Shown here: in pieces, positions 1 through 64,000 of the stretch
Layout of the letters: each line of letters opens with the position of its first letter
How positions within the stretch are numbered: position 1 is the first letter of the stretch
Source: Trichobilharzia szidati
Taxonomy: Eukaryota > Platyhelminthes > Trematoda > Strigeidida > Schistosomatidae
Length of the DNA stretch: 64,000 bases
Assembly (NCBI GenBank): GCA_944472155.2
Contig: OX235277.1
Location: 15,386,804 to 15,450,803, forward strand
Direction of reading: 5' to 3'
Notes under the pieces: generated by a model
Told to the model about the DNA's origin: nothing
Seen by the model: only the letters and a program-made list of their open reading frames with translations
Databases searched by the model: none
Position numbers and translations under genes: made by a program

Positions 1-470
1 AAATAATAAGATACATGTGAATTGGTATACACAGTTGGAAGTAACATGTATTTTGTCCCCAACTTTACGCTCAAATAATGGAATTTTTCATCATCATCTT
101 CTTCCGTCGTGAAAGTGATGCTTTTGTGTACATTGTTGAGAATGTCCAATAGAGACATATCGTGACTCAAACCAATTGCACACTTGAGCTTCGTCTGTTT
201 CAGACTGCCCATAAAAATATCAGCTTATATTGAACCCAGTGGACTCCTCGTTGCCACTCCATCAACCGGACGATACATTTTTTCTCTCAAACTGGAAACG
301 TATTTCATTAGAACTTGACAAGAGAGGCTGATCTAAATGCAGGTTTGGTAGAGGAAGAACATCAGAATGTTGACAGATGATGTCTTAAGTCTCATGTAAA
401 GAGATCTGCGTGAAAAGAGAACTCACATCGAAGGAAACCATGATTTTGTCATGAACATTGATTACGTTTA
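1..470 (-). pseudogene. Penelope-like element, reverse transcriptase relic
   Basis: Read on the minus strand, the stretch near 450-420 gives KIMVSFDVSSLFTQISLHET, followed by a peptide resembling CQHSDVLPLPNL. The same motif order occurs in the Penelope-like RT at 30.9 kb (VSSLFTQIPLHEN, LPLPKLEF). The reading frame breaks repeatedly and contains stops. The end at base 1 matches, in inverse orientation, the segment at 57.15 kb of another Penelope-like copy (tgtgtataccaattcacatg). It is a dead fragment that abuts the upstream region of gene A, and A loses homology to B and C at about 605, so this insertion probably defines that boundary. Confidence 0.6.
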
Positions 471-604
471 GGTTGACGTTGTCTGACAGGTTCTAACCTA
501 TCGGCAAGCTAGCGAGCATCTAGGTGAAACGATAAATTCATCATTGAAAGTATAGGTCTCATTGGGCAATTCTTTTTATTTCCTTATTCTTTAAATTGTT
601 TTAT

Positions 605-1113
605 GCGCTCACGATGTGGAGAATGAACGAGCTTACAAGTCAAAGCAAAAATTTATCGATGGTATACAACATTTTGATGTTCTGAGGTTTACAAACGTCA
701 CGTGCTTTTGTACGCCCTATTCGCATAGAACGTTCTATTTTGTGTAAGACGTCATTTTGAACTCACACGATACAAAATAATATTGAAATGAAAACATTAC
801 CATAATATATTTCTCTCTAAGTTGTGTATGGTTTCGTGTTGACGTGAATCTTGTTTTCTTGTCACTGCGACAGAGATTGCTGTCAGACTGGTAGTAAAAA
901 TAGTAACTAAACGTGAGCAAGAATAAAGTCAACTATGTAGCAGACGACATTTCTGAACAACATTCTTAAAATTTGCTTTGTTTTATGTTTAAAGATTTCT
1001 TTGTTTTAATTATATCTGCTTTCTGTTGAAAAATGAAATTTTATTGGTTGCTTAATTTGAAAACAAAACTATTTAAGGGAGGATTTCGATCATTTCTGTC
1101 TCTGAGACGAAAC
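605..1113 (+). promoter_or_regulatory. Conserved upstream region and core promoter of gene A
   Basis: About 500 bp directly upstream of the start codon is conserved in all three gene heads (A here, C at 33150-33642, B at 52500-51988 reversed). It includes an ATTGG (inverted CCAAT) box near 1042-1047 and a TATTTAA box at 1070-1076. In every copy the TATA-like box ends exactly 38 nt before the ATG, which implies a very short 5' UTR if it directs initiation. That is inference from spacing; the transcription start is not shown. The ORF-like peptide in this stretch (735-932, minus strand) is kept in all copies only because the DNA is conserved. Confidence 0.6.
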
Positions 1114-1177
1114 ATGCTTTCCACTAATTTGTTGGCTATTAGTCTTTCTTTTTTCACTGCTCATATTCTTGTTCACG
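1114..1177 (+). CDS. Gene A exon 1: signal peptide
   Basis: The ATG at 1114 opens 21 codons plus one base, starting MLSTNLLAIS and ending TAHILVH, then the donor gtgagtata. The core is hydrophobic (LLAISLSFF), as expected of a secretory signal. The counterparts at 33643 (C) and 51987 (B) have the same 64-nt length, the same phase and the same donor gtgagtata. The next codon is split G|GA. Confidence 0.85.
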
Positions 1178-4100
1178 GTGAGTATAACAATATTCTAAAT
1201 GTTAACATTGCTCGATTACTTTCCACAAACGTTTGCTTGTGAAGACGTTTACCATTCCATAATTGATTAAAATCATAGTTGAAATCAAGAATTAGAGACA
1301 ATCCCTAATTTATTGGAATACATGTAAGAATTGTGAATAGAAATGAGTAAAATATGCAAGGGTCAAAAAATGTATTTTCAAATACAATCAGTTCAAGTGT
1401 ATCCTGTGATCTCCTTCAATCATTTGTGTACGCCTCATTGTAGGAAGTGGTTTGGATCGTGAGTTGAACACTGTTTTGAATTATAATAATTATTCATTTC
1501 TCACTACAAATTACTCCTTGTTATCAGGTTGAGACTGATTTAGTTCTAGTTCAACTGACGAAGACTGAAACGAAGAAATTATTGATTCTAACAAATGAAA
1601 GTGAATACATATGCAAAAGACACGTTGAAGGAAATAAACATATTCAGATGACTTCAGACCATATGTGCCTAATAATGATAGTCCAATTTATGCGCGTGTG
1701 CTTATATTATAACAACAGAAGGCAAGACACGGAAGCACAGGTGTATTTCCCACTGATCAAACCTGATTATATAAAAATTTTATGTAGTCCACATTCTTCA
1801 ACTAATCCCTGAGCGCAAGATTTGAGTTTACATCAAATGACATGAAATAAAACCTTTAAATATACATAGCATTCTTTTGTTAGTGCACTATATAACCGTT
1901 GGAACAACAAACAGATCGTTCAACTTGAAATACTGTATTGTGTTGCTAATACGCATGGAACTGTTGTAATATGTGAGAATAATATTTCCTTCCCACACAT
2001 TGGCTATATCGCACCACCACAATATCACATTAAAAATGTATGTTATGCATACAACGGAGAAGAATACTTGCACGAAAGACTGGAGTCCTTTGACAACTTC
2101 GTTCTCCTATGATGTGTCGTTCATGTAAACAATCAGATTAATTGTGACTCTATTGATTTTACAGTGTGCATTCAAATCAGAGACATTGAATCTGGGTATA
2201 TACTTTTAGGCAGGCTTTGAAAATATAATCAGTGAACTATATAAAACACTATTATACCACTTTACAGACTATTTATCTTATATATCTTCTTCAGCTGAAA
2301 CTATGTTGAGGATAAGTGAGTGATGTTTATCGAATATTTCATCTAAGGCGTTCATGTGGTTATTACAGTAATGTATGTCAGCAATAATCATCATGGATAT
2401 CCAAAGTTTGGAATATCATGTTTGGGATTCAGAAAAGGGATTTATCAGTCGTCGAAAATTGTCGTCATTGATAAAGAGACATCTTTTTTTCTCCTTATTA
2501 TGCATTATGGCTAGCCGAATCCTATTGCGATAACACAAATCTGTGGGAGACACTGCGTCATTACAATTTCATATGACAAGGCAACATTTTAAAAGGCTAC
2601 TGTTGACAGCATATCTCATCAGAATTATGTGTAAGGCGATAACAACTTCGTTTTTATTCTGAAAACACCGCCATTTTATGAGAATTAAGTGAGTGAATTA
2701 CATCAATTGGACAACAAAAATTGACATGTTCTCTCTCTACACACGTTTACATAGAAGCGAAAACCTTTTTTGAATGTAAGTCCATACATCATCTGTAAAA
2801 TGTTTTCAATTTGGCTTTTACACAATAAATTCATCAGTATTCTTTCTGACACTCATTTCATTACGTTCCTCGCATTTGCTAAAACAAATTTTTCGTGGCT
2901 AAAATTGCTAAATTTTCTGTTGTGTGCTTGAAAATTTCACTCTGTCGCCCTTATTTAAATCAATATGGCATGTTTAACCCCATAAGTTCGATGAGTTTTG
3001 TATGAAACAGGCAATTTCGCCAAGTCGAATTAAGCCTAAAGAAACTGGTAGCAGATTATCAGTGTTTGTGAAATTCTAGTTCGCAAGATCTGCAAATAAA
3101 CAACATGGGATTTAAATTTTAGTTTGATAGAGATAAATGATTGAACGATTTGCTTTATTTTGTATTGAGGGACCGCGTAATTAAACGTCTGTAAGCATGC
3201 ATGGATTTAAGTTTTCTGGAATAACTTTGAACAATTAAATCATTTGATGATGAGCCTCTATGAATAAATTTTTGATTTCGGTACATATATCCTGATAGAA
3301 ATGTTACCATTCCTATATGGCAATCATTTGTACCAGAAGCTAGTATTACTTCTTGATATTTAATGGCTCACATGACCTTAATAAGAATCTGACTTGCATT
3401 CATGATGTCATCTGTTAAGAAACCTTATAACATGATTCGTTATAAATCATTTAAATTAATCCCAGCGTCTTAAGATAATCAAAACAAGAATTTCCACAGA
3501 CGCTCGGATTAATTGAAATAATTTATAATGAATCAATATGACCTGACACTCAAATTATTCCAGGAAGTTCATAACACCTACAGCCTTGAAACCTATAATA
3601 ACATGATGTTGTCATTGTGTTATCTCTTCACTCTATAGTCACTCTGAGGGTATATTATTTACTGTCCGATCAAGTAGGCACAATTTGTAAGATGCAAATG
3701 GTGAATCATGGGTAACTGGTAGCTTGATATAAAATTGCTGTGTAATGAAGACGGATAAGTTGTCTTCTATAAATTATTGCATAGCGATTAGACCATTTGA
3801 AAATTTTGTTCATTTCAGGTCGAAAAGAATGTGAGTTTATATGCCTGTTTTCTCCTTGTCAATGGTATGCTGCAAAATGCAGTTCATCACAATAGAAAAG
3901 ATGGTCCATATCGGATATAGGTAAATTACTACTACCAATCAAATCAAGAGATGGAAAATAATGGAATTATATAAACGAAGTTAAATAGTTGTGTGAGTAC
4001 CTTGATATGATTATGAACAATAAATAGTGCTCGAAACGTCATCAGTAAATAGTATTGTATAACACTGTGTGACTTCACGAAAACAAATTCTAGCCGCAAC

Positions 4101-7100
4101 GGAATTATGCTCCGCCACAGTGCACAAGTTTTATTCTTAAATCCAGGTTACGTCAATCCTGTCTTCACTCCAAATTCTTTGCTGAGACTCCATTCATGAA
4201 TACATTTGTGGCCGCCTTCGCCTTACAGCTGTTGAATGAGAGATATAAATGTTTTCTTCGTATTTATGAAGCGTTTGTAAATATTCTTTACGCACAACTC
4301 TGTTATTAGCCTCTACAAAGTTTGAATTTCATGCGAACATGTGAATGATATTCGAGACTTCGTTCTACGATGATGATCCATGATATTAGATATTTGGAGG
4401 CAATCAGCAGGGAACCTTAGACGTAGGTTTCGTACTAGTTGCCAATCGTCAGTAAGACGTATCTGCAGCCTTGAAGGAACTCATGTCTCTTCTGAGACTC
4501 CAAACCGCGTCACCCAGTGCTGCACTCAGAGACGTTACCACGCAGTTTCGAATCTCAGAAAGGAACATGAGTTCCTTAAATATTGCACTCAACAGTGCCA
4601 AATAGCAGGAAACCTGGGTCCAGGGCTTCCCGCTAATTGCCTTAAACCAAGTTATATCTTCAAATAAATGTGCAAAGTGATAGCGCGCATCCTAGAATGA
4701 TGGCCACAATGCAAACCCGCCTGAAAGAATTCACTCTGCACCAAAGAAACGACTAGATACGTCACACTTGTTACTAGTGTACTTTGATATTAATCCACTC
4801 ATGAACTTTCTTTCCTAAATCATTGATGCTGTAAGGTGAATCCAGAAAAATGATTCTTTGTTCCATTGCTGATGAAGCTAATGTCAGTAGAATCTTAATG
4901 AACAGCATGTTTTGCGATCCATGACATCTAATTCTTTGCAGAGTGTTATGAGAAACCATAAAATGATGATAAACTTGATGGCTCACTTACAGTAGCTGCT
5001 GCTTTAGGGACACATACAGCCGTCCAAACTAATTTATCCATTAAAGGCTGTTTCCTAAGTCATAATTTATTGACACGAATTTCGACGGAAAAATAATAAG
5101 ATTGTCTGAAACGAGTAGTAAATTTGCGTAACATATGTGGACATTCACAGCAAACACGTAATTATCATGCACATTTATCTAGAAGGCGACGGAGCGTGAA
5201 TTATTACAATATATTTGAATAGCGGGAGAATGACAAATGTACCAGTTTAATATAAACTTAATGTTTATTTTTTCTTTGACTCTTATCAAATGGTTACAAG
5301 ATGGATGATATAAAGACGAATATTAGATTGACAATTGTAAAATACATTTTCCATGATGACAAAGATAAATGAGTAGAAACTAAGGGTAATATTAGCCAGG
5401 AACGATGTAAGTTGTTAAATAGTTAGCACTGAAAAAGAATGACGACTTTACAGAAATTACATGACCATTGCAAAACAGGCAAGAGTGCCAAATAAGAGGT
5501 GAAAAAATGGCGTCAGGCTGTAGGGTAAGGGGAAGAAGGAAGTTGATGAAACTGTTTTTAGGTAAATTGTACCTTCCTGCCAAACTCAATCACTAAAGGA
5601 GGCTCAATATAATGACAAACAATACATGTACACATTGTTGACGTCACTCTTAGTTCCCACAATTTTTCTTCGTCGTCATAAAAAATGTATCTTCAAATCT
5701 GCAGTGTAATTTATGTTTTTATATATTTCATCATGTAACCAGTTGAGAAAAATCATAGAAAAAAAAACCTGATTCATATTATGCTGACACATTTTTCGTT
5801 CTTGACTCACTCAAATGTGTTGTAATAATTCATGCTTTCTCACTTTCTATATAAATGTGTGTGATAATTACGTTTTTGATGAGAATATTCGAATATGTTG
5901 CGCAAATTTGTCACACTCTTAAGACAAGTCACACCTTCTAATGATGATTATGTTTCATCTAACTGAAGCGTAATGTTAGCTGTTCTACTTGTCATTGACA
6001 AAACTGTTTCTATTGTATGTTTTCACATCAACTCAATGTAGTTTGTCAGTCATCATCTAACTACAAAACAGATGAAGACTGTCCAATAAATACTAAACTA
6101 AATGCTGAGTGACTATTTCAAGCAGGACATTTTCTAACTGCTATTGATTATTTTAAACAATATTATCATTAAACAGTAGTCTTACATGAACCACATTCCA
6201 GTTTTGTTATCAATCATTGAAATTACTTTTGCTGAAATATTGCAGTATATCCACGCAGTGTACCGAAAGGTAAATTTTTCTGAAATTTTTCCAGTACCGT
6301 CATTATATATCCAAACATATGATGTTAAAAATGCAAAACAGCGTTGTTGTGCTCAACTCTCTTTCACTGTGAATTTTCGCAACTTGAAAGTATTCTTTGA
6401 AACACAGTAATTTGAGGTTTGATGAGTTAAACTATGACACGTGCAGTAGTGCAATGTTAATTCATGTGAATCCGGTATTCTTATTAGTAACAGTAGTATA
6501 TTTATCTTGAAAAGTTACAATCAGCTCATATTCACTCGAATTCTCTTCAATATGATCACTTTAATCGTAAGCTGAGGAATATGTTTCGAATGTAATCATC
6601 GTTCTATAGATACAGTTGTTATAATCAGCTGAGTGATGGCGAAACAAGAAATAATTGAGTCTGAATGGTTATGTTAGAAAAACATTGGAAACATCCTAAG
6701 CAGTCAGTATGCTCCATTTGGATGCCAAGAAACAAGTAACAACAGTTATAAATAAAAAATGTATTCACAGATATTTTAGAAGTAAACATTAAAGAAATAA
6801 TGTGTGTAAAGTAAAAGCTATGAAGTGTTCAGTGATTACCCTTGAGAAGAATGATTAATAATTTAGAGGTGAACACAGTGATGAGAAATTTTTGAGCAGG
6901 ATTTCTTCATACTTTCTTCCTTTTTGTCGTTAACATTTTCACTTGCTGTGAATGGTTTCATTTGGAGAGATTCTAAGCCGATCAACAATTGTCGAAGTGA
7001 ATTATGATGAATCATTTTAATATCCACAGATTATGTTCAAATAAGTAAGATTTCTAGAATTTTTCTGGTGTCATCGGTTTAGTTCCAAGTACATGAAGTG

Positions 7101-10100
7101 ATGAAAATAAGTCAAAATGATTATGTTCGGCCTACTCACTGTGCGAACACTGAATTTGTTAAGTGTCCTACCAAAACTGAAAGATTGTCGAGATTTGTAC
7201 AGGTTAACCATAGGTTATGCATGAATTAGTTGACATACCGGCTGTGGTCCATGACGTAGGTAGTGAAAATTACAAATACACCATATTTACTGGGATTCTT
7301 AATACGATACTCGCTGAGGCATTTCACAGATGCACCTGTTCAGTCACATTTTATACATGACATAATGGTTAGATATAAAAAGAAGTCAAGTCTTTGTGAA
7401 TACACTGGAAAGGAAATGGAAATGTCTCGTGGAGAATAAATATGTCATTCGGAGATTAGCGGACGAACAATCATGGCGATAAATGAAAGATGCTTTTAAT
7501 TAAGCTTTTCAAATGATGCACCTTGCCACAGAACGTTTCTCCATGAAATCTTATTTCTGCAGATTTTATCGGTTTTACTTGAGAAAAATGCTGATGGATA
7601 TACAGGGGAGTAGAATTCTGTGTAAATTTACCTGATGAAAAAACGTATCATGGAATTCTAAATAAACATGATGTATTCACCTGGAGTCAATTTTGTAACA
7701 TCTCTGTCTTTGTGTGATGTGAACAGAGGATGGCGCTATTAAACTAAAGTGTTTTGAATTTGATTTCTGCATATTCTGAGTACACTCACTGTTAGAAATA
7801 CTGTAACTAGCATACGAATCTTTACCCTATACATCGAATCTTATACTCAGACGTGGAAGGTAAATCATATATTTACTGAAATCATAAAATATTTATAAAA
7901 CATTTTCTGGAATACGTTAGAGAAGTGAATAATATCAAACTGGATAACTGAAGATGAAACTGAAACACACTTCACAGATAGTTTTGACGTGGTAAACATT
8001 GAAATGAGCAGTGAAACAGTTGATTTAAAGTTTGGATGAGATTTTTACTAGACGCTCGAATTTGCTCCACGCCCACGCTCTTCTCAAATGTGATATGTGT
8101 TGCATCCCTAAATTGGTTATGTTGCACAACAGTCTGCTGTCAGATAAGCATCTGCGATGGTGTCACATGAAAGTGGGTTAAAATTCACTCTTTATCTAAC
8201 GTTAATTGACGAATAAAGATTAGAGAGATTTCTTGCCTGCAATCTCTTAAATAAATAGAACCAAAGCAATTTATGATGTTCAATTAAAAAAAGAAGATAG
8301 AACAACTGAGTTGCAGTTTATCAAAGCAATTGTGAAAAATGCTTTCAGTGGAATAGTGTGCAGAGTCATTCATCAATCTGTAGTTCATCCATATGGTCAA
8401 TTCTATATAAGTTTTAATTTTGTGGTTGCGATTCAGTCATATTCAGTCCTCCAAAAGCTACTCTGAGTGACAAATTATTTGTGAATTTTCCAGTCTTCTA
8501 TTCCAATGTAATAACATTTATCGAATTCGACCAATTCTACTAATTTATTTGGTGATTACAAATCATATAGTTAACATTTATGATGACATCTGATTGTTAG
8601 ATCTCATGAGTAAGTGCCTTCTAATTGTTAATTTACACTCAACAAAAATAAATAAACTAGAGATGCATGGATAAAAAGTTGTTATAAGTTGATATATGAA
8701 AATGTTTTACATAAAATGCGAGTGCTGTTGATTGCAGCTTTGTGATGAAACCATACTTCACCTAAGCACATGAACATAGTTATATTGGTCACCCTTTATT
8801 CTTCGTCATCAGGTAATGCGAACATCATATCAGAATTTTGATTCCACCGATAATAAATGACTTTACACCTATAAATTTTGCCTGTATTGATGTGTATATA
8901 ATGGGTCATACACTGAATAAGTTCTTTTTTCTCTCTAAAGAAGAGTATAGTGAGTCATAATATATTCCAACACATCGTCTGCATTGACTAAGTGGGTAAA
9001 AATCTATCTCTTGTTATTTTGCTTGAGTGTGTATGATCTCAGGCCTCGTTGATTCGTATTCTTGGATGCTTTGCAGAACAAAACGCTTCACAAATTATCA
9101 AATTTGAAATATTTTAGACTTGTATATAATTGTGAACTAAGAGCAGACATTTTCGAAATGTATTTCATCAACACACTCTTCCTGTGAAGTAGAACTGAAT
9201 GCATTTTACTCTTGTTGTTGCATAGGAGATAATCGTAAGTTCGCCGTCGTATAGGTTCACACTATCTCAGATGCGTTCACAAAGTTAAAATGTACACACC
9301 TTTCTGATTTCACGATAGGTGTGGTGGTTGCAGATTTATGTCAAAGAAATCCCATTTCGAAGATTTCAGTCCTAATTTCACTAGACAATATTTTCGGTAT
9401 AAGTATCTATGTGTATTTGTATATGTGTAGAAACTTATCAAGTTTCGATAAAAAATGACTTCGTTCATATTCCATGGCAACTGTCGAAACATCAATGCTG
9501 ACATGTTTGCGTAGAGTTCAATATTCAACATACATTTTTCAGTAAAGGGTTTCTTCAGATACTCGGTGGATCTGAAATGCAAACTACAATTAGTTCAAGT
9601 AAGCCACCCATAAATATGTTCACACTTCAAGGACAAGCCGCAAAAAGTAGAGGTGACTGTGCAGATGAGAGAACGATGAAAGTTTATGAAAGTGAAGACT
9701 GACATTGACGAATAATAAAGATCAAATCTGAAACATTTTACCTGAATGTCGTGTAATGCTGATAAATTTGATCATCACCAAACAATCAAAAATTTTGCAA
9801 TTCCTTTACAGTAATATTATAAAATATTTGCATAAAAGATGAGTTAAATTATTCGCAGACCAAATCCTCACATAAACAGTACCCTGTGAATCTCAGTTCA
9901 ATAGGGGGTTAGTTAGAATTGATTTTAATCTATGCTATTTGATCTGAAATTCAGAAATGGCAGTTATTCTTTTCTAGCCCAAAGTAAGTAGATACTTGTT
10001 TGCTTTGAAAATATCACTCAGCAGTATTCTCGAGTCATTGGTGTCCACACCTTTCCCATTTGGTGTAGTAAAACAGTCTATTACCTGAGTCTCTCGATCC

Positions 10101-13100
10101 TCCATAGTTACTGTGGTGATGAAACATGTAGGTTTAAAAAGTTTATGAGAAATCAATAAATAATACGGTGAATACATATTTTGTCACTACCACTGAAATG
10201 TCACATGAAAACGGAGTAACAATCAGTCATATTTCTACGGGAGAATAAATAGTTCAAATCAATGCTGTAATTCCTCAAGATCCATTAACTATAAATTCTG
10301 ATAGGATCAAAATTCAGAAAAGATAAGGAAAAAAGATTTTTGATGACTTTTTAGAAATTTCTTTAGTAGACATTTTCTGATAGATCAAACTTTCCTGCTG
10401 AGTATTTTCCTATTCATTGATTCTCTACTCTGAGTTCTCTCAAGTTGTATTCATCAATTTTCATAATTTCATATGTTGAATGACATAAGTCAAATAACAG
10501 AGGAGTTACTGAAATATGATTTTAGTTCTCTGAATACTAATGACAGACACATTTTTACCTACATAGCTTAATATAATTTCGGTGGAACTGATGTCACTAG
10601 ATCGCTAATCAGAAGGAGGATTTTTCTGCATCAAAATTTCTCACTGCGTTTTCACAAACATATTTTTTTTAAACAACATGAATTGTATTAAAAGATGATT
10701 CCATCTATCTGCTTATGGGTTAATTGGTTTACTTTCAACTTGCAGAAAGAGACGGTGAGTAAATGAATAAACTGTTTTATGAATTAGATAAAATGATAGT
10801 TCTTAATTTCGTTGCATTAGAGATTACATGGTCACCTGTAGTGTGGACAGAAGTTTCTTTATGGCTTCATGCTGTAAATAATAAGACACTAAATGGTACC
10901 TTCAAAAGTATTGCATTACCAGTTTAGGTCCATTTACGCTGATACGATTTTCTCATTGAATAGGTGACATTATCGTATTGAACATGTACCGGTATTTATT
11001 ACAAACTGTTTTCAAACTGTAGCTATATTTACGTCTTCACTGTTGCTCAGAAATCATTCGTGAGTTCTTACAACCATCAACTTGCTTATTTCAACTAATT
11101 CACTTTTATTAAAAGCCCATGATATACAGAGGTTGAACAAAATCTTTATGAGATATGTAACTGGACGGTGAGTTTTTAATAGGCGTGAATAGAAAGTTAT
11201 CAAGATGGATGACACGCAGCTGGCTGAACTGGGATGTATGATCTTGTGGAAGCATTTATTCAATGAAATTTAGGCAGCATCTACTTCACATACTCTGGGT
11301 AAAACACATCTGAAACACATTTGTGCTGAAATTTTTAGAACTTTATAAGTATTACATCTTTTATTTCATCAAATAGAAAACATCAGTGAGTAATTTACTA
11401 CAAGTTTTGAGTTGTTCATGCTTAAGTTAAGTGATGATTTCTTGGTGTGTAACGCAGGTTGCAGTGTGGCATGTAAACGTTCTACAATTCACTTGTATTT
11501 GCTTCTACTCTCAACATGGTCTTTGGTTCTGTAGTATTTGTCTCTCTGACTTCCAGCTCAAGAGTCCTATTTGTTGCTGTTTTGCTAAATTATGTATCAC
11601 TTATCATCCACTTGGCTCGCGAAACACAGTTTAGTGCTGATCTTTTGTAGTCATTTGAAGACATTATAAATGCCAGTAACTTCCCTCCTCGTCGTCCATC
11701 GCAATCACAAAGAAAGTTGGTTACACTAATTAATCTTGTATCAGTCATATCTTCACTTCAAGTGCTTTACTGAGAATCTCGTTGAGAATTACTCTGTTTC
11801 CTTCATCATAAGGTAATCATTGAGTAGGTTGTTTAATGGCATCCGGCACTGCGCTCCATGTTGCTGAATAACTATTTAGATTACTTTTTAATTGACGACA
11901 TCAAACGGATGAATTCGAAGGAGGTAGGTGATAGTTATTCTGGTCTGTTTCTTACAACGATACACGATACTTTATCCATTTCGTGATAAATCTATACGAA
12001 AAAATGTAGTTTTCTCTGTGCTCTCAAGAGACCAAATAATTTCGAATACACCATGAAAATTCCGAATCATCAGGGTTGTCTTGGTGCTCATGTGAAGAGA
12101 AATTGTTGATAGTCTTGCGTCATCACCAAACTTTGTAGAAAAGTTAAGCTTATAATATTCTTTGAAGTTTCTGTTTTTATAGGATGACTGTTGTAAAGAT
12201 CATCGCCTCTACACTGGTCATACGACATGATAGATTCGGTACACAAAAATAAAATAGGCTTTCATTTTGCAATACAGATGCAGGTGAGTCTTCGAAACGA
12301 AAGCATGAAAATGAAAGTTGTTTTGAGTGCTCTGATCACATCTGAATACATATAATTTTATTCATTTCACATGAAACTGCTAAAATCACATATCTGTATA
12401 ATAAATTGTTGATGGCATCAACTAAATCAGGAAAGCGAAAACACGCTGTCTGTTTGGCTCTTAAGTTTTTTGGCTGCAATCATATTAAATATTCAAAAAA
12501 CAGGTTGTAGTATTATTTTGCCACATCGCATTTAACTCTAAAGTATGAATATTCTGGTGACGAAATGTGTGACGAATCCAAAGTGAAGTTAGGAAGGAGA
12601 CTGATATCTTAGTGGTATTATAAAAACGTATATATATACTCCTTTCAACTCCTTGTTATTACTCAAGACAGTATAACTAGCTCTCAGAACTAAATTATCT
12701 AATGATCTCTGTATTTTAAATTGAAGACCTCGGTGAGTGACCTACTGCAAAATATCCGGACAGCTTATGCGGTTATTTTCCTCAGTACAATATAAAATAA
12801 AAGCATGTTTAATTGCATCAACATTCAAGCCCATGAAAACTGATCATTTGTCTGTATTACTGACCTTCAAAATCAAAATGAAGAAATTTTACATGATGAC
12901 TCCATTTTTACTTTCAAAACGTTTATATACATTTTGCTTACTTTTCACTTTCCACCAACAACTGATTATGTAAATAGAACAATGTCAACGTAAGTCACGA
13001 GGGCACATAAAGCTAATTTACAAACCAATAATGATAAAATGATTTCAGACTTCACTATGTAAACATTCTAGCGCCATAAAAATTGAGTGTCATACATTTT

Positions 13101-14905
13101 GATGACTGTATTAGCAACTTTCTTACTTCAGTCACTTCAGTGTGAACCTCGCTGATATAACGAAGTCAAGATAACTAATTGCTAGTCACGTTTTAATGTC
13201 AATATATCTGAACCAATGATTGGAAAAGATGAATAGCATTTGTAGATCGTTTTCGAATTTTCTCAACAGGTATCATTTTCCAAGGTGAACATGGTGTCAC
13301 CCTATTAGCAATCACATGGAATGATTGACTGGGTCATGCACATACATCGAGAGATACTTCTCATAAAAGCAAAATCTGTAGAGAGAGATGAAATGAGGCT
13401 ATCCATTTTTGTAACTACGTGAAAAGAACGTTTTTCTTCATTCATCAATGTTGTGTGGATGCACGAAGAGCTAAGTTCGAATTAGAGTTGGCCATTGTCA
13501 AAGCGTATGGTCAGCGTCTGTCAAAATTCCTTATTTCCCTTTAAATATATTGGAAAATACACTAACTCCTCAGTTGCTTGAATGCGAAAGTCAAGTTTAT
13601 GACCCACTTATAAGAATTAGAGTCTAACTGAAGATGACAGAAGAGGATGAATAGTACTTAATATATTTCTCTCAAATGGTTGATAGGGGAAGTAAGTTTC
13701 CACCTCATTATTACTGTACGGACTTCGAGATGTTACCCTACTGCAGACATTTGAATAATTCCAGAACCAACACAAATGTAAAACGTATATCCACGTTATT
13801 ATCATATATGTCACAGATGGCAAGAATAAGAATTTATGTCGGATAAATAATAATACAGATGATTTATAGTTCAGGTGTATATTATTATATCGTTATGTTC
13901 TTCGATTGCATCAGTTTAATCGCGATTACATTGTCTAGAAGGGAATTGAAAGCTTACAAATTAAGTCAATCAAATCAGAGAACACAAACAAAGAAAAACA
14001 TTCACGTTTACAGTGAACCTTCCAGTATTGTAGCCTGTACACTACTCGCCTCAAGAAATAAATTAATCAAAACTGCATACATCGATGCAGTAATATAAAT
14101 TCACATATATTCACTCATCCCTCGTGCAGCAGGAAACATTTGATATTTTGAGTTTGGCTAACAAAAACAATCATCGAAATCTGATCCAAAGTGACTTGAT
14201 TACAATACAAATTTAACATCGACACAAAATTTGTGAGTAGGTATTCATTATTGAAAAGTTTATAGTGATACTCCATTGTCAATAATGTCGTACGGTTACC
14301 AAATGACTGCCCACATTTCGAAATATTTTCAGCTCCTAACATAAATGAGGTGCTCCTTATTGTTCACACATTTTGCAGAGACCACGTTCGCTTGAGAAAA
14401 AATGTGTGCCATTGTGCGGTTGTATCAAACATATTGTTTTGAACGAGTTATGTTACCTCCGCTCTGGAGAAGACGACTTATCATGTATCAGTTTTGATGT
14501 ATCACATACGAGTTCCCTTTAGGGTGTTTGTAAGAATTAAAATTCAAAACAGGCATCATTAAATATAAATATTTTTTGTTGATATTTTTAATAAATTGCT
14601 TATGTATCAAACTTTTGTTAAGAGACATTTGTATATACATTTATCAAGGGATACAAATATTTGTAATTTTGATTTACAGAAGGCCAGCAGAACAGCCAAA
14701 GGCGGGATCAGAGTTTTACAACCTTCAACATGAAATATTTGTGATAGAACTGTCACTTTTTTCAAGTGAAATTATCTGTCTTCTAAAATTTCTACTTCAT
14801 ACAACAAACGACATCTGGAATAATTACATGTATGTATTAAATTCGTTTTTTAAATAACCTTTAAGCAATTAACACTCAATAAAATAAATAATTCATAAAA
14901 GAAAT
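1114..14905 (+). CDS. Micro-exon gene A: secreted variable protein (complete copy)
   Basis: This is a spliced gene; the span includes introns. Predicted exons are 1114-1177, 1444-1458, 2295-2315, 2755-2775, 3819-3830, 6246-6269, 7030-7044, 7230-7259, 7851-7859, 8601-8609, 8941-8949, 9226-9234, 9978-9983, 10746-10754, 11051-11059, 11377-11385, 11458-11472, 12278-12283, 12727-12732, 12978-12989, 13270-13284, 13687-13691, 14523-14529 and 14680 to about 14905. Exon 1 encodes the signal peptide and ends in phase 1. Exons 2-21 are 6-30 nt, all multiples of three, so any of them could be skipped without breaking frame. Joined in order they contain no stop and give about 108 residues. Each exon has an AG acceptor, a GT donor (mostly GTGAGT or GTAAGT), and a same-length counterpart in copy B. 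Signal peptide plus symmetric micro-exons is the hallmark of schistosome MEG proteins, which are secreted into the host and vary by exon skipping. The subfamily is not assigned. Exons could have been missed, and the ends of the last exons are less certain. Confidence 0.8.
1444..1458 (+). CDS. Gene A exon 2 (15 nt)
   Basis: The sequence is cctcattgtag | GAAGTGGTTTGGATC | gtgagttgaac. In phase 1 it reads G-S-G-L-D. Equivalents: C 33973-33987 (G/S-S-G-F-D) and B 51657-51643 (GSGLN). It is present in all three gene heads with the same acceptor and donor. Confidence 0.85.
2295..2315 (+). CDS. Gene A exon 3 (21 nt)
   Basis: The acceptor is atcttcttcag and the donor gtgagtgatg. Phase 1 reads P-E-T-M-L-R-I. 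The counterpart in B is 51071-51051, also 21 nt, reading S-E-S-M-L-R-K with the identical donor. Four of 21 positions differ. Confidence 0.85.
2755..2775 (+). CDS. Gene A exon 4 (21 nt)
   Basis: The acceptor is cacgtttacatag and the donor gtaagtcc. Phase 1 reads K-A-K-T-F-F-E. The counterpart in B is 50661-50641 (donor gtgagtc), reading K-A-E-Q-L-F-Q. Eight of 21 bases differ, nearly all of them changing amino acids. Confidence 0.8.
3819..3830 (+). CDS. Gene A exon 5 (12 nt)
   Basis: The sequence is gttcatttcag | GTCGAAAAGAAT | gtgagtttata. After exon 4 the split codon is TGT, so it reads C-R-K-E. The counterpart in B is 49578-49567 (C-Q-K-E). The split Cys codon is kept in both copies. Confidence 0.85.
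4399..4641. repeat. Fold-back (inverted-repeat) element in intron 5 of gene A
   Basis: The outer ends gcaatcagcaggga and tcccgctaattgc are imperfect inverses of each other. Further in, aaggaactcatg pairs with catgagttcctt, and gcgtcacccagtgctgcactcagagacgttaccacgc forms an inner palindrome. Arms are about 110 nt. The orthologous segment in gene B (48738-48988) has kept the same structure. It could be a MITE-like insertion older than the duplication, or a transcribed hairpin. The ORF seen here (4380-4667) has no support as a protein. Confidence 0.5.
6246..6269 (+). CDS. Gene A exon 6 (24 nt)
   Basis: The acceptor is gctgaaatattgcag and the donor gtaaattttt. It reads L-Y-P-R-S-V-P-K. The counterpart in B is 46300-46277, reading I-Y-P-V-V-G-K-E. 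Nine of 24 exon bases differ, but only one of the 36 bases before the acceptor and about one of the 40 after the donor differ. Confidence 0.85.
7030..7044 (+). CDS. Gene A exon 7 (15 nt)
   Basis: The sequence is ttttaatatccacag | ATTATGTTCAAATAA | gtaagatttc. Phase 1 reads D-Y-V-Q-I; the TAA visible in the exon is out of frame. The counterpart in B is 45558-45544 (D-Y-V-Q-R). Confidence 0.85.
   Translation: MMFK
7230..7259 (+). CDS. Gene A exon 8 (30 nt, the longest internal exon)
   Basis: The acceptor is gcatgaattag, with a weak pyrimidine tract, and the donor gtagtgaaaa. It reads I-D-I-P-A-V-V-H-D-V. The counterpart in B is 45358-45329, reading I-D-L-L-S-V-F-L-D-V with 7 of 30 bases changed. 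The splice signals are weaker than for its neighbours, but length and frame are conserved. Confidence 0.65.
   Translation: MTYRLWSMT
7851..7859 (+). CDS. Gene A exon 9 (9 nt)
   Basis: The sequence is tcttatactcag | ACGTGGAAG | gtaaatcat, reading D-V-E. The counterpart in B is 44719-44711, GCGTGAAAG with donor gtaagtgat, reading G-V-K. Confidence 0.8.
8601..8609 (+). CDS. Gene A exon 10 (9 nt)
   Basis: The sequence is catctgattgttag | ATCTCATGA | gtaagtgcc, reading D-L-M. The counterpart in B is 43971-43963, GTCTCATGA with donor gtaagtg, reading G-L-M. Confidence 0.8.
   Translation: MS
8941..8949 (+). CDS. Gene A exon 11 (9 nt)
   Basis: The sequence is cttttttctctctaaag | AAGAGTATA | gtgagtcata, reading K-E-Y, with a strong pyrimidine tract. 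The counterpart in B is 43608-43600, AAGTTTATA with donor gtgagtcata, reading K-V-Y. Confidence 0.85.
9226..9234 (+). CDS. Gene A exon 12 (9 nt)
   Basis: The sequence is cttgttgttgcatag | GAGATAATC | gtaagttcgccg, reading R-D-N. The counterpart in B is 43357-43349, GCGATAATC with donor gtaagtttgccg, reading S-D-N. Confidence 0.8.
9978..9983 (+). CDS. Gene A exon 13 (6 nt)
   Basis: The sequence is cagttattcttttctag | CCCAAA | gtaagtagat, reading P-Q. The counterpart in B is 42595-42590, with the identical 6 nt, acceptor and donor. Confidence 0.8.
10746..10754 (+). CDS. Gene A exon 14 (9 nt)
   Basis: The sequence is actttcaacttgcag | AAAGAGACG | gtgagtaaatg, reading K-R-D. The counterpart in B is 41829-41821, GGAGAGCCG with donor gtgagtaaatg, reading R-R-A. 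Confidence 0.85.
11051..11059 (+). CDS. Gene A exon 15 (9 nt)
   Basis: The sequence is cttcactgttgctcag | AAATCATTC | gtgagttctta, reading E-I-I. The counterpart in B is 41525-41517, identical in the exon, with donor gtaagttc. Confidence 0.85.
11377..11385 (+). CDS. Gene A exon 16 (9 nt)
   Basis: The sequence is ttatttcatcaaatag | AAAACATCA | gtgagtaatt, reading Q-N-I. The counterpart in B is 41215-41207, AAGAAATCG with donor gtgagttat, reading Q-E-I. Confidence 0.8.
11458..11472 (+). CDS. Gene A exon 17 (15 nt), probable
   Basis: The sequence is ggtgtgtaacgcag | GTTGCAGTGTGGCAT | gtaaacgtt, reading S-C-S-V-A. The counterpart in B is 41134-41120, same length, reading G-C-S-T-A with donor gtatac. 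The donors are weaker than elsewhere, so this one is less certain. It adds a Cys conserved in both copies. Confidence 0.5.
12278..12283 (+). CDS. Gene A exon 18 (6 nt)
   Basis: The sequence is cattttgcaatacag | ATGCAG | gtgagtcttcg, reading Y-A (or N-A if exon 17 is skipped). Equivalents: B 40242-40237, ATAAGG (donor gtaagt), and D 63335-63330, ATGAAG (donor gtgagtcttcg). Splice sites are preserved in three copies while the six coding bases differ. Confidence 0.85.
12727..12732 (+). CDS. Gene A exon 19 (6 nt)
   Basis: The sequence is tattttaaattgaag | ACCTCG | gtgagtgacc, reading D-L. It is identical in B (39755-39750) and D (62842-62837). Confidence 0.8.
12978..12989 (+). CDS. Gene A exon 20 (12 nt)
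   Basis: The sequence is gattatgtaaatag | AACAATGTCAAC | gtaagtcacgagg, reading E-Q-C-Q. Equivalents: B 39504-39493 (E-Q-C-L) and D 62395-62384 (D-F-C-L). The Cys is invariant. Five of 12 bases differ between B and D, while the donor-side intron is almost unchanged. Confidence 0.85.
13270..13284 (+). CDS. Gene A exon 21 (15 nt)
   Basis: The sequence is gaattttctcaacag | GTATCATTTTCCAAG | gtgaacatg, reading R-I-I-F-Q. Equivalents: B 39213-39199 (S-V-I-F-Q) and D 62001-61987 (R-V-I-L-Q). Donor gtgaac is shared by all three. Confidence 0.8.
13687..13691 (+). CDS. Gene A exon 22 (5 nt), candidate
   Basis: The sequence is caaatggttgatag | GGGAA | gtaagtttcc. The same 5-nt block and donor occur in B (38783-38779 AGGAA; second tail 36711-36707 AGGAC, gtacgt) and D (61716-61712 AGGAC). 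It is not a multiple of three on its own, but it pairs with the 7-nt exon 23 to restore phase. An alternative acceptor at 13640 would give a 51-nt exon (13641-13691) that has a stop in A and D. Confidence 0.45.
14523..14529 (+). CDS. Gene A exon 23 (7 nt), candidate
   Basis: The sequence is cgagttccctttag | GGTGTTT | gtaagaatta. The same 7 nt with acceptor and donor occur in B (37943-37937) and D (60892-60886); the second B tail has lost it. Joined after the 5-nt exon it reads (G/E)-(E/D)-G-V, then T|AA across the junction with the terminal exon, a stop codon split by the intron. Confidence 0.45.
14680..14905 (+). CDS. Gene A terminal exon, 3' UTR and polyadenylation signal
   Basis: The strong acceptor taattttgatttacag is followed by AAGGCCAGCAGAAC. 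Two overlapping AATAAA signals lie at 14878-14888. The same acceptor and AATAAA occur in B (37797-37565 and 35728-35505) and D (60735-60515). If exons 22 and 23 are both used, the first codon is completed to TAA and this exon is entirely 3' UTR; if not, one of the other frames adds a tail of up to about 60 residues in A. The reading frames differ between copies, which favours UTR. Confidence 0.6.
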
Positions 14906-14909
14906 TTAT

Positions 14910-16000
14910 TTTCACAAAACGAATGTTTCTACCTAAACTGTAGGAAGAAGTACAGTATTGATGGCTAACTAGCAAGCCACTTTGGGGATCGTGGTTGTTT
15001 AATGTGGACTACATTGTTTTCTACTGTTCATAGTATTCTATATGCGGAAGAATTTTGCAGAAATAATTACAGACATACCTACACATGACTATAATTTTTG
15101 TGCCAATAATAACATTTCACAATCAAGTTAATGCACGAATGTGATGGATGGTTTACATAAACACCAAGAATAAGTAATGTCATATCAAAACATAATTAAA
15201 CAATATATCAGATTCATCGTTAATCAGAGAATAACCAGAATCCTCAGGTAATTAAAGGTGAAATGTAGTTCACTTGGCAAAAACAACTATATACTCCATA
15301 GAACCATATGGCCTATAAGTCAGTGATGGTCCTGCCCCGTTTCAAATGATGCTGAAAGCAGAAAATAGCTTCTTTATCCGTAGAAACCCATTGGAAAGTT
15401 ATTATCTTATAATGCATGAAATAGATCCATCATTGAGTCAATATATTTATCAGACTGAGGACACATAGATTCGCAAACGTGGAACCTTCTCACACTGCTT
15501 ATCTCATGCAGAGATATCACTCATAAGTGTCTTTCTATTCAAGAATATACTTGCAGTATACAGCAAACGAACACAACTGAAAGACTACTACAAATATAAT
15601 TAATGAAATCCCGATCGGCATAGAACAGCGAATATTTTTAGCTCGGGAGAGTAATATGTTGGTCCAGTTGAATTCTCTCATCTGTACTGCTTAGTTGTGA
15701 AGCCTTCATTGGCGCAACAGGCAACATTTACAGCACGTACTTCAACTTGAAGTCAGCATTTAGAATTCTCAAATGGTTTGTTAATCACTTAACCTAGCAA
15801 ACTTGGCCAGAATTGATGTTTTGTGTGTATACAAACTGTGAACTCATGTTAGTCAAATACTCAGTTACACCAGCTACAACCGAATAGCGAAAAGAGGAAC
15901 ACATGTAAAGATTACTCATGATGGCATGGAACTATTTTATCACCCTTACATTGGTAAAAAAGAAAGAATAATTTCTTAAAGCTCTCTTATACTGTAGATA
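14910..16000. other. Downstream flank of gene A, no gene seen
   Basis: This is non-coding sequence homologous, in inverse orientation, to the 3' flanks of B (34700-35500 and 37050-37560) and D (59800-60500). Beyond that shared homology I see nothing functional. Confidence 0.6.
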
Positions 16001-16019
16001 TCAACCTTCAAGTCAACTG

Positions 16020-16345
16020 ACTGAATCAAACCCGGGCCCTTCCGGTTACAAGGCTAGCTCGTATACCATTCAACCACTTGGACTAGTTTTGCTGACTTAT
16101 GACACATGGACTTCCAGGAAACTCCATCCTGCAGGAAGTTACTGGCGAGCATCAGATTAATTTTCAATCGTTGGTTTTTAAGAATTGGATTTGCTTTTAC
16201 GAGTTGATCACATATTGATGTCAGTAAGAGAATTATTGAAAACTGCAGAGAACTAGACAGCTGTTTCATCCTAGTATGAGGATCATCGGCAGTGGGCAGA
16301 ATAAAGCAGCTGTCCAGTACTTCCTGGTTTTCAATGATCCTGCCA
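16020..16345 (-). repeat. SINE-like element with tRNA-like and hammerhead-like segments
   Basis: Read on the minus strand, 16090-16022 resembles a tRNA: aagtggttgaatggtatacg (A-box-like), an anticodon region CCTTGTAACCGG, and GGGTTTGATTC (B box). About 200 nt upstream on the same strand, 16300-16255 reads CCGATGA, then TCCT cata ctAGGA, then TGAAACAGCTGTC. That matches the hammerhead ribozyme core order (CUGAUGA, stem II, GAAAC) with one core mismatch. Schistosome S-alpha SINE-like repeats are known to combine a pol III promoter with a hammerhead. A tRNA-like half alone recurs at 34135-34200 (+). Confidence 0.5.
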
Positions 16346-16349
16346 TTGA

Positions 16350-17655
16350 TATTAATCTATGATAAGCTCGTGAAAACAAATCTAATCCGTACAAATCAAA
16401 TATTGAAAACAAATTAAACAAAATAGACACCCTCATTTTTAAGCTTATTTCATATAGACTTATGCTATGCAGATGGTGTCCAGTGAGACAATGAAATATC
16501 CACAACTAATTTATCCAGCTCTAAGAACCCATTTAAACCGAAACCTTCTCTGCAATTTAATACAGATTAATGTGTAGAAATAATAAGAAACTTTTATCTC
16601 TTTCAATGAGGAGAGCTTTCAACGCTGTTGAATTTCAACATGTTTTCCATGTAAAACCTAAGATTTGCATGAAACTAAAGCACAAATCACCACTGTTGGC
16701 CACATCAGCATGCATCTATCAACCCTTCTGCCCCTGTGGAGCTTAGTATTTCGGTTGAACTCATCGTTTGCTACCCAATAATTATTCTTCATTACTTTTC
16801 CTCTGCCTTGATTTAGCAAATAAGAGCTAAAGTTCAACTCAATAATATTTTCACCGCGTTCATTCCTCTTCACACAAGTGAAATGGATTGTAGTAATTCA
16901 TGTAATTTTGACTTCTATTTTACTGTTTATGATAAGAACGTGTGTTATTAGAATGTCCCGAACGTGTAACGCAAATGCAATCCACGTGTAAGATTAACGA
17001 CATCTTCTAAATTTTACTCCGAAATTCATAAAAAGGAGTAATTATGTTGAAAAAACAATATGTTTAACAAAGTTACTGTTTGAATCGAAGTTGATTTCAA
17101 TACTGAGTGATACGGAATTTGAAGGCAATAAACCCTTTCTTTCAAAACATTTTTCAATTTCTCAACTAATATTTTCTGAATCTAAGCTAATTCACCAACT
17201 ATGCAGCATCATTACATTTTATGGATGGAGTAGTTTGTCAGACAGTAGATGATGATGACTTTGACTACCATCTTTTGAACGATGAACAATTCTCACGATG
17301 CCTACAGTTGGGAAACTACTGGTGAATGGCACTGAAGTGATCCATTCATGGGGAAATTTCAGCCTGATATATTTAGGAAAGAGAATTTTCACGGAAGAAA
17401 ATGTTTCTGAGTTAGGTTGAAAAGTTTTAAATGTTTATTTTAAAATATCTCATGACAGTCAATTTCTATAAGATTATCAGAATTCTTTCGACGAATGTTG
17501 GCTAACAATCAGTATTCAGAGATGTGGATTTCTGGTATAGTTGACGTTCATTTTAGAATAAATTACTTTTGTGTACCATGAACAGGATTGATTTTCATTT
17601 GGAAAGTTGATTTTTTCATCGTAGTTGATGAAACAGATTGTAATCAAAGAGGATA
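16350..17655. other. Intergenic, nothing recognised
   Basis: AT-rich DNA with only short, unsupported ORFs on both strands. No duplicated gene segment or splice-framed block was found. Confidence 0.5.
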
Positions 17656-20600
17656 CAAGTATGCAACTAAACGTTTCCCGACCGAAAGCTGCTACCTTGA
17701 CGTGGTGGTCGGGCTTGAACACTGCAATGACCCAACAAGCTATACTGGCTGGAACTTATGTTCCTGCAGGTCCTACCATGCCAGAAAGGTTGTTTGGATA
17801 GCAGTTAGACTAAAAGCAGTTACCCAATCCAATCCTATGATTTCAAATAAATCACAAAATATCATGCCGGATCGGTCGGGGCCCGGATTAACAACGACCG
17901 CGCTTTCTGCTGCCGTGTCACAGGGCAGAAGTGATAAATACGCTACTGAGACACACCAAATAAAAAATAACAAACAAAAACAGGCCGTGTGTGACCGGCC
18001 TCAAGCAGTTGTCCCCTGGGCTCTGCGGTCACGCAACCAACTTCCACGGTGTGGGCAGCCGGGAAGTAACAATCGCCCTCACAATCCGAAGTGCACGCGA
18101 AACCCCTCTAATCCTCGCTCATCTTTGCCTTCATCTTCATCTCTATTATCTTGCCTTCCTTCTACCAATGCAACTCCTCTACTTGTTGGCTCTTCACTTC
18201 CCCTTCACTCTGTGTGCACTGATAACGATGGAAGCCAAAAAGCCACCACCGATTGTCTCCTAAAACCACGCCACCAATTTTATATAGGAGCATTTAATGT
18301 TAGGACACTTTGCCAAATAGGACAACAAGCATCACTAGCCAAGACTCTGGCATCCCGAGCCATTGATGTATGTTGTGTTTCAGAAACACGCATACAAGAC
18401 CCAAGTGTGGTTATTCACCTAACCCCACCTGGCCAACAGGGTGAATCTGCAAAATTCATCTTGAGGGTGTCAGGAGATGCGACGGCTAGCTCACGAGGAT
18501 TAGCTGGTGTTGGGATAGCTTTAAGTACTAGGGCAGAAAAGACATTACTTGACTGGATCCCGGTAGATAGCCGAATGTGCGCTGTCCGCCTGAACGGATC
18601 AGTGAAAAGGAGAAAGGACTGCACTACTCGCCGATGCCTTTTCGTAATCTCCGCCTACGCCCCCACTGACTGCAGTTCGGATGAAACGAAGGATGAGTTC
18701 TACCAAAAGCTGTCTAGTTTGCTACGAAAGGCTAGACGCTCAGATATAGTCGTTTTAGCCGGTGACTTTAATGCTCAAGTAGGGAAATTGTGTCAATCTG
18801 AGAAGAATGTTGGTGGCACATACGGAATTCCGTGCCAACGAACCGACAACGGTAACCGTCTCCTACAGTTCTGTTCAGATAATCATTTGTATCTTGTAAG
18901 CACTAACTTCAAACACAAGGAGAGACACTGTTTGACCTGGCGACCTCCATCATCAAATCAACGCTGGACACAAATAGACCACATAGCAATAAGCTATCGT
19001 TGGCGTGGGTCGGTAGGAGATTGTCGCTCCTTCTGGAACACGTGTGTAGATACCGATCACGCACTGGTCCGCGCTCGTGTGTGCTTACGACTGAACGGAC
19101 GTAGGAAACAGCTGGCGGTAAACCCATCACGTCCCCAGCTCGACCAGGGAACTAAGTCCCTATTTGAGGAAGAACTAGCTAAACACATATCTGAGTTTGA
19201 CAGCTGCGCTCACCCTGAAGAAGCCTGGAAGAATATTCAGTCAGCCATAGATACAGCTGTAAAAGCTGTGAATAAGGTAAATCCAAAGGTGAGTAAAAAC
19301 CATTGGATTTCGACTGCCTCATCCGAACTGATAGATGCTAGAAGACTTATTCCGGCGAGCTCCGAATTCAATGAGGAGCGAAAGCTGCACAAGAGGAAAC
19401 TTACGAAAAGTCTCCGCAAGGACCGTGAACAGTGGTGGTTGACAAAGGCGAAAGAGATGGAAAAAGCATCGGCGATAGGCAACACCAGACAACTATTCAG
19501 GCTTATCAGGGAAACAGGTGGTAAAAAACAAATGATAAGCGAAACAATCTCCGAGAAAAATGGCACCATAATTAGCTCCCAGGATAGACGTCTGGAGCGC
19601 TGGAAAGAACACTATGAGGAGCAGTTTAATTGGCCCACAGCCACACTTAACCTACCGGACATCCAACACCTCCCTGAATGGGAGATAGACACAGGTCCTC
19701 GGTCCTTAACCGAGGTTACTAAAGCTGTCACCAATCTGAAGCTAGGCAAAGCAGCGGGACCTGATTTATTGACTCCAGAGGTATTTAAGTACGGAGGCGA
19801 CAGTTTACTGTCTGCGTTAACGGAGGTTCTAGGCAGCGTCTGGGAATCAGAGGAAAACCCATCGGGTTGGTGTAAGTCACTGATCATCCCGATATACAAG
19901 AAGGGGGACAAGTCGTCTTGTGATAATCACAGAGGGATTAGCTTGACTAATATAGTATCTAAAATCCTAGGCTCAATAATACTGCGTAGAATAAGTGGTG
20001 CTCGGGAGACACAAACACGAGAAAACCAGGCAGGTTTTAGGCCAGGTAGAGGGTGTATCGATCACATCTTCACCCTTCGACAGATTCTAGAACATAGGCA
20101 TTCCTACCGGCGTCCGACAATCATTATATTTCTTGACCTAAAGGCGGCATTCGATTCTGTCGACCGGGAGGTTCTCTGGCGATGCTTGGCTGTAAAGGGA
20201 ATGTCAAGAAAATACATTGCACTGATTAAGGCACTCTACTCGTACTCATGCAGCCAGGTGAGGGCTTATGGCGAGTTGTCATCTGAAGTGGTGACGACTA
20301 GTGGTGTCCGTCAAGGATGCCCATTATCCCCATTCCTATTCAATTTCATCATAGATGTACTAATGGACTTAACCCTAACTCAATCCAGCGACTCAGGGAT
20401 TGACTTGCTACCAGGGAAGAATCTCGTTGACTTAGAATATGCGGACGATATAGTCCTTCTAGGCGAGGACTCTGACAAAATGCAGAGTCTACTGAACACC
20501 CTGAGCAACAATCTCCGCATGTTTGGCATGCGATTCGCCCCTGTAAAATGTAAGATGATGCTGCAGGATTGGACTTCATCGACCCCTAGATTAGAAATAG

Positions 20601-20830
20601 GAAGTGAAGTGGTAGAACACGTTGACCGCTTTACTTACTTGGGAAGTACCATCAGCTCCAACGGGTTGATCTCCGACGAAATTTCAGCACGAATACAGAG
20701 GGCTAGGTTCGCATACGCCAGTTTTCGCCGTCTCTTGCGTAGACGCGATATCCGACTATCGACCAAAGGGCGTGTGTACTGCTCAACAGTCCGCTCGTCC
20801 TCCTTTATGGCTGTGAGACCTGGCCATTGA
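17588..20830 (+). CDS. Endonuclease-reverse transcriptase polyprotein of the non-LTR element (frameshifted near its C-terminus)
   Basis: The ORF is 1080 codons. The first 80 or so are probably leader or flanking sequence, so the true start may be the Met near residue 84. From residue ~234 (GAFNVRTL) runs an exonuclease-endonuclease-phosphatase domain, with SETRIQDP, GDFNAQVG (~392), WTQIDHIAIS and DTDHALVRA (~487). The RT runs from ~700: GKAAGPDLL, IPIYKKGD, NHRGISL (~780), FLDLKAAFDS with the catalytic Asp (~848), GVRQGCPLSPFLFN, and the YADD active site (~950), then YLGSTISS. One base is missing near 20797, which throws the protein out of frame and ends it at 20830. The catalytic motifs are intact, so decay is recent. 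It would nick target DNA and copy the element RNA into it. Confidence 0.85.
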   Translation: MIFIWKVDFFIVVDETDCNQRGYKYATKRFPTESCYLDVVVGLEHCNDPTSYTGWNLCSCRSYHARKVVWIAVRLKAVTQSNPMISNKSQNIMPDRSGPGLTTTALSAAVSQGRSDKYATETHQIKNNKQKQAVCDRPQAVVPWALRSRNQLPRCGQPGSNNRPHNPKCTRNPSNPRSSLPSSSSLLSCLPSTNATPLLVGSSLPLHSVCTDNDGSQKATTDCLLKPRHQFYIGAFNVRTLCQIGQQASLAKTLASRAIDVCCVSETRIQDPSVVIHLTPPGQQGESAKFILRVSGDATASSRGLAGVGIALSTRAEKTLLDWIPVDSRMCAVRLNGSVKRRKDCTTRRCLFVISAYAPTDCSSDETKDEFYQKLSSLLRKARRSDIVVLAGDFNAQVGKLCQSEKNVGGTYGIPCQRTDNGNRLLQFCSDNHLYLVSTNFKHKERHCLTWRPPSSNQRWTQIDHIAISYRWRGSVGDCRSFWNTCVDTDHALVRARVCLRLNGRRKQLAVNPSRPQLDQGTKSLFEEELAKHISEFDSCAHPEEAWKNIQSAIDTAVKAVNKVNPKVSKNHWISTASSELIDARRLIPASSEFNEERKLHKRKLTKSLRKDREQWWLTKAKEMEKASAIGNTRQLFRLIRETGGKKQMISETISEKNGTIISSQDRRLERWKEHYEEQFNWPTATLNLPDIQHLPEWEIDTGPRSLTEVTKAVTNLKLGKAAGPDLLTPEVFKYGGDSLLSALTEVLGSVWESEENPSGWCKSLIIPIYKKGDKSSCDNHRGISLTNIVSKILGSIILRRISGARETQTRENQAGFRPGRGCIDHIFTLRQILEHRHSYRRPTIIIFLDLKAAFDSVDREVLWRCLAVKGMSRKYIALIKALYSYSCSQVRAYGELSSEVVTTSGVRQGCPLSPFLFNFIIDVLMDLTLTQSSDSGIDLLPGKNLVDLEYADDIVLLGEDSDKMQSLLNTLSNNLRMFGMRFAPVKCKMMLQDWTSSTPRLEIGSEVVEHVDRFTYLGSTISSNGLISDEISARIQRARFAYASFRRLLRRRDIRLSTKGRVYCSTVRSSSFMAVRPGH

Positions 20831-21264
20831 GATTGGAAGACATGAAAAGATTAGCTGTGTTCGATCATAGGTGTCTGCGTTCTATCTCCCGCGTGAAGTG
20901 GTATAATAAGGTGAGCAATATTTAGGTTAGGCGTCGAGTGCTAGGTAAGGCGGGGAAATCAATTGACGAGACTGTGAAATTACTTCGACTGAGATGGTTA
21001 GGACATGTGCTACGTATGCCTAGTCATCGCCTTCCTCGACGGGCAATGTTAGCTGATATAGGGTCAGGCTGGAAAAGAGCTAGCGGCGGTCAAACCAAAA
21101 CATGGCACCAATCAATGAAATCCACAACAGTTAATCTAAGCCACGTAAGAAGATGTAGACTTCCTGGTTGGGGCCCTCGGGATGGTAAAAACCAATGGTT
21201 GGAAACAATTGGCGACATGGCTCAAAATCGTTCTCAGTGGCGCAGATGCATCCACTCCTTGTGA
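20820..21264 (+). pseudogene. C-terminal part of the same polyprotein, split off by the frameshift
   Basis: In the +1 frame the protein continues with GCETWPLRLEDMKRLAVFDH, then meets an in-frame TAG at 20923-20925, then resumes at 20926 with VLGKAGKSIDETVKLLRLRW and HVLRMPSHRLPRRAML to a TGA at 21262. This is the conserved domain that follows the RT in many non-LTR elements of flatworms. A frameshift plus a nonsense codon means the copy cannot make a full protein. Confidence 0.75.
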
Positions 21265-21442
21265 CTTATCATTTCCAATTAAACTGTTTTGTTCTGCGTT
21301 ATTACTATTCCTTTGTGTCACACCTCTGTTTACTGTCTATATTATGCATTTCTCCTACTTCCTTCTCTTGCTTTGTGTGCTACATGGAGGGAGTGTGGCG
21401 ACTTGAACTGCCGCACATATGTGCAAAGTTCTATGTCGAAAA

Positions 21443-21468
21443 CAGACAGACAGACAGACAGACAGAAC
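21443..21468 (+). repeat. CAGA tetranucleotide repeat at the 3' end of the element
   Basis: About six units of CAGA follow the last ORF by about 180 nt. This is the usual place for the short tandem repeat that ends RTE-type retrotransposons. Confidence 0.6.
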
Positions 21469-21479
21469 TAAACGTTTTG

Positions 21480-24400
21480 ATAACTTGAAAAGCATGCGTA
21501 TTTAAATATTTGCGCATTCTTTAACCATTAATTTAACCTTTTGGAAACAATGTACATATTTTACAGGATAGTATTGAGCAGCACCACGTAACGCACATTC
21601 ATATTAGGACGCTTTCTGTGGCAGTTTGCCATTGGCTCTTGAATACGGGAGAAATATTCAGGAAGAAACACTCAGCTATTTTTGGAAGAGTATTATTGAA
21701 AATATTGTCATTTACTGAGCGTGAAGGCTTGAAAGAATGCTTTCAGAATGAATTAATTTTACAGATTAAATAGAAACAGCATTGCGGATGAAATGATTAT
21801 TCATTAGTGATGAAATTTGCCGATATATATTCATTTCTAAATGTTTTTGGTAAAGCACAACGGTATTAATAACACTTCTGATAATGTTTTTCAGTGGGCA
21901 GTATGAAAAAATGTTCAGTTCTACTTGTAATTTCCCATTTATACGAAATCAAAACAAGTGATTGAGTGAAGAGACTCTTCTCATCTCATTTATAATCAAT
22001 ACGTACAATTATATTTATAAATATATATAACTTTTCGTATTCAGGAATTATATCCGGTGAAGGAATCGAATGCATAATGTGAATGCATAAAGTAATAATA
22101 GAAGTATAACAATAATAGTACACAATTTGTACATTCTCCCTCTATGACTTCGATTGGTACTATTACTTTCCTCACTTTCAACTGTCTCCAGTATTATTTC
22201 ACTGTTTCCATTTGTCTTTCTATATCAATATTGTTTGCCAATGTTAAATTCAATGTTTAACAATTCACACCAGATTAGGTTAAGTTTCTTTTCCATTCCA
22301 TTCGCCTTCTAATCCTATAATTGCACACCCCTCCAAACTTATATACATACTTTTTATGGATTACTTCATATCTGATTAATTGATTCACAGATTGACATTG
22401 AAATGTGATTATAAACTCAAATATTTTGATTGCATTTCATAATTGCCTAATTGCATTCACATATACGATCCATTTCCCCCACCGCGTATAATTCTTCAAT
22501 ATGAAAAACTATGAGAATACCATTTCGCATTTTGATAATAAATCCGATGAAATGAGTCTCTGTGCTGAATTACTCTTTTTTATTTCCTGTATGTTACAAT
22601 GGGAGCTTTCCATGAATTTCCCAACTACACAATTACTTAAATTCCCTCTAACACTCCTAATTCAAAATCTCTATCATGATGTGGTTTGATGGACAGGCAT
22701 ATCCCGTAGAAGGAAAAATCTGTTTCGTGCTACTTGTGAGGTGTTGTTCAGCTTTACTCAACTGTAATATGTGCATCAGTGGACTTTGTCATCTAACATT
22801 CTAACCAGGCGTCATTTTTTCCTTATTGTTGTAGATTAATGAGCTCTCTAATTTCAACTGAATTTCTTCACACGAATATTCATATCAGTGACTTTGTTTG
22901 TGAGGCGACAGTATTTTTCACCTATTCATTTTCCACAGACTTATTCAGACTTGAAGGAGTCAGTGCTTACACGACAGTAACTGTTCGGTATAAAATGTGC
23001 TTGAAATACTACGCAATATTATGGAAATTCTAAGATGGATATTTCGTGATTATTTGGGAGATAAATTGAGAAAAATTGAAATTTCAAATGATTTATGTGG
23101 CAAGGCGTCTCAAGCATATGAATATCTTACGAAGGAAACAAACTTGATTAAATTAAATGTTAGATTTCAAATCTAAATAATTCTTAGTTAAGTGAACTGT
23201 ATAGTGCTTTCACAAACAAAGTCAATAAACCATTTCATAGAGAAATCTGGTAGCTTTCCTTTTGTCTGGTCAATTTCATCAGTTTGGCAACAGTCTTGCC
23301 ATGTAGATAGTTAAGTCTTAGAAACTTAGTCAGGTGGGGAAATATTGAGTGGTGGATTCGTTTACTCAAGAAGCCTCTCTACACCTTTAAGGAAAGATAG
23401 AAAAAAGTATAGCGGAGTTTTATGACTACGCATTAGTAAGTGTAATTTCAGTAATGACGATACCAAAGTTGCCTAAAAGACAGTAAAACCTTTGTGCATG
23501 ACACAATTATTTCATTGCTGTATGTGTTAATACATTATTAGGGAAAAATTCATTTACTCTTTAATTCACTTGCATAAGTATTTAATCATGAACTTCTCCA
23601 CTTTATATTATTCCACTTCCGTTGCTTTTAAACATGTAGAATATGAAGTTTCAGATTAGCGGAGGATGTATTCTCCAATTGAAACTTTCTCCACTAGCAC
23701 TGGTCTACATTTTCTTCTTCTTTACTTTAAGTAGAAATGGATGTTCGGAATTCAAAAGTGCAGCCACGGCGTTTTCGGACAGAGTCATTGGCTGCATCGA
23801 TGATACCATCAGTTTCCATTTCAAGACCTACTTCATTGGGTATTAATCACTACAGCATTGTGAAAGTGAGAATACTGGCAGTTGTGATAACGCAATCACG
23901 AATTTTGTCAATGATAATGAGAAAAATCCTTAAACGGTGTCCCTTACGATAATAATAGTAATAATGACAAACATTCATCCGTGGAATTCAGAATTTAAGT
24001 AACTGTTTATTCGTCGCAGAATATATGCCTAGTTTGAAGCTTCACACTTTATCCAAGAGTGTCCTGCAACGTCATGTCTTTTCACCTTATCTATTTTTCC
24101 TTGCATGATTTGACTCTTCATGATGGAACCATCTCGCCTAACCATGCTGATGATCTAAACATACTCCCGAATATGAGTTCATAGTCAAATCGTTACAAAA
24201 TAACTTGAATTTATTCAGAAGCTTGTTATGATTCCCCATTGGTCTTGAGCTGAATACTTCCAAATAACCGACTTTTGATCGACATAATATAAAATAACGA
24301 AGAAATTTCTCATAACTGGCAACAAGCATTATAAGAATACTGTCATAACTTAAACTGAGAAATACAGGTTTGAATACATTCATTCCCCAGATGGTCGATA

Positions 24401-24900
24401 TCCCATTTCGAAAAAACTCGACAACGTACAATGCAAAATCAAAATGTTCACAGAAGAGTGAGTCATAAGAGACAAGGCTTCAGTTGAATATATAGAAGTC
24501 AAAGAGGACCAAAATACCTATATTAAACGGAAAAATAACGGCCAAGTGTACAGAAATTCTTCCCACTCACTTACTTTACCTGGGAACCATTGTTTCAGTA
24601 ACATGGTCCAAAGCCAGCAATTATGTGGAATAATAGACAGACATTTATTATAATGAAATCCTTTAGACATCCACTGCACTTAGTATGAGACAGATGATCC
24701 AAATTTTAAACACTGTTATGAAGTCAGTGCTTCCGGATTTTTCAGAGTTTCTCCATATTTAGCTTCACGAAGTTGTGAATATTGTTTAATTTCATATGCG
24801 AAAGAAGGCAGACAGAGGTGAATAAAAATACTTAACTATGGATGCAATTTTGACAGTGTGAATGCAAATCACATGGTTGGAGGAACAGAGTCACACAAGA
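21480..24900. other. Intergenic, nothing recognised
   Basis: AT-rich, with only short ORFs that show no known motif and no match to the duplicated gene. I found no RNA gene. Confidence 0.5.
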
Positions 24901-24914
24901 ATGTAAAACAGTAA

Positions 24915-26460
24915 CGGATTACGCAAAATGGTTGAAGGAAGGAAGGCTGGTCAAAGTTGAAAGGTCAAATGTTATTATAACAAGAGGTAGAAAAAACAAG
25001 GAAATGACATGAAGGAAAACGAAGAATCCATCATGATCTAAATGTGTTTTAGATGAAAGTTGGACATGTTCCTCATTCGATAAGGGAAGTTGAGGTAGAG
25101 ATTTGACTGACATTCTATGCTTTGTTCGACGAAAATTTGACGTAGATTTGCGGATCCCGGATACAGCTGCTTCCTTTGAGCGTTTCCTTGACTTCAGTAG
25201 CTTGATAGCATTCAGAATTTCTGCTTTTGTCGGAGGAGTGCTGATCATAAGCCTTACCGTTCGTGCTGTTGTTGGTATTTCTGGGCAAGCTGCCGGTGGT
25301 GGTGGATTGAAAAGTCAATTTTCTTAAAAAATAAGGTTTCCTGGAGCATCTTTTATTGGGTTCGTCGTCTAGGTTCATCTATTCCCGGATACAGACTTGG
25401 TTATCAGATATAGTGTCATGATGTATCTTTTGCCAGTGGACTGTTCGGCTTCAATTGCCAGTATGTCGTAGAATTGTCGTCTGATTTATCTAGCAATCTT
25501 TTTTACTTCTTCATTCAGTGCAGTGTATCGTGAGCTTAGCTTCTCCTTATGTTGTCTATCTTTTTTGTGTCATCTTCTCTTCCAACATCCTCCTCTCCTC
25601 TCCTCGATTAACTTCCAGGTATCCGTTATCAGCCATTCCTTGTTTTGTCTCTTCCTTCTTTGTAGAAAAGTTGTGAACGTTTCCTTGAACATCGCTTTCA
25701 GAGAGTTCCAATGTTCTTCCACATAGGTTTCCTCAGTGATGCTAGGTGGTGTGTCCGACTTTGCTTTGATGTTGGTAGCCAAGCAAACCATTGCAGTTTT
25801 TTATTTCAGTTTCTGAATGTTGAACTTGAATTGTGGTCTGTCTACATTTTTTTCATGGATTTCAGCTTCACCTTGAAGGACTCTTGCACTAGATGGTGGT
25901 CTGAACCCACATCTGCTCCACTTCTTGACTTTGTATGCAGCAGGCTGCGTCTTCACTTGCTTGAACAACATTGATATGAAATCTGTTTCATTTGTGGTAT
26001 GTCTGTTAGTCGAAATACATGTTTGTACACGGTGCTTCTGACCACCAATTCGTTGAAAGAGCAGAAAACTGCGAATAATTCTCCATTCTCATTCATTTAT
26101 CCGGGAGCCTCTCGATACATGATGGGTTCTCTTCATGTATTATCTGCTTTCATTTTGGCATTCATATTGCCTTTAATGATTTCAATGTCCCCATTTAGGG
26201 TGTTGTCCATCATTGTTCGCTGTGGTCTATTCTTTATTCTTTCTTATATTTTTGCGAGTTGTTTATCGATGCGCAGCATCGGACAATTGTAACCTTCCCT
26301 ATTGTGAAACGAATCTTGTTGTCATTATCCTAGTTGAAATTGGTTCACACTGCATTATGGTGTTGGCTGGTACTGCTGACACCATGAAAGCCACTCTCTC
26401 AGTATGTTCATGCTTGTAGTTCAAGTAGACAACTGATACTTTGGCTTCGTGAGCAGCCCT
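24915..26460 (-). pseudogene. Decayed non-LTR retrotransposon (endonuclease to start of RT)
   Basis: Broken minus-strand frames carry the spacing typical of this class. Around 25790-25570 is EEHWNSLKAMFKETFTTFLQ, then KEWLITDTWKLIEERR, which is the linker after the endonuclease. At 25250-25200 is STPPTKAEILNAIKLLKSR, the block just before the RT. Upstream (26450-25800) the degenerate frame includes a fragment RPQFKFNIQKLK. Many stops and frameshifts. The plus-strand ORFs here are shadows. It appears to belong to the same type as the RT fragment at 52.54-53.86 kb. Confidence 0.6.
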
Positions 26461-26469
26461 TCCTCCCTT

Positions 26470-27600
26470 CCAAACTTGAGACCTGCTAGTATACTACACA
26501 AGAGCTTGTGGAATATTTAACAAAGGGAGAGTCACATTGTGAAATCAAATAATGCTGCACTGTTCATCGTTACGTGATAGGTGTATATATAAGGCGCGAC
26601 AATATAGGTGTGATGACGAATAGTCAATAGCTCAGATTTCTAATTTGTTCCACTAACGCGCTCTTGCCGAAAACGATAATCGTTGTATATCTAGATTAGC
26701 GGAGACGTCTGTCAATCTGTAATCTGATGCGTTGATCTGTCAGTGACTGAGTTAAACTATGACAATTGGTCGGATTGCTCGAGTGATGTTTATATCTACC
26801 AAATCTTCACATAATCTAGTATGAAGCTATTTATATCCTTTGTGGATCGTCTAGAACACTGAATGAATCTGTAATTTCGGATTCTTAGCTCTTCAATCCA
26901 TAAATACGTCACATGGATATGGATTACTAATCCACTCTGCACTTTATGGTTGGTTGACTAACAAAGATAAAATGATTCTTAGCTAAGAAGCTCTGGTGAA
27001 CTAAAATGTAGACAATTGAAATTCGCAGCTAACCCAAAGATTTATGCGAAATCTGTTTCTTTTGAAGAGTTATCCATGAACCATTGATCTACCCTTGGGG
27101 TTGACTATAGAACGGTTGAGATTATTTGGCTTGGAAAAGTGTAAATATCCGTCCTGCGTGAGGAAGCTACTTTCAGTGACAAGTCAAATATCAATTTTTC
27201 ACTCTGATGTTTTATTGTTTGAAACGTCACAGTGTTTCATGAAATTTACACAATGTTAACAACGTTTTCAACCAGCATCTATAATTGCATGTGAATATTA
27301 GACGTTGTAAGTGAGTGTCTTCAAAACGGTTATTTACACCTGAGGTATTGGTACATGGATACTTGTTCTTCCTTTGAGGTACATATTTTCTGAATATTTT
27401 TGTACACTGAACAGCATAGAACTGATTCATGGTCCATGATATTAGCACCTCGGTTTTTAAAAGCGTTAAACGTTATGTGTAAATGGAGTCACTTCCAGAT
27501 TTACAGGCAAATTACAACAGATGATCACCATCAGAGGCATCCTTAGAAAGCACAAAGCGTAAAGAAATGCTTTTTTTCATTCTTTGGAATTGATAAGGTG
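26470..27600. other. Intergenic, nothing recognised
   Basis: No ORF, repeat or splice-framed block that I can support. Confidence 0.4.
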
Positions 27601-27629
27601 AATCTCTGTCTTCAGAACATACCCAAAAG

Positions 27630-27700
27630 GGTTCGAAGCTGAAACAAGGACGAAACAGCTGTCCAGTAGTCTCAGGTCTCCAATGTTTTTCTACCCTATG
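27630..27700 (+). repeat. Hammerhead-like 3' half, SINE or Penelope-related relic
   Basis: The string AAGGACGAAACAGCTGTCCAGTA has the GGAC-GAAAC end of a hammerhead core followed by a short self-complementary helix, as at 16.25-16.31 kb. The expected CTGATGAG part is shortened to gctgaaac, so the ribozyme is dead. Confidence 0.4.
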
Positions 27701-27729
27701 TCAGCTCATGATGAAATCCTGAAACCAAT

Positions 27730-29055
27730 CAGTCATATCCTTGAGAACCAATACCTAAACATCTCATTCAGTTCTAACTTGAGCAGATGATTTTCCTTGA
27801 TATGCGTTTTCACCAGTTTTTCCGTGAATTTGCTACGTTCATATCACTTCATGTCAACTGACATGGACAATGAAGTATAATGCTTCGATGTGAGAACTCT
27901 CACAAAATACAAATTAGGTATTTCTATTTTACGAACGAGATTCCAATGTTTTCAGGCTAGGAGAACTGTCGAACAACATGGACCCCTAATATTGAGAAAG
28001 CTCATTCATGAATTCCTTCATTCAAAATATTTTATCTTAGACTTGAACATAAATGTAGGCAATTTGTCACCCGAATTTTATGTGTGAGAATTATGATGAA
28101 TTTGTATTATTTATTTGAACATTTCAAACCGAATGTGCGACGAATCTTTGCGCCAGCAATGAGATGTTACGAAATCAGACACACTGGAACAGTATTTTCA
28201 ATTCCTAAAAGGACGTATGTTTTTCGAAATGCAAAAATATATGAGGTCGTTTGATAAAAGCGAGGCCGCTCTACTCCCTATGTATAGAAGAGTAATGTGA
28301 CTAACGTCCTAATAATTCCGTTAACAACAAGACGACTGTGTTTTATTTCTGTTTAACCAAACTACTTCAGTCCTGTTGTTTACAGGAACACTGTGCTTCA
28401 TCTGAGTGCCACTATTCATACAATTCATACATAGTTTTTGTGATTAGACGAAAGAAAAGCAGGCCTCCGGCTTTCAAGCATTGTCAGGGTTCTTAATATA
28501 ATACCATCAAGAATATTTGATGCTCACTTTTCTCGTCTCAAGCTTATATTTTGTCTCAGTACGCTCAACAGCATGCATTAGATTAATCAAAGTCATATTT
28601 TAATTCAACCTAATAGTACTTTTGTCATTAATGCAATAATCTTCTGTTGATTTGACATGCGCATAGGCCAAATCAGTATTTGTTTACATCAAGTAGATGA
28701 GTATAAACTGTGATAAAGTGTGTATACTGTTTATCGAATATTTTGTAATTGTTTTTATTACTGAAATGTGAGTAGTATATTTCATTATTTTGTCTTCTGT
28801 TTGTTTATGCAAGTTAACTTCATTTCCACTTCATCATAAATGATACTGTTTTCATACTGCTGACGAGGATCAAAACAGATCACATACGAGAACACTGAAA
28901 ATAATTTCAACAAATAGTAATAAACAGATCAGTTTTTTACTGTAAAAGCATGTTTTGTTTTGATGGTGTTTGTTTATAAAGGAGTAAAAAATAATGATGT
29001 GGATGAAATTAAGAAATACATATTATTTTCACAACTTAGGTAGCTATGATTTCTT
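27730..29055. other. Intergenic, nothing recognised
   Basis: AT-rich sequence with no supported feature. Confidence 0.4.
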
Positions 29056-29064
29056 CCTTCTGCT

Positions 29065-29840
29065 TATTCAGTTTACAGTTTACAATTTATTTAGGATAGT
29101 AGGCTATACGCCTGTGTTAATCCTTTCGATTTGTTACACAGAGGAGGTCCAATCTCGCCTTGAATGAATCAACGGATGGCGCTGATACGACGTGTTTCGG
29201 TAGGGAGTTCCAATGATCAACAATTCGATGTGAAAAACAGATCTCCATACGCAGACGATTCGACCGTGGTTTTTGAACCTTGAGGTGATTTCCTCGCAAT
29301 TGGTTGGTGCTAGAAGGAAGAAGAAAATTCGATAAATTAGCTCCAAAATCATTTCTTAGGATACGGTATGCTAGTATTAGGTCACCCCTATGTCGTCTGT
29401 ATGACAGTGGAAATAAACCCAGTCGACTTAAACTCTCCTCATATGAAAGGGTTGAAAAACCCTTTATTAGCTTAATTCCTACTCTTTGCACCCTTTCTAA
29501 TAAGTCTATTTCGTATTTGAAACACGGGCTCGCTGCCTGGATCCCATATTCCAAATGAGGTCTGATATAAGTCGGATATAATATACGAAGTATATCAGCG
29601 TCAAAGTTCGCAAAAGCCTTGCGTATCGCCCATAATATTCGAAAACCCTTAGTGGCTGCAGCTCTACAGTTTGTTGCTGTTTTCAAGTCATGCTGCACAA
29701 CCACTCCCAAGTCCTTGTACTCATTGCAATTATTCTGTTCCATATATTTGCATATCTCAGAGAGAGAGAAAGCTAGGCATACCAGATGATTTCTAGAAGA
29801 CTGTTTTTTGAAGTGGATAAGCAATCAACATATGCACTGC
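29065..29840 (-). mobile_element. 5'-truncated CR1-like non-LTR retrotransposon
   Basis: The minus-strand ORF 29824-29117 (235 codons) is the C-terminal part of an RT polyprotein: KDLGVVVQHDLKTATNCRAA, ILYPTYIRPHLEYGIQAASP, LLERVQRVGIKLIKGFS, LGLFPLSYRRHRGDLILAYR, FSHRIVDHWNSLPKHVVSAP. These are the blocks after the RT in CR1/Jockey-type elements. Its 3' end carries a repeated GTAAACT unit (29070-29085 on the plus strand as agtttacagtttaca). The ORF is open to its stop, so the fragment is fairly young. The 5' end lies near 29840, typical of incomplete reverse transcription. Confidence 0.75.
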
Positions 29841-29969
29841 CGATAACAACATTGCTCAACCGATAAGAAAAAAACAAAGGAGCGCAAAGTCTAATTTCAG
29901 ATTGAAGAAACAGAGTTTTGCAAAACATTTAGACTAATAATGTACTCTTCACTCATTACCTTCGAAGCG

Positions 29970-30790
29970 AGGTAAGGTTTGTTCGACCATCCATATTCCG
30001 AATTTGAGTATATCCAAATTTGTGTTTTTGCATTCAGTTTGTGTATCCTTCTCATATTATGTAGATTGACATTCATAATTTCAATCTGAACAATATGCTG
30101 AATTATTTTACTTGTCACACTGCTCTATTTGCGATTCATCTATTTCATGGAAACTTTACCAATTGCACGACCAATTATAAATTGTCAAAATTCACATAAT
30201 AACTATTATGAAAAAATTACTTTCATATCTATACTGTACTACTGATTATCAAGAGCAAGTAGTATCACTTTACATTCTGAGTGAAATTTAATAACAAACT
30301 ACCTATTATGATTGTTCACATTTTGCTTTATCTGCAGTAATTACTTCAGCTCTGTCTGCACATTATTATCTATTTCAATTTCACCTTTTGTTGACCATTC
30401 TCTATTCTGATCATGTAAGTAGATGTCAATGAGCCCTCTCTTCATCTTAGAATGAAAACAAAGAATAACAATAATTCAAAATACGTTTCATGTGAATAAT
30501 AACATCAATCAATGAAAAGTCATTGCAAATAATGATTAAGTGATGCTCACTGACGATTGATATAACCAAGTAAGGAATCTGAGGTTATACCATGAACACT
30601 GTCTCTTTCTCAGTGAAAAGTTAAAAGATTCATCAGGATAGCGCGGAATTCAAAAGTGCAGTATTGTGGTTTTCTCGTCAGTAGTTTTACCAACATTGAC
30701 AATACTGCAACCTTCTTCATGCATTTATTCGCCTTGATGAATTTGAATTCAGCAAGAACAGCGATCGTGTGCAGAATTATATGATACCAT
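29970..30790. repeat. Left arm of an inverted duplication (partner 56.46-55.53 kb)
   Basis: Segments such as acgtttcatgtgaataataacatcaatcaatg and tgttgaccattctctattctgat recur in inverse orientation at 55.5-56.46 kb, and part of that is repeated again at 58.6-59.18 kb. No coding sequence is supported. Confidence 0.65.
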
Positions 30791-30809
30791 CATTCATTTC
30801 ATTGGCTAT

Positions 30810-31990
30810 CATTTTTATTAGATGTATGATATATCCTATCTCTCTACTAACCATACAATTGAAGAATTTTTCGGGTTTGTTGAAGAGGTGAACCAACTCA
30901 GTGTGCACGGCAAAATCATAGTTTCCTTCCATGTATCTTCTCTATTCACGCAGATCCCTCTGCATGAGAATTTAGACATCAACTGTCAAGACTCTGATTT
31001 TCTTCCTCTACCAAAACTGGAATTTAAGCAGCTTCTCGTGTTATTTACTAATGATATACAATTCCAGTTTGACAACAAAATGTATCGCCAAGTTGATGAA
31101 GTGGCAATGGGGAGTCCACTGGGTCCGAAATTAGTTGATATTTTTATGTCCAGTCTGGAACAGAAAAAGCTGAAGTGTGCAATCGGCAAAACAACAGCCT
31201 AATATAGATACGTTGATGACAGATTCACTGTATGTAATGATTTGAGTCACGTTTCGTCTCTATTAGATTCTTCTAACAATGAAAACAAGAGCATCACATT
31301 AACGAAGTAGCATTGAGATGATGAATTGTTTCATTTTCTGAACGAAATGTTGGGGAGAAAATATGATGGAACACTCAAAACGTATATATATCGCAAATAC
31401 ACGTGGAGTGGTCTTTACTTGAACTACAACAGATTCTGCACAGTGAGAAACAAACGAACGCTGGTGAATACGCTTTACTCTAGAGCGAAGAGAATATGTT
31501 CACCAAACAAACTAGACAGTGAACTAATGCTTCTTTAAAAATGCTTGAAAGAAAATGGTTACCCACAAAGTTTCATGAACAAATATGGCAAGAATGAACT
31601 CAAGAAGCTTGATACAGCTACAGTGAGTAAGAAGCCTACTTTCAGGGCGACGACATAATGAGAATGTTAAATAAAAGATTAAACGCACCCATGTCTATGA
31701 AGTATCCTACAGCATTAAAAGTCTCTCTTCCTAGAAAATCTCCCTCACTGGTGCAGTAAAGATTGACGAGTACCCATCACATGTAGCTTCGTCCTGTGTA
31801 TACAAATTCACATGTATCTGCGGGAGCAGTCACATTGAAAGTATAGAGAGGAGGGCCTACGTCAATTTTCTTTGACCATGCACCAAGGAGCCCCCGTGTA
31901 AGAGGACCTAATCGTTTAAACTCTTCAATCGGGTCACTGCTTTTTCAACCAAAGCTGTTATTGACGGTTCTATTGGCGTTCCTTTAATTT
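30810..31990 (+). pseudogene. Penelope-like element: decayed reverse transcriptase and GIY-YIG region
   Basis: The ORF at 30822-31202 contains KIIVSFHVSSLFTQIPLHEN, LPLPKLEFKQLL and QVDEVAMGSPLGPKLVDIFM. A stop then interrupts, after which YRYVDDRFTVC, the RT active site, is readable. A later frame (31326-31538) gives GLYLNYNRFCTVRNKRTLVNTL. Near 31790 comes SSCVYKFTCICGSS, the start of the GIY-YIG endonuclease. The order RT then GIY-YIG identifies a Penelope-like element. Several stops and frame changes show that it is inactive. Confidence 0.75.
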
Positions 31991-32329
31991 GATCATATGT
32001 GTGTCCTTGGAATTAGGAGTATTTTGTAAGGCATAAGTTTATGCTTTCCATCCAACTTGTGTGTTGCTCGCAGGCTGGCGGAGTTTAGTATTACGTCTTC
32101 TCCTCCACAAATAGACCAAAAATTTATACATTTCACTTAACCTTTGGTTTCAACTTTTATTCATCTCTATAATTTTTCCCACTTGATTCAACTCCAGTTA
32201 GTCTATCACAACAGTATTTCTTCCTAACAGCACCACTTCAATTATCTTTTGGCTTTTGATGAGTATGAATTTCCGTGCTATGATTTGCTTTCACGATTTA
32301 TCTGAAAGTGGCTGGTTTTTCAAACACAC

Positions 32330-33110
32330 ATCAGTAATGCAAAGGACATAAACAACGAATAGATTTTAGTACCGGAGGAACTTTCTCCTTCAATCCAGCT
32401 TATCATCGCAGACAGATGCTAACCAACTGCTCATGAAAATGTTGACATATGCATTGCTGACACATCACCGACCATGCATATGGCCTTGGGCTCAATTGCC
32501 AGCCAACGGACACTTGATATCATTAGTTGACCAGCAAACGGAGACCTGCAGATATCACGTGCTGAAAATTTCATACTCATTCCAAATCTTATATGTGGAA
32601 TCCATGTATATTCATAATAAGAGGGAAAATATATATTTTTGTTAAATGAAGACTCATTATTTGTAATGTTTTTCAGTCTATATGTGTTTGTCGTGACGCT
32701 AGAGGACATAAAGTCAGACTGTGCCTGTGCACATGAAGCATCCACCAATTATCATGTCAAATAACCTCGATACCCTATTCACACAAACCTGAAATATATT
32801 TGAAACTCAGAATGCTTAGAAAAATCAGTTCATATCATCAGCAGTATATCCTTGATCTCTGATTTCATTAGGAATCAAAGGATGATAGCTTATCTGTCAC
32901 TTGACAGCATTATACTACTTCATGAGATTGCCTCGTGAATAATATGCACAACAAAGTCTAACATAGATAAGCAAGTACTTCTCTCACTATATAATGCTTC
33001 ATTGGAAACAATGGGTACACAGGGTGTTGACGTAAATCATGTTATCCTGTATGAATCAATATCCGACTTGATGTATATATATATACATATATATGTATAT
33101 ATATTCTGCT
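32330..33110. repeat. Upstream region of copy C, inverted copy of the upstream region of B
   Basis: 32330-32620 is the inverse of 54380-54090, and 32760-33000 the inverse of 54080-53880. In B the two blocks are continuous, with the non-LTR fragment 53.86-52.54 kb inserted next to the promoter. A (TA)n stretch lies at 33071-33110. No gene is seen. Confidence 0.65.
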
Positions 33111-33149
33111 TAGTAAAGTCTATTATGAAGCTGTGCTCATGATTTGGTG

Positions 33150-33642
33150 ACTGAACGAGCTTACAAGTATCAGCAATAATTCATCGATTGCATACAACAT
33201 TTTGAATGTTTTGAGGTTTACAAACGTCACATGCATTTTGTACGCCCTATTCGCATAGAACGTTCTATTTTGTGGAAGACGTCATTTCGTACTCACACGA
33301 TAAAAAATAATATTGCAATGAATACATTATCATAATATCTTTCTGCCTAACTTGTTTATGGTTTCGTGTTGAAGTGAATCTTGTTTTCTTGTCAGTGTGA
33401 CAGAGATTTCTGTCAAACCGATTGTAAAAATAGTAAGTAAACATGAGCAAGATGAAAGTCAAAAATGTAGCATATGACATTTCTAAACAACATTCTGAAA
33501 ATTTGCTTTGTTTTGTTTTAAAAGATTTCTTTGTTTTGATAATATCTGCTTTCTGTTGAAAACTGAAATTTCATTGGTTGCTTAATGTGAAAAAAAACTA
33601 TTTAAGGAAGGATTTTGAACATTTCTGTCTCTGAGACGAAAC
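33150..33642 (+). promoter_or_regulatory. Promoter of the orphan head, copy C
   Basis: Homologous to 630-1113 of gene A. It contains an ATTGG box near 33573 and TATTTAA at 33599-33605, which ends 38 nt before the ATG, as in A and B. Confidence 0.55.
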
Positions 33643-34090
33643 ATGTTTTCCGCTCATTTGGTGACTACTTCTCTCTCCTTTTTCATTGCTGATATGCTTG
33701 TTGACTGTGAGTATAACGATATTCTAAGTATTTATATTGCTTTATTACTTTTCGCAAACTTTTGCTTCTGAAGACGTTTTACCATTTCATAATTGCATAA
33801 AATCATACTTGAAAGGAAGAACTTAAGTCAATCCTTAATAAAATGGAATACATCTATGAATTGTGAACAGAAATGCGTAAAATATGCAAGGGCCAAACAA
33901 TTTTTTTCGAATAAAATCAGTTCAAGTGTGTTCTGTGATATCCTTCAATCATTCGTGTACGCTTCACTGTAGGAAGTGGTTTCGATTGTGAGTTGAACAC
34001 TGTTTCGAATTATAATAGTTATTCATTTATCGCTACACATTAATACTTGTTAACAGATTGAGACTGGATTAATTCTAGTTTAACTCTTAG
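33643..34090 (+). pseudogene. Micro-exon gene C: 5' fragment only (exons 1 and 2)
   Basis: Exon 1 (33643-33706, 64 nt) has the signal peptide beginning MFSAHLVTTS and ending IADMLVD, with donor gtgagtata; its last base is T instead of G. Exon 2 (33973-33987) is intact, with the acceptor ttcactgtag and donor gtgagttg. Homology to A and B stops near 34090, where a tRNA-like fragment and then the 3' flank of B (opposite strand) begin. The body of the gene is missing. Splicing into exons elsewhere or simple loss of function are both possible; loss is the default. Confidence 0.7.
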
Positions 34091-34129
34091 TCGAAAATTA
34101 ATTCAATGAGTTTTCATGAGCCTTTGAAA

Positions 34130-34205
34130 CGTGTCCCAGCGCCCGAATGGTATACGAGCTTGACTTGTTAACGGAAGGTCCTGGATTTGAGCCCAAGTAG
34201 GTGCA
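34130..34205 (+). repeat. tRNA-like (SINE) fragment
   Basis: The stretch gcgcccgaatggtatacgag, ACTTGTTAACGGAAGGTCC and TGGATTTGAGCC follows the same tRNA-like order as 16090-16022 (minus strand). It lies at the junction between C and the B tail and may mark the rearrangement point. Confidence 0.4.
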
Positions 34206-35504
34206 TATTGCCAATGATTCCCAAACTAGGATGAAAGAACTGTCCATGTTTTCATTTTTTTAATTTATGCTCATTGATGCAAAGTCGAAGATGAACGTTC
34301 ACTATGGCCAATGGAATAATTTTCAAAGGTGTTGAAATCTATCGTGTAGATGATGTTAGTTTAGTTTTCTTTCGCTGTCAAGTCTTTCGATTCACATAAA
34401 AACAAGTGAAGTAAATTTTTGGTTTGTGAAGGAGAGATTTCACTCACACAAGCATTGAATGGTCTTCCGATGATTATTAATATGTTCTTTATATCTGGTG
34501 TGACATTTTTTCTTTGGGTTTCACTGAGGTCTTTTAATTCAGTAAGCTGATTCGAAGGTTAACATCTTATAAGAATAAAGCCTTAAGAAATTATTCTTAA
34601 ATTTTCACTAATGTAAGAGTTATGAAATAGATCCATGACACCATGAGTAATGTTAACATGTTTTCGTCTCTTTGAGAGAATTCTTATTGCTTTCTTCAAG
34701 TGTGATTAGCCAATGAAGGCCTCACAGCTAATCAGTACAGCTCGGAGAACTCAAATCGACCAACATATTACTCTCTTGAGCGACAAATTTTCGTCGTCCC
34801 CTGCCGATAGAGTTTTCATTAACAATATTTGTAGTGGTCTTTTAGTTGTGTTAGTTCACTGTATACTGTGGGTTTATTCTCAGAGAGAAAGATATTTATG
34901 AGTGATATCTCTGCAAGAGATAAGTAATGTAAGAAGATACCACGTTTGCGAATGTATATCCACTCGGTCTGATAAATATATTGACTTAGCGATAGATCTA
35001 TTTCGTGCATTATAAAAAATTTTTTCTGGTGGGTTGCTAATGATTCAGAAGCTTTTTCATGAGTTCAGCATACTTTGAAACAGAGCAGGAGCATCAGTGA
35101 CATATATACCATATGGTTCTATGGAGTATATTGTCTCTTTTATGAAGTGAACTATATTTCACTCTTAATTAATTGAGTTATCCGGTTATTCTTTGATTGA
35201 CGAGGATTCATATATATTGTTTAAATATGGTTTGATATGACATTATTTATTCCTGGTGTTTTTGAAAACAATCCATTACATTCTTGCATAAAACAGTGTG
35301 AAATGTTATTATTTTCGATCATGAATTATGGCCATGTGTAGGTATTTTTCCTAAACTCTTCCGCATATAGAATATTTTGAATAGTGGAAAACAAAGCAGT
35401 TGACTCTAAACAATCACGATTCATAAAATGAATTGCTAAATAAACTTTCGATACTGTGCTTCTTCCTTCATTTTAGGTAGAAACCTCCATTTGTGTACAT
35501 AAAT

Positions 35505-35728
35505 TCCATTTGTGAATTATTTATTTTTTGAGTGTTAATTGCTTATGGGTTATTTCAAAATCAAAAGAAATACATTCATGGAATAGTTCCAGATGTGGTT
35601 TGATGTATGAAGTAGTCATTTTAGAAGAGAGTGAAATTCACTTGTAAAAAGTAACAATTTGACCACATAATTTTTCATGTTGAAGATTTTGTTTCAGTGA
35701 ACCTCTTTTTGGCTAATCTGCTGGCCTT
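35505..35728 (-). CDS. Gene B second (distal) terminal exon
   Basis: The acceptor tatttttgatttacag is followed by AAGGCCAGCAGATTAG, with an AATAAA at 35525-35520. It is part of a tandem repeat (34.75-37.05 kb) of the gene's 3' end. The upstream 7-nt exon is damaged in this tail (acceptor and donor changed). Confidence 0.5.
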
Positions 35729-38700
35729 CTGTAAATCAAAAATACAAATATTTGTATCCCTTGATAAATGTGTATACAAATGTCTCTTCAAAAAATTTTG
35801 ATAAATAAAGCAAATATTTCTCTTTAATGTAGCCAGTTTTGAATTGTAATTCTAACAAACACCTTGAAGGGAACTCGTATTTGATACACCGAAACTGTTT
35901 TATGAAAAGTCGTCTATTTCAGAAAGGAGGTAACTTAACTCGTTCAAACAATATGTTAGATAAAAATGTAGAAATCTACTGCACAATGGCACACATTTTT
36001 ACTCAAGAGAACATGGTCTCCGCAAAATGTGTGAACAATAAGGAGCGCCTCATTTATGTAAAGAACTGAAAATATTGCGAAATATGGACAGTCGTTTAGT
36101 AAACGTACGACATTATTGAACATGAGGTTTCATCACAAACTTTTCAATAATGAATACCTCTTCACAAACTATGTGTCGATGTTCAGTGTATATTGTGATC
36201 AGGTCACTTTGGATCAAACTTCGATGATTGTTTTTCGTAGCTAAACTCAAAATATCAACTGACTCCTACTCCACAATGGATGAGTGAACATATGTGAATT
36301 TAAATTACTGCATCGATGTATAGTGTCTTGATTAATTTATTTCCTGAAGTGAGTCAAGTGAGCGCTACAAGACGGGAAGGTTCAGTACAATCGTGATTCT
36401 TTTTCTCTGTATGTGTTCTCTGATTTGATTGATTTAGATTGTAAGCTTTCAATTTCCCTCTAGACGGTTACATCCTGATCAAACCGAGGAGATCACAGAA
36501 CAACACTGTATAAAAACACACACCTGAGGTACAAATCGTCTGTATTATTATTTATGCAACATAAAGTCTTATTCTTGCCATCCCTGACATGTATGATAAT
36601 GATGTGGATATATGTTGTACATTGATGTTTGTTTTCGAATCATTCAAATGTCTGCAGTGAGGTTACATCTCAAAGACCCTGCGATAATAATGAGGTGGAA
36701 ACGTACGTCCTCTATCAACCATTTGAGAAAAATATATAAGGCACCATTCATCCTCTTCTGTTATCTTCAGTTAGACTGTAATTCTTGTAAGTGGGTCATG
36801 AACTTGACTTTCGGAATAAAGCAACTGAAGAGTTAGTGTATTGTTCAATAAATTTAAAGAAAAGTAGGGAAGTTTGACAGACGCTGACCATACGCTCCGT
36901 CAGTGGCCATCTGAAATTCGAATGTACATCTTTGAGCATCCACAAAACATTGATGAATGAAGAAAAACATTCTCTCCACGTAGGTACACAAATGGATAGC
37001 CTCATCCCATCTCTCCTGAAACATTTCACTTCTATGGGAAGTATCATCCGATGCGTGCATCATAAAATAATAATTTTCCGGTGCGTTTTCAAGGATTAAG
37101 AAGCTATTTCTTGAGTTCAGCATGCTCTGAGAGGAGCATCGCTGACATATAGGCCGTATGGTTCTATGGACTATATTGTTGCTTTTGTCAAGTGTACTAT
37201 ATTTCACTCTTAATTAACTGAGGTTTCTGGTTATTCTCTGATTAACGATGAATCTGTTATGTTGTTTAATTATGGTTTGATTTGACATCACTTATTCCTG
37301 GTGTTTCTGTAAACAATCCATCACATTCATGCATTAACAACATTGTGAAATGTTAATATTGGCATAAAAATTATAGTCATGTTTAGGTATGTATGTAATT
37401 ATCTCTACAAAATTCTTCCGCATATAGAATACTATGAACAGTAGAATACAAAGTAGTTCGTTTTAAACAATCACGATGCCCAAAAGTGACATGCTATTTA
37501 GCCATCAATACTGTACTTCTTCCTACATTTTAGGTAGAAACTTCCGTTTTGTGAAAATAAATTTCCTTTATGAATTATTTATTTTATTGAGTGTTAATTG
37601 CTTTAAGTTTATCTAAAAAACAAATGAAATACATACATGGAATAATTCCAGATGTCGTTTGTTGTTTGAAGTAGTCATTTTAGAAGAGAGTGAATTTAAC
37701 TTGTAAAAAGTGACAGTTTGACTACAAAATATTTCATTTTGAAGGTTATGAAACACTGGTCTCCTCTTTGGCTGTTCCGCTGGCCTTCTGTAAATCAAAA
37801 TTACAAATATTTGTATCCCTTGATAAATGTGTATACAAATGTCTCTTAACAAAAGTTTGATACATAAGCAATTTATTAAAAATATAACAAAAAATGTTTC
37901 TATTTAATGTAGCCTGTTTTGAATTGTAATTCTTACAAACACCCTAAAGGTAAGTCGTATTTGATACATCAAAACTGATACATGAAAAGTCGTCTACTTC
38001 AGAGCAGAGGGGACATAATCCGTTAAAAGCAATATGTTAGATAAAACTGTGGAAATCTACCTCACAATGGCACACATTTTTCTCAAGAGGACGTGGTCTC
38101 CGCAAAATGTGTGAACAATAATGAGCACATCATTTATGTTAAGAACTGAAGATATTTCGAAATGTGGACAGTCGTTTAGTAACCGTACGGCATTATTGAC
38201 CATGAAGTATCACCATTAACTTTTCAATAATGAATACCTCCTCACAAATTATGTGTCCATGTTCAGTGTGTATTGTGATCAAGTCACTTTGGATCAGATT
38301 TCGATGATTGTTTTTGTTAACTAAACTCAAAATATCAACTGATTCCTGCTACACAATGGATGAGAAAATATATGTGAATTTACATTACTGCATCGATGTA
38401 TGCAGTTTCGATTAATTTATTTCTCGGGGCGAGTCATGTACAGGCTACAATACTGGGAGGTTCACTGTAAACGTGATTGTTTTTTTTGTGTTCTCTGATT
38501 TGATTGACTTAATTTTTGAGCTTTCAATTTCCCTCTATACAATGTAATCGCGATTAAACTGATGCAATCAAAGAACACAACCATAACATACAACTGAGGT
38601 ACAAATCAATCTGTATTAATTATTTATGCAACATAAAGTCCTATTCTTGCCATCCATGGCATATATCATAATAACGTGGATATATGTTATATATTCGTGT

Positions 38701-41700
38701 TTGTTCTGGAAGTATTCAAATGTCTGCAATAGGGTAACATCTCGAAGACTGTACAGTAATAATGAGGTGGAAACTTACTTCCTCTATCAACCATTTTGAG
38801 AAAAATTAATTAAGTACTAATCATCCTCGTCTGTCATCTTCAGTTAGACTATAATTCTTATGAGTGGGTCATAAACGTGATTTTCGCATTAAAGCAGCTG
38901 AGGAGTTAGTGTATTGTCCAACTGATTTAAAGATAAATAAGTTATTTTGACAGACGCTGACCATACGCTGTGTCAATGGCCATCTCAAATTCGAATTTAC
39001 TTCTTTGTGCATCCACACAAAATTGATGAATGAAGAAAAATATTCTCTTCACGTAGTTACAAAAGTGGATAGCCTCATCTCATCTCTCCCGACATATTTC
39101 ACTTTTATGAGAAGTATCTTCCGATGTATGTGCATGATCCAATCAAGCATTCATGTGATTGCTAACAGGGTGACACCATGAATTAAGACAATGTTCACCT
39201 TGGAAAATCACACCTGTTAAGAAAATTCGAAATAGATCTACAAACGCTGTTCATCTTTTCCAATCACTGGTTCTGATTTATTGATGCTAAAGCGGGTCTA
39301 GTACTTAATTATCTAGACTGAGTTATATCAGCGAGGTTCACACTGAAGTGACTGATATAAGTAAGTTGCTAATGCAGTCATCAAAAGGTTTGATACTCAA
39401 TTTTATGGCGCTAGATTATTCACATATTGAAATCCGAAATCATTTTAGTATTATTGGTTTGAAAATTACCTTTATGGGACCTCGTGACTTACTTAGACAT
39501 TGTTCTATTTACATAATCAGTTGTCGGTGGAAAGTGAAAAGTAGGCAAAATGTAATTAAAGTTTTGAAAGTAAAAATGGAGTCATCATGTGAAATTTCTT
39601 CATTTTGTATTATGAAGGTCAGTGATACAGATAAATGATCAGTTTTCATTGGCTTGAATATTGATGCATACAAACATGCTTTTATTTTATATTGCACTGG
39701 GGAAAATAACCACATAAGCTGTCCGGAAATTTTGCAGTAGGTCACTCACCGAGGTCTTCAATTTAAAATACAGAGATCATTAGATAAGTTCGCTCTGAAT
39801 GCTATTATACTGTCTTGAGTAATAACAAGGATTTGAGTGGAGTATAACATTATATATATACATATATATGTAAATATACGGTTTTATAATATCACTGAGA
39901 TATCAGTCTCTTTACTAACTTCACTTTGGATTTGTCACATTTTTGTCACCAGAGTATTCATACTTTAGAATTAAATAAGACATGGCAAAATAATACTACA
40001 ACCTGTTTTTTGAATATTTAATATTATTGCAGCCAAAAAACTTGAAAGCCAAACAGACAGCGTGTTTTCGCTTTCGTGATTTAGTTGATGCCATCAACAA
40101 TTTATAATACAGATATTTGATTTTAGCAGTTTCATGTGAAGTTCATAAAATGATATGTATTCAAAGGTATTTTTGGTGGAATGCTCAGAGCACTCAAAAC
40201 AACTTTCATTTTCGTATTTTCGTTTCAATTACTTACCCTTATCTGTATTGCAAAATGAAATCCTTTTTTCATTTTTGTCTAATTCACTGTCATGTCGTAT
40301 GAACAAAGTCATCCTATAAAAAAGATACTTCAAGGAATATTATAAGCTTACCTTTGATACAACGGTAGGTGATGACGGCTGGAAGGAGCACTCAAAACGC
40401 AAGACTATCAACAATTTCTCTTCACATGAGCAACAAGACAACCCAGATGATTCGGAATTTTCATGATGAATTCAGGATTATTAGGTTTCTTGAGATCACA
40501 GAGAAAACTACATTTTTTCGTATAGATTTATCACGAAACGGATAAAGATGATTAATATTCAGACGACAACCAGTAACAAATTTACAGCGTTACCAACGTG
40601 AAGCTGCAAACAGTATCGTGTATCGTCGTAGGAAACAGACCAGAATAACTATCACCTACCTCCTTCGAATTCATCCGTTCGGTGTCATCAACTAAGAAGT
40701 AATCTAAATACTGATTTAGCAACATGGAGCGCAGTGCCAAAAACCATTATACAACTAACTCAATGACTACCTTATGATGAAGGACGCAGAGTATTTCTCA
40801 ACGAGATTCTCAGTAAAGCACTTGAAGTGAAGATAGGACTGATACAGGAGTAATTATTATAAACAACTTTGTGATTGAGATGGACGACGAGGAGGGAAGT
40901 TATTGGCATTTATAATGTCTTCAAATGACTATAAAAGACCATCAGTGAATTGTGCTTCGCGAACTAAAAGGATAACAAGTGAAACATAATTGAGCAAAAC
41001 AGCAACAAATAATAGTCTTGAGGTGGACATCAGAGATGAATATACTGCACGAAATGGAGACATCACTAAAAGCCCTGTGGAGAACAGAATTAAAGGCAAG
41101 TGAATTGTGTAATGTATACATGCCGTACTGCAACCTACATTACACACCAAAAAATTACCACGTAACTTCAGCATGAACAATTCAATACGTCATCTGAATA
41201 ACTCACCGATTTCTTCTATTTTATGAAATATAAGGAGTTGTACTTATAAAGTTCTAAAACTTTGGGCATAAATGTGTTTCATATGTATTTCAACCAGAGT
41301 ATGTGATGTTGTTGTCACCAAAATTTGCTTGAATAAATGATATCACCAGATCACATATTACGTGACATCAGTCTGGATAACTGTCTATTTATGCATATTT
41401 CAACTCACCGTTCAGTTACATATCTCATAAATATTTTGTTCAACCTCTCGATATCATGGGCTTTTACCAAAAGCGAATTAGTTGAAATAAGCAAGTTGAT
41501 CGTTGTAAGAACTTACGAATGATTTCTGAGCAACAGTGAAGACGTAAATATAGCTACAGTTTGAAAACAGTTTGTAATAATTACTAGTATATGTTCCATA
41601 CGATAATGTCACTTATTCAATGAGAAACAATTATCAGCCTAAATAGACCTAAAGTGTTAATGCAATACTTTTGAAGGTACCATCTAGTGTCTTATTATAT

Positions 41701-44700
41701 ACACCATGAAGCCAGGAAGGAACTTCTGTCCACACTACAGGTGACCATGTAATCTGTGATGCAATTAAATAGCAACTATTACTAAATCTAATTCATAAAA
41801 CAGTTTATTCATTTACTCACCGGCTCTCCCTTCAAGTGAAAAGTAACCCAGCTTTTCCATAAGCAGAGAGCTGGAATCATCTTTTAAGTAAATTCATGTT
41901 GTTTCAAAAAATGTGTTCGCTAAAGCGCTGTGGGAAATTTTGATGCAGTAAAATCCTCCTTCTGATCATCGATCTAGTGATATCAATTCCACCGTAATGA
42001 TATGAAGCTCTGTAGGAGAAAATTTCTCTGTGAGAGAACTCAAATCATATATCAGTAACCACTCAGTTATTTGACTTATGTCATTCAACATATGAAATTA
42101 TGAAAATTGATGAATACAACTTGAGAGAACTCACTCTTGAGAAAAAATGAATAGGAAAATACTCAGCAGGAAAGTCTTATCTCTCAGAAACGTTTTACTG
42201 GAGAATACATTTTTAAAATACTAAACTCATTAAAAATCTACTTTACTTGACTTTTCTGAATTTTCATATTATCAGAATTCATATGGAACCGATCTTCAGG
42301 AATTAAAGCAGTGGTTTGAACAATTTATTGTCTCAGGGAAATATGACTGACTGTTACTCCGTTTTCGTGTTACATTTTAGTGGTAGTGACAAAATATATG
42401 TTCATCGTATTATTTATTGATTTCTCATAAACCTTTTCAACCCTACATGTTTGATCAATACAGAAACTATGGAGGATTAAAAGACTCAGTCAGTAGAGTG
42501 TTTTGCTACACAAATGGGAAAAGTATGGACATCAATGACTGGAGAATACTACTGAGTGGCTTTTTCGAAGCAAACAAATATCTACTTACTTTGGGCTAGA
42601 AAAGAACTGCGATTTTTGAATTTCAGATCAAATAGCATACATTAAAATCAATTCTTACTAACCACTTATTGAAGGGAGATTCACAGGGAATTGTTTATGT
42701 GAGGATTTGGTCTGCGAATATTTTAACTCATTTTGTATGCAGGGATTTTGAATATTCCTGTAGAGGAATTTTTACATGCTTTATTGTTTGATGATGAGCA
42801 AATTTATCAGCATTCCACGACACACTGATAAAATGTTTCAGATTTGATTTTTACAATTCATCAATGTCAGTTTTTACTTTCATAAGCTTCCATCGTTCTC
42901 TCATCTGCACAGTCATATCTATTTTTTGCGGTAAGTCCTTGAACTGTGAACATATTTATGAGTGGCTAACTTGAACGAATTGTGGTTTGCATTTCTGATC
43001 CACTAAGTTATACACACGGAGTATCTTAAGAAACCCTATACTGAAATAATGTGTGTTGAATATTGAACTCTACGCAAACATGTCAGTATTGATGTTCCGG
43101 CAGTTGGCATGGAATATGAAGGAAGTCATTTTTTATCGAAACTTGATACGTGTCACACAAATGCAAATCGACAAAGATACTTCTACCGAAAATACTGCCT
43201 GGTGAAGTTAGGACTTGAGTCTAAAAAATGAGATTTCTTCGACCTAAACCTGCAACGACCACACCTATTGTGAAATCAGAAATGTATGTAAATTTGAACT
43301 TTGTGAACGTATCTAAGATATTGTGAAACTATACTGCGGCAAACTTACGATTATCGCCTATATTGAAACAAGAGAATAATGCATTCACTTCTAATTCACA
43401 GGAAGAGTGCATTTTAGTACTACATTTTGAAAGTGTCTACTCGTAGTTGATCAAATTTGTAAATTTTTGTTCTGAAAAGCCTCTCATATTACTAAGTGAC
43501 GAAGAATGAGATGATACACACTCAAGGAAACTGACAAGAGATAGTTATTTTACCCACTTAGTCAACGAAGAAGATATGTTAAAAAATGATATGACTCACT
43601 ATAAACTTCTTCAGAGAGAAAAAAATGAATATTTTCAGTGTATGATTCATCATATTCATATCAATACAGGCAAAATGTATAAGCGTAAAGTCATTTATTA
43701 TCGGTGGAAACACAATACTGATATGATGCTCGCATTAGTTGATGATGACGAATAATAAACGACCCGTAAATATATCTTCATGTGTTTACAGGAAGATTTG
43801 TGATAATGCGTATCTAGTATGGTTTCATCACAAAACTGCAATCAATAGCACTCACATTCTATGTAAAACATTTTTATATATGAACTTATAACAACTTGTT
43901 TCCATGCATCTCTAGTTCATTTATTTTTGTGGAGTGTAAATTAACCATTGCAAAACACTTACTCATGAGACCTAACATTCAGATGTCATAATAAATGTAA
44001 GTTATAAACTCTGACATCACCAAATAAATTTGTAGAATTTATCGGATTCGATAAATTTTATTACATTAGAATGGAAGATTTGAAAATTCATAAATAATTT
44101 GTCACTCAGTTTAGCTTTTGGAGGACTGAAGATAATTGAATCTCGTCCACAAATTATTAGATTACATCTAATTAATCCTATGGATAAACTACAGATTCAT
44201 GAATGACTCTGCACTCTATTCCACTGAAAGCACATTTCATAATTGCTTTGATGAACTGCAACTGAGATCTTTTGTCTTCTTTTTTTGATTGAACATCATA
44301 AATTGCTTAGGTCATACTTATTTAAGACTCTTCAGGCAAGAAATCTCTCTAATCTCTATTGGTCAAATAACCCTAGAATAAATTGTGAATTATAATCCAC
44401 TTTCATGTAACGCCATCGCAAATGCTTATCTGACTACAGACTGATATGCAAGATAACCAATTTAAGGATGCAACACATATCACATTTGAGAAGGGCGTGG
44501 ACGTGGGTCGAATTAGAACGTATAGTAAAAATCTCATTATAACTTTAAATCAACTGTTTAACTGCTGATTTAAATGTTTATCACGTCAAAACTATCCGTG
44601 TAGTATGTCTTGGTTTCGTCTTTAATTATGCAGATTGATATTCTCTCCTCCTAGGTATTCCAGAAAATCTTGTGAAAACATTCAATGATTTTAGTAAAAA

Positions 44701-47700
44701 GATCACTTACCTTTCACGCCTGCGTATAAAATTTGACGTATATGGTAAAAGTTCATATACTAGTTACACTATTTTTAACAACAAGTGCACTCAATATATG
44801 CAGAATTCAAATAATAACGCTATAACTCAAAGTAACCATCCTCTGATTACATCATACAGTGAGAGCTGTTACAAAAATGACTCCAGATGAATACATGAAG
44901 TTTACACAGAATACCATGATCAGTTTTTCATCATGTGAGTATACACTGAATCCTACTATCCTATAAATCCATGAACATTCTTCTCAAGCTAAAACCAATA
45001 AACACTGCAGAAAGTTGATTTCACAGAGAAACTTTTTGTGGCATGGCGTATGTTTTACATATCTTGAGGAAAAGCATCTTCTATTCATGGCCATGATTGT
45101 TCGTCCACTGACCTCCGAATGGTATATTTATTCTCCACGAGACATTTCCATTGCATCTCCAATGTATTCACAAGACTTGACTACTTTTTATATCTAACCA
45201 TTATGTCATGTATAGAATGTCATCGAAAAGCTGCATCTGTGAAATTATGATAAATCCAGAAAGAAATTCCTAAGCGAGTATGTTATGAAGCATCCCAGTA
45301 AATATTGAGTGTTTGTAATTTTCACTACCTACGTCAAGGAACACAGACAGCAAGTCGACTAATTCATGCATAATCCATGGTTGAACCTTAAAAATTTCGA
45401 CTATTTTGGAGTTTTGGTAATACACTTCTTAAATCCAGTGTTCACAGAGTGGGTAGGCCGAACATAATCATTTTCATTTATTTTCATCACTTCAAGTACT
45501 TGAAACTAAACAGATGACACCATAAAAATTTTAGAAATCTTACTTCTTTGAACATAATCTGTAGATATTAAAATGTTTCATTATAATTCACTTCGACAAC
45601 TGTTGATCGGCTTTGAATCTTTTCAATATGACACCATTCAAAACAAGCGAAAATGTTAACGTAAAATGGAAGCAAGTATGAAGAAATCCTGCTCACAAAT
45701 TTCCCATCACTGTGTTTACCTCTGAATTATTCTCCTCAAGGATAATCACTGAACAATTCATAGCTTTTACTTTACAAAGAGTATTTCTTTAATGTTTACT
45801 TCCGAAGTATCTGCGCATAGATGTTTTATTTATTACTATTTTTACTCATCCCTTGGCATCCAGGTGGAGCATACGGACCGCTAAGGATGTTTCCATTGTA
45901 TTTCTAACATATCCATACAGACGTAGTTGGTCGCAGACATTTCATGTATTTCCCCCACTCAGTCAATTATACAATGTCACCTAACATCTGCATCTATGGA
46001 AAGAGGATTACAGTAAATGTGTACTAATTGCAATTTTTCAAGATAAATATACTACTGTTGCTTATAAGAATACCGTTTTCACATGAATTATTTATGAATT
46101 CCTGCACGTGCCATAGTTAAACTGATCAAACTTAAAAATATTGTGTTTAAACGAATACTGTAAAGTTGCGAGCATTCACAGCGAACAAAATAGACCTCAA
46201 CTATTTTTTCTACACTTTTGACATCACACGTTTAGGTATATAATGACGGTACTGGAAAGATTTCAGAAAAATTTACCTTCCTTTCCAACCACTGGATATA
46301 CTGCAATATTTCAGCAAAAGTAATTACAATGATTGTCAACTATATTGGAATGTGGTTCATGTAACACTACTGTTTACTGATAAAATTGTTAAAAATAATG
46401 AATAGCAGTTAGAAAATGTCGTGCTCAACATAGTCAGTCAGCATTTAGTTCAGTATATATTGGACAGTCATCTCTTTTGTAGTTGGATGATGACTGATGA
46501 CTAACATTGAGTTGATGTGAAGACATTCAATGGAAAGAATTTTAAAGCAAGCAATAAAGGTTAATAAAGCAGGATTTAATGAATTCATCAAATTTCGGTA
46601 GAACTCGTCAGCTGAATACTCTACATACACGGATATATACTTTTGAAGTTACATTGGGAGATATAGGACTGATAAGTAAATAAACTACATTGAATTAGTC
46701 ATGCAGAAAGACAGGTGCGAATGTTTTTCCAGGTCATGTGCAATTAGATAAGGGGAGAGAGAGTATGGGAGATCAAAATTAAGATAAATTGCATTACGCT
46801 TCAATTACATCACTTAGATAAACAATTAGACATTAGAGAATTTAACAAGAATTGCAACCAGAGGGATGTCAATAGTAATAGTTATAATAACAATAATATA
46901 ATATAACAATAATAATAATAGTGTTGAAGTGGGTTAAGATAATGCTACTGATAAAGGATAGTTTTAAATGAATCAAGAATAATAATAATGAGAATAATAA
47001 TAGTAATAATAAAATAATAATAAGAGGTAGAATTGTAAGTAAAACGTATTACCATGGTAGATTCAGAGTCACGACCATCTCCTTTTGTACACAGAGACCT
47101 GGTTTGTAAACTCGAATTGCACAAGCCTCTGCAATTGCAAGCATCTTCTTGTTTCTTTGTCTGCTGACAATGGTGAATGACTTGACTGCGTCGATATCAT
47201 GTCCGTAATCCACAAGATGCTTTGTTATTGAGGATTTTGGCACTTTGAACTCAGCTGTTTTCAACCATTTTGGCAAATGCTCCATCATGCGAGTAGACAA
47301 TTTCCTTTCCGTTCGACCTATGTATTTGCTTCCACAAACACACTCAAATTGATATACGCAGTTTGAAGTGTCGAGGATTGGTGACTGGTCTTTCCCAGAT
47401 TGTTGAAGTGTTTGTGTGTGTGGAAGCAAATACATAGGTCGTACGGAAAGGAAATTGTCTACTCGCATGATGGAGCATTTGCCAAAATGGTTGAAAACAG
47501 CTGAGTTCAAAGTGCCAAAATCCTCAATAACAAAGCATCTTGTGGATTACGGACATGATATCGACGCAATCAAGAACGACGACTGTGTCAGCATAATATG
47601 AATTCAATTTTTTCTTTTTTCTATGATTCTTCTCAACTGGTTACATGATGGACTATATAAAACGTAAATTACACTACAAATTTAAAAATGTATATTTTAT

Positions 47701-50700
47701 AACGACAAAGTTAAATTGTAGAAACTAAGGATGACATCAGTAAGGGTTACATGTACTGTTTGTCATAATATTGAGCCTCCTAAAGTGAACGAGTTTGGAA
47801 GGAATGAACAATTTACCCAGTAACAGTTTCATCGACTTACTTCTTTTCCTTCACCCACAGCTTGACACCATATTTTCATCTCTTACTTGACATCCTCGTC
47901 TGTTTTGCAATTATCATGTAATTTCAGTAAAATCGTTATTCCTTTTCAATCTCAACTATTTAACAACTTACATAGTTCCTGGCCAATGTTACCCTTAGTT
48001 TCTACTGATTTATCTTTGTCATCATGGAAAATGTATGTTTTAATCTATAATGTAATATTTATCTTTATATCGTTCATCTTGTAACTAGTTGAGAAGAATC
48101 ATGGAAAACACAAACATTTAGTTAATATTAAACTGATACATTTGTCATTCTTCCTCCAATCAAAGGTATTGTAATAATTCACGCTTTGTCGCCTTCTAGA
48201 TAAATGTGCGTGATAATTACATGTTTGCTATGAATTTCCACATATGTTACGCATATTTATAACACGTTTCAGACAAACATCTTATTTTTCCGTCGAAATC
48301 CATATAAAGAAGTAATCGCTTAGGAAGCACTCTTTAATGGATTAATTAGTTTGAGTGGCTGTCTGTGTCCTTGAAACAGCAGCTGCTGTAAGTGCGCCAT
48401 CGACTTTATCATCATTTCATGGTTTTCCATAACACACTGCAATGAATTAGATGTCATGTATCGTAAAACATGTTGGTAATAAAGATTCTATTGACATATG
48501 TTTCATCAGCCTTGGAACAAAGAATCGTTTTCCAGGACTCGCCTTGCAGCATCAATGATTCAGGGGAGAAAAGTCATTAGTGGATTCAAAACTAGTAACT
48601 GGTGTGACGTGTCTAGTCGCTTCTTTCATGCAAAGTGAATTTTATCAGTCAGGTTTGCAATGTGAGCACCATTCTAGGTAGCTCTCTATCACACATTGAT
48701 TTCGCACATTGATTTGACGATATCAAATGGTTGAAAGCAATCGGCAGGAAGCTCTAAACCCCCAGGTTTCTTCTAATTGGCACCCAACAGCGAGGCTTAT
48801 CTGCAACATATAAGGAACTCATGCTCCTTTCTAAGATTCGAAACTGCGTGGTAACGTCTCCGAGTGCAGTACTGGGTGACGCGGTTTAGAATCTCAGATG
48901 GGTCATGAGTTCCTTCAAGGTTGCAGATACGGCTGACAGACGATTGACAACTAGTACGAAACCTAGGTCCAAAGATCCCTGCCGATTGCCTCCAACTATC
49001 TAATATCATGGATCATCGTCGTAGAACACAGCCTCGAATATCATTCACATGTTTGCATGAAATTCAATCTTTGTAGTGGCTTACAACAGAGATGTGAGTG
49101 AAGAATGTTTACAGGCGCTTCATAAATACGAAGTGCACATCCGAAAACATTTATACCTCTCATTCAACAGCTGAAAGGCGAATACTGCCACCAATGTATT
49201 CACGAATGGAGTCCCAGCAAAGAATTTGGAGTGAAGACAGGATTGAGGTAACCTGGATTTAAGAATAAACTTGTGCACTGTGGCGGAGCATAATTCCGTT
49301 GCGGCTAGAATTTGTTTTCGTGAAGTCACACAGTGTTATACAATACTATTTACTGATGACGTTTCGAGCACTATTTATTGTTCATTATCATATCACGCTT
49401 TTCACACAACTATTTAACTTCGTTTATATAATTCCATTATTTTCCATCTCTTGATTTGATTTGTGAGTGCTGAGTCTTACCACTACAACGGACCATCTTT
49501 TTTACTGTGATCAACTGTATTGCGCAGCATACCATTGACAAGGAGAAGACAGGCATATAAACTCACTTTCTTTTTGACCTGAAAAGAACAAATTTTCACA
49601 TGATCTTACCACTATACAATAATTTATAGAAGATACTTTATCCGTCTTCATTACACAGCAATTTTATATCAAGCTACCAGTTACCCACGATTCAACATTT
49701 CAGTCTAACAAATTGTTGCCGACTTGTTCGGACAGTAAATGATATGCCCTCAGAGTGACTCTAGAGTGAAGACATGACATAATGACAACACCATGTCATT
49801 ACAGGTTTTTAGGCCGTAGATGTTACAAAATTCCTGGAATAATTTGAGTGCCGGGTGATACTGATTCATTAGAAATTATTATTAATTGATCCCAGCGTCT
49901 TAAGAAAATCTTGTTTTGATTTTCTTAAGACGCTGCGATTAATTTAAATAATTTATAACGAATCATGTCATAAGATTTCTTAACAGATGACATCATGAAT
50001 GCAAGCCAGATTCTGATTTAGGTCTTGTGAGCCATTAAATATAAAGAAGTAATACTAGCTTCTGATACAAACGAGTGCCATACGGGAATGGTAACAACTC
50101 TATCGTGATATATATACCAGAAACAATGATGTTTTTATAGACGCTCATCTTCAAATGTTCAAAGTGTTCCAAGTAATTCTAGAAAGCCTAAATCCGTACA
50201 TGCCTTCAGACTTTTTAACACGCGGTCTTCCAGTATCAAAACAAAGTTAACCATTCAATCATTTACCTTTATCAAACAAAATTTAAATCCCATGTTGTTT
50301 ATTTGCAGATCTTGCAAACTAGAAATTCACAAACACTGATAATCTACTACCGGTTTCTTCATGCTTAATTCGACTTCATGCAATTGCCTGTTTTATAAAA
50401 ACTCACTGAACTTATCATATTATGCATGCCATATTTGATTTAAATAACGGCGAATAAGTGAGATTTTCAAGCACGCAGCAGATAATTTAGCGATTTTATC
50501 CACGAAAGTTTATTTTAGCATACGGGAGGAACGAAATGAAATCAGTGTCAGGAAGAATACTGATGTTGGCACCTTCACTGATTTTATTGGGTAAAACGCA
50601 AATTTAAAAAATATTTCACAGGTCATATATATAGACTCACATTGAAACAGTTGTTCTGCTTCTATGTAAAAATGAGTAACGAGGGAAACTTTCAATTTTT

Positions 50701-51987
50701 ATTTTGTATCAGTGATGTGATTCACCTACCAAGTTTTCATAATATGGCAATGTTTTTAGGATACTTGTAATCGCATTACACATAATTATGATGAGAAATG
50801 CAGTCAACAGTAGCCTCTTCAAAAGTCGCCCCGTCATCTGAAGTTGTAATGACGCAGTGTCTCCCACAGGTGTGTGTTATCGCAGGGCGGAATCGCCTAA
50901 TAATAATGCATAATCAGGATATAAATCCCTTCTCTGAATCGCAAACATGATATTCCTAACTTTGGATATCCATGATGATTATTGCTGACATACCATTCTG
51001 TAATAACCACATGAAAGCCTTAGATCAAATATTCGATAAACATCACTCACTTTTTCTCAACATGCTTTCAGCTGAAGAAGATGATATGATAAACAGTCTG
51101 AAAAGTGTTTTAATATGATTTCATATAGTTTGGTGATTATATTTTCAAAGCCTGCCTAAAATTATTTACGTAGATTGAATGTCTCTGATTGAATGCTTAC
51201 TGTAAACACAACAGAGTCACAATAAATCTGGTTGTTAACATGAATGACACATCATAGTAGAACGAAGTCGACAAGTGACTTCAGTCATTCATGCATGTAT
51301 TCGTTGTCATTATATGCATAACATACATATTAAGAAGGATATTGTGATGGTGTGATACAGTTAATGTGTGGCAACGAAATATTATTTTCACATATTGCAA
51401 CAGTTGAATAAAGTGTTAGCTACATAATAAAATACATCTATTTGGACGTACTCTTTTTTGGTCCAACGGTTATATGCTGCACTAACGTGTCTGTCACATA
51501 TGTATTCAGTTTCATTTGTTAAAATCAATAATTTCTTAGTTTCAGCCTTCATGAATTGAACTAGAACTAATCCAGTCTCAACCTGAGTATTGTGTAGCAA
51601 CAAATGAATAATTATTTTAATTCAAAACAGTGTTTAACTCACAATTCAAACCACTTCCTACAATGAGGCGTACATGAATGATTGAAGGATATCACAGAAC
51701 ACACTTGAACTGAATGTATTTGAAAATGAATTCTTTGACCCATACATGCTTAACGCATTTCGATTCATAATTCATAGATGTATTCCATTTAATTAGCGAT
51801 TGTCTTTAATTCTTGATTTCAACTTTGATTTTAATCAATTATGAAATGGTAAAACTTCTTCAGAGGAAATGTTTGCGAAAAGTTATAAAGCAATATAAAC
51901 ACCTAGAATATTGTTATACTCACCGTTAACAAGCATAGCAGCAACGAATAAGCAGAGAGAAATATACACCAAATAATTTGAAAGCAT
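35505..51987 (-). CDS. Micro-exon gene B: secreted variable protein (complete copy, duplicated 3' end)
   Basis: This is a spliced gene on the minus strand; the span includes introns. Exons: 51987-51924 (signal peptide, beginning MLSNYLVYIS), 51657-51643, 51071-51051, 50661-50641, 49578-49567, 46300-46277, 45558-45544, 45358-45329, 44719-44711, 43971-43963, 43608-43600, 43357-43349, 42595-42590, 41829-41821, 41525-41517, 41215-41207, 41134-41120, 40242-40237, 39755-39750, 39504-39493, 39213-39199, then the first tail 38783-38779, 37943-37937 and 37797 to ~37565. A second tail follows at 36707-36757 (or 36711) and 35728 to ~35505. Every exon has the same length and phase as in A, and the frame is open from exon 1 to exon 21. 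Intron 5 is longer than in A because of the insertion at 46.7-47.6 kb. Its role is inferred as for A: a secreted MEG-type protein. Confidence 0.78.
36707..36757 (-). CDS. Gene B distal tail, 51-nt candidate exon (open in this copy only)
   Basis: The acceptor is gaagataacag and the donor gtacgtttcc. In phase 1 it reads E-E-D-E-W-C-L-I-Y-F-S-Q-M-V-D-R-G, with no stop and a length divisible by three. The equivalents in A (13641-13691) and D (61762-61712) have the same length but an early stop, and the proximal B tail has 52 nt and a stop. So this is either a 5-nt exon with fortuitous upstream homology or an exon that survives only here. Confidence 0.35.
37565..37797 (-). CDS. Gene B first (proximal) terminal exon
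   Basis: The acceptor gtaattttgatttacag precedes AAGGCCAGCGGAAC. AATAAA signals lie at 37588-37578. With exons AGGAA (38783-38779) and GGTGTTT (37943-37937), the end reads E-E-G-V then a split TAA, as in A and D. Confidence 0.55.
46690..47600 (-). mobile_element. Penelope-like GIY-YIG fragment inserted in intron 5 of gene B
   Basis: The ORF 47510-47049 (153 codons) carries NCVYQFECVCGSKYIGRT, the GIY-YIG endonuclease signature with its preceding Cys-rich CVC motif, then ERKLSTRMMEHL, SSITKHLVDYGHDIDAV and AEACAIRVYKPGLCVQ. This is the C-terminal nuclease of Penelope-like elements. The RT is absent. An AAT-rich simple repeat (46880-47035) lies at its 3' side. Gene A lacks this block in the corresponding intron. 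Confidence 0.75.
47169..47577. repeat. Fold-back of the GIY-YIG segment
   Basis: 47415-47577 is a near-perfect inverse of about 47330-47175, with a spacer of about 80 nt. As a result the same nuclease peptide (GSKYIGRTERKLSTRMMEHL) is readable on both strands. RNA from either strand would form a long hairpin. Confidence 0.75.
48738..48988. repeat. Fold-back element in intron 5 of gene B
   Basis: Orthologous to 4399-4641 in gene A, in inverse orientation. Both arms and the inner palindrome are retained. Confidence 0.5.
49893..49935. repeat. Perfect 18-nt palindrome arms
   Basis: CAGCGTCTTAAGAAAATC and its exact reverse complement are separated by 7 nt (ttgtttt). The matching place in gene A (about 3463-3512) has an imperfect version with a longer loop, and a half copy lies at 56490. 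Confidence 0.7.
51924..51987 (-). CDS. Gene B exon 1: signal peptide
   Basis: The ATG at 51987 opens 21 codons plus one base, beginning MLSNYLVYIS and ending VAAMLVN, then the donor gtgagtata. Length and phase are identical to A and C. Confidence 0.85.
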
Positions 51988-52500
51988 GTTTCGTCTCAGA
52001 AAGAGAAATGATCAAAGTCCTCCCTTAAATAGCTGTTTTCGCGTTAAGCAACCAATAAAGCTTCAGTTTACAACAGAAAGAAGATTTTATAACAACAAAG
52101 AAATCGGTAAACATAAAACAAAGCAAACTTTCAGAATGTTGTTTAGAAATGTCATTTGCTACATATTTGACTTTCATCTTGCTCATATTTAGTTACCATT
52201 TTTACAATCAGTCTGACAGCAATCTCTGTCGCAGTGACAAGAAAACAAGATTCACTTCAACACGAAACCATAAACAAGTTAGGCAGAAAGATATTATGAT
52301 AATGTTTTCATTTCAATATTATTTTTTATCGTGCAAGTACAAAATGACGTCTTACACTAAATCGATCGTTCTATGCAAATAGGGCGTACAAAAGCATGTG
52401 ACGTTTGTAAACCTCAAAACATCGATACCATCGATAAATTATTGATGTTCCTTGTAAGCTCGTTCAGTCTCCACATCATGAGCCCAGCATCTCAAAAAGC
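51988..52500 (-). promoter_or_regulatory. Promoter of gene B
   Basis: Homologous to the A and C upstream regions. TATTTAA lies at 52031-52025 and ends 38 nt before the ATG, with an ATTGG box just upstream. A short (TA)n tract sits at 52515-52530. Confidence 0.6.
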
Positions 52501-52539
52501 TTCAATAAGCAGAATATATATATATATTATATCCTTTAA

Positions 52540-53860
52540 TTCCTAGAGGAACATACGGCTTCAGCCGTTCGTCTCCATTGAGTTCGGTTCTCTGCTAGAG
52601 TCTTCGCCTAGCTCAGAGTTTGCCCACACGTTTTCATCTCCTCTTCACATGACCTCCTACAAGTCATCCTTGGAAGACCAACTCGCCGCTTCCCTTTCAG
52701 GTTCCAATCAAGGGCTTGTCTAGTGATGTCACTTGATGGTTTCCTCAGAGTATGGCCAATCCATCTCCGTTTCTTTCCGCATATTTGTTTCACAATCGGT
52801 TCCTGGTTGGTTCGCTCTCAAAGATTACTGTTGCTGATCTTTTCTGGCTATCTGATCTTGAGTATTGAGCGAAGACATCTGTTAATGAAAGTCTGTAGTT
52901 TGTTTGAGGTGCTTTTTATGATGCACAGTGCAACTCTCTTATCCGTATAGTAGCACTGACTTCACGTTGGAGTTGAAAATCCGGATCTTATTTTTGATGC
53001 TGAGTGCTGTTGATCTCCACACAGGCTTGAGAGTAGTGAAAGTTTATCTTGCTTCCCTGATTCTTGCTTTGATATCCTCGTCAGTTCCGCCTGTAGTTGA
53101 GACGATGCTTCCCAGGTAGGTAAAGGAGGTTGTTTCTTTCAGGTTCCTCCCATTTATGCTGATTGTTGTCTGTTGTTGTTGCTGTTGGTGGTGTTGCCCG
53201 GGAATCTTCGTCACCTAACTCTGTCTTCCCTATGTTCACCTGAAGTCCTATCTTTGATGCTTCTTCTGCGAACTTGTTGCTTTTCGCTTGCATATCTTCC
53301 AGTTTGTGAGAAATCAGACATATATCATCGGCGAAGTTCAAATCCTTCAGGTTTTTTGTGTGAGTCCATTTTATGCCTGTTTCCCCATTGCCCACCGTTT
53401 GTCGCATTATCCAATCTACTGCAATCAGGAAAATCATTGGCGATAGTAGGCAGCCTTGTTTGACTCCTGTCCTCACTTCGAAGGGTTCCGTAAGTTTCCC
53501 ATTGTGGATTACTTGGCATGCAGCATTGTCGTACAGATGTTAGATGAGATGTATAATTGTCGGTGGCACCCAATAGATGCGTAGTAGTTTCCAAATCACC
53601 TCTCGATCGACGCTGTCAAATTCCTTTGCAAAGTCGATGCATTTGAGATAGAGAGGTGACCGCCATTCCAGGCTTTGTTCAATGATGATCCGTAATGTGG
53701 CGTTCTGATCAATGCATGACTTGTTTCTCCTGAATCCAGCCTGTTCCGGTCAAAGTTTTCATCCCGGGCATGTTTGTTTCTCTCCAGGATGATGCGACTT
53801 AGCATTTTGCTTGAGATGGACAGGAGCATAATTCCACACCAGTTCTTGCATTGACATGAT
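52540..53860 (-). pseudogene. Non-LTR retrotransposon fragment (RT and C-terminal domain) upstream of gene B
   Basis: Minus-strand frames give RTGVKQGCLLSPMIFLIAVD, KDLNFADDICLISHKLEDMQ (RT active site as FADD) and, nearer 52.6 kb, KKRRWIGHTLRKPSSDITRQ, with an ending that matches SELKTLAENRTQWRR-type tails. Frameshifts separate the parts. It interrupts the conserved upstream block of gene B, since the mirror region near C (33.1 kb) lacks it. So it inserted after the inverted duplication. Confidence 0.7.
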
Positions 53861-53879
53861 TAACTTTCACATCTTGTGT

Positions 53880-54380
53880 ACTCATTCTTTTGAATGAAGC
53901 ATTATGTATCTAAGTTAAACTTTGTTATGCATATTATTCCAGAGGCAATCTCATGAAATAGTATAATGCTATCAAGTAACACATAAGATGCCATCCATTG
54001 ATCCATAAGGAAATCAGAGATCAAGTATGTACTGGTGATGTTATGAACTGATTTTTCTGAGCATTCTCAGCTTCAAATATTTTGCAGATTTGTGTGTTGG
54101 CTCCCCATATAAGGTTTGGTATGAGTATGGAATGTTAAGCATGTGATATCTGCAGGCCAACGTTCGCTGGCCAACTATTGATATCAAGTGTGCGTCGGCA
54201 GGTGATTGAGCACAAGGCCATATACATGATCGGCGACATTCCTATACGCTGTGTCAGCAACGCATATGTCAAGTGTGTCATGACCAGGTGGCTTACATTT
54301 GTCTGCGATAATGAGTTGGATTGAGAGAGACAGTTCCTCTGGCACACAAATGTATTCGTTGCTTATGTCCTTTACATTAC
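53880..54380. repeat. Upstream region of gene B, inverted copy of 32.3-33.0 kb
   Basis: It matches the upstream region of C in reverse. No coding potential is supported; the short ORFs here are by-products. Confidence 0.6.
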
Positions 54381-54449
54381 TGATGTGTGTTTGAAGAACC
54401 AGGTTTGATTGCAGAAGCAGTGACACAAGGAATCAAAGACGTAATCTTA

Positions 54450-55200
54450 CCAAAGGTCAAACCTAAGATTTGGATGCGTGGACAACACATTCGCTATACT
54501 CAAAAGAAAAGAGTTGTATAAAACTCACAAAACCTAATAAACAATGTCATAAACGCCATCGAAATCACAAGAAAAGAGGAATCTGAGAATGAATTCCTTT
54601 TTAAGACTACTTAGTCAGGCGATAAACCACAGAAGAATAAGAGAGACAAGCTTATATGAAATCAGCTTACATGGACCGAAATATCAATTACAAAATCAGA
54701 AATCCAATAACATCCAAAAGAGAAATTGTGTACAAACACTACTAAAGATCGCCAGGACCCATTGTAGCACTACCACCATAAGGAAAATTCAAGAAAGATA
54801 TTCTATGGGTGTCTTCCAAAACTCGAAATGCACGGAATTCCGTCAAAAGACACATATTCGCATGACAACTCAGCAAATCAAATGCCCTCAAGGAAAACAC
54901 AGAGAAAATTGCCCTAGTATACCTGAGGGACATTCTCAGAAATCACTGCAAGACTCCCAAACTTTTAGGAATTGACATCGCACACAATCCAACAAAATTA
55001 CTTCGTTCAACTGTACGTCAGCAGAAAGACTCAACAACGAAAGAATATACAACTAAAAAAACATCCAAAACAAAATAATGAAAGGGAAAATGAAAAGAAT
55101 TGCCTAATGACAACAATAATATCAATGGTGAATTCATTCTTCAATAAAGCTGATGGCTGGCCAGGCAACAAGTAAGAACCTGTCAGAAGAAGTCAAGGTG
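54450..55200. other. Purine-rich stretch with an unassigned ORF
   Basis: Strongly A-rich on the plus strand. The ORF 54589-54975 (128 codons) shows no motif I recognise, and a neighbouring frame reads GIDIAHNPTKLLRSTVRQQK. It may be a remnant of an unidentified element. Confidence 0.3.
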
Positions 55201-55259
55201 AACATAACCTAAAAGACATTTTCCAATTTGGTGGAGACGAGAATCAAATAAATTAACAT

Positions 55260-55480
55260 GACATAACATGTTTTCGTTAGATGTGACTTCTCTATTCACG
55301 CAGATCACTCTGCATGAGACTATAGACATCATCTGTCAACACATTGATCTTCATCCTCTACCAAAACTAGAATTTGAGCAGCTTTTTGGGTTATGAACAA
55401 ATGATAAACAATTCTAGTTTGACAACAAAATATATCGCCGGGTTGATATGACGGAGACGGGAAGCCACTGTGTCAAACAT
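55260..55480 (+). pseudogene. Penelope-like RT fragment
   Basis: The frame reads FSLDVTSLFTQITLHETIDI, then LPLPKLEFEQLFGL, then a stop, then FDNKIYRRVDM. It is the same RT block as at 30.9 kb and at 1-470, with stops. Confidence 0.65.
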
Positions 55481-55523
55481 TAATATATCTTAAATTCAAT
55501 TGAGATATAAGCCAATGAAATAA

Positions 55524-56074
55524 ATGACGTTACCATATTATTCTGAACACCATCGTTGTTCTCGCTTTATACAAATTCATCAACAACATTAAAGATTCCA
55601 GTATTTTCAATGTTGGTAACACAACTGATGAAAAAACCGCAATACTGCACTTTTGAATTCCGCGCTATCCTGCTGAATGTTCTTATTTTTCACTGAGAAG
55701 GAGACAGTTTTCATAGAATAAACTTCTCCGATTCTTTACTTGGTTATATTGATCGTCAGTAAGCATCACTTAATCATTATTTGCAATGGCTTTTCATTGA
55801 TTGATATTATTATTTACATGAAACGTATTTTGATTTGTTGTTATTCTTTGTTGTTTTCAATGTAAGATGAAGAGAGGGTTCATTGACATCTACTTTCAGG
55901 ATAAGAATAGAGAATGGTCAACAAAGGGTGGAACAGAAATAGATAATAATGTGCAGACAGCGCTGAAGTATAAAAGAGTAATTACTGCAGATCGAGTAAA
56001 ATGTCAACAATCATGAAATTTCACTCAACGTGTGAAATGATACTACTTGCTGTTGATAATCAGTAGTAGAGTGT
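55524..56074. repeat. Duplicated block, copy 1
   Basis: It matches 58602-59185 in the same orientation, with stretches of over 100 nt almost identical, and also the inverse of 30.0-30.79 kb. No coding sequence. Confidence 0.7.
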
Positions 56075-56959
56075 AGGTTTGGAGGTAATTTTTTCAGAAT
56101 AATTATGATGTGAATTTTGACAATAAATGATTGGTCGTGCAATTTGTGAAGCTTTCCATGAAGTAGATGTATCGCAAATGCAGGTATTTATAAATAATAA
56201 GATTTACAGGTTATTAGTGCTTCATGCAACAAACAGTCTGACAATTCGGATGAGACAAGGTTGCTAGAAGTTGTACTGAATGAAACAAAGGTGACAATGA
56301 AATAATGCGGGATATTGTTCAGAGTGAAATCACTGATGTCAATCTATATAATACGAGAAGGATACAAAAACTGAATGTAAAACCACAAAGTTGAGTAGAG
56401 CCACATTAGGAATATGGAAGAAAAAAATTTAGCGCAGCTGGAGTGGTCGAACAAACCGTTACTCTTTATAAATTATTTAAAATAATCTCAGCGTGTTAAG
56501 AAAACTAAAGCAATGTTTTTCGAACGCTTCGCTGTGTAAGCCACAGTTTCTACAGCAGATTTATTTGGATTTTCAATAATGATTCAATCTGAGTCGGCAC
56601 TCAAATTATTCCAGGAAGTTCGTAACACCTACTGCCTGGAAACCTTTCAAACCTTTACTCTCTTCAGAGGTGATGAGCGAAGAGTACAAATTTTATTATT
56701 TCTACACGTCCTTTAGATTGGTAGATTTCATGAACCATTCCATAAAGAAGAAACCAACAATCTTCAGTGGGTAAAGTGTATTTTTTCGAGGCATCATTCT
56801 CCTTTTTTTAATTTGTTTGAAGCCATGGCGAAAGTTGAAGAGAAATAAAACGGTTATATCCAAAGACTGTTCTTGCTCAACTCAGATTGCATACAGTCAT
56901 ATACACATTGAAATATTTGCGACTTTTCACTTGACATTTCTGTTTAAATTATGATGCAT

Positions 56960-57475
56960 CTACAATATTCATTTGAATATTTCGAATATACACTGATGAC
57001 ACCCTCATTGTATGCGATGATTTGAGTCACGCTTGGTCTCTATTATACACTTTAAACAATGTACACAAAAGAATCACTTTCACGATGGAGCAAAATGATG
57101 ATGAAAAATTCCATTATTTGAACGTAAATTTGGAGAGGAAACACATGTTACTTCCAACTGTGTATACCAATTCACATGTATCTGCTAGAGCAGTTACATT
57201 GGAAGTACAGTGAGGAGGGCCTTTGTCAGATTCTGTGAACATGTACCAAGAAGCCTCAGGTTAAAAGATCCGAGTATTTTAGGCTCTTCAATCGCCAATC
57301 ACCTGATTGACACAGGACATCGTGTAGATGTGCTGGAATCATTCGAATTTATTTACGTACAAAGTACATCAGGTCTTCTCAGGTTCGCTGGGGCTAGAGG
57401 AACAAGACGATCGAAGCCTGACTTATGTATTGGAAGCAGATCCGTTGTTGGACTTCAGTTAGCCTTGTGACCCAC
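56960..57475 (+). pseudogene. Penelope-like element, RT end and GIY-YIG C-terminal fragment
   Basis: The frames give YTDDTLIVCDDLSHAWSLL (decayed YxDD), FHYLNVNLERK, and then at 57210-57470 SSIANHLIDTGHRVDVLESF and RRSKPDLCIGSRSVVGLQL, which parallels SSITKHLVDYGHDIDAV and YKPGLCVQ of the 47 kb copy. The middle of the nuclease is deleted. Confidence 0.65.
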
Positions 57476-57479
57476 TTCT

Positions 57480-58600
57480 TAGTAACCCTTTGTATTCTAA
57501 TCTTCTTATCTTATCTTTTCACTCACCTAGTTATCTTTGCTCAACTCTCTTACGAGATGATGTTTCTTGGTCTTCTTAGTTTTGCTCTCTCTATTACATC
57601 ATCATTTTCCCTTCTGACCTCATGTGCACTGAAATTTTGATCTTCTCTTATCTAATTACGTAACTGTTACAAATTTCCTGCAATAACCACCTAACAACCC
57701 CTGTTTATTAATTTTTCCAAGCAACTTCTCTCTGACAATATATATATATATATATGGCGTAACACTTTAAACACCTTGTAAATAACAAAGCCATATTTCA
57801 CTATTTCGCTCTGACAATATGCTTGCTAAAGAAGAAAATTTGTTTAAATTGTACAGCATTTTAATTTTTTAAAGAATGCAAATTTTACGAAGCTGATAAG
57901 ATCCGAATATATATCTCATATTTTTAGTCCGTGTTATATTCAAACTTATCAAGAGGAATAAATGCATGAAGAAGATTGCAGTACAGTCATTTATATAGAT
58001 TTCTGAATGTATTCCTGTAACACATAACTCGACATTGTTTCACTGAAGCTGATTTTGATTTTGATATTTCTCACAGTTATCTCGAAATCTTTTAAAATTA
58101 TCCGTGGGTAAAGGAGCTAAATTCCGCTCTTTTTTACCGAAACAATTCTCTTGAAACGCTCGTAGTCAGATTCATGTGATCAGAAAGAAGAGCTTATCAC
58201 TCTTCCATTGCCACGGTGACTAGATGTCTCTATTCGCTATTTCATTTGACTACGCAAGATTTGGCTTCAACCTCAATCCTTTGATATAGTGTAATTTTGC
58301 TTGTCTGCTGTTCCTATGAATAGAGTTGGGCTCAATAAAATGTTACCCAATTTATAAGTCACTCAGAATTAACGCATCTGTCGTCTTTATAACGTGTCTC
58401 CTTTAAAATTGAAGGCACATATTTACTTTATTTCACATTAAATGCGTGTGGAATACTATGTAATCGTAATTTTCTGAGCCTCTTTCACTAAATCCTTTAC
58501 CACCTTTAGACTGATATCATCTAAGTTTGTAGCTGTGTTATAAGGATTCCGTACACAAACTTGATAACTTATTTCAGATGCAAGCAGCTGTTGAGAAGAC
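57480..58600. other. No gene recognised; (TA)n at 57738-57756
   Basis: A pyrimidine-rich stretch follows the Penelope-like fragment to about 57.65 kb, probably its 3' region, then ordinary AT-rich DNA. Confidence 0.4.
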
Positions 58601-58601
58601 A

Positions 58602-59185
58602 ATGAAATTAATGAAGTTACCATACTATTCTGCACACCATCGTTGTTCTCGGTTTATTCAAATTCATCAAGGCGAATAAATGCATGAACAAGATTGAAGT
58701 ATTGTCAATGTTGGTAACACTACTGACGAGTAAACCAAACTACTGCTCTTTTGAATTCCGCGCTATCCTGCTGAATGTTCATGTTTTTCACTGAGAAGGA
58801 GACAGTTTTCATAGAATAAACTTCTCCGATTCTTTACTTGGTTATATTGATCGTCAGTAAGCATCACTTAATCATTATTTGCAATGGCTTTTCATTGATT
58901 GATATTATTATTTACATGAAACGTATTTTGAATTATTGTTATTCTTTGTTGTTTTCAATGTAAGATGAAGAGAGGGCTCATTGACATCTACTTTCAGGAT
59001 CAGAATAGAGAATGGTCAACAAAGGGTGGAATAGAAATTGATAATAATGTGCAGACAGCGCTGAAGTATAAAAGAGTAATTACTGCAGATCAAGCAGAAT
59101 GTCAACAATCATAGTGGCTAGATTATTATGAAATTTCACTCAACGTGTGAAATGATACTACTTGCTGTTGTTAATCAGTAGTACA
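58602..59185. repeat. Duplicated block, copy 2
   Basis: A direct repeat of 55524-56074. The two copies differ at scattered positions and one small insertion (attagtggc-like near 59115), so the duplication is recent compared with the gene copies. Confidence 0.7.
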
Positions 59186-59199
59186 GTACAGCGATTGAT

Positions 59200-60500
59200 G
59201 CAAAGTTGAAAAGGGTGTTACACTATGGCCAATGTAATAATCTTTTAAGTCGTTGAAAACATCTTGTAGATGATGTTGGTTTAGTCTTCTTCCGATGTCA
59301 AGTCTTTCGATTCACACAAAAACAAGTGAAGTGGAATGTTGACCTGTTCGAGAGAGAGAGACTTCACTCAAACAAGCTTTGAATGGTCTTGCAGTGATTG
59401 TTAATATGTTCTTTAATTCTGGTGGCTACCTTTTTGTTTTGGTTTCACTTAGAACTTTTGATTCAGTTAGTTGAATTGATGGTTAATATCGTGAGTAAAA
59501 ACAGCCTTAAGAAAATATTCTCTCATTTTCACCAATGTAATAGTGGTGAAACAGATCCATGTCATCATGAGCAATGTAAACATGTTTTCGCCTCTGCTAT
59601 TCGGTTGTAGCTAGTGTAACTAAGCATTTGACCAAAATGCGTTTCTTGTTTATACATACAAAAAACACCAATTCTGCCCACGTTTGCCAGGTTAAGTGAA
59701 TAACAAATGCTTTGAGAATTCCTAAAGCTTTCTTTAAGTATGATTAGTCAATGAAGGCCTCACAACTAAGCGAAACACCTTGCAGAATTCGACGGAACCA
59801 ACATATTACACTCTTGAGCTACAAATATTAACTGTTCCATACCGATAGAGATTTCATTAATATTATTTGTTTTATTCTTTCAGTTGCGTTCGTTTACTGT
59901 ATACTGCGGGTATATTCACGGAGAGAAAGACATTTATGAATGATATCTCTACATGAGATTAACAGCGTAAGAAGATTCCTCGTTTGCGAATGCATAAATC
60001 CTCGGTCTGATAAATATACTGACTTGGTGATAGATCTATTTCAAGCATTTTAAAATAATACTATTTCTGTGCGATCTTAAGGATAATGAAGCTATTCTCT
60101 GGGTTCAGCATGCTTTGAAGCAGGGGAGGAGCATCACTGACATATATGCCATATGGCTCTATGGAGTATATTCTTGTTTTATCAAGTATCCTCGTTATTC
60201 TTTGATAAACGATGATTCTGATTTATTGTTTAATTATGGTTTGATATGACATTACTTAATCATGTTGTTTCTGTAAACAATCCATTTATTCTTGCATAAG
60301 ACAGTGTAAAATGTTAATAATGACAGAAGCATTATAGTCACCTGTAAGTATTTCTGCGAAACTCTTCCGCATATTGAATACTGTTAACAGTATAAAACTA
60401 TGTAGTCCACTTTAAACAACCACGATTTCTAAAGTGACTTGCTATAAGGCCATCAATACTGTACTTCTTCCTTCATTTTAGGTAGAAACCTCCATTTTGT
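59200..60500. other. 3' flank of gene D
   Basis: Homologous to 34.26-35.5 kb (flank of B) and, inverted, to 15-16 kb (flank of A). No gene is seen. Confidence 0.6.
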
Positions 60501-60514
60501 GTACATAAATTTTC

Positions 60515-63335
60515 TTTATGAATTATGTAATTTATTGAATGGAAATTGCTGATGGGTTATTTCAAAATCAAAAGAAATACATACATGTAATAGTTCCAGA
60601 TGTGGTTTGATGTATTAAGTAGTCATTTTAGAAGACATTTAATTTCACTTGTAAAAAGTGACAATTCGACCACACAATTTTTCATGTTGAAGATTTTTAT
60701 TCAGCTATCCTCACTACGCCTGAAGCTTTGGCCTTCTGTAAATCAAAAATACAAATATTTGTATCCTTTGATAAATGTGAATACAAATGTCTCTTTACAA
60801 ATTTTTGATACATAAGCTATTTATTGAAGATAAAACAGCAAATATTTCTACTTATTGTAGCCTGTTTTGAATTGTAATTCTTACAAACACCCTAAAGGTA
60901 ACTCGTATTTGATACATCAAAACTGATTTATGAAAAGTCATCTACTTCAGAGTGGAGGCAACATAATTCGTCCAAAGCAATATGTTAGGTAAAACTGTAG
61001 AAATCTACTACACAAATGCACAATTTTTTATCAAGAGGAGGTAGTCTCCGCAAAATGTGTGAACAATAAGGAGCACCATATTCATATAAAGAACTGAAAA
61101 TATTTCGAAATGTGAACAGTCATTTAGTAAACGTACAACATTATTGCCCATGAGGTTTTATCATAAACTTTTCAATTACGATTACCTCCTCATAAATTAT
61201 GTGTCGATGTTCAATGTGTATTGCGATCAAGTCACTTTGGATTAAATTTCGATGATTGTTTGTCGAAGCTAAACTCAAAATATCAACTGATTCCTAATGG
61301 ACACTAATGAGAGAAAATATATGAAATTATATTACTGTTCAGATATATAATGTTCCGATTAAATTATTTCTCGAAGCGAGTAGTGTACACGTTACGGTAT
61401 TTGAATGTTCAGTATAATCATGATGCTTTTTCTTTGTTTGTGTTCTCTGATTACGTTGACATAATTTCTAAGGTTTCAATTTCCCACTGGACAATTACAT
61501 TGCGATTAAACCGACGAGATCACAGAACACAACCGAATAATAACGTCAATCTGAGCTAAAAATCATGCGTATTATTATTTATGCAACATGTCTCATTCTT
61601 GCCATCTGTGACATATATGTTCTATATTTGTGTTTGTTCTGGAAGTATTCAAATGTCTGTAAAAGGGTAACATCTCAAAGACCGGACAATAATATTGAGG
61701 TGGAAACTTACGTCCTCTATCAACCATTTGAGAAAAATATATTTAATAATATTAATCCTCTTCTGTCATCTTCGGTTAGAATCTAATTCTTTTTAGTGGG
61801 TCATGAACTTGACTTTCGCGTTAATGCAACTGAAGAGTTAGTGTATTGTCCATGGATAGCCTCATTTCTTCTGTCCCTATACATTTCACTTTTACAATAA
61901 GTATCTTCCAATGTAGGTCCATGATCCATTCAATCATTCCAAATGATCGCTAACAGAGTGACACCATGAATTTAGACAATGTTCACCCTGTAAAATCACA
62001 CCTTCGTATTTCGCCTCAACTGCACATATATATGATTTAAAAGGAATTTCAACTAAAATAGACTCTTTGAATTAACAGATCGTATCGAAGTTTTTTGAAA
62101 ACAGCTGTTGAGATATTTTGTAATGGATTTACAAATGCTTTTCATCTTTCCTCATCCTTGTTTCTGATTTATTGATAGCAAAACGTGTCTAGCACCCAGT
62201 TATCTTGACTAAGTTATATCAACGAGGTTCACATTAAAGTGACTGATTTAAGGGACTCGCTAATACAGTCATCAAATGTTTGACACTCAATTTTTATGGC
62301 AGAAATATATTCACATATTGAAATCCGAAATCATTTTAGTATCATTGGTTTGAAAATTAGCCTTATGGGACCTCGTGACTTACGTAGACAGAAATCTTTT
62401 TACGTAATCAGTTGCCGTTTGAAAGTGGAAAGTTAGCAAAATGTATATGAAAGTTTTGAAAGTAAAAATGGAGTCATAACATACAATTTCTTCATTTTTT
62501 AATATGAAGGTGAATATTGCAGATAAATTATCAGTTATCTTATGCGTGAATGTTGATGCATTCATACATAATCAGAAACCGTAGTGTGCAACAATCACAA
62601 TAAAATGAAGTGACCTACTTATGCATTATGAATCACATACTGGTAATCAACAGTTTACCATAAACAAACTGGAAACAACTTTGTACACGGTTATAATGAG
62701 AGATAATAAATAATCTACATCTATTGATAATAATCCAGTGTGAATATATAAAGTTAGTTATTTTGCTTTGATTTTATATTGTTCTACGGAAAATAACCAC
62801 ATAAGCTGTCCGGATATCATGCAACAGGTCACTCACCGAGGTCTTTAATTTAAAGTACAGAGATCATTATATAACACCGTACTAAAAACTAGTTATACTG
62901 TCGGGCGTGATAACAAGAAGTGGAGCGGAATATAACATGATGTATTTATATATATATACATACGGTCATCTAATATCACTACAGCTTAAGATATCAGTCT
63001 CTTTCCTAACTTCACTATTGATTCGTCACACTTTTCGTCACCGAAGTATGCAAACTTTAGAGTTAAATGAGACATGGCAAAATAATACTACAACCTGCTT
63101 TTGGAATATTCCAGGTGATTGCAACCAGAAAATTTAGGGGCCGAACAAACCGCGTGTTTTCGCTCTCCGGATTCAGCTAATGCCATGAACATTTAATCAT
63201 ATATACATGTAATTGAAGCAGTTTCATGTTGAATATATAAAGCGATATGATTTCAACAGTATTTTTGGATTGAATGATCAGAGCACTCAAAACAACTTTC
63301 ATTTTCGTACGTAGGTTTCGAAGACTCACCTTCAT
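60515..63335 (-). CDS. Micro-exon gene D: 3' half (gene continues beyond the window)
   Basis: This is a spliced gene on the minus strand. The exons in view correspond to exons 18-24 of A: 63335-63330 (ATGAAG), 62842-62837 (ACCTCG), 62395-62384 (ATTTCTGTCTAC), 62001-61987, 61716-61712 (AGGAC), 60892-60886 (GGTGTTT) and 60735 to ~60515 (AATAAA at 60536-60531). The joined peptide is D-L-D-F-C-L-R-V-I-L-Q-E-D-G-V followed by a split TAA. The rest of the window (63336-64000) is intron homologous to A up to about 11.7 kb. The acceptor of the 15-nt exon (aaatacgaag) is weaker than in A and B. Signal exon and promoter, if present, lie past base 64000. Confidence 0.65.
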
Positions 63336-64000
63336 CTGCATTGAAATATGAAAGACTATTTTATTTGTGTCTACCAAAATCTTTGTCTTATTCACTGTCA
63401 TTTCGTATGATCAGTTTAGAGGAGATGATTTTTGAATAAGTCACTCTACAAAGTCAGAATTTTCAAAGAATATTATTAGCTTACCTTTGATACAACGATA
63501 GGTGATGTCGGCCGGTTAGAGCACTCGAAACGCAAGACTATCAAGATTCACTCTTCACATGAGCACCAAAACAACCCTGATGATTTGGAATTTTCATGAT
63601 GTATTCGAGATTATTAAGTCTCTGGATACCAAAGAGAAAACTATATTTTGTCATTTAGATTTATCACGAAACGGATAAAGATGAATAATATGCGGACGGG
63701 AAACGTGAAAAAAATTGACAACGTAGCCAACGTGATGAACACGAACAGTATCGTGTATCGCCGTAATCAACAGACCAGAATAACCATCACCTGCCTACTA
63801 AGAATTCATCCATTCGATGCAATCAACTAAAAAGTAATCTGAATACTGATTTAGCAACATGAAGCGCAGTGTCAGGAACCATTATACAATTTACTCAATG
63901 GCTACCTTATGATGGACGCAGAGTAGTTCTGAACGAGATTCGCAGTAAAGCACTTGAAGTGAAGATGGGACTGATACAGGCTTAATTAATGTAACCAACT

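Follow-up and report, generated by a model that had tools for sequence, protein, structure and literature searches.

The interval at 1114-14905 of the window, as we call the whole stretch of 64,000 nucleotides analysed here, is best read as a genuine micro-exon gene, intact and coding for protein, in a bird schistosome resembling Trichobilharzia, a reading to which we give a probability of roughly 0.9, with transcription and splicing predicted from the DNA. The window holds two complete copies of this gene (A and B), a third (C) cut by the window end, and an apparently dead fragment (D), arranged in an inverted segmental array. The array is best described as an unannotated family of the micro-exon gene (MEG) type; we find no support for placing it in any named MEG family.

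Gene structure and copies

Copies A and B share 19 exon-like blocks (Table 1), listed by scanning the two for conserved donor and acceptor sites. The 17 internal exons of copy A have lengths of 6-24 nt, 201 nt in total, and all of them are multiples of three. The 18 introns of the model range from 245 to 2415 nt, and every one is in phase 1. When joined, the exons give an open frame in both copies (109 aa in A and 118 aa in B, 60% identical), and the other frames of the joined A and B exons contain several stops. In A and B the first junction is preceded by 21 mostly hydrophobic residues, a putative signal peptide as judged by eye. The predicted mature peptide is hydrophilic, has two conserved cysteines, and would comprise approximately 87-96 residues for the cleavage site assumed.

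Table 1. Exons of copy A and location of all copies, in positions of the window
Feature	Position	Strand	Remarks
Copy A	1114-14744	+	19 blocks
Exon 1 (start codon, hydrophobic leader)	1114-1177	+	64 nt; donor GTGAGT in A, B and D
Exon 2	1444-1458	+	15 nt; present in B and D too
Exon 3	2295-2315	+	21 nt
Exon 4	2755-2775	+	21 nt; conserved Cys 41 coded jointly with exon 5
Exon 5	3819-3830	+	12 nt
Exon 6	6246-6269	+	24 nt; weaker donor, GTAAAT in A and B; picked partly by frame
Exon 7	7030-7044	+	15 nt
Exon 8	7851-7859	+	9 nt; weaker donor, GTAAAT in A, GTAAGT in B; picked partly by frame
Exon 9	8601-8609	+	9 nt
Exon 10	8941-8949	+	9 nt
Exon 11	9226-9234	+	9 nt
Exon 12	9978-9983	+	6 nt
Exon 13	10746-10754	+	9 nt
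Exon 14	11051-11059	+	9 nt
Exon 15	11377-11385	+	9 nt
Exon 16	12278-12283	+	6 nt; present in B and C too
Exon 17	12727-12732	+	6 nt; present in B and C too
Exon 18	12978-12989	+	12 nt; present in B and C too
Terminal coding exon	14680-14744	+	stop TGA at 14742-14744
Copy B	51987-37696	-	19 exons, 118 aa, frame open
Tandem duplicate of B 3' part	35004-37063	-	second terminal exon at 35728
Copy C	59457-64000	-	last four exons; truncated by window end
Copy C exons 16, 17, 18	63335-63330, 62842-62837, 62395-62384	-	terminal exon from 60735
Copy D	33087-34086	+	exons 1-2 only: 33643-33706, 33973-33987

A sequence-only reading of this DNA had described the interval as empty by ORF length, and none of the 8 ORFs of at least 110 aa listed in the window indeed lies within 1114-14905. 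Its inverted copy at 52-35 kb corresponds to copy B, which extends over approximately 52540-34700 (copy A over approximately 551-16030, plus strand), and the AG and GT flanks at identical places in both copies, the common phase 1 of the introns (18 of 18) and the joined frame open in both are all recovered in the model. As for the twenty internal blocks that it reported as multiples of three, 17 are supported and have this property, the other three are unsupported, and the sizes of up to 30 nt are replaced by the range given above. The GTRAG donors it reported are present in both copies for 15 of the 17 internal exons; exons 6 and 8 have the donors given in Table 1. Regarding the proposed end at 14905, coding already stops at 14744, and an AATAAA at 14878, downstream of the stop codon of copy A, fits that position.

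Identity between A and B is 78-92% in 40 of 47 alignment segments of 400 columns each, and the remaining 7 coincide with insertions or with regions of poor alignment. Exons 1-18 align with zero gaps. The terminal exon differs in length by one nucleotide near its end, which makes the C-termini of A and B differ; they have 21 (A), 30 (B), 11 (B duplicate), and 11 (C) residues, each including one placeholder for the split codon. A tandem duplication of approximately 2.05-2.08 kb in B (35004-37063 and 37054-39138, minus strand) doubles the terminal exon, and the second one is a possible alternative 3' end. Copies C and D played no part in defining the exons; of the internal exons, C contains 16-18 and D contains exon 2, and all four keep AG, GT, and length. 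C also retains the acceptor of the terminal exon, and D the donor of exon 1. Upstream of the start codon, positions 604-1113 (A), 33132-33640 (D), and 52486-51990 (B) fall within matches that are approximately 85-86% identical, and this shared region is a possible promoter. A conserved donor-like block is also seen upstream of the ATG, at 729-743.

Several mobile or repetitive elements accompany the copies. An intron of B contains a self-complementary stretch of approximately 394 nt (47181-47574, 87%) overlapping a minus-strand ORF of 153 aa without a Pfam match, which resembles the endonuclease of a Penelope-like element. An intron of A carries an inverted repeat of approximately 286 nt (5102-5387 and 5646-5927, 73% identical), and the copies are flanked by reverse transcriptase fragments at 30822-31202 (plus strand, below the Pfam cut-off) and 53081-53476 (minus strand).

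Membership in the MEG class

By its structure, the model fits the MEG class. The internal exons lie within the 6-36 nt range of the short symmetric exons of MEGs, being in phase 1 throughout, and all introns lie within the range of 0.1-5 kb. The fraction of coding sequence in micro-exons is 201 of 330 nt (61%), in comparison with approximately 80% in excerpts of PMC5825161; this shortfall is one of degree, the published figure being approximate and given for the whole group. As for occurrence in schistosomes, it is indicated by one mobile element of the same window, a LINE at 17588-20830 (plus strand) with an open frame of 1080 aa that includes reverse transcriptase and endonuclease domains (Pfam). 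Among the 120 of 437 matches listed, a Trichobilharzia regenti protein shows 90% identity to this ORF, covering 50% of the query region, and 16 rows labelled Schistosoma show 43-72%; one of these labels ends after 'Schisto', and the two best-scoring of the rows belong to S. rodhaini (69%) and S. japonicum (66%). Of the rows with a named organism, the top three are all Schistosoma. The most probable organism is a Trichobilharzia-like bird schistosome and not a Schistosoma. Together, the signal-peptide-like leader (judged by eye), the 17 tiny symmetric exons, long introns, duplication, and fast exon divergence match the description of MEGs in the published excerpts, so the MEG pattern named in the sequence-only reading is supported.

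As for the known MEG families with which the earlier reading had suggested comparing the joined peptide, no homologue was found and a named family is unsupported. Among 7 candidates in the protein database there was no match at E ≤ 1, and a second search returned zero candidates sharing three words with the peptide; the database includes schistosome and T. regenti proteins, and the search requires exact words of 5 residues, which distant kin may escape. Pfam gives weak sub-threshold matches and no family above the cut-off, Rfam no match at gathering score, and the best PDB match, a ribosomal protein with an E-value of 0.019, is judged to be due to chance. Neither A nor B contains any of the six MEG motifs published in the excerpted part of PMC10526429, in our own rendering of the patterns. 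According to the same excerpts of this 2023 review, very few motifs beyond the signal peptide are conserved among MEGs, and the missing sequence similarity is therefore expected.

The locus was not found in the article listings and excerpts covered by the literature search, and it may already be present as a transcript in published supplements. Excerpts of PMC5825161 report relatives of MEG-4, MEG-8, MEG-9, and MEG-26 in T. regenti, and those of PMC6362228 list 10 MEG transcripts in T. szidati and 4 in T. regenti, some of them not close to S. mansoni MEGs. The same excerpts state that the latter transcripts were annotated through BLASTp searches with six GenBank reference sequences as targets, and a family as divergent as that of copies A and B could escape such a procedure.

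A gene for a secreted protein that has small exons, does not share descent with the MEGs, and came to look like them by convergence would agree with the empty protein search, the missing motifs, and the micro-exon share below the figure quoted in PMC5825161. However, with so few motifs common to MEGs in the excerpts of PMC10526429, similarity would hardly be expected in the first place, and exon size, symmetry, intron lengths, and clustering all fit MEGs. Such convergence is thus considered unlikely.

Divergence between copies and conserved blocks

Mismatches between A and B amount to 70 of 326 exonic sites (21.5%), counted between the exons of A and those of the joined model of B, versus 1973 of 12763 intronic sites (15.5%). 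Random gap-free intronic block sets of equal lengths reach 70 mismatches in 85 of 10000 draws, and sets drawn within 400 nt of each exon do so in 30 of 3000. For the internal exons alone, 43 mismatches are observed, a value reached by 138 of 3000 random sets. The excess of exon over intron divergence is modest. The whole A-B alignment pairs the terminal exon of A with the B duplicate (35728) and not with the exon at 37787, which gives 77 mismatches in 326 sites and one exonic gap; the intron rate and the block nulls use this whole alignment, the last part of which compares A with the B duplicate.

By codon position, the mismatches are distributed as 25/24/21 and, showing no concentration at third positions, they leave no classical signature of purifying selection. 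The dN/dS ratio of A versus B is 0.83 overall, i.e., not above 1, with 1.62 in the leader exon and 0.69 in the remainder, on few sites. These values suggest fast evolution with the frame kept and, given the few sites, fall short of proof of positive selection. Introns show 90 gap events over 12763 aligned sites, which corresponds to 2.3 gaps expected in exons, so the absence of gaps is by itself weak evidence.

The same figures bear on the view that the family has recently died, leaving the blocks as relics of a micro-exon gene without a protein product in this genome. Fragment D is reduced to two exons, its further exons were not found, and its junction codon is a stop; if it is dead, as it appears to be, part of the family is decaying. 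Exon divergence that is not below intron divergence, the duplicated terminal exon of B, and the one-nucleotide difference between the terminal exons of A and B point in the same direction. A and B, however, have full open frames, intact splice sites, and 18 gap-free exons (the last of these being weak when taken alone), and we consider death of the whole family improbable.

The frame of the blocks was evaluated by a frame-blind scan with a donor score of at least 7 and an acceptor score of at least 6, compared with 200 resampled alignments. On the coding strand, 18 conserved donors yield 16 blocks with both acceptor and donor, whose lengths modulo 3 are distributed as 15/1/0, and at the same threshold the minus strand has 5 donors and zero blocks. 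The resampled alignments contain 4.2 blocks on average and at most 11, spread evenly as 285/253/294. The binomial probability of at least 15 multiples of three out of 16 is 8e-7 for a frequency of 1/3, and 1.1e-6 for the frequency seen in the null. Taken alone, the count of conserved donors lies within the range of the 200 resamplings (mean 10.1, maximum 19), and it is therefore their pairing with acceptors and the frame that carry the evidence.

On the coding strand, four other threshold pairs, applied without a null, give 14/1/0, 16/1/0, 25/14/15, and 18/7/8; the corresponding minus-strand values are 0/0/0, 0/2/1, 8/4/9, and 7/3/8. Multiples of three form the largest class on the coding strand for all five pairs. 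With looser sites (donor 5, acceptor 6) the minus strand also produces 21 blocks (8/4/9), which counts against the gene reading. The strict set covers 15 of the 17 internal exons; exons 6 and 8 come from a looser scan. As for stop codons, within-exon shuffling leaves the joined internal exons free of stops in 0.35% of cases for A and 0.14% for B, and 0.65% of random intronic block sets of equal lengths are stop-free. GTRAG sites number 35 in A and 37 in B, 19 of them at the same place of the alignment. In the comparison of A with B, mismatches occur at 4 of 108 sites in donor positions +1 to +6 and at 0 of 36 in the acceptor AG, both counts being biased by the selection of exons through conserved sites. 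That any two aligned introns of such length would give such blocks by chance is a negligible explanation: such an alignment is expected to contain about four blocks with conserved donor and acceptor and up to 19 conserved donors, but the 16 blocks found exceed the null maximum, 15 of them share one length class, the minus strand has none at the same threshold, and the joined frame is open.

Candidates away from the 17 internal exons are not enriched in multiples of three (14/17/20 by length modulo 3). The block at 2137-2163 was rejected for in-frame stops in A and B, and 11116-11167, the single block of the 16 outside the main length class, for its 52 nt, which three does not divide. A 42-nt block at 5365-5406 in A and 48013-47972 in B has a conserved GTAAGT donor and a phase-1 frame that is open in B; its acceptor is weak (4.8) and its frame in A contains a stop, so that it was rejected for A and is possibly an exon in B only. 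Two further candidates with the weak donor GTGAAC, 13115-13141 and 13270-13284, are open in A and B and were rejected, the former for a stop in its C counterpart and the latter for a donor unmatched in C (by eye); they might conceivably serve as exons in A and B.

Predicted products and comparison with known systems

For the intact gene, transcription would most likely start just upstream of 1114, the pre-mRNA would be spliced through the 18 phase-1 introns, and the leader would be cleaved and the product secreted. Since all introns are in phase 1 and all internal exons are multiples of three, any internal exon can be skipped in frame, and skipping could yield isoforms that differ by steps of 2-8 residues. 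By analogy with the class, one gene might in principle provide many closely related secreted peptides, and duplication of whole copies and of the terminal exon in B may add further variety. Judged from known MEGs, the product is most likely secreted or exposed at the surface, acts where worm and host meet, and is subject to diversifying selection.

Tentatively, and at somewhat less than even odds, the array may represent a new MEG family confined to the bird-schistosome lineage and missing from present protein sets, an inverted multi-copy phase-1 array with coding exons outpacing their own introns in divergence. If so, skipping of any of the 17 internal exons would allow up to 2^17 in-frame combinations. 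A gene of this type goes unseen when ORF length is the criterion, and standard gene finders easily overlook it; here two paralogs in one window sufficed to expose it, and paralog alignment could find others across schistosome genomes. Such an array in a bird schistosome would help to date the spread of the secreted-variant system and would reveal host-facing products that are possibly missing from current annotations.

Among known systems, MEG-26 is compared here by description; excerpts of PMC5825161 attribute to it a signal peptide, an amphipathic helix, and duplications specific to individual species. In the present copies, the maximum helical moment is modest for A, at 0.38, and higher for B, at 0.56. 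Unlike the present genes, which have a duplicated terminal exon, MEG-26 contains an internal repeat according to these excerpts. The Trichobilharzia MEG transcripts in the excerpts of PMC6362228 probably come from the same genus and were likewise compared by description. In comparison with the MEGs of S. mansoni, S. japonicum, and S. haematobium, the copies differ in that no match in sequence could be detected and that the six motifs taken from the excerpted review are missing from them. The leader exon diverges fastest here, opposite to the trend that excerpts of PMC4350168 give for S. mansoni-S. haematobium MEG orthologs, a comparison based on few sites. What the copies share with these MEGs is the hydrophobic leader exon, the size range of the symmetric exons and of the introns, and, according to the excerpts of PMC5825161, PMC4350168, and PMC10526429, clustering, inverted and tandem duplication, and raised exon divergence.
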